Source: Parcubacteria group bacterium GW2011_GWC2_42_12 (GTDB lineage Bacteria; Patescibacteriota; Patescibacteriia; Patescibacteriales; GWC2-42-12). Taken from it: DNA of 42,627 nucleotides. This document shows positions 1-42,627 of this stretch, piece after piece. The position numbers and the translations under genes were made by a program. The DNA is taken from positions 1-42,627 of the forward strand of contig LCCP01000005.1 of assembly GCA_000997945.1 (NCBI GenBank), given 5' to 3'. The notes beneath the pieces were generated by a model. The model did no database searches, was not told the DNA's origin, and was given only the letters and a program-made list of their open reading frames with translations. How positions within the stretch are numbered: position 1 is the first letter of the stretch; each line of letters starts with the position of its first letter.

Positions 1-399
1 CAAGACACTCCTTATCCGGAAGCGGATGATGGCGCGCCTCTGACCTTTACTACTTATAAGCACGAGTTTCCTCGGCCGATCGCTACGCCGTTTCCGGCTA
101 ATCCAAGTCGAGGAGAAGAAGTTCAATTTACCGATGCCAGCCAAACTTATCTAAGCGCGGCGCCAGCCACGGCCGTGTCTTGCGATGATGTTAATTGCGC
201 TTGGCTCTGGACCGTACCGCCTGACGCTACAATAGATAATGCGACGATTTCAGCGCCGATTGTAATTTTCAACACGGCCGGATCGAATAGCGTAACCTTA
301 AGAATAACCGACAAGAATGACGGCTACTGGGCAGAAATTACCATTCAGGTTGGAGTAAATGCCAATTTACCGGGCTGGAAAGAGGTCAAGCCGGAATGA
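1..399 (+). CDS. 3' end of a secreted PKD-like domain protein
   Basis: The reading frame is open from the first base, so this is the C-terminal 132 residues of a longer protein cut by the window edge. Residues about 39-117 look like a PKD/Ig-like beta-sandwich: EVQFTDAS at the start, AWLWTVP in the middle and VTLRITDKNDGYWAEITIQV at the end. Such domains occur in surface or secreted proteins. It lies directly upstream of the pilin-like cluster on the same strand and may be a surface or pilus-associated component. The N-terminus, and so any signal peptide, is not visible. The domain call rests on pattern only. Confidence 0.6.
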   Translation, partial: QDTPYPEADDGAPLTFTTYKHEFPRPIATPFPANPSRGEEVQFTDASQTYLSAAPATAVSCDDVNCAWLWTVPPDATIDNATISAPIVIFNTAGSNSVTLRITDKNDGYWAEITIQVGVNANLPGWKEVKPE

Positions 400-409
400 T
401 AATTGATAA

Positions 410-461
410 CCCCTTTAATAAAGGGGTCGCCCGCAAGGGCGCCTGCCTGCCGGTAGGCAGG
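410..461. repeat. Three consecutive short hairpins after the first gene
   Basis: Directly after the stop codon come CCCCTTT/AAAGGGG (410-426), CGCCC/GGGCG (428-441) and CCTGCCT/AGGCAGG (442-461). The first could end transcription of the upstream gene. The others look like the small palindromic repeats scattered through this genome. Confidence 0.55.
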
Positions 462-495
462 GTGGATTTTATGATTTTATAGAATGAATTAACAT

Positions 496-568
496 AAATC
501 CCCCTAACCCCCTTTGTTAAAGGGGGTAAATGAAAATCCCCCTAACCCCCAATGTTCGCGGGGGTAAA
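496..568. repeat. Two tandem C-rich/G-rich palindromic repeats
   Basis: Two adjacent units each run from AATCCCCCTAACCCCC to a GGGGG-TAAA end (about 496-530 and 531-568). The same unit occurs inside gatA near 6044. The rest of the 400-610 gap shows no gene. Confidence 0.65.
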
Positions 569-610
569 TTCACTTTGGCGTGGCTTAAACCGCGCTAATT
601 TAAAATCACC

Positions 611-1171
611 ATGTTAGATAAGAATAAAAATAAAATATCAAGCAATAACGCCGGCTTTACTTTAGTTGAGTTATTAGTCAGTATTTTCATTATTGCTCTA
701 ATCAGCGCTGTTTTTATGGTTAATTATCATAATACCAATAAACGGTCAGAACTTAAGATGGCCGCGCAGAAATTGGCCTCGGATATTCGGCTGGCGCAGA
801 ATTACAGTCTGGGTTCAAAAACCTATGACGGCGCTACCACGCCTTCAGGCGGCTGGGGCGTACACTTTAGTTTGGCCGACTCGACTCATTATATAATTTT
901 TGCTGATAAAGATGCGCCCAATGGTAATCAGGTTTATAACTCCGGCGAGGCCATAGAAACTAAAAATTTGCCAGCCGGTGTGACTATTAGCTCCTTAGAG
1001 GTAGCCGGAGCGCCGGTTAATTCGGTTGATATTGTTTTTTTCCCGCCCGACCCAACGACTTATGTTAACACCTCTATCTTTACTAGCGCGCAAATTAATT
1101 TAAGGGAAAATATAAATAATTCGACAACCGCGGTGACCGTGAATTTTTTTGGCTTAATTGACGCGGAGTAA
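611..1171 (+). CDS. Type IV pilin-like/GspH-FimT pseudopilin
   Basis: A 186-residue prepilin-like protein. Residues 1-14 are a short basic leader, followed by GFTLVELLVSIFIIALISAV, the classic prepilin peptidase site (G before F+1, E at +5) and hydrophobic N-terminal helix. Further on, KMAAQKLASDIRLAQNYSLG resembles the second helix region of GspH/FimT minor pseudopilins. It would be processed by a PilD-type peptidase and built into a type IV pilus or pseudopilus. It is the first of four pilin-like genes in a row (to 2940), a typical minor-pilin operon. The ATG at 611 is the only start giving a complete leader. Confidence 0.85.
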   Translation: MLDKNKNKISSNNAGFTLVELLVSIFIIALISAVFMVNYHNTNKRSELKMAAQKLASDIRLAQNYSLGSKTYDGATTPSGGWGVHFSLADSTHYIIFADKDAPNGNQVYNSGEAIETKNLPAGVTISSLEVAGAPVNSVDIVFFPPDPTTYVNTSIFTSAQINLRENINNSTTAVTVNFFGLIDAE

Positions 1172-1180
1172 AATGTTCAC

Positions 1181-1350
1181 TGTCATTGCGAGCGACTGTA
1201 AGGGGCGAAGTAATCTCTGGTAAGAAAGAAAGACAAAAAAAGAAAATGCTTTATTTAATAAGTTGAATTAGGATTGGAGAGATTTATCCTTAGACTTGTA
1301 AAGAGTTTCTAACCAGAGATTGCTTCGTCGCTACGCTCCTCGCAATGACA
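1181..1350. mobile_element. MITE-like element, copy 1
   Basis: A 170-bp unit begins TGTCATTGCGAGCGACTG and ends CGCTCCTCGCAATGACA, so the ends are inverted repeats. An inner pair (AATCTCTGGT / AACCAGAGATT) is also inverted. It shares ends and internal layout with 11651-11829. It has no coding capacity, so it would be mobilised in trans if at all. It fills the gap between two pilin genes. Confidence 0.75.
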
Positions 1351-1386
1351 AAAATATGTCTTTAAATTTCTTATTAGATAAATTTG

Positions 1387-1886
1387 ATGAAGACTAAAAT
1401 TATTAAAAATAATTCCGGCATCAGCATCCTGGAAGTGTGGGCGTTTTGTCCTTGGTAATTCAAAACATACAAGCGCAATATATTAATAGAAATATTTTAA
1501 TTGCTTCCGGTTTGGCGCAGGAGGGCTTGGAGTTAGTTAGAAATATTAGGGATTTAAATTGGCTGACGCCGGGCAATGCCTGGGATAAAGATTTGGCTCC
1601 AGTCAGTGGCCAGCACAAGTTTGTTATTGATTATAGGGGCCGTAGCAGTCTGGCGGATATAGCCGGAATAGACGCTATCGCCGCTATTTTAAATATTGAC
1701 AATAGCAGTGGTTTTTATTGGCATGGCGCGGGAACGGACAGCATGTTTAAGCGCATGCTGACAGTGGAAAAGATAACGATCGCTGGGGCCGAATATTTAT
1801 TAGATGTTAAATGCACGATCCGCTGGCGAGATGGCGCAGAGAATCACGATTATACGGCGGAAACTTATTTATATAATTGGCGGTAA
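1387..1886 (+). pseudogene. PilV-like pseudopilin, frameshifted in the signal helix
   Basis: Translation from ATG 1387 gives MKTKIIKNNSGISILEV, a normal prepilin leader with the G/I cleavage site and E+5, but this frame stops at about 1456. A second frame opens at about 1437 (GVLSLVIQNIQAQYINRN) and runs to 1886; its QEGLELVRNIRDLNW stretch is typical of PilV/PulJ-like pseudopilins. The two frames meet at 1435-1440, where roughly a dozen hydrophobic residues of the N-terminal helix also seem to be missing. So a short out-of-frame deletion has removed part of the membrane helix, or the assembly is wrong here. Without correction no exportable pilin can be made. Neighbours on both sides are intact. 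Confidence 0.75.
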
Positions 1887-1890
1887 TATA

Positions 1891-2475
1891 ATGTTAATGT
1901 CACGAATAAAAAAAGAGAAAGGCACAAGCTTAATTGAGTTATTGGTGGCCATAACCTTGTTTTCTTTTATGATTTTAGCCGCGACCCAGATATTTAAGAT
2001 GGTTATCGACGGCCAAAGGAATGCCGTTAGTGCCCAGAATGTGCAGGAAAACATCAGATACGCCATGGAAAAAATCAGCAAAGAAGTCAGGATGGCGAAA
2101 AAAAGCGATCATGAATGCGAGGCAATGTTTAGCGCGCCCAGACCGATCGCTGTTTATACAGTTTTTAATACTACGGCTGGCGGTAGCAAACTTTATTTTA
2201 AAAATCAATATGACTATTGCGTGGTTTATTATCTGGAAAATAATCGCCTTAAGGCAATGGCTGACTCGGCTACTGGCATTCATGACGGTTTTGTCACACC
2301 CGCTAAAATTGACATCAGCAATTTGCAATTTTATGTTGTCGACGATCTAATCGACGCTTTTCATAGCACCCAGCCGTACGTTACCATGGTTATGGACGCT
2401 AAGGCGGTTGGCTTGGCAATCCATGAGCAGAAAATGAAGATTCAAATGACCGTTTCTTCAAGATATTATGAATAA
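1891..2475 (+). CDS. PilW/PulJ-like pseudopilin
   Basis: A 194-residue protein with leader MLMSRIKKEKG, then TSLIELLVAITLFSFMILAA: a prepilin site (G before T+1, E at +5) and hydrophobic helix. The segment NVQENIRYAMEKISKEVRMA is characteristic of PilW/GspJ-type minor pilins. ATG 1891 is chosen over upstream in-frame starts because those would place about 29 residues before the leader. It follows the preceding gene by 4 bp, which indicates translation as one operon. Confidence 0.8.
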   Translation: MLMSRIKKEKGTSLIELLVAITLFSFMILAATQIFKMVIDGQRNAVSAQNVQENIRYAMEKISKEVRMAKKSDHECEAMFSAPRPIAVYTVFNTTAGGSKLYFKNQYDYCVVYYLENNRLKAMADSATGIHDGFVTPAKIDISNLQFYVVDDLIDAFHSTQPYVTMVMDAKAVGLAIHEQKMKIQMTVSSRYYE

Positions 2476-2500
2476 AATAATATTTGGACAAGAAGCGAAA

Positions 2501-2531
2501 TTTCTGGATTCCCGCCTGCGCGGGAATGACA
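2501..2531. repeat. Partial palindromic repeat between pilin genes
   Basis: TTCTGGATTCCCGCC followed by GCGCGGGAATGAC is a half-element. The inner TTCTGGATT also occurs in the third TGTCATTGCG element (near 13967). Its position just before the next start codon may affect transcript stability. Its relation to the full elements is by similarity only. Confidence 0.5.
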
Positions 2532-2541
2532 ATAATATAAT

Positions 2542-5003
<2,462 letters not shown>

Positions 5004-5024
5004 CTGTCATTGACATGTTATATT

Positions 5025-5318
5025 ATGTTACTATCTAAACAAGAAATACAACATATTGCTAAATTAGCGCGGCTCGATTTGACTGAAGCCGAATTAGAAA
5101 AATACGGTGGACAACTGTCCAATGTTTTAAGTTATATTGATCAACTTAAAGAGGTTGATGTTAAGGGCGTGGAGCCGACCGCGCAGGTTACTGGGTTGGG
5201 AAATGTTTTACGCGAAGATAAAGTTGAAGATTGGGATAAGGCAGAAATTGAGGCAGCTTTGGCCGATGCGCCGGAAAAGGAAGGCAGATTTATTAAAGTA
5301 AAGAGAGTGATTGAATAA
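5025..5318 (+). CDS. gatC: Asp-tRNA(Asn)/Glu-tRNA(Gln) amidotransferase subunit C
   Basis: A 97-residue GatC: LSKQEIQHIAKLARLDLTE at the N-terminus, YIDQLKEVDVKGVEPTAQV in the middle and LREDKVE near the end are standard motifs. GatC stabilises the GatA-GatB complex that amidates mischarged Glu-tRNA(Gln) or Asp-tRNA(Asn). ATG 5025 is preferred to TTG 5010 because family members begin just before the LSKQEI helix. gatA follows 5 bp after the stop. gatB is not in the window. Confidence 0.93.
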   Translation: MLLSKQEIQHIAKLARLDLTEAELEKYGGQLSNVLSYIDQLKEVDVKGVEPTAQVTGLGNVLREDKVEDWDKAEIEAALADAPEKEGRFIKVKRVIE

Positions 5319-5323
5319 TTTTT

Positions 5324-6796
5324 ATGCAATTAAATACTCTGACAATAAAACAGGCCAGTAGTTTGCTGGCAAAAAAAGAAATTACTTCGATTGGATTAAC
5401 CAAGGCGTGTTTAAAGCGGATTAAAGAGGTTGACGGGAAAATCAAGGCGTGTTTGACTGTCTGTAAAAAGGAAGCTTTGGTGGAAGCGAACATCGCCGAT
5501 GAACGGCGCGCTAAGGGTGAAACCGGTGAACTATTAGGTATTCCGTATTTGGCTAAAGATAATATTTTAACCCGAGGCGTACGCGCCACGGCCGCTTCAA
5601 AAATTTTAGAAAATTATATCGCGCCATATGACGCGACGATTATTAAAAAATTAAAGCAAGCCGGCGCCGTGCTTTTAGGCAAAACTAATTTGGATGAATT
5701 CGCCCATGGCGCGTCAACGGAAAATAGCGCTTTCGGCCCAACCCATAATCCTTGGGATTTGACGCGTGCGCCCGGCGGTTCAAGCGGCGGTTCAGCCGCG
5801 GCCGCGGCCGCGGATATGTGTATTTTCGCCTTAGGCACGGACACGGGCGGCTCAACTAGATATCCGGCTAGTTTTTGCGGGGTGGTTGGGCTTAAACCGA
5901 CTTATGGCCGAAGTTCTCGTTTTGGCCTGATCGCCATGACCAGCTCAACCGATGTGCCAGGGACTTTGACTAAGACCGTGGCAGATGCGGCTATTGTATT
6001 ATCAGCTATGGCCGGAGTGGATAAGAATGACGCAACTACGGTGAAATCCCCCCTACCCCTCTTTGTTAAAGGGGGCATAAAGGGCTTAACTATCGGCCTG
6101 CCTAAAGAATATTTTGTTGACGGCACGGATAAAGGCGTGACGCAAGCCGTGGAAAAGGCAATCGAAGATTTTAAAAAGTTAGGCGTGAAATTTAAATCAG
6201 TCAGTTTACCGCATACTAAGTATGTCGTGCCGGTTTATTACATCATTACGCCGTCCGAAGTAAGTTCAAATTTAGGCAGGTTTGACGGTATAAAATATGG
6301 CTTAAGCGCCTCACCCCAACCCTCTTCTTCTAAAGGAGAGGGAGTAAGCGATTTAATGAGTATCTATACTAAGAGCCGGGGTCAGGGCTTTGGATCGGAA
6401 GCGAAACGCCGCATCATGCTCGGCACCTACGCCTTATCCGCCGGCTATTATGACGCTTATTATTTACAGGCGCAGAAAGTGCGCACTAAGATAAAGCAAG
6501 AGATGGATAAAGTTTTAGAAGAAGTTGATTGCCTATTAACGCCAACCGCGCCGCACGCGGCTTTTAAGATCGGCGAGCAGATTCAAGACCCGCTAAAGAT
6601 GTATCTGGAAGATATTTTTGTTGCCGGCGCGTCCTTGGCCGGTCTGCCGGCGATTTCTATCCCTGGCGGTTTTGATAATGGCCTGCCGGTTGGTCTGCAA
6701 TTAATCGGTAAAAGATTTGACGAAGCCACTTTATTTCGTGTCGGCCATAATTACGAGCAGGCGACAGGGTGGCATAAGAAGAAAGTAGAAATATAG
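5324..6796 (+). CDS. gatA: Asp-tRNA(Asn)/Glu-tRNA(Gln) amidotransferase subunit A
   Basis: A 490-residue amidase-family subunit that releases ammonia from glutamine for GatB. The catalytic Ser-cisSer-Lys triad is visible as K78 (LAKDN), S153 (GGSSGGS) and S177 (GTDTGGS). The C-terminal half keeps RRIMLGTYALSAGYYDAYY and GLPVGLQLIGK. Two segments are odd: residues about 240-251 (VKSPLPLFVKGG) and about 329-341 (ASPQPSSSKGEGV) are encoded by genomic palindromic repeats read in frame. Both sit where the family normally has variable surface loops, so the enzyme is probably functional. Confidence 0.95.
   Translation: MQLNTLTIKQASSLLAKKEITSIGLTKACLKRIKEVDGKIKACLTVCKKEALVEANIADERRAKGETGELLGIPYLAKDNILTRGVRATAASKILENYIAPYDATIIKKLKQAGAVLLGKTNLDEFAHGASTENSAFGPTHNPWDLTRAPGGSSGGSAAAAAADMCIFALGTDTGGSTRYPASFCGVVGLKPTYGRSSRFGLIAMTSSTDVPGTLTKTVADAAIVLSAMAGVDKNDATTVKSPLPLFVKGGIKGLTIGLPKEYFVDGTDKGVTQAVEKAIEDFKKLGVKFKSVSLPHTKYVVPVYYIITPSEVSSNLGRFDGIKYGLSASPQPSSSKGEGVSDLMSIYTKSRGQGFGSEAKRRIMLGTYALSAGYYDAYYLQAQKVRTKIKQEMDKVLEEVDCLLTPTAPHAAFKIGEQIQDPLKMYLEDIFVAGASLAGLPAISIPGGFDNGLPVGLQLIGKRFDEATLFRVGHNYEQATGWHKKKVEI
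6044..6077. repeat. Palindromic repeat inside gatA, copy 1
   Basis: AAATCCCCCC...TTTGTTAAAGGGGGCA is the same unit as the intergenic repeats at 496-568. Here it is read through in frame and adds about 11 codons to gatA. Confidence 0.75.
6308..6345. repeat. Palindromic repeat inside gatA, copy 2
   Basis: CCTCACCCCAACCCTC...AAAGGAGAGGGAG is a second, different palindromic repeat type, also in frame. It encodes ASPQPSSSKGEG, a low-complexity loop. Confidence 0.65.
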
Positions 6797-6842
6797 AATA
6801 ATAAATTTTCAATTTCTAATTTTCAATCAATTTTTAATGCTA

Positions 6843-6862
6843 TAATTTTCAATTGAAAATTA
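6843..6862. repeat. Perfect AT-rich palindrome
   Basis: A 20-bp self-complementary stretch centred on CAATTG lies in the roughly 120-bp gatA-dsbA gap. The gap is otherwise made of degenerate direct and inverted copies of TTGAAAATT. It may act as a terminator or promoter region; nothing coding is visible. Confidence 0.5.
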
Positions 6863-6917
6863 AATAATTCAATCATTCATTAAAAATTGTAAATTGAAAA
6901 TTAAAAATTATTTTTTT

Positions 6918-7604
6918 ATGTTCAAACAAAACAAAACAATTCTAATTATGGCGGTGGTTATACTGGCGCTGGCTGCCGGTTTAGTTATAGTTAAGGGTAA
7001 AAAATTACCGCCCAGCGATCAGGGGCAAAATGGCGATCAGTATAATGTGAATAAAGTAAGTCCGATTGACGCGGCTGACCATGTTTTTGGGTCGTTAACA
7101 GCGCCGATTCAGATGATAGTCTATAGCGATTTTGAGTGTCCGTTTTGCGCTGGTTTTTCGGAGACCATGAAACAGGTAGAAAGGGAATTTGGCGATAAAG
7201 TGGCGATTGCTTTTAGGCATTATCCTTTAGCCGGGCATCCTGAAGCGGCTAAAGCGGCCGAAGCCAGCGAGTGCGCGGCCGAGCAGGGCAAGTTTTGGGA
7301 AATGCATGATAAATTGTTCGCTGACAACATCGCCGGCCGTTTAGGCGCGGAGCAATCTAAGCAAGACGCGAGCGATTTGGGTTTGGATGCGGCTAAATTT
7401 AACCAATGCTTAGCTAGCGGTAAATTTGGCCGTAAGGTGGTCGACATGATGGCCGAAGGTAAGCGCGCCGGCGTTACCGGCACGCCTACCAGTTTCATTA
7501 ACGGCAATATTTACCCTGGTGCTTATCCGTTCGAAGATTTTACCGGTTCTGATGGAAAACAAGAAAAAGGTCTAAGAAGTATAATTAACGATTTGCTGAA
7601 ATAG
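6918..7604 (+). CDS. Membrane-anchored DsbA-like thiol oxidoreductase
   Basis: A 228-residue protein with an N-terminal membrane anchor (residues 7-26) followed by a DSBA/thioredoxin-fold domain. The redox motif CPFC is at residues 74-77 in YSDFECPFC, and the cis-proline loop is GTPTSF near residue 190. HEAAK-type helices are present (GHPEAAKAAEA). It would face the cell exterior and make or isomerise disulfides in secreted proteins, such as the cysteine-containing surface proteins here. ATG 6918 is chosen over an upstream TTG because it places the basic leader MFKQNK directly before the hydrophobic segment. Confidence 0.88.
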   Translation: MFKQNKTILIMAVVILALAAGLVIVKGKKLPPSDQGQNGDQYNVNKVSPIDAADHVFGSLTAPIQMIVYSDFECPFCAGFSETMKQVEREFGDKVAIAFRHYPLAGHPEAAKAAEASECAAEQGKFWEMHDKLFADNIAGRLGAEQSKQDASDLGLDAAKFNQCLASGKFGRKVVDMMAEGKRAGVTGTPTSFINGNIYPGAYPFEDFTGSDGKQEKGLRSIINDLLK

Positions 7605-7622
7605 ATTTAACTTTACAGTTTC

Positions 7623-7709
7623 GGAGGGTTCGCATAGTGGTCGAGTGCGCATCCCTGGAAAGGATGTATGTCCGCAAGGGCATCGAGAGTTCGAATCTCT
7701 CACCCTCCG
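7623..7709 (+). tRNA. tRNA-Ser(GGA)
   Basis: Acceptor stem GGAGGGT/ACCCTCC with discriminator G. The anticodon stem CATCC/GGATG encloses loop CTGGAAA (anticodon GGA). The long variable arm TGTCCGCAAGGGCA is typical of class II tRNAs. The T-arm is GAGAG-TTCGAAT-CTCTC. The CCA end is not encoded. Confidence 0.95.
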
Positions 7710-7721
7710 CATATAAAAAAT

Positions 7722-8378
7722 ATGAGATTTGGAGAAATTAGAAAAATAGAAACTGAGCAAGAACCAAGTATTAAAATTATCGGTTCCAGTCAAGCACCCG
7801 AAAGATTTAAAAAGAATCCATTTTTTAATGATTATCATTGGGGTCTGGCTGATTGGGAAGAAGGGAAACTATATTTGCCAGATAAATCTGATGAGGCCAT
7901 ATCTTTTTCTATAGCTTCTCATGAATTGGGTCATTTGATAGAGAAGGGCAGGATACAACCCGACAGAGAAAATTTTCAAGCAACCCATCAAGAAGAATTA
8001 AGAGCTTGGACAGAGGGCTGGAAATATTTAGAAAAATATCTTATTGATTACTACGACGATCCGCAGGTCGTTGATGATTTAAAGACTATTGTAGAAAAAA
8101 TAAAAGATAAAATGATAGGTATTACTCTTTTAACCAAACCGTTCTACCAAGAATCCGGTGCAAAGAATATTAGACAGCAGAGGAAATCATTTTTACAGAC
8201 CGAGTCAGGCCGTCGCATTAAAGCGGAAATTGATGGCCTTAGAGAGTTTGTTGAAATGACGCTCGCCAGTTCTGGCAAAGAGTTTTTTCTAAAGAGAATT
8301 GATTGGAATAAGTTTTCAGAAGTTATCAGAAAAGTTTTAATTGATATAGAAAAAGATAATCAAACGAATGCTAATTAA
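7722..8378 (+). CDS. Putative zinc metalloprotease (HExxH)
   Basis: A 218-residue soluble protein with SHELGHLIEKG (HELGH at about residues 69-73), the HExxH zinc site. The following EELRAWTEGW could supply the third zinc ligand, as in gluzincins and IrrE/ImmA-like proteins. No signal peptide or membrane segment is seen, so it is probably cytoplasmic. The start at 7722 lies 12 bp beyond the tRNA-Ser gene; earlier in-frame starts fall inside the tRNA. Substrate unknown. The metalloprotease call rests on one motif. Confidence 0.55.
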   Translation: MRFGEIRKIETEQEPSIKIIGSSQAPERFKKNPFFNDYHWGLADWEEGKLYLPDKSDEAISFSIASHELGHLIEKGRIQPDRENFQATHQEELRAWTEGWKYLEKYLIDYYDDPQVVDDLKTIVEKIKDKMIGITLLTKPFYQESGAKNIRQQRKSFLQTESGRRIKAEIDGLREFVEMTLASSGKEFFLKRIDWNKFSEVIRKVLIDIEKDNQTNAN

Positions 8379-8397
8379 TGGATTTTAATTAACTCTT

Positions 8398-8850
8398 ATG
8401 TTCTATAAAAAAATTTATAATTTCGGCGACCGGCTTGAAGATAAGGCGCGCGGCCGGCTAAGCCATTACCCGATTATTTATGCTTTTATCGGCGGCACCG
8501 GCATAATTCTTTTTTGGCGCGGCGTTTGGCATGCGGCGGATTATATCATCATGAGATTTTTTTTCGCAGCCGGCGGCAGCATGATGAGCGCCAGCCTGCC
8601 CCAGCTGCCTTGGTGGGACGGCCCTTTGTCCATGCTGGCTGGAGCCGCCTTGCTCTTAACCGTGGGTTTGTTCGTTTCTAGTTTCATCGGCAATGAGATT
8701 ATTATTTCCGGGCTGAAAAAAGAAAAGAAGATAGTGGAAAAGACTGAGGAAGAGGTGGAAGAGGAAATAAAAGAAAATGATAAAATAAAACACGAGATTC
8801 ACGAAATGGACGGCAGATTAAAGCGGATTGAACAAAATTTAAAAAAATAA
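8398..8850 (+). CDS. Two-helix membrane protein with C-terminal coiled coil
   Basis: A 150-residue protein of unknown function. Residues about 26-50 (IIYAFIGGTGIILFWRGVWHA) and 78-100 (LSMLAGAALLLTVGLFVSSFIG) are likely membrane helices. Residues 105-150 are a charged coiled coil (KKEKKIVEKTEEEVEEEIKE) probably in the cytoplasm. dedA starts 12 bp downstream on the same strand, suggesting cotranscription. No enzyme motif was seen. Confidence 0.75.
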   Translation: MFYKKIYNFGDRLEDKARGRLSHYPIIYAFIGGTGIILFWRGVWHAADYIIMRFFFAAGGSMMSASLPQLPWWDGPLSMLAGAALLLTVGLFVSSFIGNEIIISGLKKEKKIVEKTEEEVEEEIKENDKIKHEIHEMDGRLKRIEQNLKK

Positions 8851-8862
8851 CCTTTTTAGCTA

Positions 8863-9516
8863 ATGGAAATCCTTGTTAATATCTTTGATTTTATCCTTCA
8901 CATTGATATCCACTTGGGCGAGATCATCGCTCAATACGGCGCTTTAGCTTACGCGATTTTGTTTGTTATCATTTTCGCCGAAACCGGCTTGGTTTTTACC
9001 CCATTCTTGCCCGGCGATTCGCTTCTTTTCGCGGCCGGAACTTTTTCGGCGATCGGCTCTTTTAATATTGCGGTTTTGCTTTTCTTGCTTTGGCTGGCCG
9101 CCATTTTAGGCGACTCGGTAAATTATTGGCTGGGGCGGTATTTCGGCCAGGCGATAATAAATAATCGGAGGATTCCCATCAATCAGGAACATATAGAGAG
9201 AACCCGGAAATTTTATGAAAAATACGGCGGCAAGACTATTTTTTTAGCGCGCTTTATGCCGATTATCAGAACTTTTGCTCCTTTCGTTGCCGGCCTGGGC
9301 AAGATGGATTACAGAAAGTTTATCTACTATAATATTGCCGGTGGCTTTACCTGGGTATTCGGCTTTACTCTCTTAGGTTATTTTTTCGGCAACTGGCCGG
9401 GCGTCAAAGAAAATTTTTCTTTAGTGATTATGGCCATTATCGTATTATCCGTAGCGCCGATATTTATTGAACTTATTAAAGCAAAATTTAAAAAGATAGA
9501 GACTCCTGCTAAATAA
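8863..9516 (+). CDS. DedA/VTT-domain membrane protein
   Basis: A 217-residue polytopic protein of the DedA family. Hallmarks are FAETGLVFTPFLPGDSLLF near residues 39-57, GDSVNYWLGRYFG near 86-98, and FLARFMPIIRTFAPFVAGLGKM near 127-148, which carries the conserved R-R-F motif. DedA proteins are linked to lipid scrambling and membrane homeostasis. All expected segments are present. It lies in a run of small membrane genes (8398-9894). Confidence 0.93.
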   Translation: MEILVNIFDFILHIDIHLGEIIAQYGALAYAILFVIIFAETGLVFTPFLPGDSLLFAAGTFSAIGSFNIAVLLFLLWLAAILGDSVNYWLGRYFGQAIINNRRIPINQEHIERTRKFYEKYGGKTIFLARFMPIIRTFAPFVAGLGKMDYRKFIYYNIAGGFTWVFGFTLLGYFFGNWPGVKENFSLVIMAIIVLSVAPIFIELIKAKFKKIETPAK

Positions 9517-9558
9517 TAATTTCACACCGCGGTCTCTGCCGCAGGGTAATTTACAAAT

Positions 9559-9894
9559 ATGAAATCTTTATTGTCAATCCATTATTTAATTTGGCTGATC
9601 TTATCCGGTTTATTTTTCGCCGCCGGAGAATTTTTTTCAAAGAAATTCGCGCTCAATCCCCGGGCCATCATGGTGGTTTATATTTTACTGATGTATATTC
9701 TCGGCACCCTGGCCTGGCTACCGGCGATTTTACAGAAGAATCAACTATCAATCGTGGGCGCGATTTGGTCGGTCTTAAGTTTATTAGCCACGGTTTTAAT
9801 TGGGCTCTTGATTTTTGGTGAAAGGTTAACCGTTATCGGTATCATCGGTATAATTACGGCCGTTATTGCCGTTACTCTATTGTCGCTGAATTAA
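9559..9894 (+). CDS. SMR/EamA-like four-helix membrane protein
   Basis: A 111-residue protein with four predicted membrane helices. The pattern LSGLFFAAGEFFSKKFAL in helix 1 and LLATVLIGLLIFGERLTVIGIIGIITAVIAV at the end matches the small multidrug resistance/EamA fold (the E-R-L motif before the last helix). Such proteins work as dimers and export small cations or other metabolites; the substrate cannot be read from sequence. Its stop is followed by a strong hairpin shared with the convergent gene. Confidence 0.7.
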   Translation: MKSLLSIHYLIWLILSGLFFAAGEFFSKKFALNPRAIMVVYILLMYILGTLAWLPAILQKNQLSIVGAIWSVLSLLATVLIGLLIFGERLTVIGIIGIITAVIAVTLLSLN

Positions 9895-9913
9895 ATTGTT
9901 TAATAAATAAAAC

Positions 9914-9933
9914 ACTTCGGTCCTGGCCGAAGT
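9914..9933. terminator. Bidirectional intrinsic terminator
   Basis: ACTTCGG-TCCTGG-CCGAAGT is flanked by A-rich sequence on the left and ATTTTATTTT on the right. It lies between convergent genes ending at 9894 and 9950 and can terminate both. Confidence 0.85.
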
Positions 9934-9949
9934 ATTTTATTTTGATAAT

Positions 9950-10342
9950 TTATTTCAGCATGGCCGACAAATCTGCGTAAATCGCGTAGGCCATGGCTAA
10001 GCCGGAAAAAATAAAGATGGCGATATAGTTCCATTTGGCTAAACTAGTTTCCAAACTTTTTAAAACATAAATCAGAGCGGTTTTGTCTTCAGCAGGAATT
10101 GATTGGCTGACCTCAATTTTTTCAATCAGCCGCAGTTTTTCAATCAGCCGGTCGCGGCGATTTTCTATATTAAAGCGATGAGCGAAATACCAGATAAAGC
10201 CGATGGTGCCAATATACCAAGCGACTTCCACCCAGAATTGGCTGTAATGATTTAAGATTACCACTAGGCGGTAGGCGATAGTGGCGACAACGCCGATAAC
10301 AAAAATCCAAATTCGGTAAAAATGGTTGCTTAAATGTGGCAT
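9950..10342 (-). CDS. Hypothetical membrane protein
   Basis: A 130-residue protein of unknown function with about three or four membrane helices: residues 10-30, 38-54 and 103-126. A charged central segment (NIENRRDRLIEKLRLIEKIEV) is probably cytoplasmic. It starts 10 bp after the ZIP gene and is probably its operon partner. No catalytic motif is visible. Confidence 0.75.
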   Translation of the reverse strand: MPHLSNHFYRIWIFVIGVVATIAYRLVVILNHYSQFWVEVAWYIGTIGFIWYFAHRFNIENRRDRLIEKLRLIEKIEVSQSIPAEDKTALIYVLKSLETSLAKWNYIAIFIFSGLAMAYAIYADLSAMLK

Positions 10343-10352
10343 AAATTATTTA

Positions 10353-11102
10353 TTAGCCGATTTTTTTTAGCGCCAGCATGATGCCGATGCCGGCCATTAT
10401 GCTGATCAACTGGAAAAACGCTTGATGTAGTTTGTTGTTGTCTTTTTTTAATTCAGGGAATAAGTCGGAAGTGGCGATGTAGATAAAGTTGCCGGCCGTG
10501 AAGGGAATAATAAAATTTGTGAAACTCTCCAGCTTCCCGCCGATAGTTAAAGCCAAGAGCGAGCCAAAAATAGCCAAACTGGCGGACAATAAATTTAAAA
10601 TCAGCGCCCTAACCCGGCTAAAGCCGGCGTGAAGCAGAACGCCGAAGTCGCTGATTTCTTGGGGGATTTCATGGGCGATAACGGCGATAGTGGTGGCCAG
10701 GCCTAAATTTATGTCAACTAAGAATGAGCCGGCAATAATAATGCCGTCTAAAAAATTATGCAGGCCGTCGCCGACTAAGTTCATTAGACCGAAAGGATGG
10801 GGATGATCATCGGTAGTCGGCAAGTGGCAATGGCGCCAATGAATTACTTTTTCCAAGATAAAAAAGAATAAGATGCCGGCTAAGAGCCAAAGCCAGATGC
10901 TCGTGCCATTATTTTTTTCCACGGCCTCGGGGATAAGATGCAGAAAACTATCGCCCAAGAGCGTTCCGGCGGACACGCTTACCAAGAAAATGGTTAGCTT
11001 ATTTAAATTTTTCCATCTAACGGTTAGGATAAAAACGCCGACGAGTGAAAGCAGGGAAACAATCACCACACTGACGATAGTATAGAGATAAATAGTAAAC
11101 AT
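10353..11102 (-). CDS. ZIP-family divalent metal transporter
   Basis: A 249-residue membrane protein of the ZIP (Zn/Fe permease) family. Helix IV has GDGLHNFLDGIIIAG and helix V has IAVIAHEIPQEISDFG. These give the H-N-x-x-D and H-E-x-P-x-E metal-binding motifs. A histidine-rich loop (HWRHCHLPTTDDHPHP) precedes helix IV, as is common in ZIPs. Helix I-II has SAGTLLGDSFLHLIPEA. It moves zinc, iron or manganese into the cytoplasm, with unknown preference. It reads leftwards with the 130-residue gene. Confidence 0.92.
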   Translation of the reverse strand: MFTIYLYTIVSVVIVSLLSLVGVFILTVRWKNLNKLTIFLVSVSAGTLLGDSFLHLIPEAVEKNNGTSIWLWLLAGILFFFILEKVIHWRHCHLPTTDDHPHPFGLMNLVGDGLHNFLDGIIIAGSFLVDINLGLATTIAVIAHEIPQEISDFGVLLHAGFSRVRALILNLLSASLAIFGSLLALTIGGKLESFTNFIIPFTAGNFIYIATSDLFPELKKDNNKLHQAFFQLISIMAGIGIMLALKKIG

Positions 11103-11191
11103 AGTATTTATATTATATTATTATTTTACCACAATTTTTCGCCTTTGACCTAATCAATTTTTTAAACTATGATAAAATTATAAATGTAAGG

Positions 11192-11641
11192 ATGAGCCAT
11201 AAAATTATGAAGCTAATATTAGACAATAATCAATTAAGTCAAACGCCCGCTAACTTATTGCGGCAGGCCGGTTATGCCTATTTGCTTGACAGGAATACCG
11301 GCCAGGAAAGCTTTGTCCGCGGGTTGGGCCGCGGGTTTTATCCAAGATTTCATCTGTATTTGGCTGAACAAAACGGCCAGGTTATTTTAAATTTACATTT
11401 AGACCAGAAGCAAGCCAGCTACGCGGGCGCGCGCGCTCATAACGCGGAATATGACGGGGAATTGGTAGCGGCGGAAATGGCCAGAATAAATGAACTCGTA
11501 ATTCGCAACTCACAACCCGTAACTCAAAATGCGAATGTAGGAACTGATCAAAACATTCTGGACCAGATAAGGCCAAAACAGTTTAACGCGGCCAGAAAAA
11601 GACTGGAAAAGAAAAGTTGGTGGAGAAAATTTTTCAGGTAA
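11192..11641 (+). CDS. Conserved hypothetical protein with in-frame repeat insertion
   Basis: A 149-residue soluble protein of unknown function. The first 95 residues look like a compact domain (FHLYLAEQNGQVILNLHLDQKQASY). Residues about 101-114 (LVIRNSQPVTQNAN) are encoded by tandem copies of a GTAACTC/GCAACTC-type 7-mer (11491-11530), a repeat that has entered the gene in frame. The C-terminus is very basic (KRLEKKSWWRKFFR). ATG 11192 has AAGG four bases upstream. The MITE-like element begins 9 bp after the stop. Confidence 0.7.
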   Translation: MSHKIMKLILDNNQLSQTPANLLRQAGYAYLLDRNTGQESFVRGLGRGFYPRFHLYLAEQNGQVILNLHLDQKQASYAGARAHNAEYDGELVAAEMARINELVIRNSQPVTQNANVGTDQNILDQIRPKQFNAARKRLEKKSWWRKFFR

Positions 11642-11650
11642 AGTTTGCAT

Positions 11651-11829
11651 TGTCATTGCGAGCGACTGAAAGGAGCGTGGCAATCTCTGGTTAAAAAGAA
11701 AAACAAATAAAAAAAAATAGCTTTGATTAACAAAATAAATTTTGCTTGGAGAGCTTTAGCTCTTAGTTTGCACAGTGTTTCTAACCGGAGATTGCTTCGT
11801 CGTCGCTAACGCTCCTTCTCGCAATGACA
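11651..11829. mobile_element. MITE-like element, copy 2, upstream of dnaG
   Basis: A 179-bp unit with the same TGTCATTGCGAGCGACTG start and CGCAATGACA end as 1181-1350, and the same inner CAATCTCTGGTT / AACCGGAGATTG pair. It occupies the whole space before dnaG (start 11841), so the dnaG promoter or ribosome-binding context now lies in or across the element. Confidence 0.75.
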
Positions 11830-11840
11830 ATAAGAATGCT

Positions 11841-13850
11841 ATGCCTAATCCCTCGGATGAAATAAAAACTAAGTTAGACATCGTGGAAGTCATCCGCGAA
11901 TATATTCCGCTTAAAGCGGCCGGTTTTAATTTTCGCGCCACTTGCCCGTTCCATCGGGAGAAAACGCCGTCCTTCATGGTCAGCCCGGAAAAGCAAATTT
12001 GGCATTGTTTCGGTTGCGGCAAGGGCGGGGATATTTTTTCTTTTGTCATGGAAATTGAGGGGCTGACTTTTATTGAAGTCTTGCGGCTTCTGGCGAAGAA
12101 GGCCGGCGTGACTTTAAAGCGAGGCGCTGATCCGGCCTTAACCTCAAAAAGAAATGTTTTATTGGATATTGTGGAACTGTCAGCTAAATTTTATCATAAA
12201 GTATTATTGGATAGTCCGGTGGCCGCGGCCGCCCGCGCTTATTTAAAACAGCGCGGTTTAACCGAAGCGACAATCGAGACTTGGCAGATCGGCTATAGCC
12301 CGGACGCTTGGGAAACTTTAACCAATTTTTTAAAGAGCAAGGGTTTCGGCGAAAATGAAATTTTTTTAGCCGGCCTGTCCATCCGAAAAGAAAAAAATCC
12401 CGGGTTTTATGATCGTTTTCGTGGCCGGATTATGTTTCCTATAAACGACATCAATGGCAACGCGGTCGGGTTTACCGCCCGAGTCAGTCCGGAGAAAGAA
12501 GCAACGGAAAAGATGGGTTTATCCTCCGGAGCGATAGCGAAGGTGGGCAAATATATCAACACGCCGGCGACCATGATTTATGAAAAATCAAAAATTCTCT
12601 TCGGTTTGGACAAAGCCAAAATGTCCATTAAGCGGGAAGACGCGGCAATTTTAGTCGAAGGCCAGATGGACGCGATAACCGCCCAGCAAAACGGTTTTAC
12701 TAATGTGATCGCTTCTTCCGGTACGGCCTTAACCGCCGATCAGGTTAGTCTGATTAAGCGTTATTCTAATAATTTACTGCTGTCTTTTGACATGGATCAG
12801 GCCGGCGATTTGGCTTCCGAGCGCGGCATTGACACGGCCATGCGGGCGGAGATGAATATAAAAGTAATTGAAATTAAAGGCGCCAAAGATCCGGATGAGT
12901 GCATAAAATCCAATTCTGAAGAATGGAAACGGGCGGTGGCTGAAGCCAAACCAGTGATGCAATATTATTTTGATAAGGTTTTTACTAAATTCAACAAAAA
13001 TGATTACGAGGGCCAGCGCCAAAGTCTTAATATTTTACTGCCGGTCATCGCTAAATTCGGCTCTAAAATTGAACAAGATTTCTGGCTTAAAAAATTAAGC
13101 GAAGAGATTGATGCCAATGAAAATTTGTTAAGGGAAAAATTTAATGAAATTATTTCCGCTAGCCAGCGAACGGCGGAGAAAAGGCAGGCGAGGCGAGCAG
13201 ACGGGCCGGCCGGGTCGAATAAAATAAGCGGCCAGCTCAAGCCAGAATTAAGCGCAGACAAGCAGAGTCGGGAGGCCAGATTATCTGAATCGCTTTTGGC
13301 GCTGGCTTTAAAATATCCGGCTCACTTAGAGTATATTATCAATCATATCGCGCCAGAGCACTTGGTCAATTCAGCAGGCTCATCACAGGGCGGAGATGAC
13401 TATAAATTATTTTACAAAAATCTGATTATCTATTATAATAAGCTTATAGATTTCTGGACTCATGAGGGAGGAAGTTTTGATTTGGCCATAAATTATCAAG
13501 ATTTGAAAGATTGGTTTAATAATCCGGAGAATTTAGAGCAAGATAATAATGATACAACCAATAATCAGGCAGATAATCAGCAATGCGCCAGCTCGTTAGA
13601 CAAGCTGGCGCTTTTGGCTGATAAAGATTTTTATGATTATACGGTGGAGCAGGCTAAAGCTGAAATAATAGAATGGGTTGCTATTCTAAAAGTTAATTAT
13701 CTAAGCGAGCGCCGCCGCCAGATTATAAAGCTCTTAGCCGCGGCGGAAAAAACCAATTTGCCACCGCCGGAGAAAACCGAAAAACTAAGGGGCTTGCTGG
13801 AAGAATATAAAGCCCTGACTGAAGAAATTAATTTAATCGGAATAAAATAA
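11841..13850 (+). CDS. dnaG: DNA primase DnaG
   Basis: A 669-residue primase that makes RNA primers for replication. The N-terminal CHC2 zinc domain has C35, H38, C56 and C59 (CPFH, CFGC). The RNAP-like TOPRIM domain has LVEGQMDAI near residue 275 and LLSFDMDQAGD near 315, giving the E and DxD metal ligands. The C-terminal third is a variable helicase-binding region with low-complexity stretches. ATG 11841 is chosen because earlier in-frame codons lie in the MITE-like element. It is followed by rpoD, the classic macromolecular-synthesis order, but without rpsU. Confidence 0.95.
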   Translation: MPNPSDEIKTKLDIVEVIREYIPLKAAGFNFRATCPFHREKTPSFMVSPEKQIWHCFGCGKGGDIFSFVMEIEGLTFIEVLRLLAKKAGVTLKRGADPALTSKRNVLLDIVELSAKFYHKVLLDSPVAAAARAYLKQRGLTEATIETWQIGYSPDAWETLTNFLKSKGFGENEIFLAGLSIRKEKNPGFYDRFRGRIMFPINDINGNAVGFTARVSPEKEATEKMGLSSGAIAKVGKYINTPATMIYEKSKILFGLDKAKMSIKREDAAILVEGQMDAITAQQNGFTNVIASSGTALTADQVSLIKRYSNNLLLSFDMDQAGDLASERGIDTAMRAEMNIKVIEIKGAKDPDECIKSNSEEWKRAVAEAKPVMQYYFDKVFTKFNKNDYEGQRQSLNILLPVIAKFGSKIEQDFWLKKLSEEIDANENLLREKFNEIISASQRTAEKRQARRADGPAGSNKISGQLKPELSADKQSREARLSESLLALALKYPAHLEYIINHIAPEHLVNSAGSSQGGDDYKLFYKNLIIYYNKLIDFWTHEGGSFDLAINYQDLKDWFNNPENLEQDNNDTTNNQADNQQCASSLDKLALLADKDFYDYTVEQAKAEIIEWVAILKVNYLSERRRQIIKLLAAAEKTNLPPPEKTEKLRGLLEEYKALTEEINLIGIK

Positions 13851-13860
13851 CAACTTTTTT

Positions 13861-14020
13861 TGTCATTGCGGGCTCCCGCCCGCCCGCCAGCCCGACAGAG
13901 TCGTTCTGGCGGGAAGCGTTCGGGTGGGTGACCCGCAATCCAGGTTTCGGTGCTAAGAACAAGTTTCTGGATTGCGGCTTCCCGAAGCGGAGTCCGGGGC
14001 AGGCTTCGGCCGCAACGACA
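13861..14020. mobile_element. MITE-like element, GC-rich variant
   Basis: A 160-bp unit between dnaG and rpoD begins TGTCATTGCGGGC and ends GGCCGCAACGACA. An inner pair (GCAATCCAG / TTCTGGATTGC) is inverted. It shares outer ends with the two AT-rich copies but has a different, GC-rich interior, so it is a second subfamily. Confidence 0.65.
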
Positions 14021-14046
14021 GAGTAAAATTTGAATAATTGCTTTCT

Positions 14047-15333
14047 ATGTCAAAGAAAAATAAGAAAAATAAAGGCGGCTTTAAGAAAAAAAGATTTCAA
14101 CCACCGGCGAAACCCAAAGCAAAAAAGCAATATTTTAGGAGATATGCCAGGAAGATGAAAAAATCCGCTAAGGGCGCTATATCCACCAGCAAGCATAGAG
14201 AAAACAGGAAGAAAGCGAAAGTAGCGGTTGAGCATCAAATAATTAAGCCGACGGACGAGCAGATAAAGAATTTGATTGTTAAAGGCCGGTCGCGCGGCTT
14301 TATCACCGAAACCGAATTGTTGCATATTTTCCCTGAAGTTGAAGAATATATTTATGATTATGAATTGACTTTGGAGGAGTTGCAGAAAAACGGCATTCAA
14401 ATTATTGAAGACACGGGCGGGTTTTTAGGTCTTGGCGATGATATAAAGAAGAAAACCTCGCAAATTAGCGGCTTTAATGAAAAGAAAAAATTTGACATTT
14501 CTGAATTAAGCGCCGATTCCATCCAGATGTATTTAAGGGAAATCGGCAAAGTGCCGCTCTTATCCGGCGCCGAAGAAATTGAATTGGCTAAGCGCAAGGA
14601 AAAAGGCGATAAAGAGGCGGAGAAGAAAATTATTGAAGCCAATTTGCGCTTAGTCGTTTCCATCGCCAAAAAATTTACCGGTTCCAAGGGTTTAAGTTTG
14701 TTGGATTTGATTCAGGAAGGCAATATCGGTTTGTTCCGCGCGGTGGAAAAATTTGAATACCGCAAGGGCTATAAGTTTTCCACTTATGCCACTTGGTGGA
14801 TTCGACAGGCGATTACCCGAGCGCTGGCCGATCAATCCCGCACCATTAGAATTCCGGTGCATATGGTGGAAACAATCAATAAGTTTCAGCAGGTTCAGCG
14901 TCAGCTGATTCAGGACTTGGGCCGCGAGCCGCTGCCCGAAGAAATAGCCGCCGAGATGGGCGAGGAGATTGATAAGGTTAGGCATGTCATAAAAATTTCC
15001 CAGGACACGATTTCTTTGGAAACGACCATCGGCGAAGACGACGAAGATTCAACTTTGGAAGATTTTATTGAAGACATAAAGAATGTGTCGCCCGACCGTT
15101 CAGCCGCTTTGCGCTTATTAAAAGATTATGTGAAGTCGGTAATTGCCGAATTAACGCCGCGCGAACAGAAAATTTTGGAAATGCGTTTTGGTTTAACAGA
15201 TGGCATAGCTCACACTCTAGAAGAAGTGGGGCAGGAGTTTGATGTTACGCGCGAACGGATCAGGCAGATTGAAGCCAAAGCCATAGAGAGGATTCAAAAG
15301 CACCCGGGCATTAAGAAGCTAAGAGACTATTAG
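14047..15333 (+). CDS. rpoD: Primary sigma factor RpoD (sigma-70)
   Basis: A 428-residue housekeeping sigma factor that directs RNA polymerase to -35/-10 promoters. The first 65 residues are extremely lysine-rich ([15 protein letters not shown]). A region 1.1-like segment follows ([19 protein letters not shown]). Region 1.2 includes [17 protein letters not shown]. Regions 2.1-2.4 include [19 protein letters not shown] and [17 protein letters not shown]. Region 3 follows, and region 4.2 ends [23 protein letters not shown] 14047 is preferred to TTG 14038. Consensus TTGACA/TATAAT promoters elsewhere in the window fit this factor. Confidence 0.96.
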
Positions 15334-15430
15334 ATTATTGACAACTAGTCAGTTTTAAATTAAGATATTTTTAGTGCCGAAAAGCATGTTTTTTGTTAAG
15401 TTGAGTGGACTTTTGTATTAACACTGCCTT

Positions 15431-15616
15431 TCCGGGTAGCCCCTCGCTATGCTCGGGACAAGTGTAAATTGAGAATTTACAATAAAACTTAAATTTTACA
15501 TTTGGAATTTGTAATCTAAATTTTCCCGGGTAGTCCCTCGCTATACTCGGGACAAGTGTAAATTGAGAATTATAATAAAAATAGATATTTTACGCTTGAA
15601 TAAGTAATCAAAATCT
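15431..15616 (+). repeat. Two tandem ~94-bp repeats copying the 5' end of tRNA-Asn
   Basis: CGGGTAG followed by a (C/T)CCCTCGCTAT(G/A)CTCGGGACA block and GTGTAAATTGAGAATT occurs at 15433 and 15527. The tRNA-Asn gene begins with the same CCCGGGTAG, with its CGGGTAG at 15620. Spacing is 94 and 93 bp. Each unit thus starts with the first bases of the tRNA and then diverges from it. No gene was seen in 15334-15616. Confidence 0.7.
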
Positions 15617-15688
15617 TCCCGGGTAGCGCAGCGGTAGCGCAGCGCGCTGTTAACGCGTTGGTCGTCGGTTCGAATCCGACCCCGGGAG
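15617..15688 (+). tRNA. tRNA-Asn(GTT)
   Basis: Acceptor stem TCCCGGG/CCCGGGA with discriminator G. The D-arm is GCGCAGCGGTAGCGC. The anticodon stem GCGCG/CGCGT has loop CTGTTAA (anticodon GTT). The T-arm is GTCGG-TTCGAAT-CCGAC. CCA is not encoded. The 3' end is the integration site of the adjacent element. Confidence 0.95.
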
Positions 15689-17158
15689 CAAATTAGAACA
15701 CTTAGACGCTGAAAGCACCGTATCATACGGTGTTTTTAGCTTATATATGAGGTTTTTATCTTTTAATTGGCAGTTCTGAAGTAGGTAATTTAAAAATTGC
15801 CTTTGTTCCGGCACTTCAGAATTTTCAAAAATTTCACGAGCACGCTTTGCCAAATTTAATATAGTGTTTGCCGTGATATAATACTGATTATTGGCTTTAT
15901 CGTGTTTGCTTATTTCCGTCATTAGCTTGGCTTGCTTTTCCGTGTATTCTTTAAACTTTTTGTCATAGAAATCATTAGTAATACTACCGTCATATTTATC
16001 GTCTTGCAATTTGCTTTTGCGATTTTCAATTTTATCATATTCTTTTCTTAATTCCTGTAGCGTATTGGTAAAAAAGCGATTTTCTGATTTTGTGGCTTGT
16101 TTTAAGTCTTGCACTAACTCTTTAACTTTTTTATCCGGCAAATTTATACTATCCAATAATTCATAAATTGGCTTTAATAAATCGGCTTCTTTAACATAAA
16201 CCCTTTTTTTGTGGGTTCTATGATAATTCGTGCAACTATAATAAATATGCCCCTTTGAGGTTTCGGGCGTGATCGTGCAACCGCAATCGGCGCATTTTAT
16301 CAATCCTCTAAATATAAACGGCTTAGCGGCGTATTTAAAAGGTTTTTTATGCCAGCCATTCATTATCTCTTGGGCTTTATCAAACAAATTTTTGGCTATA
16401 AGCGACGGGTATTTATGCTGGTATAATTCGTTTTTTATTTTCATCATTCCATAGTAAAACGGATTTTTTAAAGTGTGGTAAAGCATACTTATTGAAAGGG
16501 GCTTAGGGCTTGCAGTATTGCTTTTTAATCCCGCCCGATCCATTGTTCCCTCAATCTGTCTTAATGAATAATCGCCGGTCGCATACATTTCAAACATTTG
16601 TTTTACATAAGGGCTTCGGCGAGGGTCAATCATAATAGCTTTATTGCCCTTTTCGTCCTCGTAATTGATATAACCTACGGGAGCTTTGCCAATCCATTCG
16701 CCATTTTTAATTTTATTTTCATTGGCTCTTTTTACATTATCGCTAACGGAGTCTGAATAGTATTTTGCAAGGCTTACGCCTATAGTAAATCTGAATAAAT
16801 CGGTAGCGGGGGAGTCTTTATGTAAAATAATATTATCCGAGGGGAAGTGTAGCTCTATTTTTCCGGCTCTTCTTAATTCTTCCAATAAAGCTAAATCCAT
16901 CGTGAAGTTTCTAATCAAGCGGTCAATCTTATCGCAACATAAAGCCGTTATCTCTTTTGAATTTTGCAGAATATCCAATATTCTTTTAAATTCTTCTCTT
17001 TTGGTTTTCCAAGCCGACTCATCAAAATTAAATTCTTTAAAAACGCTTAACTTTTTTTCTCGGCAATATTTCTGCAATCTTAATAATTGAGCGGGCAAGG
17101 AATTGCCAGCTTCTTTTTGCTCTTCAGTTGACACACGGGCTAAAATTATTGCTTTCAT
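15650..17158 (-). CDS. Large serine recombinase (integrase) reading into tRNA-Asn
   Basis: A 502-residue large serine recombinase. The catalytic domain starts MKAIILARVSTEEQ with nucleophile S10 and has CCDKIDRLIRN. The recombinase domain includes GKAPVGYINYED and LKNPFYYGMMK. A zinc ribbon (CADCGC ... YYSC) and a long coiled coil (about 360-450) follow. The last 12 codons (PGSDSNRRPTR and stop) are antisense tRNA-Asn sequence, so the gene crosses its own attachment site. A CACCGTAT-C-ATACGGTG palindrome (15716-15732) followed by TTTTT lies in the gene and could end tRNA transcription. It reads leftwards behind res. Confidence 0.93.
   Translation of the reverse strand: MKAIILARVSTEEQKEAGNSLPAQLLRLQKYCREKKLSVFKEFNFDESAWKTKREEFKRILDILQNSKEITALCCDKIDRLIRNFTMDLALLEELRRAGKIELHFPSDNIILHKDSPATDLFRFTIGVSLAKYYSDSVSDNVKRANENKIKNGEWIGKAPVGYINYEDEKGNKAIMIDPRRSPYVKQMFEMYATGDYSLRQIEGTMDRAGLKSNTASPKPLSISMLYHTLKNPFYYGMMKIKNELYQHKYPSLIAKNLFDKAQEIMNGWHKKPFKYAAKPFIFRGLIKCADCGCTITPETSKGHIYYSCTNYHRTHKKRVYVKEADLLKPIYELLDSINLPDKKVKELVQDLKQATKSENRFFTNTLQELRKEYDKIENRKSKLQDDKYDGSITNDFYDKKFKEYTEKQAKLMTEISKHDKANNQYYITANTILNLAKRAREIFENSEVPEQRQFLNYLLQNCQLKDKNLIYKLKTPYDTVLSASKCSNLLPGSDSNRRPTR
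15686..15689. other. Putative attachment-site core (GAGC/GCTC) at the tRNA-Asn end
   Basis: The junction between tRNA-Asn and the element reads GGGAGC-AAATTAG on the plus strand. In the recombinase reading direction this is TTG CTC then CCGGGG. The same GCTC tetramer sits at all six recombinase/cassette junctions further right. The exact crossover cannot be placed without the partner site. Confidence 0.5.
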
Positions 17159-17272
17159 ATTGGCGATTTTACATATTTAAAATAAATTGATAAAATATCT
17201 TTGCGAAGATAGCCCTCCTGTCTTTGCCAAAAAAGTCTCATCAATTTGGGGCTTTTTTGTTTTTCGGTTTCG

Positions 17273-19651
17273 TTAAAATAATTTTTCCATTGGTCGCCAA
17301 TTTTTGTCTTGGCCAATTTTACCTTTTTGATATTTATAATTTGTTGAGCCGTTATAATTCCAAACGCCGTTTTCAAAAATCGCTATACCGCCAACATAGC
17401 CCTTGCCCAATTCTTTGAGTTTTAAGGCCAATGCTTTGGTTTTGTCTGCCGTTTCGGGATCTTCGGCTGTTTGCCCGTCTTTAGGGTCAAAAATGCCTAT
17501 CCTGCCATTTTTAAAGCGTATTATGAAGTCTGGGTAGAATAGGGCTTCTTTGTCGTCAACGCTGTTAAAATACTTGATTGCAAAATACTCTTGGCCATAA
17601 TTGCCATTTTTAAACCACCAATCAATTTTTTTACTTTTGCTTTCAAGGTATTTGATAAAATTAAGCTCATTATCTTTGCCATTATAATCTTTAAGCACAA
17701 AACATTTATCCAAAGCGCAAAGTTTTTGCGGCACTTCTTCATAATCAGATGTAAAACCGTAATGTTCCAAAATTTCAAAAATCGGAGTTTCCTTTTCTTC
17801 TTCTCTTTTCTTTTTATCTTTTAGTATGGCTTGGGCTGTCGGCTTAAAATCAGCCAATGCTTTAGTTATTGCCGGCCTAAATTTACTGCTCGCTCCCTTT
17901 TGTATGTCTTTAACAAAAATTCTGTAATAATAGTTGCTGTCTTTGCTTAATGCCGATTGAAACCAAACACGGATCGCTGATTTAAGCACTCCCCAAGCAC
18001 GGGCGAAATTAGTATATTTTGCCCGCTCATCAGTTTGCTCTTTTAAAAGCGAATAGCAAAAGTAGTTAAAAGTTTTTTCAACATCGTTGGTTGACATTTC
18101 CAACTCAACATCAACGCCTTTTTTCTTAAACTCATAGGCCATTTGTTCAAGGTCTTCAAATTTAGCGTTGGCAATAATACTGTTGGTTAGCTTGCGGCTT
18201 AAATCAACGCCCGCTTTTTTTAGCTTTGCTTCCACTTTTCCAAAAATATCATTTTTAGTAATGCTAAAATAGATGTTAATTGAGTTGATAAAACTCGCTT
18301 GAAATTTTGCAGAGGCTGGTATATCGCCATAGTCAATGCGGGAAATATAGGCCGATTGTAATTTAACATTTTTAATGCCTTGCTTGCGGTAAGCAAACCT
18401 ATCAGGAATTTGTTTTTTCTTTAGATCGGGCAGTTCAACTTGGCTTCGTTTATAGTTGGTGTATAAATAGCCGGTTCTTAAATTCGGATTATTTTTATAA
18501 TCTTCTTTGGCCTGCGGTTCGGCCATTCTTAAAATACGGCCAACTGTTTGAGTATAAAAAGTTTCCTTTTTTATATCCCTAAACATAACTAACACGCTGG
18601 CGCGCGGGCAATCCCAGCCCGTGCCGGCGGCCTGTTTAAAAAGCATATAGTCAACTTTGCTGTCGTTGTCGGCAATAAAGTCCAAGTTCTCTTTTTTCTT
18701 GTCAAACCATTTAGCTATCTGTTTATTTTTAACGCCCTTAACGGCTAAAAATTGGCTCACAACTTCTTCTTTTGTCTTATCGCCTTTGGCCATAAGCTCT
18801 TTGTCGTCATTAGGGAGCTGGATCAGCATTAGCGGGTTAATATCCTTACCTAACGCTTTTAATTCATTCGCCAGCTCTTGCCGTTTTTCCATCCCTAAGG
18901 TCAACAGCATTTCGTCTAAATCCTTGCCCTTATGTTGTTTCAAATCTTCTTCAGTCTGCACTAAAATTTTTTCTTTAATCAAACCCTCGTCAACTACTTT
19001 TTCCCTTTCAACCGGCACAAAACTACCTAATGTAGCGGCCTTAACTACATCCTTGTCATCCGGCGTTGCGGTAATAAGGACAGCAATTTTAGGGTCTACA
19101 AGATCAATAATATCTTGCGCCAATTCAGTTGTTTTGTTGGTGTGGGCTTCGTCTATAAATAAAATAATTTCTCGGCCTGCCTTTTTAGTTTCCTCAATTA
19201 CATCTTCAAAATAACTGCCGCTTTCCTTTTTAAATCTTTTATCTTTCGGTTTGCGTAATTTTAGTTTTCTGGTTGAGGCGTTATCTTGCACAACCTTTTG
19301 CCAATTTAAAAATAAAATATCGTTTTCGTATAACTTGCCCCTGTTTATATCATTTACAGTCAACAGCGCATTTTCTAAATTGTTTTCAAAATACTCCCTA
19401 AATTTATCCCTGCTTTGCATTGTCAAGTCATCGCTAAAAGTAATCCAAATAAACGCCTTATCTATTTTCCATTGCGGTAAGTGATTAAGCCCTTTTATAA
19501 AATGGGCAATGGTTAAAGTCTTGCCGCTTCCGGTAGGGGATTTAAAAACCAAAGGCAACTGCCGGCCTTGTTTTTTCCAAAGCCGCAAAAAGGCTTCGTT
19601 TAAGCCGTCAATAGCTGTTTTTTGAAATGGTAAAAGATTAAATACAGGCAT
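17273..19651 (-). CDS. Type III restriction endonuclease subunit Res
   Basis: A 792-residue helicase-nuclease. Walker A is SPTGSGKT near residues 39-46 and the DEAH-type motif is LFIDEAHTN near 167-175. ITATPDDKD is motif III, and TGWDCPRASVLVMFRD plus TQTVGRILRMAEP are motifs V and VI. Near the C-terminus FYPDFIIRFKNGRIGIFDPKDG fits the PD-(D/E)xK nuclease core. Res works in complex with Mod to translocate on and cut unmethylated DNA. It follows mod by 2 bp. It is shorter than many Res proteins (often 900-1000 residues) but all core motifs are present. Confidence 0.9.
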   Translation of the reverse strand: MPVFNLLPFQKTAIDGLNEAFLRLWKKQGRQLPLVFKSPTGSGKTLTIAHFIKGLNHLPQWKIDKAFIWITFSDDLTMQSRDKFREYFENNLENALLTVNDINRGKLYENDILFLNWQKVVQDNASTRKLKLRKPKDKRFKKESGSYFEDVIEETKKAGREIILFIDEAHTNKTTELAQDIIDLVDPKIAVLITATPDDKDVVKAATLGSFVPVEREKVVDEGLIKEKILVQTEEDLKQHKGKDLDEMLLTLGMEKRQELANELKALGKDINPLMLIQLPNDDKELMAKGDKTKEEVVSQFLAVKGVKNKQIAKWFDKKKENLDFIADNDSKVDYMLFKQAAGTGWDCPRASVLVMFRDIKKETFYTQTVGRILRMAEPQAKEDYKNNPNLRTGYLYTNYKRSQVELPDLKKKQIPDRFAYRKQGIKNVKLQSAYISRIDYGDIPASAKFQASFINSINIYFSITKNDIFGKVEAKLKKAGVDLSRKLTNSIIANAKFEDLEQMAYEFKKKGVDVELEMSTNDVEKTFNYFCYSLLKEQTDERAKYTNFARAWGVLKSAIRVWFQSALSKDSNYYYRIFVKDIQKGASSKFRPAITKALADFKPTAQAILKDKKKREEEKETPIFEILEHYGFTSDYEEVPQKLCALDKCFVLKDYNGKDNELNFIKYLESKSKKIDWWFKNGNYGQEYFAIKYFNSVDDKEALFYPDFIIRFKNGRIGIFDPKDGQTAEDPETADKTKALALKLKELGKGYVGGIAIFENGVWNYNGSTNYKYQKGKIGQDKNWRPMEKLF

Positions 19652-19653
19652 AA

Positions 19654-21504
19654 TTAAACAAGGTTATAAATATTTTTATAAATTTCCAAAATCGGTTGCG
19701 GAATGGTTTTAATTTTTATGTTTTTATCGTCGTCAAAGTCGTTAAAATCAAATTCTTTTTCCCAGCTAAAAATATATACAACCGTCGGTTTTTTTAGCTT
19801 TCTAATTTTTTCAACAAAGTTATCAAACTTTCCAAATTCTTCCCTAAAATAAATGGCGGTAAATTGTTTAGGGCTTTCAAAGATTTGCCAAAAATTATTT
19901 TGCTCAACCAGATCAAAGGTATTTTCGGCAATGGCCAGCATACCGCCTGCGTTGTGGGCTAAATCAATTTTATCAGCGTCATCAGCTTTTAAGATATTAT
20001 TTTTACCAACAAAAGCCGTTTTGAAATATCTAACCGAATTGCCCAAACCTTTTTTTGAATTATAGCCCTTTATTACATTTTTAATTCGTGGATAACAAAT
20101 ATCCGTCATTATTTTGTGGTTTTGGCCGTTTATAACTTCTTCGTTATTTGTGATTATAATAAATTGCCTCTCCCCATCATCTTCCTTATTTAATTCCATT
20201 ACAGCATGACCTGTTGTGCCTGATCCAGCAAAAAAATCAAGAATTGTAGCATATTTATTGTTATTCCATTTTAAGATTTGCTTAACTAATCTAACTGGTT
20301 TTTTACCGTTCTTAAAATCTATATTACCCTCATCTTGAATATTACGCATATCCAAATGAAAACCTTTCCAAAGATCGCCTCGCAAAGTGCATCTTGTAAA
20401 TGCAGATTCAAAATCATCTGAATTTTTAATACCCTCTTTAAATTTTATAAACATACGAACTGAGCCAGTTGTTGTCTTAAATAAAAGCCTGTCTTCAAAT
20501 CTAAATGGTTTCCCAGTCGGTTGTTTTTTTAAAAAATTTTGATCAATTTTTTTAGCAAACGGCTGATCCGTAAATAATTTTTCTGCAACGGATACATACA
20601 TAAAATCTTTAAATTTTTCGTTAAAATTCATCATGAAATTTATGCTCCTTGCATTTATTTTGAGTTTGTTTTTACTAAATAGTTCTTTTACCCATTTTTC
20701 GTCATTTAAAAAATCAACAAGGCTAATTCTTGATAAATCATCTTTAATAATTGTATTAAAATGTGAGTCATATAATTCCCGCATATTGTCATAAAGTGGC
20801 TGTTTATTTTTTACTTCGCTTTTATTTTTTGCATAAACTAAAACATAGTCTTTTACTTTTACAAAAGTTTTATCAGCATGACCAGCTTTTGTTCCAAAAA
20901 CCTCACCACTTTCAATGACATTAAGCGAAATAAAATTACTTTCATTAAAAATTTCATCGCATAAAAGTTTTAACTGCGCAAGTTCGTTGTCGTCAATGCT
21001 TATAAAAATTAAACCGGTTTTAGCCAAAATATCCCTTGCTAAATCAAGACGCTTTTTCATAAAAGATAGCCAGTAGCTATGTCTCAAAGGATGTTCAACC
21101 GGCACTTCCGTGCCGTCGGGGTATTCTTCTAAAATTCTTTTGTCTTTATACTTAAAGCCGTCCGAGCCGGTGTTATACGGCGGGTCAATATAAATAACAT
21201 CAACCTTTCCTTTGTGGGTATAGTTTAGGCAAGTCAAGGCGTGGTAATTGTCGCCCTCAATCAGTAAATGCGTTGGCTTGCCGTCTTTGCTATATATTGC
21301 CTGCTTCGGCACTTCTTCCAAAATTGGGAGCTTATTTTCAACATCATCTTCAAAGGCTTCCGGCACATCAAGCCAAACTAAACCAAAGCGGTTTTGTTTT
21401 AGCTCTATGGCTTCGTATTTAGCAATTTTTTTATTAAGCCTCGCTATCTCATTTTCCAACTGCGCCTTTTCGTTTTCTTCGGGAGTACGCTTTGTGCTTT
21501 TCAT
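19654..21504 (-). CDS. Type III DNA methyltransferase subunit Mod
   Basis: A 616-residue adenine-N6 methyltransferase of the beta class. Catalytic motif IV is DPPY at residues 107-110 (VIYIDPPYNTGSDGF). Specificity is set by the variable middle region about 190-400. The SAM-binding motif FFAGSGTTGHAVMELN comes afterwards, giving the Mod motif order. A coiled N-terminus (ENEIARLNKKIAKYEA) is common in Mod proteins. It modifies the target and provides specificity to Res. The HTH gene ends 2 bp upstream, so the order HTH-mod-res is one operon. Confidence 0.92.
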   Translation of the reverse strand: MKSTKRTPEENEKAQLENEIARLNKKIAKYEAIELKQNRFGLVWLDVPEAFEDDVENKLPILEEVPKQAIYSKDGKPTHLLIEGDNYHALTCLNYTHKGKVDVIYIDPPYNTGSDGFKYKDKRILEEYPDGTEVPVEHPLRHSYWLSFMKKRLDLARDILAKTGLIFISIDDNELAQLKLLCDEIFNESNFISLNVIESGEVFGTKAGHADKTFVKVKDYVLVYAKNKSEVKNKQPLYDNMRELYDSHFNTIIKDDLSRISLVDFLNDEKWVKELFSKNKLKINARSINFMMNFNEKFKDFMYVSVAEKLFTDQPFAKKIDQNFLKKQPTGKPFRFEDRLLFKTTTGSVRMFIKFKEGIKNSDDFESAFTRCTLRGDLWKGFHLDMRNIQDEGNIDFKNGKKPVRLVKQILKWNNNKYATILDFFAGSGTTGHAVMELNKEDDGERQFIIITNNEEVINGQNHKIMTDICYPRIKNVIKGYNSKKGLGNSVRYFKTAFVGKNNILKADDADKIDLAHNAGGMLAIAENTFDLVEQNNFWQIFESPKQFTAIYFREEFGKFDNFVEKIRKLKKPTVVYIFSWEKEFDFNDFDDDKNIKIKTIPQPILEIYKNIYNLV

Positions 21505-21506
21505 AA

Positions 21507-21683
21507 CTATTTAGTTTTTACCTTATTTAAAAAATTATCAAACTCTTTTTTAATAATTCTAAATTCTTTGCCGACTTTAAAGGCTTTCAATTTACCCGCT
21601 TTAATATAGCGGTAAATCGTCATTATATTGTATTGAAGTATATCGGCCAGCTCTTGGGCGGTATAAAAATGTTTTTCTGTCAT
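21507..21683 (-). CDS. Excisionase-like small HTH protein
   Basis: A 58-residue protein: MTEKHFYTAQELADILQY, then TIYRYIKAGKLKAFKVGKEF. This is the helix_turn_helix_17/excisionase (MerR-like wing) pattern: A-E-L-A, then I-Y-R-Y-I-K-x-G-K-L-x-A. Such proteins bend DNA as recombination directionality factors or act as small regulators. As the first gene of the type III R-M operon it may regulate mod-res, or it may assist excision by the recombinase at 15650-17158. A consensus promoter lies just upstream. Confidence 0.8.
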   Translation of the reverse strand: MTEKHFYTAQELADILQYNIMTIYRYIKAGKLKAFKVGKEFRIIKKEFDNFLNKVKTK

Positions 21684-21709
21684 ATTTTTAAATTATTACT
21701 TATACACAT

Positions 21710-21738
21710 ATTATACTTTACTTTGCTTTACATAGCAA
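21710..21738 (-). promoter_or_regulatory. Sigma-70 promoter for the HTH-mod-res operon
   Basis: On the minus strand, TTGCTA (21733-21738), a 17-bp spacer and TATAAT (21710-21715) lie about 27 bp before the HTH start codon. Confidence 0.7.
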
Positions 21739-21754
21739 GTAGATAAAATTTAAC

Positions 21755-22864
21755 CTATCTATTAAGGCGGAAAGGATTAAATTCCCTTAATTCTCTTTTT
21801 ATATCCTGTAAAAATCCCCAGACAGAATTGCTAAAAATTTTGTCTTCAAATTTTTCAAATTCTTTTTTTGCAAGCTCCCAACTTACTTTGTATTTCGGGC
21901 GGCTGTCAACAATCTGCCTAAAACCCCTCATTCCCTGCTCGGTCTTGCAGAGCATATACAGCCCGACATATTTGTAGGCCATAGTGTTTTTTATTTTAGG
22001 AAATATCATAAAAATTTTTTGTAAAATTTCTTGTGGATCGTTATTAGTGCTGAAAATAAAAGGGTTATCGCTAAAATATTTAGTCCAGTATAAGTTTAGT
22101 ATTTTTTGGCACAAATCCTTTTTAAAAATATCTTTAAAGAGCGGATCGGGGGAGTAGCCGACTTCTTTTAATATTTCGTTCATTTTTCTTTTTTCGCTTA
22201 ATCTCACCTCCATTCTTAAAAGTTCAATTCTCTGTTTTTCTTTTAAATAATCAAATAAAGATTTTTGATATTTAGTTTGTTGTTTATCAACCGCCCGATT
22301 TTCGGCGTTTTCTAAGTCTGCGATCTTGTCATAGAAAACAAGCGAGTGGGAGTTAGTATAAAATAGTAATTCTTCAATATTGTTTTTAAATTTAATTTTT
22401 GAAATATCAAATTTTTTGCTTATATCAATTTTAGCCAATTCTCTCATGGCAAAAGTGCTGGTGTAGCCCTTGCTAAGTGGTATATTTTTTGAAGGATGAA
22501 GGGCTAAGACTTGGGCGTATTTTAGTGAGTTTAAATTAACCTCAACTCCCATAGCAAATAATTTTTCTTTTAATTTTCTTAGCACTTCGTCAAAATCTTT
22601 ATCTTCTAACTCATCAACATTGTTATTAAATAATATTTTGGGAGCTGAAAGTTCTATTACTAAATAGTATCCCGCCCCTCGTTTATAAATAGTCATTTTT
22701 GGCTTGTAAATTTTCAGGCTTTTATCATAAGCCATTGGGTTATTTACATATTTAAAATAGGGGAGTTTATTTTCTAACATCCTTATCGTCGGGGGAATAA
22801 ATTTACTATGGTCAATTATTTCATATCTGCCCCGCGGAATTTGTAATTTTACAGTATCAAACAT
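21755..22864 (-). CDS. Putative phage gene II/X-like replication initiation protein
   Basis: A 369-residue protein beginning MFDTVKLQIPRGRYEI. This start, the early beta-rich half and the central SLVFYDKIADLENAE segment resemble gene II/X replication proteins of filamentous phages and small plasmids, which nick an origin and start rolling-circle replication. I cannot place the catalytic tyrosine with confidence. It follows spoVG-like by 27 bp on the same strand. Together with the hairpin-rich non-coding block at 24.6-25.4 kb, it suggests that the element can replicate after excision. Confidence 0.5.
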   Translation of the reverse strand: MFDTVKLQIPRGRYEIIDHSKFIPPTIRMLENKLPYFKYVNNPMAYDKSLKIYKPKMTIYKRGAGYYLVIELSAPKILFNNNVDELEDKDFDEVLRKLKEKLFAMGVEVNLNSLKYAQVLALHPSKNIPLSKGYTSTFAMRELAKIDISKKFDISKIKFKNNIEELLFYTNSHSLVFYDKIADLENAENRAVDKQQTKYQKSLFDYLKEKQRIELLRMEVRLSEKRKMNEILKEVGYSPDPLFKDIFKKDLCQKILNLYWTKYFSDNPFIFSTNNDPQEILQKIFMIFPKIKNTMAYKYVGLYMLCKTEQGMRGFRQIVDSRPKYKVSWELAKKEFEKFEDKIFSNSVWGFLQDIKRELREFNPFRLNR

Positions 22865-22891
22865 TTCATTACATCTTTAATTATTACGATT

Positions 22892-23155
22892 TTATTGGTT
22901 TAATAATTTTTCAACTTTGGCAATTATCGCTTCTTCAATCAGCTTGCTTGTCTTTTTATTTATCGGGTGGTAAATATTTATGTTATTGTCGCCGATTTTT
23001 TTGGTTGGGTAGGTTAGCCGGTAGCCTACCCCGTCCAGCCTCTTGTGTATGCCGATTGAGCCTAAATACAGGCAATCATCAAAAACAACGCTCCCAAAGG
23101 CCACAAGGCCGTTATTCGCCTTGATAGGGATTATTTGTATTTCCGTTATTTTCAT
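22892..23155 (-). CDS. SpoVG-family RNA/DNA-binding regulator
   Basis: An 87-residue SpoVG-like protein: MKITEIQIIPIKANNGLVAFGSVVFDDCLYLGSIGI, then RLTYPTKK and IYHPINKKTSKLIEEAI. This matches the SpoVG pattern (MKITDVRI, ASVTFDD, MPSKK, HPI). In Firmicutes SpoVG is a small nucleic-acid-binding regulator; in mobile elements it often sits next to replication genes, as here. The upstream 52-residue gene overlaps its start by 44 bp. Confidence 0.8.
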   Translation of the reverse strand: MKITEIQIIPIKANNGLVAFGSVVFDDCLYLGSIGIHKRLDGVGYRLTYPTKKIGDNNINIYHPINKKTSKLIEEAIIAKVEKLLNQ

Positions 23156-23270
23156 ATAACTGGGGATTATTTCGCATATCTACCTCTAAAAGCAATTTAA
23201 AAAAGCCAGTCAAATTTTGCTTGGCTTCAAATTGTTCGCTGGTTAGATTATCGCTTTTAGGCGGTTTCAT
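23112..23270 (-). CDS. Small hypothetical protein
   Basis: A 52-residue open frame starting MKPPKSDNLTSEQFEAKQN and ending NNPYQGE, with a central helix FFKLLLEVDM. It overlaps spoVG-like by 44 bp in another frame and begins just after the hairpin at 23291-23318. The tight coupling supports it as a real gene, but no homology can be claimed. Confidence 0.45.
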   Translation of the reverse strand: MKPPKSDNLTSEQFEAKQNLTGFFKLLLEVDMRNNPQLYENNGNTNNPYQGE

Positions 23271-23290
23271 TAAATTTTTTGCAAATAAAA

Positions 23291-23318
23291 AATAACCTCA
23301 TTATCGTTTGAGGTTATT
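23291..23318 (-). terminator. Intrinsic terminator after the 413-residue gene
   Basis: A perfect 10-bp stem (AATAACCTCA / TGAGGTTATT) with an 8-base loop is followed, on the minus strand, by a T-rich run. It lies 38 bp past the stop at 23356. It is also upstream of the small gene at 23270, so it could act as an attenuator for the replication operon. Confidence 0.75.
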
Positions 23319-23332
23319 ATATAAAAGGGGAG

Positions 23333-23352
23333 TTTATCTAACTTTATCTAAC
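23333..23352. repeat. Tandem 10-bp direct repeat
   Basis: TTTATCTAAC occurs twice without a gap between the terminator and the next gene. It could be a protein-binding site or a minimal iteron pair upstream of the replication-type genes. Confidence 0.5.
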
Positions 23353-23355
23353 TTT

Positions 23356-24597
23356 TTACTCTATGTATTTTGGGTTAATTTGAATTTGTTTAGTGCTTTT
23401 TGTTAGAAAATCTCTGATCCCAGTATCTAAAGCAATCGTTTTATTTATCTCATCGCTGGCGGTATAAAATCTAAGCGTTTTAACTTTTAGATTATCCTCG
23501 CCCCAGTCTTCCCATATTTCGTCATTAGTCCACTTATATTTTGGTTTTTTAAATAAGGTATTTAACAAATCTCTTTGAATTGGTTTTTTGTCAAAATTAA
23601 GCTCTTTATTTTGGAAGTATAAAATGCCGTCTTTAAAAGTAGTTTTTATTATTTTTATTTTTGTCTTTTGCGCTTCCGTTTTATCTTTTAATAAACTGTC
23701 AATCGTAATTGGCAAATTTAGAAAATCAACTTTCCAAAAATTTTCATCATCCCATTTATTTATCTTGATTTTTTTGTTTATTTCAAGATATTTTAAAATT
23801 TTTACTATTTCAAAACTTTTATTTTCCAAAGCTGAAAAGGGGATGTTAATGGTATTTTTAATAAGCGGCAAATTGTTAATAAAAGTATAAAAATTTTCAA
23901 TTTGTTTGGCAAAATATATTCGGCTCGTATCACTATAGCTTGGGCGAAAATCTTTATATAAATCGGTAGAAAACTTATGCAAAAAAATTTTAATTTCTCT
24001 TTCAATAACCCCTATTGCCTCATTGATATAAGTAATTCTAAAATAAATGTTTTCTGGCACTATATCAATTAACAACCCTATATTTTTATTGTATTTACCT
24101 TTAAAAAAAAGAGGCTCATATAATGCATCGTGGTTAAATTTATTATTTTTTATAAGCTCTTTTATCCTTTCTTCTTCTAACACCTTTAACTTAAATATTT
24201 CATCAATCACCGAGCAGTAATAATCAGTTTCAATGGGAAACCCGCTGTCATTTTTTATTGCCTTTTCTATTACTGTTTCTAACATTATATTCGGGCTCAA
24301 AACACCAATCTGTCTTATTTTTAATAAATCTAATTCATCGCCAATATTTATTATTTTCTGTAAAATATAATCATTTATGCTGTTAAAATCATTAGTGTCG
24401 TTTAATTCATTATCAACTTCCTTAATATTATTAGGCTCGCCTTTTATAAAATTATTAAGGCATAGAGGGTCGCTTACAAAAACATCCTTTTTTCTTGAGT
24501 GATATTTTTCAAGCAAGATCAATATGATTAACAATGAGTAATCATTATCAAAATTGCGGTAATACCTATTTTCTGTTTCTTTAAATACATCAAACAT
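23356..24597 (-). CDS. Unknown 413-residue protein with possible C-terminal winged helix
   Basis: Not recognised. It is acidic and Lys/Ile/Asn-rich, without signal peptide or membrane segments. The C-terminal 110 residues (DGILYFQNKELNFDKKPIQRD ... KWTNDEIWEDWGE ... LRFYTASDEINKTIALDTGI) look like a separate small domain, perhaps a DNA-binding winged helix. It reads away from the hairpin-rich block at 24,598-25,438 and towards the replication operon, so a role in element maintenance is possible. Confidence 0.7.
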   Translation of the reverse strand: MFDVFKETENRYYRNFDNDYSLLIILILLEKYHSRKKDVFVSDPLCLNNFIKGEPNNIKEVDNELNDTNDFNSINDYILQKIINIGDELDLLKIRQIGVLSPNIMLETVIEKAIKNDSGFPIETDYYCSVIDEIFKLKVLEEERIKELIKNNKFNHDALYEPLFFKGKYNKNIGLLIDIVPENIYFRITYINEAIGVIEREIKIFLHKFSTDLYKDFRPSYSDTSRIYFAKQIENFYTFINNLPLIKNTINIPFSALENKSFEIVKILKYLEINKKIKINKWDDENFWKVDFLNLPITIDSLLKDKTEAQKTKIKIIKTTFKDGILYFQNKELNFDKKPIQRDLLNTLFKKPKYKWTNDEIWEDWGEDNLKVKTLRFYTASDEINKTIALDTGIRDFLTKSTKQIQINPKYIE

Positions 24598-24708
24598 TAT
24601 TTTTTCATTACATTTTTAATCTATATCAATATTATGGCTTTATTTGCTGAAAAAATCAAGCTCTTTGACTTTATAAACAAAACTAAAAACACGGTTTTAA
24701 AAGGAATT

Positions 24709-24778
24709 GTTTTTTATTTTTTAAAGGGCTTCGCTTTTTCGCCCGAAGGCGAAAACGCCCTTTAAAAAAGTAAAAAAC
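24709..24778. repeat. Large inverted repeat 1
   Basis: GTTTTTTA and TTTTTTAAAGGGC on the left pair with GCCCTTTAAAAAA and TAAAAAAC on the right. An inner TTTTTCGCC/GGCGAAAA stem closes with a CGAA loop. The whole 70 bp can form one hairpin. Confidence 0.75.
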
Positions 24779-24835
24779 CTTACTGATTGGCGAGTATGTT
24801 TTAAATGGCAAAAAGGGTTTGCGTGCGTCCGCCGC

Positions 24836-24903
24836 TTGTCGCCTAATCTGACTTTTTAAGACGCTTTATGAAAAATCGTCGTAAAAAGCTGATTAGGCGA
24901 CAA
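24836..24903. repeat. Large inverted repeat 2
   Basis: A perfect 13-bp outer arm TTGTCGCCTAATC / GATTAGGCGACAA is followed inward by CTTTTTA/TAAAAAG and GACG/CGTC. The loop is about 13 bases around CTTTATGAAAAAT. Confidence 0.8.
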
Positions 24904-25034
24904 CGCTTTTTCGTAAATACGCCAAGTTTGGTAGTGTCGTGGCACAAAATTAAATGCTTTGCGTGGTGGGGGTCGGGCGAGACTATCAAGAAAACGGCGG
25001 AAAGCAAAAACTAAAAATTTAAAAATTGAAATTG

Positions 25035-25109
25035 AAAAAAGACCGCCCGAAAAATAGCAAACGCTTGAAACCGACAAAGCGTTTAATATTTTTCTGGCCG
25101 TCTTTTTTT
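25035..25109. repeat. Large inverted repeat 3
   Basis: The arms read AAAAAAGACCG..AAAAATA..AAACGCTT and AAGCGTTT..TATTTTT..GGCCGTCTTTTTT, a stem of about 28 bp with a few mismatches and a 10-base loop. Its T-rich right arm could also terminate a rightward transcript. Confidence 0.75.
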
Positions 25110-25312
25110 AGAGGAGGTTATCTTTTAAATTTTCAGTTTTCGCTATCCGCCTTTGAGCGTGGCGAGTAAATACTAACAAGTTCGTGAATTTGCGGGCGGG
25201 ATTTTAGTTTTTCTTCTTGCCGTGTCATTGCTCCGCCCGCCCGCCAAACAATACGCCTTGCTGTAAATTAACGCCATATTTATTGGTAGCTTTTATTAAA
25301 ATTTGACTTTTA

Positions 25313-25341
25313 TTGTCTGATAATATAAGGTATGCTATAAT
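25313..25341 (+). promoter_or_regulatory. Sigma-70 promoter for the 25439-26283 gene pair
   Basis: TTGTCT (25313-25318), a 17-bp spacer and TATAAT (25336-25341) leave a leader of about 90 bases before the first start codon. Confidence 0.6.
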
Positions 25342-25438
25342 TGTTGTATCATCATTTTCTCTCTTCTATTATTGATTTTTCAGCAAGATGTTTTTCTATC
25401 TTAATTTTATTTTAATATTTTAGTAGTAAAGTAATTTT

Positions 25439-25759
25439 ATGCCAGAAAAATATCAAAAAACAATAGAATTAATAAAAAAATTCTCTCCCAAAACTTTTGG
25501 TATTAAAAATGCCTACTATAGAATTAATAAAGACAATATTAATTTAGTTTTTATAGTTGATGAAAAAAATGCATCAAGTTTAATCAGTTATCTAAATTCT
25601 TTGACAAAAATTATAGAAAGGGAGTTGGGAGATGTCAAAATTGAAACGAGCGTTTATGTTTATGATAAACAATATAAAAATAATAAATTAGAAAATAATT
25701 CTAAACTTGAAAAAATACAACTAACCAGCAATATTTCTTATGCTGGAGCTCAAACATAA
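25439..25759 (+). CDS. Hypothetical 106-residue partner of the HEPN-like gene
   Basis: Not recognised. A small basic protein with alternating helix/strand pattern (NINLVFIVDEKNASSLISYL, VKIETSVYVYD). The C-terminal tail is polar and probably disordered. No nucleotidyltransferase GS..D motif was found, so it is not an obvious MNT antitoxin. It precedes the HEPN-like gene by 5 bp under one promoter, the usual arrangement of a two-gene toxin-antitoxin or defence unit. Confidence 0.65.
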   Translation: MPEKYQKTIELIKKFSPKTFGIKNAYYRINKDNINLVFIVDEKNASSLISYLNSLTKIIERELGDVKIETSVYVYDKQYKNNKLENNSKLEKIQLTSNISYAGAQT

Positions 25760-25764
25760 GAAAT

Positions 25765-26283
25765 ATGTCAAGCGATGTATATAAAGATTTTTTAATACAA
25801 GCCCGAGTTAATGAGGGGCTTGTATTATATTTAAAAGATGAATGTTCTAAGGAGTGTTTTTTTAAATGGATATTTGTTGCCATTTATTATTCTGCATTAC
25901 ATTACTTTAATGCCTTTTTATCATTTAAGGGTCATCCCTTACCGGAGAGCCATTTTAACAATAAATATAATTTAGGTGATGTTGAGTTGGCGAGAGATAA
26001 ATTTTATACACAAAAAAATGATATTACTCACGGCGCAGGAGCTGATTATAGCCAACTTTTTCAATGGGGCTTTGATGTTAGATATAAACCCTATCAAGCC
26101 GCACTTATTAATGAAAAGACTTTAGATGTAGCTATAAATTTTCTTGAAGGTATTAAACTAACCACTTTTAATGAAATAGGATGTATGCCCGAGATGGAAA
26201 AAGGTAAAATTGAAATAAAACAGGTTAGTAAAGATTATTTATCAAAAACTTATAATAAATATATTCAATTAGTAAATAATTAA
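25765..26283 (+). CDS. HEPN-like protein
   Basis: A 172-residue helical protein. KWIFVAIYYSALHYFNAFLSFKG resembles the second helix of HEPN domains, and QKNDITHG (K84, N85, H89) sits where HEPN RNases have R-N-x-x-x-H, with lysine instead of arginine. HEPN proteins are often RNA-cutting toxins or effectors; the substitution could reduce or abolish catalysis. Its stop codon overlaps the convergent recombinase stop at 26280, so the two genes end on the same bases. Confidence 0.55.
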   Translation: MSSDVYKDFLIQARVNEGLVLYLKDECSKECFFKWIFVAIYYSALHYFNAFLSFKGHPLPESHFNNKYNLGDVELARDKFYTQKNDITHGAGADYSQLFQWGFDVRYKPYQAALINEKTLDVAINFLEGIKLTTFNEIGCMPEMEKGKIEIKQVSKDYLSKTYNKYIQLVNN

Positions 26284-27779
26284 AAACTATTTGGAAAGCT
26301 ACCGCATTGGAAAATAGATAATTCTTCTTTTATTTTATCCCAATCCAGCGTTCTAAATATGTTCTTAATCGGGAGCCATGTCGCATACGCCTGCCTTCGG
26401 CAGGCAAGCTCCCACTCAAATTGAGCTAAAAATTCAAACTTTCCGCCTTGCAAAATAAAGTTCGAGCCGATATTTCTTAGAAATGCTTTGAATTGGGGAA
26501 GATCGCCTTCATCGGCGGTCTTTTTTGCTAATCTTGAACGCAAAATAAAATCTCTCATTGGTTCGAGCCAATTATCGCCCTGATCGTTAATTCTTTTGAC
26601 TTTTTCTTCCAGGCCGATTTTTTTGTTGATTAGTTCCTCTTTCTTTCTCAAATAGTCGTTTTTATCAATTACATTTTCCAGATGAGAATCAAGCAGATTA
26701 TCAAGTTTATTCTCAATAATTTTAACTTCCTGATTTAAAGAATTAACCAGGGCGACAGATGATTGGGCGGTTGCCTTTTTCTCTTTATTTAATTCATTAA
26801 GCATATTATTAGCCCAATCATCAGGTAAAGAAACTTTTTGCATTATATTTTTAAGCTGGTCGGTTAAATTTTCTTCTCTAACATATTTTTCAGCGCAGAT
26901 GCCTTTTTTCTTGGTACAGCGGTAATAAATATGGCCTTTGTGCTTTTCGGCGGTAATCGCACAGCCGCAAGCTCCGCACTTCATAAAGTCGGTAAAAATA
27001 TAATTGTGTATTTTCTTTTCATGATGCCGGCCTCTTCGTTTTAGCATAACTTGGGCTTGGTCAAAAAGTTTCTTGGTTATAATTGGCTCGTGCTTGCCTT
27101 CGTGCATTTCGCCCTTATATCTAAACACGCCGTAATAAAAAGGATTTTTTAAAACGAACAACATCATGCCCGGACTTATCTTTTTACCGTTGTGGCTGGT
27201 TAACCCCAAACCGTTAAATTTATCGGCTAAATTTTTTAGGGTATATTCGCCGGTGGAGTAGAGCTCAAAAATCCTTTTTATAAGTTTATGCTTTTCGGTG
27301 TGGATAACTATATTGTGGTTTTTATAGTCGTTCAGATAGCCGAGCGGCGCCCAGCCCGGATAAACTCCGTTTCTTAATTTTTGCCTTAATCCTCGTTTTA
27401 CGTTTTCCGAAAGGTTGTCTATAAAATACTTGCTTTGGCCGAAAGCGATGTTAAGCATAAACTTTCCCTGCGGCGTGTCCTCAAACCAGAAAGAGGGGAA
27501 TTTAAGAGATTTTATTTTGCCCGTATCAACCATATAAATAATTCGACCGCCGTCAATCGGATTTCTGGCTAAGCGATCAGGATGCCACGATAAAATGCCG
27601 TCTGCCTGCCCATTTTCAATCAAAGCCAGCATTTTGCCGAATTTCATTCGGCCAGGTTCTTTGGCAGTTTTTGCCTCGCAGAGCGAGGCGGCGATTTCAA
27701 GTTTTTCTTTGGCGGCAAATTCTTTTAATTCGGCATCGTCTTCATCGGTGGATTTACGGGCGTAAAGTATATATTTCAT
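26280..27779 (-). CDS. Large serine recombinase R2 with cargo-derived C-terminus
   Basis: A 499-residue large serine recombinase. It starts MKYILYARKSTDEDD with nucleophile S10. LSWHPDRLARNPIDGG and GYLNDYKNHN follow, then LKNPFYYGVF, a zinc ribbon (CGACGC ... YYRC) and a coiled coil. Compared with related proteins, about ten residues after STDEDD (usually R-Q-x-x-S-I-x-x-Q) are missing, which may impair the catalytic domain. The last 30 residues after ATWL lie outside the inverted-repeat unit (26280-26372), so they come from the neighbouring cassette. ATG 27779 is preferred to an earlier start. Confidence 0.88.
   Translation of the reverse strand: MKYILYARKSTDEDDAELKEFAAKEKLEIAASLCEAKTAKEPGRMKFGKMLALIENGQADGILSWHPDRLARNPIDGGRIIYMVDTGKIKSLKFPSFWFEDTPQGKFMLNIAFGQSKYFIDNLSENVKRGLRQKLRNGVYPGWAPLGYLNDYKNHNIVIHTEKHKLIKRIFELYSTGEYTLKNLADKFNGLGLTSHNGKKISPGMMLFVLKNPFYYGVFRYKGEMHEGKHEPIITKKLFDQAQVMLKRRGRHHEKKIHNYIFTDFMKCGACGCAITAEKHKGHIYYRCTKKKGICAEKYVREENLTDQLKNIMQKVSLPDDWANNMLNELNKEKKATAQSSVALVNSLNQEVKIIENKLDNLLDSHLENVIDKNDYLRKKEELINKKIGLEEKVKRINDQGDNWLEPMRDFILRSRLAKKTADEGDLPQFKAFLRNIGSNFILQGGKFEFLAQFEWELACRRQAYATWLPIKNIFRTLDWDKIKEELSIFQCGSFPNSF
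26373..26451 (-). repeat. R2 inverted arm, left
   Basis: 79 bp starting GAGCCATGTCGCATACGCC on the plus strand; inverted copy at 27881-27959. Contains the CGCCTGCC-TTCGGCAGGC hairpin. Confidence 0.85.
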
Positions 27780-27880
27780 AATTTTGAAAGAAATACTGAT
27801 TTTAATCATGATTTAAATCAGTATTTAAATAAAAAGAAAAAAAGAAAAGTTTGCTTTTGGCTTTCCTCGCTGTCGCTCGG

Positions 27881-27959
27881 GCAAGGCGGAAAGTTTGAAT
27901 TTTTAGCTGAATTTGAGTGGGCGCTTGCCTGCCGAAGGCAGGCGTATGCGACATGGCTC
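27881..27959 (+). repeat. R2 inverted arm, right
   Basis: 79 bp from GCAAGGCGGAAAG to ATGGCTC; inverted copy of 26373-26451 with two mismatches. Confidence 0.85.
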
Positions 27960-28004
27960 CGATTTTACGCCGAAGTTCGAACGGAATTCAAAAAAAGGTT
28001 TTAA
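27882..28004 (+). pseudogene. Mirror copy of the recombinase 3' end with alternative tail
   Basis: Read on the plus strand this encodes QGGKFEFLAEFEWALACRRQ, AYATWL and then a new tail, RFYAEVRTEFKKRF, before a stop. The frame is open across the GGCTC junction, with CTC as the same leucine codon as in R2. It has no start of its own; it would become the C-terminus of R2 if the unit inverted. Confidence 0.7.
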
Positions 28005-28077
28005 ACTATTTTATATAAAGCTTTTAAAAGCGCCCGCCCCCGCTTTTAAAAGCCCCCGCGGGCAAAGCCCGACTTTA
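27960..28077 (+). repeat. Cassette C1 end repeat (tail A), left
   Basis: About 118 bp starting CGATTTTACGCCGAAGTTCG and including AAGCTTTTAAAAGCGCCCG hairpins. An inverted, nearly identical copy ends C1 at 32331-32455. A related version starts C3 at 40984. No gene is visible in 28005-28322. Confidence 0.8.
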
Positions 28078-28263
28078 AAAAACTGCCAAAGAACCTGTAA
28101 AAAATATCGGCTCGAACTTTATAATCAAACGAGCGAGAGAAATAAAAAATTCATTTTTTTTATTTCCGAGCGAGCGCAGATTATATCCACTGAATATTTT
28201 AAGCCAAAAGCAAACTTTTCTTTTTTGTTGAATTTATTGATATAATTGTATTAATTATATTAT

Positions 28264-28293
28264 ATCCTATTTTGGGTTATCCTACAATAGGAT
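28264..28293 (+). promoter_or_regulatory. Candidate controller operator upstream of the C1 HTH gene
   Basis: ATCCTA (28264-28269) is followed by a perfect inverted repeat ATCCTA-CAA-TAGGAT (28279-28293). It lies 30-59 bp before the HTH start, where C-boxes sit in controller-regulated R-M systems. A -10-like TAGAAT at 28309 would give a nearly leaderless transcript. Confidence 0.5.
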
Positions 28294-28322
28294 TTATAAT
28301 TAAAAGCGTAGAATAGCACTAT

Positions 28323-28544
28323 ATGCCAAAATCTATTTATTCTAAGGAATATAAAACCGCTGTAGAAAAATTAAAAAAGGCTAGGCAAGAAGCTGGTCTT
28401 AAACAGATTGAAGTAGCAAAAAAATTAGGCAAGCCACAATCATATATTTCAAAAATTGAAAGAGGCGAGAGAAGAGTTGATATCGCCGAGTTAAAAGAAT
28501 TAGCAAGAATTTATAAAAAGAGTATAAATTTTTTTGTTGAATAA
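28323..28544 (+). CDS. XRE-family HTH regulator, R-M controller-like (cassette C1)
   Basis: A 73-residue protein that is almost only a Cro/CI-type helix-turn-helix: LKKARQEAGLKQIEVAKKLG, then KPQSYISKIERGERRVDIAEL. Its size, fold and position 2 bp before a putative nuclease gene match controller (C) proteins of type II R-M systems, which activate their own operon and the nuclease late after entry. It is clearly related to the 73-residue HTH protein of cassette C3 (41240-41461). Confidence 0.75.
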   Translation: MPKSIYSKEYKTAVEKLKKARQEAGLKQIEVAKKLGKPQSYISKIERGERRVDIAELKELARIYKKSINFFVE

Positions 28545-28546
28545 TT

Positions 28547-29554
<1,008 letters not shown>

Positions 29555-29563
<9 letters not shown>

Positions 29564-31006
29564 TTTATCAAATAAGCCCTCGTTGACTGTTTTTAATCTT
29601 TCTTTCGATAATTCGCAATACTCTTCCGAAATATCAATACCGATATATTTTCTTCCGAGCTGCTTGGCGGTAACGACCGTGGAGCCAGAGCCGACAAACG
29701 GATCTAAAACAATGCCATCTTTCGGGCAAAAACATTGAATGAAATCATAAGGAATCTTATCCGGGAAAACAGCCGGATGTTTTCTTTTTAATGGATTTTT
29801 ATCTCCCGCGTTTAAATAGTCCCAAATAGTTCCACGACATTTCATGGCGTTGATTTGTCTAGTTATCGTTTTGGTGGTTGTGCCATCCGTTTTTCGGTTT
29901 CCGCTTCCAGTCATAACCTTGCCGCCATGTTTGGACGGCACTTTTAATGGTTCTTTGTTAAAATAAGCTGGTCTTTCGCCTTTTATGAAGATTGGCATAT
30001 ACTCATGATCAACGCGAAATCTATACTTCCACCAAGCGCCTTCGGTGCCGTATTTTCTGTATATAACCGTTTCGAAAAGTTTAAAGCCGATATTATCAAC
30101 CCAATCTACTATTGTACGGAAAGAGGTGAGGGATTTGCCAAAGTTTTTTGTTTGATCTTGTATGACCATGGCTACAATTCCGCCGTCTTTTAGAACGCGG
30201 AATAATTCTTTACCAGTTTCGTGTAAGTTAAAACTAAAACCATTATATTTTCTAACTTCATCATATGGCGGCGAGGTGACTACCATGTCGACAGAATTAT
30301 CTGGCAGGTTTTTAAGAGTATCTACGCAGTCACCGCAAATAATCTTATTTAATGGTAACTCTTTGTATTGTACTACCTTTTTTTCCTCTGCCTGTAGCTC
30401 AGTTGTTATATTTTTAATAACATCAATTACTATCCCCTGGATCATTAAATTTTCCGGTTTAACATATATTGGGTTCATTCTTAAATTTGCCGGTTGCAAA
30501 CGGATCCTATTTTTTTCTTTATAAATTTTTTTTAGTGTTACTTCGCAATTATCAATTAAGGCCACAACTTTTTGTCCGCTATCGGCCGTTGATTGGCTTT
30601 TTATTATTACAATATCACCGTCGCTGATATTTTCTCCGGTCATACTGTCACCGCTTACGCGCAAAGCAAAAATATCGGATGTTTCCGGTAAATTAATTTT
30701 AGGTACCGCGATAGTTTCTCTTTCTTCTGTCGCTTCAATCGGTTGCCCGGCGGCGATTGTACCTTTTAATGGAATTTGGATAAAGTCATCTATAGTTTTT
30801 TTAATTTCTATACCCCTTGAAGAATTCTCATTTTTTATTAAATAATTTTTATTTATCAACGCCTCAACATGTTGATGCACCGTAGAAAGCGCGGAAAGTT
30901 TGAAGCGTTTTTTTATTTCTTCGTAAGTAGGGGATATACCACTTTTTTTAATATATTCCCCAACGAAGTCTAAGATCTGTTTTTGTCTCTTTGTTAGAGT
31001 TTGCAT
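29555..31006 (-). CDS. LexA-type self-cleaving repressor fused to a DNA methyltransferase
   Basis: A 483-residue continuous frame. Residues 1-70 are the LexA winged helix (LTKRQKQILDFVGEYIKKSG, SPTYEEIKKRF). Residues 75-200 are the S24 peptidase with cleavage site A86-G87 (GTIAAGQPI), serine S121 (SGDSM) and lysine K159 (EVTLKKIY), the full LexA set. After a short linker (about 200-218), residues 219-483 are an amino-methyltransferase: ICGDCVDTLKNLPDNSVD, TSPPY at 244-248, and LDPFVGSGSTVVTAKQLGRKYIGID near the end. It would methylate DNA (N4-cytosine or N6-adenine) and bind an operator, with DNA damage able to separate the two parts. Confidence 0.9.
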
Positions 31007-31040
31007 ATATTGACATTATTTATCCACATGTTATATTTAT

Positions 31041-31069
31041 AGTATATACCGAAAATTTACCGAAGTCAA
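31041..31069 (-). promoter_or_regulatory. Promoter of the LexA-methyltransferase with TTCGGTA direct repeats
   Basis: On the minus strand, TTGACT (31064-31069), a 17-bp spacer and TATACT (31041-31046). The spacer holds two direct copies of TTCGGTA, a candidate operator for the fusion protein itself. The start codon is 35 bp past the -10 box. Confidence 0.65.
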
Positions 31070-31134
31070 AAATAAACAAAATATATTATTATTTTTAATA
31101 GAGCTACGTTATAATAATTTTTATAAAAAATTAT

Positions 31135-31704
31135 ATGGATATTATATCCCACATATTTTACGAGTTATTAAAACTCTTAAATAATACTTTTATCGGTACG
31201 CTTTTCGCTGGATTTCTTTTAGCTCTTTTGGGTTTAAGACTTTATCGTCGGCAAAAATATTTAGATGCCGATTTTTCTAAGCGAGAAAAAATACGCGAGC
31301 TTGCAATTATTTTGCTAACTCATATCAACATTTCTGTTAAAGATTATCAAGCACAGCTTAATATATATAATGGGATAATACCCGAGGCTAAAGTACTTCT
31401 AGATAAAATTAATACGATGTCACCTGATTATCTCGTAAACCAAAATAAAATTAGATTTAATCAATATGTGAATGACATAAATAATTCATTTAATAAATTA
31501 TCTACATATTTAATTTTAAATAGTGAGTATAAAAAAGATCTCGATCTAATTGAAGCTAAAATACCATCATTTAATCTTTACTTAAGCACCGAAGAAGTGC
31601 TTGCGAAGCTCAATAAACAGGAAATTCAAAGTATCACTACTGGCTTTTTTGATGCCGTAAATTCAATAAAGATGTCTCTTAAAAGCATTATTGATAAATA
31701 TTAA
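31135..31704 (+). CDS. Membrane-anchored protein paired with a HEPN gene
   Basis: A 189-residue protein with one N-terminal membrane helix (residues 18-36, TFIGTLFAGFLLALLGLRL) and a long cytoplasmic helical domain. Family unknown. It is 31 bp upstream of the HEPN gene on the same strand and starts about 65 bp from the divergent LexA-methyltransferase promoter. A membrane protein next to a HEPN effector would fit an abortive-infection unit, but this is inference from context. Confidence 0.65.
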   Translation: MDIISHIFYELLKLLNNTFIGTLFAGFLLALLGLRLYRRQKYLDADFSKREKIRELAIILLTHINISVKDYQAQLNIYNGIIPEAKVLLDKINTMSPDYLVNQNKIRFNQYVNDINNSFNKLSTYLILNSEYKKDLDLIEAKIPSFNLYLSTEEVLAKLNKQEIQSITTGFFDAVNSIKMSLKSIIDKY

Positions 31705-31735
31705 CTAAACTTACATTTTATAAATATTTTTTACT

Positions 31736-32254
31736 ATGGATGAACAAGAAATATTCGACTTATTATTTTCTAATCCTGACAAACTTTTTACTTTAATTGA
31801 ACAAAGGGGCGGGAGCTTAGATGATTTAAAAAAGTTAGAAATTGGTAAGTTAATGGCCAGAAAAAGATTTCCAGAATTAGTAAAACAAGACAGTATTGAT
31901 GCCGCTGAATTTGTTTTGTGGTTTTCTTATTTTGTAGAAAGGGAAATTAGGGATTCGATTTTTTATGTAGAGACTAATCTTCATAAAGATTCTAAAGAGA
32001 TTGATAAAATGTTAGACGAAATGACTTTTGGACAAAAAATTAAATTCATTGAAGAACACTATATTTCAAATCCAAAAATGGATGTTTATACCAAAGTATT
32101 AAAAGATATAAAAAATTTACGTAATAGCATGGCACATGGTGAACTAAATAAGTTATTTTACGGAGGGTATTTTTTGTCAGATCCAAGAGGCCAACTTAAA
32201 CTAGGAGTTGATCTTAGAAATGCATCTTTAAGAAAAAACAATAATATAAAATAA
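31736..32254 (+). CDS. HEPN-domain protein (probable RNase-type effector)
   Basis: A 172-residue helical protein. The motif LKDIKNLRNSMAHGEL has R129-N130-S-M-A-H134, the canonical HEPN RNase R-x4-H with N after R. Upstream helices (SIDAAEFVLWFSYFVEREI) fit the HEPN fold. HEPN RNases are common toxins in defence and toxin-antitoxin systems. The upstream membrane protein may control it. It is the last gene of cassette C1; 32,255-32,396 holds only cassette-end repeats. Confidence 0.7.
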   Translation: MDEQEIFDLLFSNPDKLFTLIEQRGGSLDDLKKLEIGKLMARKRFPELVKQDSIDAAEFVLWFSYFVEREIRDSIFYVETNLHKDSKEIDKMLDEMTFGQKIKFIEEHYISNPKMDVYTKVLKDIKNLRNSMAHGELNKLFYGGYFLSDPRGQLKLGVDLRNASLRKNNNIK

Positions 32255-32330
32255 AAATAATTTGCCGCCAAATCGCCCCGCAGGCGCGGGGCGGAGCGGG
32301 CTTTCGCCAGCGGAAAAACTTGAAATCGTC

Positions 32331-32455
32331 TAAAGCCGGGCTTTGCCCGCGGGGAAATTTTGCTTTTAAAAGCGGGGGCGGGCGCTTTTAAAAGCTTTAT
32401 ATAAAATAGTTTAAAACCTTTTTTTGAATTCCGTTCGAACTTCGGCGTAAAATCG
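32331..32455 (-). repeat. Cassette C1 end repeat (tail A), right
   Basis: Inverted copy of 27960-28077, starting (minus strand) CGATTTTACGCCGAAGTTCG right after the AGCTC junction. It also encodes the C-terminal tail of recombinase R3. Confidence 0.8.
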
Positions 32456-33878
32456 GAGCTTTCCGCCTTAAGGCGGAAAGCTTTTCAGGCGAAAATTCAG
32501 CCCCGCCCCGCACCTCGCAGGCGGGGTTTTCGGTTTGGAGCGAATTAAAAAGATTTTCCCCTAAAACAAAAGAAATTCTAATGCTTTCGGGCGAATAAGT
32601 TATTTTTTTAAGAAATCTTTTAGCTAAAAGATTTCTTTCGACTCCCGTCTTAGTTTTGAGGGCAGAAAGGAAAAATTTTAGAGTGTGAGCAATTTTCTCT
32701 GACGAAAATTGCGAAAATTTAGAGCATGCAGGCGTCAGTTCGTATTCGGCCTCGTGGGGCGTTCGCAACGCCTCATTTTGCGAATTAGGTTGATTATTTT
32801 GTAATTCATAGTTTAGCCGAAAAACTAGATTTTCAATATAATCGCTGTCAACGGAAATTCGCTCTAAATTTTCAATACAAAAATTTTCCAATCTTTCGGC
32901 GGATACTTGTTTTACCGAACAGGCTTGCCAGTCGTGCCCCAAAGTAGAGGTACAGCGATAGTAATAATATCTCGTCAGCTTTCCGTTCGTTCTCTTATTC
33001 GTAAAATAAGAGGTCATTTTAGAGCCGCATTTTTCGCATTTTATCAAACCGCCGAAAAGAAAATTTTTGTATACTCTAAAATTTTTTCTTTTGTTTTTGT
33101 GTATTTTTTGAGCAAGGGCAAAAATTTCTTCCGAGATTATCGATTCATGCGTGCCTTGATAAATTTCATCGTTATATTTTATTTTTCCGACATAAACGAC
33201 ATTTCTTAATATAGAGAAGATAGTAGTTTTAGAGAAATTTTTGCCCCGTTTATTTTTTATGCCTTTTTCTATTGCCATTTTATATACTTTTGACAATGAG
33301 CCGATTTCAAGATAGTTTTCAAAAATTGATTTTATTTCTTCGGCTTCTTTCGGGCAGGGGATAAGCTTTTTGTTTTCGCGCGCGTATCCGTAAGGCGTAT
33401 TTCCGCCATTGCACATGCCTTTTTTAGCCCGCTCCAGCATTTTGTCTTTTGTCCGCTCGCTAGTTAGTTCTCTTTCAAACTGGGAAAAAGTAAGCATGAT
33501 GTTGCGAAGCAATCTGCCCGCTGGCGTTGAAGTGTCAAATCTTTCAGTAATAGAAATAAAATCAATTTTTGCTTGCTCAAAAAATTCGATCAACTGATAA
33601 AAGTCCTTGGGCGAACGGGTGAGCCGGTCGATTTTATACACAAAAACAATATCAATTTTTTCTTTTTTTAAATCCGAAAGCAGTTGTTGCAGAGCAGGCC
33701 TTTCAAGGGTTACCCCTGAATAGCCAGCGTCGGAATAAACTTTGAAAACTCGCCAATCGTTCTGGCTGGAGATAAACGACTTTATTTTTTGCTCCTGGGC
33801 CTCGCAAGACGAAAACTCTTTTTCCGCTTGGTTATCGGTTGAAACTCTTGTATAAATCGCGCAATTTTTATAATTCAT
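32397..33878 (-). CDS. Large serine recombinase R3
   Basis: A 493-residue serine recombinase of a different subfamily from R2. It has MNYKNCAIYTRVSTDNQ (S13), VFVYKIDRLTRSPKDFYQ, MLTFSQFERELTSERTKD, PYGYARENK, and a zinc ribbon (CEKCGS ... YYRCTSTLGHDWQAC). The catalytic domain is complete, so this is the only apparently intact recombinase in the right-hand array. The last residues after RRKAP are encoded by the end of cassette C1, in another frame from the R2 tail. ATG 33878 follows a structured leader. Confidence 0.92.
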   Translation of the reverse strand: MNYKNCAIYTRVSTDNQAEKEFSSCEAQEQKIKSFISSQNDWRVFKVYSDAGYSGVTLERPALQQLLSDLKKEKIDIVFVYKIDRLTRSPKDFYQLIEFFEQAKIDFISITERFDTSTPAGRLLRNIMLTFSQFERELTSERTKDKMLERAKKGMCNGGNTPYGYARENKKLIPCPKEAEEIKSIFENYLEIGSLSKVYKMAIEKGIKNKRGKNFSKTTIFSILRNVVYVGKIKYNDEIYQGTHESIISEEIFALAQKIHKNKRKNFRVYKNFLFGGLIKCEKCGSKMTSYFTNKRTNGKLTRYYYYRCTSTLGHDWQACSVKQVSAERLENFCIENLERISVDSDYIENLVFRLNYELQNNQPNSQNEALRTPHEAEYELTPACSKFSQFSSEKIAHTLKFFLSALKTKTGVERNLLAKRFLKKITYSPESIRISFVLGENLFNSLQTENPACEVRGGAEFSPEKLSALRRKAPILRRSSNGIQKKVLNYFI

Positions 33879-34251
33879 ATTTTTAAAAACCAAAGGGGCA
33901 ACCCTGCGAACCCAATCCCGCTTTCGCGAAATTGACAGGAGTTGCCCCTTCGGTATTACAACAATTAAGTTATAATAAAAAATCGCGGAGCGTATGGATT
34001 GGGTTCGTTCCTATTATACCAAATATTTGAAAAAAAGAAAAAGAAAAAATTGATACCGCCCTCAAAACAAAAAATAACCTATTCGCCCGAAAGCATTAAA
34101 ATTTCTTTTGTTTTAGGGGAAAACCTTTTTAATTCGCTCCAAACCGAAAGCCCCGCCTGCGAGGTGCGGGGCGGGGCTGAATTCTCGCCTGAAAATTTTT
34201 CCGCCTTAGGGCGGAAAACTGAAGATGAGTTCGTTTCGTTAAGCAATGCTC
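32456..34251. mobile_element. Recombinase unit R3 with inverted ends
   Basis: A 1796-bp unit whose ends are the R3 3' coding region (32456-32610) and a mirror copy (34063-34251). The mirror copy differs by a 45-bp-class deletion and an extra stretch of about 29 bp before TGCTC. The outer ends are GAGC and GCTC as in R2. Less exact than the 79-bp arms of R2. Confidence 0.65.
33893..34007 (-). promoter_or_regulatory. Structured leader of recombinase R3 (interlocking inverted repeats)
   Basis: In transcript order: CGAACCCAATCC (34007-33996), AAGGGGCAAC (33950-33941), GGATTGGGTTCG (33918-33907), GTTGCCCCTT (33902-33893), then TGGTTTTT and the start codon at 33878. Segments 1/3 and 2/4 pair perfectly but interlock, so they form a pseudoknot or two exclusive hairpins. 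The second resembles a terminator. This layout suggests attenuation or translational control of the recombinase. Confidence 0.55.
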
Positions 34252-34394
34252 CCCAAAAAAAATTTCAGCGAACCCCGCAAGAAAGCAGGCTTTCAACGGG
34301 GCATGCTTTTACTCTCGTCCTGCCGAATTTAATCCACAAAGCAAGGACTTGCCTTCCAAAGGCACGGCGTAGGCAAAAAAAGAATTTAAGCTGA
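34063..34394 (+). pseudogene. Mirror copy of recombinase R3 3' end with different tail
   Basis: Open frame QKITYSPESIKISFVLGENL, then FNSLQTESPACEVRGGAEFS, matching R3 KKITYSPESIRISF and following residues, then diverging after the GCTC junction into a tail encoded by cassette C2. No start codon or catalytic part is present. It is the 3' remnant or the alternative C-terminus of an R3-type recombinase. Confidence 0.75.
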
Positions 34395-34568
34395 AAAATA
34401 TATTAAAATAATTTAAAAGTAATCAGTTAGGGGGCAAAGCCCCCTCTAACCCCCAAGAAAAGCGGGCGGGCAAAAAGGAAGGGGTTTAAGGGGAGGGAAT
34501 TTTTGCCCGCCCGCTTTTCCGCCCCGCCGTATTTTTTCGTATTTCGCTTCGCGAAATGCGCCGCCAAG
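34252..34568 (+). repeat. Cassette C2 end repeat (tail B), left
   Basis: About 317 bp starting CCCAAAAAAAAATTTCAGCG and including GCCGAATTTAATCCACAAAG, GGGGGCAAAGCCCCC and a GCGGGCGGGCAAAAA block. An inverted, diverged copy is at 39149-39430. No gene was seen in 34395-34782 apart from the structured RNA candidate. Confidence 0.75.
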
Positions 34569-34627
34569 TTGATTTTTTCATCCCAATATGCTACTTTATA
34601 ATTAACAATTAAAACAATCCGCCTAAC

Positions 34628-34758
34628 CCTCGTGGCTTTTGTCGCGAGGTATGGCTGAAATCCCAACGAAGATACTGGACCCCGCGTTCAGCGACTCTTC
34701 GTTGGGTCATATTTCGAAAGGAGTATGCGACCGCAAGGTCCCGCTGGCGCGGGGTTTT
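34628..34758 (+). ncRNA. Candidate structured RNA/5' leader of the secreted protein gene
   Basis: CCTCG/CGAGG hairpin (34629-34650); CCCAACGAA (34663-34671) pairs with TTCGTTGGG (34699-34707); ACCCCGCG..CAGCG (34680-34694) pairs with CGCTG.CGCGGGGT (34742-34755); GACC-GCAA-GGTC is a GNRA-type hairpin. The 1-2-1'-2' order interlocks as in the R3 leader, and a CCCGC/GCGGG stem followed by GTTTT ends it 25 bp before the start codon. It fits no RNA family I recognise. Confidence 0.5.
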
Positions 34759-34782
34759 GTGGTTATAATAATTTTAAAATTT

Positions 34783-37223
34783 ATGAAAAAACAATTTACA
34801 ATTTTATTAATTTTGTTTTTTGCTTTTGGATTATTAAAAGCGTTACCGGCTTCTGCTATAATTTCCTCTGGTGAATGTAACTACAGTAAAGGTGGGATTA
34901 TGTCTATTTTGCCAGCAACTGCGGTTTCAGCTGGTCAGACCATTGTCATTAATGGTAGTGGTTTTGGGGAACTTTTTAAAGCCTGCATTTGGGGTAGTGA
35001 CGCTGTCAGAAACTCTGGTGGCAAGATTTGTGATAGTTGGATATATAATAAATATGTAGATATTTCATTATTAAAAAATGGGGAAATTTATGGGACTGAC
35101 TCAGTTCAAAAAAATGCTGGAATAATTAGTTGGACTGACACAAAAATAGAGCTTTCAATACCTAATACGCTTGAGCTTTCGCTTTCTGGAAAAAAAGACC
35201 AGCTTGGTGTGATAGACCTTGCTAAAGATGCTTTGGTTTTTTCTATACATGTTGCAGATCTTACGCCAGTCGGTAATTCTATCAGTGGGCCAGATAAGGC
35301 ATATCAATATTATATTTATGGCAGTGCAGATTATTACATTTGTGCTAATCCTCTCTCAAGCGGTTCGTTTTTATATAATCCGAGTTGTAATGCTGATATA
35401 TGGGGGTGTAGTGATTGGAACTCCTGTTCGTTAGAGGGACAACAAACAAGGAATTGTAGCAGAACTTTAAATTGCCCGTTTGCCAATACTCCGTCGCCAA
35501 TTACCACCCAATCTTGTGACTATGTGCCCCCCGCTTGCACCTCGTGGACTTATTCAAATTGGAATACATGCTCTGTAAGTGGGCAGCAAACAAGAACTAT
35601 AATCTCTTCTTTCCCGGTAGGTTGTGTGGGGGGCAATCCTACACTTACCCAATCTTGTACTTATGCGCCGCCCTGCAACGCTACTAATTGGGATTGTACT
35701 GACTGGAGTTCTTGCTCAATATTATATGGCAAGCAAACTAGACAGTGCAGTAAAAAATTAAATTGTGAAGGCGGCGTTGCGGAGCCAGCTACTTCACAGT
35801 CTTGCACTTATGTACCGACGTGTTCCTTTTATAGTTGGTCGTGTGGCTCTTGGAGCTCTTGTTCTTCAAATAGTACACAAATACGTTCTTGCAGTAAAAT
35901 TTCAAGTTGCGAAGGTGGAACTCAATCACCGGCTACAACCCAATCTTGCACCTATACACCTGCTTGTTCACTTGCTCACCGCAGGGAACCCAGTCAAGAA
36001 GTTGTAATAGAACTTATGATTGCCCGTCTGCCGAAACAGCGGCGCCAGCGACATCGCAATATTGCGAAGCACCAAACCAACCTAAGCTACAATCGCCAAC
36101 GGAAGATTTGGGAATAGTTAATCAAGATTCAATAATTAGATCGACAGTTAAACTTATTTGTCCTGTGAGTAGCACTATGGCCAGCCAGGGATCAGGAACA
36201 GTAATTGATTCAAAAGGAACAATACTAACTAATAAACATGTTATTGATGGCACGCCCGGATGTTTGGTTGGCTTTATAGATAGCTACGGTGATGAACCGT
36301 ATTTTGGCGACAGACAAATCGCTGATATTTATAAAGTATCCGGCAATTCGGATGTGGCAGTTTTAAAATTAAGAAATCCAAGTAATAAAAGCTTGGCTTC
36401 GGTTAATATTTCTCAAGGCAATAGTAGCAGTATTAAGTTAGGTGAAATACTCACTACATATGGTTATCCCGCAAAATTTGGCACAAAGATAACTTATACC
36501 AGCGGCGACTTTAGTGGAGTGGACGGCGATTATTTAAAAACTACTGCGGTGATTGAGCACGGAAATTCTGGCGGTGGCGCGTATTTAAAAAATGGCGCAT
36601 TCATTGGCATTCCCACTGCCGTTATTAAAGGCAGTTTAAATTCAATGGGTTACCTATTATCAGTGAACACAGTTAATAGCTGGCTCAATAACTCCATAGC
36701 GTATAACAGTAATAGTAATAATAACGATTATTCAAGAGTTTCGGCAATGTTGGATAATATGGATTTAAATGCGCTTGGCTCTTTAGGTTTATTTGTTGCT
36801 GGCGACGAAAAAAATGTTAAAACCGGAGCAGAAAACCAAATTGACAAAAATTTAAGCAATAGATTAAAAGGAAAAATTTTATTACAAGTTGAAAATCACG
36901 GCGAAGCTTATTATGTGAACCCAAAAGATAATAAAAAATATTATATGGCCGACGGCAATAAAGCATATGGAATAATGAGAAATTTAGGAGTAGGCATAAC
37001 TAATAAAAATTTAGAAAAAATTAAAGCTAATAAAATATTCGCTAAAAGTAATAGCGGAAAAATATTTTTACAAGTTGAATCACATGGCGAAGCTTTTTAT
37101 ATAGATTTTAATGGAAAGGTTAACTACTTAAAAGATGGTAGTGCCGCATATAATATTATGAGGAATTTAGGTTTGGGAATAAAAAATAGCGATTTAAACA
37201 AAATTGCGGAAGGGAGTTTATAG
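34783..37223 (+). pseudogene. Secreted trypsin-like protein with thrombospondin-like repeats, frameshifted
   Basis: Frame 1 (34783-36117) starts with signal peptide MKKQFTILLILFFAFGLL and has an IPT/TIG-like domain (residues about 40-75). About five Cys-rich repeats of type W.C..WS.CS...Q.R.C...C follow, each ending QSC.Y.P. In the fifth repeat (35967-35973) the frame shifts, with loss of about 10 codons. The second frame, to 37223, has a trypsin/HtrA-like domain with H in TNKHV, D in NSDVAVL and S in GNSGGG, then two repeats of GKILLQVENHGEAYY type. If joined, it would be about 800 residues, exported and disulfide-rich. Confidence 0.75.
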
Positions 37224-37313
37224 TCAAACTGCTGTTTTTGAAAGTGGTTCTATTACCGATTTATTGGTTTTCGTTATTTTTTATTTTTAGGTCATTAATT
37301 TAAACTTTTTGTA

Positions 37314-37904
37314 TTAAACTATTTTATAAGGCGTGCTCCTAGGTAGTAATAAATCATTTTTTTCAAAAAATTCCTTCCAAACATGCATACAGCCCTGAAC
37401 GGTTCCTTTTAGATCATATTTATTATTTCTAAACTCTACAAAATAGTTACCCATAAAGATTCCTTCTTCCTCTTTTACATGAAGAGTTTCTCCTTTTTTG
37501 TTAGCCTCATCTAGATCTTTAAAAGGTACTGAAAAAATAGCTCCCCCATAAGGAACTATTTTCGTATTAACATCGTTTGGCTTATGCCCCTTGATTTTAT
37601 CTAATATAGAATGTTTGGTTTTATTGCATAAGTCTCTGCAAATCAGAAATTGAATAGGCGAATTATCTTTTTCAAAGGTTGGTAATTTATCCTTTACTAT
37701 TTGATCGACTTTGCTGTCTTTCTGTATCCATTCTCTTAAATGATAGCAGATTTGGAAAAAGTTATAGACTTCGTCTAATCTTTCCCTAGAGCTTTTTGAA
37801 AACTCCCTATTTTCAAAATCGGCCATTATTTTATTAAAGACACGCTCCATACTTCTAAATTGACTTTCGAGATTCTCTGAATATTCTTCCCTTGATTTAG
37901 TCAT
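37314..37904 (-). CDS. HEPN-like hypothetical protein
   Basis: A 196-residue protein. FFQICYHLREWIQKD and FLICRDLCNKTKHSIL (R90, H98) resemble a HEPN-related family with a conserved helix ending in K-H. The spacing is not the canonical R-x4-H, so RNase activity is doubtful. The C-terminal half is beta-rich (GNYFVEFRNNKYDLKG) and unknown. It is divergent from the toxin-antitoxin operon at 38051 and convergent with the secreted protease gene. Confidence 0.5.
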   Translation of the reverse strand: MTKSREEYSENLESQFRSMERVFNKIMADFENREFSKSSRERLDEVYNFFQICYHLREWIQKDSKVDQIVKDKLPTFEKDNSPIQFLICRDLCNKTKHSILDKIKGHKPNDVNTKIVPYGGAIFSVPFKDLDEANKKGETLHVKEEEGIFMGNYFVEFRNNKYDLKGTVQGCMHVWKEFFEKNDLLLPRSTPYKIV

Positions 37905-37985
37905 AGATAGTAGAATTTAATATTTTATCACTTCCTCTATAGAGTTTAGATATTATTATCTCTTTATTTTAAACCTTTTAAAATA

Positions 37986-38038
37986 TTTGTCAAGTTTATT
38001 TACATTCGCTTGACAAACAATTTTACAAAGGTTATACT
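37986..38038 (+). promoter_or_regulatory. Consensus promoter and operator of the toxin-antitoxin operon
   Basis: TTGACA (38010-38015), 17-bp spacer, TATACT (38033-38038). An inverted repeat TTTGTCAAG (37986-37994) / CTTGACAAA (38009-38017) overlaps the -35 box, the expected place for autorepression by the HTH antitoxin. The start codon at 38051 leaves a very short leader. Confidence 0.75.
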
Positions 38039-38050
38039 GTGGATAACCAT

Positions 38051-38827
38051 ATGCTGGGAAAATTTATATTAGAACAACGAGGAAAAAATAATATGACGCA
38101 GGAGTTTTTAGCGTCCAAGATTGGCGTATCCCGCCCGACCTATGTTCAAATAGAACAAGGCGAGCGCGATTTGACTATTCCCGAAGCGAAAAAATTAGCA
38201 GATATTTTTGGTATTGATTTTAATGATTTCATCCAAGGCAAAGATGGGGCAATGAAAGCAGAAATAAAAGAGGTTGCTCAAAAAGTAAAACTTGAGAAAC
38301 CGAGAATGAGAATAAATATTCCGCAGAAAAATCTTAAAAAATTCAAAGAAGTTTTACTTTATATTTTGTCAAGAGTCGGCGGTCGACCCAATGTCGGCGA
38401 GGCCGTAATTTACAAACTGCTTTATTTTATTGATTTTGATTTTTACGAAAAATTTGAAGAGCAATTAATCGGCGCAACATACATCAAGAATCATTATGGT
38501 CCGACCCCAGTTGAATTTAAGGTGATTGTAGATGATATGATAAAAAATAAAGAAATTGTAAAAGTCGATAACAAATATTTTGATTATCCGCAAAAAAAGT
38601 ATTTAGCGGTTAGACGGCCGAATCTAGACGTTCTATCTGGTCGCGAAATAGAACATATTGACGAAGTTTTAGCGAGGTTGGCCGATAAAAACGCTAATGA
38701 AATGAAAAATTACTCGCACGAAGACATTCCGTGGAAAGCGGCAGAAGATGGTAAACCACTTTCTTACGAAAGCGTTTTTTATCGCGACGAGCGTTATTCC
38801 GTAAGAAACTATGACGATGAGCTTTAA
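38051..38827 (+). CDS. Panacea (SocA-like/DUF4065) antitoxin with XRE HTH domain
   Basis: A 258-residue two-domain antitoxin. The N-terminal 65 residues are an XRE HTH (NMTQEFLASKIGVSRPTYVQ, IEQGERDLTIPEAKKLA). Residues about 95-258 match the Panacea/SocA-like domain (GEAVIYKLLYFIDFDFYE, GATYIKNHYGPTPVEF). Panacea domains neutralise many unrelated toxins. ATG 38051 is chosen because the upstream GTG (38039) lies directly on the promoter -10 box. Its end overlaps the toxin start by up to 17 bp. Confidence 0.85.
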   Translation: MLGKFILEQRGKNNMTQEFLASKIGVSRPTYVQIEQGERDLTIPEAKKLADIFGIDFNDFIQGKDGAMKAEIKEVAQKVKLEKPRMRINIPQKNLKKFKEVLLYILSRVGGRPNVGEAVIYKLLYFIDFDFYEKFEEQLIGATYIKNHYGPTPVEFKVIVDDMIKNKEIVKVDNKYFDYPQKKYLAVRRPNLDVLSGREIEHIDEVLARLADKNANEMKNYSHEDIPWKAAEDGKPLSYESVFYRDERYSVRNYDDEL

Positions 38828-39149
38828 TGAACTGCCGAAATTTTCCAAAGAATTAAAGCGGTTTTCAAAAAAATATAGATCATTGCACGATGATTTAAGC
38901 GAATTTAAACGGATTATATCCGTCATTCCTTTGGGGAACAGTAAGCATTTTAATATCATTACCAAAACTGAACAACGCATTATTATTAAAGCTCGATTAT
39001 TTTGTCGCTATTTAAAAGGTTCGTCGCTTAGAATTATTTACGCTTTTCATTGCCAGAGTTGCATAATCGATTTTATTGAATTATATTTTAAGGGTGAAAA
39101 AGAAAATGAGGATTATGAAAGAATTAAAGAGTACTTAAAAAATTGTTAA
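38811..39149 (+). CDS. RelE/ParE-like toxin
   Basis: A 112-residue basic protein with the RelE/HigB pattern: FSKELKRFSKKYRSLHDDL at the start, then IIIKARLFCRYLKGSSLRII and a YAFH strand, ending FIELYFKGEKENEDYERIKEYL. Such toxins usually cut mRNA in the ribosome or poison gyrase. It overlaps the Panacea antitoxin gene (38051-38827), so translation is coupled. ATG 38817 is an alternative start. Confidence 0.8.
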   Translation: MTMSFNELPKFSKELKRFSKKYRSLHDDLSEFKRIISVIPLGNSKHFNIITKTEQRIIIKARLFCRYLKGSSLRIIYAFHCQSCIIDFIELYFKGEKENEDYERIKEYLKNC

Positions 39150-39430
39150 GGCGGCGCGCCCCGCATTGGCGAGGCACGAAAAAACACGGCGGGGCGGAAA
39201 AGCGGGAGGGCAAAAATTTCCCTTCCCCCGACCCCCTTTCCTTTTTTACCCGCCCGCTTTTTGGGGGTTAGAGGGAGCTTTACCCCCTAATTAATTACTT
39301 TTAAATTATTTTAATATTTTTCAGCTTAAATTCTTTTTTTGCCTGCGCCGAAACTTCGGCAGGCAAGTCCTCGCTTTGTGGATTAAATTCGGCAAGATGA
39401 GGGTAAAAGTTCGCTGAAATTTTTTTTGGG
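39149..39430 (-). repeat. Cassette C2 end repeat (tail B), right
   Basis: Inverted, diverged copy of 34252-34568. On the minus strand it starts CCCAAAAAAAATTTCAGCG directly after GGCTC. It also encodes the last 15 residues (PKKNFSELLPSSCRI) of the R2' recombinase. Confidence 0.75.
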
Positions 39431-40820
39431 GAGCCAGTTTGAAAACGCCTGCCTTCGGCAGGCCAGCGCCCACTCAAATTCAGCTAAAAATTCAAACTTT
39501 CCGCCTTGCAAAATAAAGTTCGAGCCGATATTTTTTAGAAATGCTTTGAATTGGGAAAGATCGCCTTCGTCGGCGGTCTTTTTTGCTAACCTTGAACGCA
39601 AAATAAAATCTCTCATTGGTTCGAGCCAATTATCGCCCTGATTGTTAATTCTTTTGATTTTTTCCTCCAGGCCGATTTTTTTGTTGATTAGCTCCTCCTT
39701 CTTTCTTAAATAATCATTTTTGTCAATTACTTCCTCCAAATGAGAATCAAGCAGTATATCAAGTTTGCTCTCAACAGTCTTTATTTTTTCATTTGAAGAA
39801 TTAACCAGGACGATGGATGATTGGGCAGTTGCTATTTTCTCCTTATTTAATTCATTTAGCATATTATCAGCCCAATCATCAGGCAAAGAAACTTTTTGCA
39901 TTATATTTTTAAGCTGTTCAGTCAACATTTCTTCTCTAACATATTTTTCAGCGCAACTGCCTTTTTTCTTGGTACAGCGGTAATAAATATGGCCCTTATG
40001 TTCTTCGGCCGTAATTGCACAACCGCAAGTTCCGCATTTCATAAAGTCGGTAAAAATATAATTGTGGATTTTCTTTTCATGATGCCGGCCTCTTTTCTTT
40101 AGCATCTCCTGCGCTTGATCAAAAAGTTTCTTAGTTATAATTGGCTCGTGCTTTCCTTCGTGCAGTTCGCCGTTATATTTAAACACGCCGTAATAAAAAG
40201 GATTTTTTAAAACGAACAGCATCATGCCCGGACTTACTTTTTTGCCGTTGTGGCTGGTTAATCCCAAACTGTTAAATTTATCGGCTAAATTTTTAAGGGT
40301 ATATTCGCCGGTGGAGTAGAGCTCAAAAATCCTTTTTATAAGTTTATGCTTTTCGGTGTGGATAACTATATTATGGTTTTTATAGTCGTTCAGATAACCA
40401 AGCGGCGCCCAGCCTGGATAAACTCCGTTTCTTAACTTTTGCCTAAGGCCTCGTTTAACGTTTTCCGAAAGGTTGTCAATAAAATATTTACTTTACCCGA
40501 AAGCGATGTTAAGCATAAACTTGCCTTGCGGCGTGTCCTCAAACCAAAAAGAGGGGAATTTGAGAGATTTTATTTTGCCTGTATCAACCATATAAATAAT
40601 TCTACCGCCGTCAATCGGGTTGCGAGCTAGACGATCAGGATGCCATGAGAGTATGCCATCAGCCTTGCCTTGTTCAATCAGGGAAAGCATTTCGCCGAAT
40701 TTCATTCGGCCAGGTTCTTTGGCAGTTTTTGCCTCGCAGAGCGAGGCGGCGATTTCAAGTTTTTCTTTGGCGGCAAATTCTTTTAATTCGGCACTTACGC
40801 GCATAGAGAATGTATTTCAT
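39383..40820 (-). pseudogene. Recombinase R2', decayed second copy of R2
   Basis: Strongly similar to R2 over the whole length. Two lesions are visible. Near 40795 the start MKYILYARK runs out of frame because the catalytic serine segment is deleted (GCGCGTAA joined to GTGCCGAATT). At 40493-40495 a CAA codon of R2 (FGQSKYF) is TAA. Downstream the frame is open to the end, with the zinc ribbon CGTCGC ... YYRC. The C-terminal tail differs from R2 after NWL. It lacks the nucleophile and is surely inactive, yet its inverted arms are preserved. Confidence 0.88.
39431..39509 (-). repeat. R2' inverted arm, left
   Basis: 79 bp starting GAGCCAGTTTGAAAACGCC on the plus strand; inverted copy at 40905-40983. 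Confidence 0.85.
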
Positions 40821-40904
40821 AGTTTTAAGGGAAATATTGATTTTAATCAGTATTTAAATCAGTATTTCCATAAAAAGAAAAAAAGGAAAGTTTGCTTTTG
40901 GCTG

Positions 40905-40983
40905 GCAAGGCGGAAAGTTTGAATTTTTAGCTGAATTTGAGTGGGCGCTTGCCTGCCGAAGGCAGGCGTTTTCAAACTGGCTC
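40905..40983 (+). repeat. R2' inverted arm, right
   Basis: 79 bp from GCAAGGCGGAAAG to AAACTGGCTC; inverted copy of 39431-39509 with one mismatch. Confidence 0.85.
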
Positions 40984-41028
40984 GGATTTTATGAATTAGT
41001 TCGAACGGAATTCAAAAAAAGGTTTTAA
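40906..41028 (+). pseudogene. Mirror copy of R2' 3' end with alternative tail
   Basis: Open frame for the conserved recombinase end, then across GGCTC into GFYELVRTEFKKRF and a stop. The tail is a variant of the one at 27960-28004 (RFYAEVRTEFKKRF), in the same frame and of the same length. Confidence 0.7.
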
Positions 41029-41180
41029 ATTATTTTATAAAAAGCTTTTAAAAGCGCCCGCCCCCGCTTTTAAAAGCAATAATTTTCCCGCGGGCAAAGC
41101 CCGACTTTAAAAAACTGCCAAAGAACCTGTAAAAAATATCGGCTCGAACTTTATTTTAAGCCAAAAGCAAACTTTTCTTT
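40984..41180 (+). repeat. Cassette C3 end repeat (tail A')
   Basis: Starts GGATTTTATGAATTAGTTCG, then follows tail A of C1 closely (TTCGAACGGAATTC, the AAGCTTTTAAAAGCGCCCG hairpins, GGCAAAGCCCGACTTTAAAA). It continues through AAATATCGGCTCGAACTTTA, which itself resembles a piece of the recombinase gene (NIGSNFIL). No gene between 41029 and 41239. Confidence 0.75.
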
Positions 41181-41239
41181 ATTCCAATTTGTCATATTAC
41201 ATTTTAGAATATATCATATAAATACATTAATAGCAATAT

Positions 41240-41461
41240 ATGAGTAGCAATCTATACTCCAAGGAGCATGAATCCATAGTCGAAAAATTAATAAAAGCCC
41301 GCCATGAAGCGGACTTTGATCAGATTGAGGTTGCAAAAAAATTGGGCAGATCTCAATCTTATTTGTCTAAAATAGAATCTGGACAGCGTAAAATCGATGT
41401 AGTTCAGTTAAAGAAGTTTGCTGAAATTTATAAAAAAGATATTAATTTTTTTCTAAAATAA
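41240..41461 (+). CDS. XRE-family HTH regulator, R-M controller-like (cassette C3)
   Basis: A 73-residue HTH protein: LIKARHEADFDQIEVAKKLG, then RSQSYLSKIESGQRKIDVVQ. It has the same length and clear similarity to the C1 controller-like protein (28323-28544). It precedes the HNH nuclease gene by 2 bp. The ATCCTA/TAGGAT operator seen in front of the C1 gene is not present here, so the two may recognise different sites. Confidence 0.75.
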   Translation: MSSNLYSKEHESIVEKLIKARHEADFDQIEVAKKLGRSQSYLSKIESGQRKIDVVQLKKFAEIYKKDINFFLK

Positions 41462-41463
41462 AT

Positions 41464-41913
41464 ATGAAATGTATTGAATGTAATCGTAATAAGGCAACTC
41501 GGAAAGGCTTTTGCGAATCCTGTCTTAATGAAACAAAAATATGCCGAAGGTGTCAACAACGGAAAAGCATTTTTGAATTTGAAAAGAATCAAAAAACGAT
41601 TCGTGGTAAAGTATCAAGAAGGGGTGAATGCAGAGAGTGTCGCAAGTGGAAACGACCTATGCCCCAAAAAGCAAGAGAGGAATTTGAAAAAACAAGCCCA
41701 CAGCCTCCTATAGGTAAACCCTTTCATTGTCCTATTTGCGATAGAACAATAATCAGGCAATATAAAAACGATGTTGTGTTAGATCACTTCCACGATACTG
41801 GTAAGATAAGGGGTTGGATTTGCAGAATGTGTAATAATAGTATGGGAATGATGGAGGATAATGAGATTATATTAAAACGGGCAATAAAATGGCTGCGGGG
41901 TACTTTAAAATAG
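41464..41913 (+). CDS. Endonuclease VII-like HNH nuclease of an R-M cassette
   Basis: A 149-residue protein. Three Cys pairs in the N-terminal half (C3/C6 with C17/C20, C27/C30 with C56/C59) suggest one or two zinc ribbons. The C-terminal half is an endonuclease VII-type HNH domain: HCPIC at residues 88-92, VLDHFHDTGKIRGWICRMCN at 105-124 with catalytic D107/H108 and zinc cysteines C120/C123. It takes the nuclease position of an R-M unit, between a controller-like gene and a convergent methyltransferase (9-bp overlap). Confidence 0.8.
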   Translation: MKCIECNRNKATRKGFCESCLNETKICRRCQQRKSIFEFEKNQKTIRGKVSRRGECRECRKWKRPMPQKAREEFEKTSPQPPIGKPFHCPICDRTIIRQYKNDVVLDHFHDTGKIRGWICRMCNNSMGMMEDNEIILKRAIKWLRGTLK

Positions 41914-42627
41914 AGATTTTTGTTTTAATCTTTCTTCAGCTATTTTACAATATTCAGAAGAGATATCAATTCCAATAAAATCTCTTTTATTAAGTTTAGC
42001 GATTTTGCATGTAGTTCCACTGCCACACATTGGGTCTAATACCACATCACCAGGAGTTGTCCAACTTATAATATGATCTTGCACCAATTTTTCCGGGAAT
42101 ATAGCAGGATGCTTATAAGCAATACTATCACTCGAAGAATGGCCCCTTCCTATAAGATATTCCCAAACATTCGTTCTTCTTCCATACTTAGAATATCCAG
42201 CTCTCTTTTGCTTTAACAGCGTACCATCGTGTAGTCGTTTTGTGCCGTTATCACCATCACGTTCATCTTTATTTTCCCTATCTTTAATAAGGTTTATTGT
42301 TTTTGGCGTACCCTTACTTAATATAAACATATACTCAAAAGCCTGCCAGTACGTATTATTATTGCCAACGGCACCTCGCGGAGTTTTTAGGTATATCATT
42401 GTATCAAAAAGATTAAATCCTACTCGCTTGAAATATAGAGCTTGTCTAAAAGATGTACCTGTTTCATCGCCCTTAATCGTTTGGTCTCCGACAACCCATA
42501 CTATAACTCCGCCTTTTTTCATAACCCTGAACAAACCTTTTGCCATACCTTCAAAATCGAATGAGTATCCATTATAGCTTCTCAGATTGTCATATGGAGG
42601 TGAAGTGACTACTAAATCTATGGAGTC
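41905..42627 (-). CDS. DNA methyltransferase (partial), cassette C3
   Basis: The frame runs off the right edge, leaving the C-terminal 240 residues. Next to the edge is DSIDLVVTSPPYDNLRSYNG with catalytic TSPPY; near the end is VLDPMCGSGTTCKIAKLNKR, then DFIGIDISSEYC. The motif order and many surrounding residues match the methyltransferase part of the LexA fusion in C1 (29555-31006). Whether this copy also has a LexA-type N-terminus cannot be seen. It is convergent with the HNH gene. Confidence 0.88.
   Translation of the reverse strand, partial: DSIDLVVTSPPYDNLRSYNGYSFDFEGMAKGLFRVMKKGGVIVWVVGDQTIKGDETGTSFRQALYFKRVGFNLFDTMIYLKTPRGAVGNNNTYWQAFEYMFILSKGTPKTINLIKDRENKDERDGDNGTKRLHDGTLLKQKRAGYSKYGRRTNVWEYLIGRGHSSSDSIAYKHPAIFPEKLVQDHIISWTTPGDVVLDPMCGSGTTCKIAKLNKRDFIGIDISSEYCKIAEERLKQKSLF

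Follow-up and report, generated by a model that had tools for sequence, protein, structure and literature searches.

We analyzed a 42,627-nt stretch of DNA (contig LCCP01000005.1; hereafter the window) from the 1.03-Mb, 48-contig genome of Parcubacteria group bacterium GW2011_GWC2_42_12, which contains an integrated island with a structured non-coding block (Table 1). The bounds of the island, a tRNA-Asn gene on the left (15617–15689) and a putative attR on the right (26338–26376), were obtained by comparison with sister elements in two other genomes, L062 (G086) and L063 (G097). L063 is the window's element at the same tRNA-Asn, with the recombinase, Res, Mod, the gene II/X-like protein, SpoVG and a homologue of the protein encoded at 23356–24597, and L062 has the recombinase, the gene II/X-like protein, SpoVG and the 23356–24597 homologue in common with the window. 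The identities of these two loci to the window were 63% for the recombinase, 49–50% for the gene II/X-like protein, 78% for SpoVG and 59–60% for the 23356–24597 homologue. The ORF-free gap extends over exactly 841 bp (24598–25438) and, as originally predicted, lies between divergent genes. A position of the block outside the island was considered and rejected: when attR was compared with L062 and L063, the block fell within the island, with about 1.1 kb between it and the right end.

Table 1. Positions of the block, its hairpins and the island genes in the window, and of UNK-A in the relatives
Feature	Position	Strand	Remarks
tRNA-Asn(gtt)	15617–15689	+	3΄ end is the putative left attachment site of the island
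Large serine recombinase of the island	15650–17158	–	Pfam
Type III restriction-modification	17273–21504	–	Res 17273–19651, Mod 19654–21504
Gene II/X-like protein of the original prediction	21755–22864	–	Identity unconfirmed; same island, uncoupled from the block
SpoVG homologue	22892–23155	–	PF04026, E 5e-10; uncoupled from the block
Uncharacterised protein	23356–24597	–	Conserved in sister elements without the block
Conserved non-coding block	24713–25294	– (probable folding strand)	Homologues by blastn and covariance model
Hairpin 1	24709–24778		~30 pairs, asymmetric bulge, 4-base loop; inverted repeats 24710–24729/24757–24776, 90% complementary
Hairpin 2	24836–24903		~27–30 pairs; inverted repeats 24836–24856/24883–24903, 86% complementary
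Hairpin 3	24993–25154		Palindrome of ~160 bp; outer arms 24993–25024/25123–25154, 88% complementary
Tip of hairpin 3	25035–25066/25077–25108		88% complementary
Short G+C-rich stem	25189–25247		GCGGGCGGG / CCCGCCCG; conserved in relatives
Promoter-like site	25313–25341	+	TTGTCT-17-TATAAT, extended –10; consensus match only; probably for ORF 25439
Two small ORFs	25439–26283	+	No assigned function; between block and right end (first ORF 25439–25759)
Putative right attachment site (attR)	26338–26376		Ends GGGAGC like the tRNA-Asn 3΄ end; resembles the right ends of L062 and L063
UNK-A genes beside the block in relatives	L024:3622–4365, L027:11015–11923, L025:4305–5141, L028:7227–8111, L026:53–466		Unnamed protein family

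Elsewhere in the window, a 1.7-kb duplication (26371–28122 and 39429–41154, 89% identical) contains large serine recombinase genes, and these duplicated recombinase regions suggest a stack of several islands at the tRNA-Asn site. Additional repeats, in inverted and direct orientation, occur around positions 32331–34540. A 483-aa ORF on the minus strand (29555–31006) is an unusual fusion of LexA DNA-binding, S24 peptidase and N6/N4 DNA methyltransferase domains, an arrangement by which methylation might be linked to the SOS response; a LexA-like start and a similar length were also observed at L102:4909–6462.

The three long hairpins that the original prediction placed in the gap were borne out as inverted repeats. 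In 200 dinucleotide shuffles of the block, none was as strong: the best stem score was 22.0 against a shuffled score that never exceeded 13.5, and the sum of the best three stems was 50.5 against one that never exceeded 34.0. Of 14 stems scoring at least 13 in the 42.6-kb window, three lie inside the 841-bp gap. The folding z-scores of positions 24630–25330 were –6.2 for the plus strand and –8.1 for the minus strand, with no equally stable sequence among 20 shuffles per strand. The three long hairpins in the gap are therefore confirmed to be far above chance. The predicted coordinates were accurate for hairpins 1 and 2; hairpin 3 proved to be larger, as the predicted 25035–25109 is only its tip. 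Two other strong palindromes were observed outside the block, at 6804–6902 and 34457–34519.

We rejected the idea that the block derives from a coding sequence, because no reading frame is open across all copies; the copies of two relatives (L027 and L028, described below) contain one frame each, of 172 to about 198 codons. When the window was compared with Rfam at the gathering score, the matches were two tRNAs and a LOOT RNA (RF03000; 34620–34741, plus strand, 76.4 bits with a gathering score of 46.4), and no family, whether GOLLD, ROOL, OLE or another, was matched in the block. The LOOT RNA, a known RNA family without an assigned function, is located 9 kb from the block. At E ≤ 1, the block yielded only sub-threshold Rfam matches, mostly to microRNA families and far below the gathering scores, and these were set aside as chance matches of hairpins. 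For a minus-strand transcript, the window offered neither a convincing promoter nor a convincing terminator.

We searched for homologues of the block in 111 genomes of the order. By blastn (E ≤ 0.001), 26 genomes were matched, of which 22 were set aside as chance since they gave short, low-scoring matches only, and four were kept. With a covariance model built from hairpin 2 and the adjoining flank, four of the 111 genomes were detected, namely, that of the window (one copy), G006 (two copies), G007 (three copies) and G107, Candidatus Falkowbacteria RIFCSPLOWO2_02_FULL_45_15 (one fragment). Six copies are full: the window copy and five copies in islands of the two congeneric genomes G006 and G007 (loci L024 to L028). 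A further genome of the same genus, G005, which is rated 90% complete, contained no copy. The block of L028 was also compared with 380 genomes drawn from the class, and matches were obtained only in G006 and G000. A pattern scan of genome contigs returned nine stretches, six of which were the copies in G006, G007 and G107; the other three, from Bacteroidetes, were rejected because their similarity beyond the pattern was not convincing (one match of 33 bases, E 0.002). Neither blastn against phages and plasmids nor a search of viral contigs with two block patterns gave a useful match. All the named relatives come from metagenome or draft assemblies. As each of the three G007 copies is no more than 3 kb away from a contig end, and the G107 copy is at the very end, binning errors are possible. 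On self-comparison, the window and every one of the five relatives displayed the same three palindromes (~70, 72 and 160 bp), arranged in an identical order. In addition, the identity of the joint between hairpins 2 and 3 was about 0.90–0.94 among the five relatives, and such long conserved joints are more than bare hairpins would need.

The block had also been proposed as a candidate origin, possibly of rolling-circle type, close to a gene II/X-like protein and a SpoVG homologue. The SpoVG homologue is real (Table 1). For the gene II/X-like protein, however, the label could not be confirmed: no match was obtained in Pfam (E ≤ 0.001, and none at E ≤ 1), PHROGs (E ≤ 0.01) or NCBIfam (E ≤ 0.01), and a single-sequence structure model was unusable (pLDDT 37.5). 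The gene is present in five of the 111 genomes, and among the four block-bearing genomes only in the window's own; G006 and G007, which hold five block copies, gave no match. No SpoVG was detected in any of the five stretches around the other block copies. Moreover, the sister elements L062 and L063 possess the same genes, and at the matching place they contain another ORF and neither block nor palindrome. The genes without the block in the sisters, together with the block without the genes elsewhere, indicate that the block is independent of both the gene II/X-like protein and SpoVG. Among eight nick words, a list that is not exhaustive, none was common to the six copies. With respect to a transfer origin, no relaxase was seen among the proteins scanned by Pfam, and two nic words were absent. 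A rolling-circle origin served by the protein at 21755–22864 is thus extremely improbable, even though block and gene reside in the same island of the window.

We then considered the covariation of the stems, which the original prediction had proposed to follow in homologous elements. In the six-row alignment, 93.6% of cells were paired, and 28 of 111 pairs had changed on both sides, compared with a mean of 14.5 in shuffles that keep the relatedness of these few and related copies (0/500 as high) and with 3–9 in slid controls. The stems accordingly covary. In hairpin 2, the covariation is located in the lower stem, and the upper stem and loop are almost invariant. Both strands folded far better than column shuffles according to alifold (z about –17 each). 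Mismatches in the arms, counted from a strand-symmetric alignment, differed between the strands: read on the plus strand, they comprised A-C 23, C-T 14, G-A 13, C-C 9, A-A 9, T-T 4, G-T 2 and G-G 1. Read on the minus strand, this corresponds to 23 G-T (or G-U) cells against 2 A-C cells, in related copies whose counts are not fully independent. By distinct context, the plus-strand counts were 13 A-C against 2 G-T (binomial test, P = 0.007), and a count restricted to 1 × 1 mismatches had the same direction (15 against 1). Hairpin 1 contributed no wobble evidence. For 16 of the 18 hairpins, the minus strand was also the more stable one. On the plus strand, keto bases predominate in the unpaired joints, which is the opposite of what a simple strand bias would require. 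However, in every copy the plus strand had the lower minimum energy for the whole block, and the minus strand was not preferred by either total folding energy or alifold energy. Covarying stems with strand-asymmetric mismatches suggest that a folded minus strand, as RNA or as single-stranded DNA, is probably under selection. G-T mismatches are tolerated in single-stranded DNA too; the wobble asymmetry favours a folded minus strand of either kind and does not separate the two.

Hairpin 3 exhibited a mosaic pattern. Its inner part is identical (82/82) between the two G006 islands, and a pair of the three G007 islands share it at 99% identity, with L026 in G007 departing from this within-genome pattern, and four sequence types occur among seven copies. 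Hairpin 1, by contrast, groups across genomes, that is, L024 with L027 (0.93) and L026 with L028 (0.90). The simplest reading of these comparisons is that the inner part of hairpin 3 has been exchanged between islands within a genome. Several copies per genome (three in G007 and two in G006) and four types of inner sequence might also be expected of a palindromic parasite, such as a MITE- or REP-like repeat, that had spread among islands. Such a parasite is very unlikely: all full copies are in islands, with the same orientation in the six integrase-bearing loci, solitary copies outside islands were not found in the genomes searched, and the homology continues into island genes with no sharp edge.

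The islands of the relatives differ in their integration apparatus. L027 is associated with tRNA-His and a serine recombinase, L026 and L028 with tRNA-Gly genes and tyrosine integrases, and L029 with tRNA-Asn and a truncated recombinase; L025 has a serine recombinase and no tRNA within the stretch examined. At L024, none of these integrase kinds was seen, and a 49-bp copy of the L027 attachment region is present. A 24-bp repeat of the tRNA 3΄ end marks both borders of the L028 island, which extends over 12.9 kb. Near the block, genes for restriction or another kind of defence are found in the window, L024, L025, L027 and L028; near L026, where the contig is cut close by, none were identified. 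The orientation of the block relative to the integrase was identical in all six loci with a visible integrase. As the block is common to islands with different integrases, tRNA targets and cargo, a common core function is suggested. In L025, L026 and L028, the block has core genes on one side and the integrase side of the island on the other, and its palindromic arms could bind dimers, as would suit double-stranded palindromes read by proteins. Such sites might be bound by integrase, by excision proteins or by regulators, or might serve the island in recombination. We nevertheless regard this possibility as improbable, given that the same block occurs with both serine and tyrosine integrases, that the putative attachment sites are elsewhere and that the mismatch asymmetry between strands is unexpected for a double-stranded site.

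The prediction that the gap contains a candidate origin of the element was upheld in part, inasmuch as initiator-like genes or ~16-bp iterons adjoin the block in the five relatives; its rolling-circle component was not. A Phage_rep_O protein adjoins the block in L024 (E 1e-16) and L027 (E 1e-13), and a winged-helix protein with initiator-family matches does so in L025. In L026 and L028, CTAAG repeats at a spacing of ~16 bp are located between the upstream genes and the block, in a number that none of 2000 shuffles reached; a similar, weaker cluster is present in L101, from a more distant genome, and there is no such array in L024, L025 or L027. DnaA-box words were observed in L024, L101, L102 and L103, and an AT-rich stretch beside the block is conserved among L024, L026, L027, L028, L101 and L103. 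UNK-A lies beside the block in all five relatives and was also found in G052 and G053. It is predicted to be all-helical (model pLDDT 72), with no fold match at E ≤ 0.001. Viral contigs, plasmids and phages gave no useful match to UNK-A, and in 362 genomes drawn from the class three matched, two of them short and weak. The window's genome contains no match to UNK-A, and neither an iteron array nor a recognised initiator gene adjoins the window copy, whose activity we infer.

Other structures were observed at related positions. Beside UNK-A in two distant islands, small cysteine-containing proteins end in ...CKLYRK.PKGYECT.QELRAISWN (L028:8426–8668 and L102:8535–8759), and a frame resembling them is visible upstream of the block in L026. 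Non-coding structured stretches with palindromes of their own occupy the matching place in more distant islands (L101:1–1004 and L103:1–916); they have a common motif around CGACCGG...CCGGTCG and gave no block match with the covariance model.

Two of the alternatives in the original prediction, an origin-type region and a structured RNA, survive, apart from the pairing of a rolling-circle origin with the gene II/X-like protein and SpoVG. In the former case, the hairpins would act as single-stranded DNA in the replication origin of the island after excision, either for priming or single-strand initiation (sso/ssi-like) or as a transfer-origin structure. The adjoining iterons of L026 and L028 and the CTAAG cluster of L101, the DnaA-box words, the neighboring Phage_rep_O-type initiators and the conserved AT-rich stretch all point in this direction, and the strand asymmetry fits, as G-T pairs are tolerated in this form. 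On the other hand, the copies have none of the eight nick words in common, no relaxase was seen among the scanned genes, the window copy retains its stems without adjoining iterons, and the joints are conserved over hundreds of bases. We consider a role as single-stranded DNA, the chief competitor of the RNA reading favoured below, possible, if rather unlikely.

The block is best explained as a conserved structural module, folded as a single strand, of the integrase-bearing islands of one patescibacterial genus; a fragment also occurs in a related genome of the Falkowbacteria. Most of these islands are associated with tRNA genes, and most carry defence genes. Judging from the sequences, the chances appear evenly balanced that this module is a structured RNA of ~0.6–0.9 kb from the minus strand, belonging to the replication or maintenance module of the islands. 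The minus strand, which is the probable folding strand and the sense strand of the island's integrase, would then be transcribed as a structured non-coding RNA of roughly this length, and the RNA might act in the replication or maintenance of the island after its excision, in roles such as copy control or the timing of initiation. This RNA reading draws on the same palindromes in all six copies, the covariation, the minus-strand wobble, the conserved joints, the initiators, UNK-A or iterons in all five relatives and the constant orientation relative to the integrase (6/6). It is weakened by the lack of an Rfam family, the lower energies of the plus strand, the small number and relatedness of the copies, the lack of a convincing promoter or terminator and the window copy being without iterons or an initiator gene. 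More tentatively, and with somewhat less than an even chance, the block might represent a new family of large structured RNAs on replicating defence islands of Patescibacteria, characterized by a fixed three-hairpin frame and an exchangeable inner part of hairpin 3 that tends to be alike in the islands of a genome.

Several known systems resemble parts of this arrangement. Theta origins of the iteron type, served by winged-helix or phage O-type initiators, are a known kind; an iteron array or an initiator gene likewise adjoins the block in relatives, but the iterons are outside the hairpin block and are absent beside the window copy. In IncQ/RSF1010-type plasmids, ssi palindromes adjoin an iteron origin, with a similar order of iterons, AT-rich stretch and G+C-rich palindromes, but no shared dedicated primase was found in the islands, and the block has three hairpins, at least two of which seem to fold on the same strand. 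Among large non-coding structured RNAs, GOLLD and ROOL occur in phage genomes, often near tRNA genes, according to the available text of PMC7567579. The block, as a predicted RNA, is comparable to GOLLD, ROOL and OLE in being large, non-coding and structured (as these are described in the available text of PMC12286853), but it consists of three long simple hairpins and has no Rfam match at the gathering score. The closest described arrangement appears to be that of the PLE phage satellites of Vibrio cholerae, in which, as far as the available text of PMC7567579 describes, the origin lies in a non-coding region of roughly 3 kb and abundant non-coding transcripts are produced. An integrated island with an integrase, a replication initiator, an origin in a large non-coding region and abundant non-coding transcripts is the set of PLE features that the block's islands would resemble. 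The PLE belong to another phylum, however, and in the same text their abundant transcript lies between two other gene clusters; the likeness drawn here is one of arrangement. Genomic islands with restriction-modification genes have been reported in Patescibacteria in PMC12455944, with similar cargo (type I restriction-modification in that case) in the same phylum, but its main text refers to no integrase, tRNA or recombinase, and no non-coding block is described in the available passages. A literature search of titles and the beginnings of abstracts found no description of the block, and one joining Patescibacteria and iteron gave no match.

If the block does represent such an RNA family, the pattern of the inner hairpin 3 would suggest gene conversion within the cell or matching of the RNA to its host. 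To our knowledge, little is known about the replication and self-regulation of mobile islands in Patescibacteria, and the block provides a concrete sequence to seek in metatranscriptomes or in circular-DNA reads.
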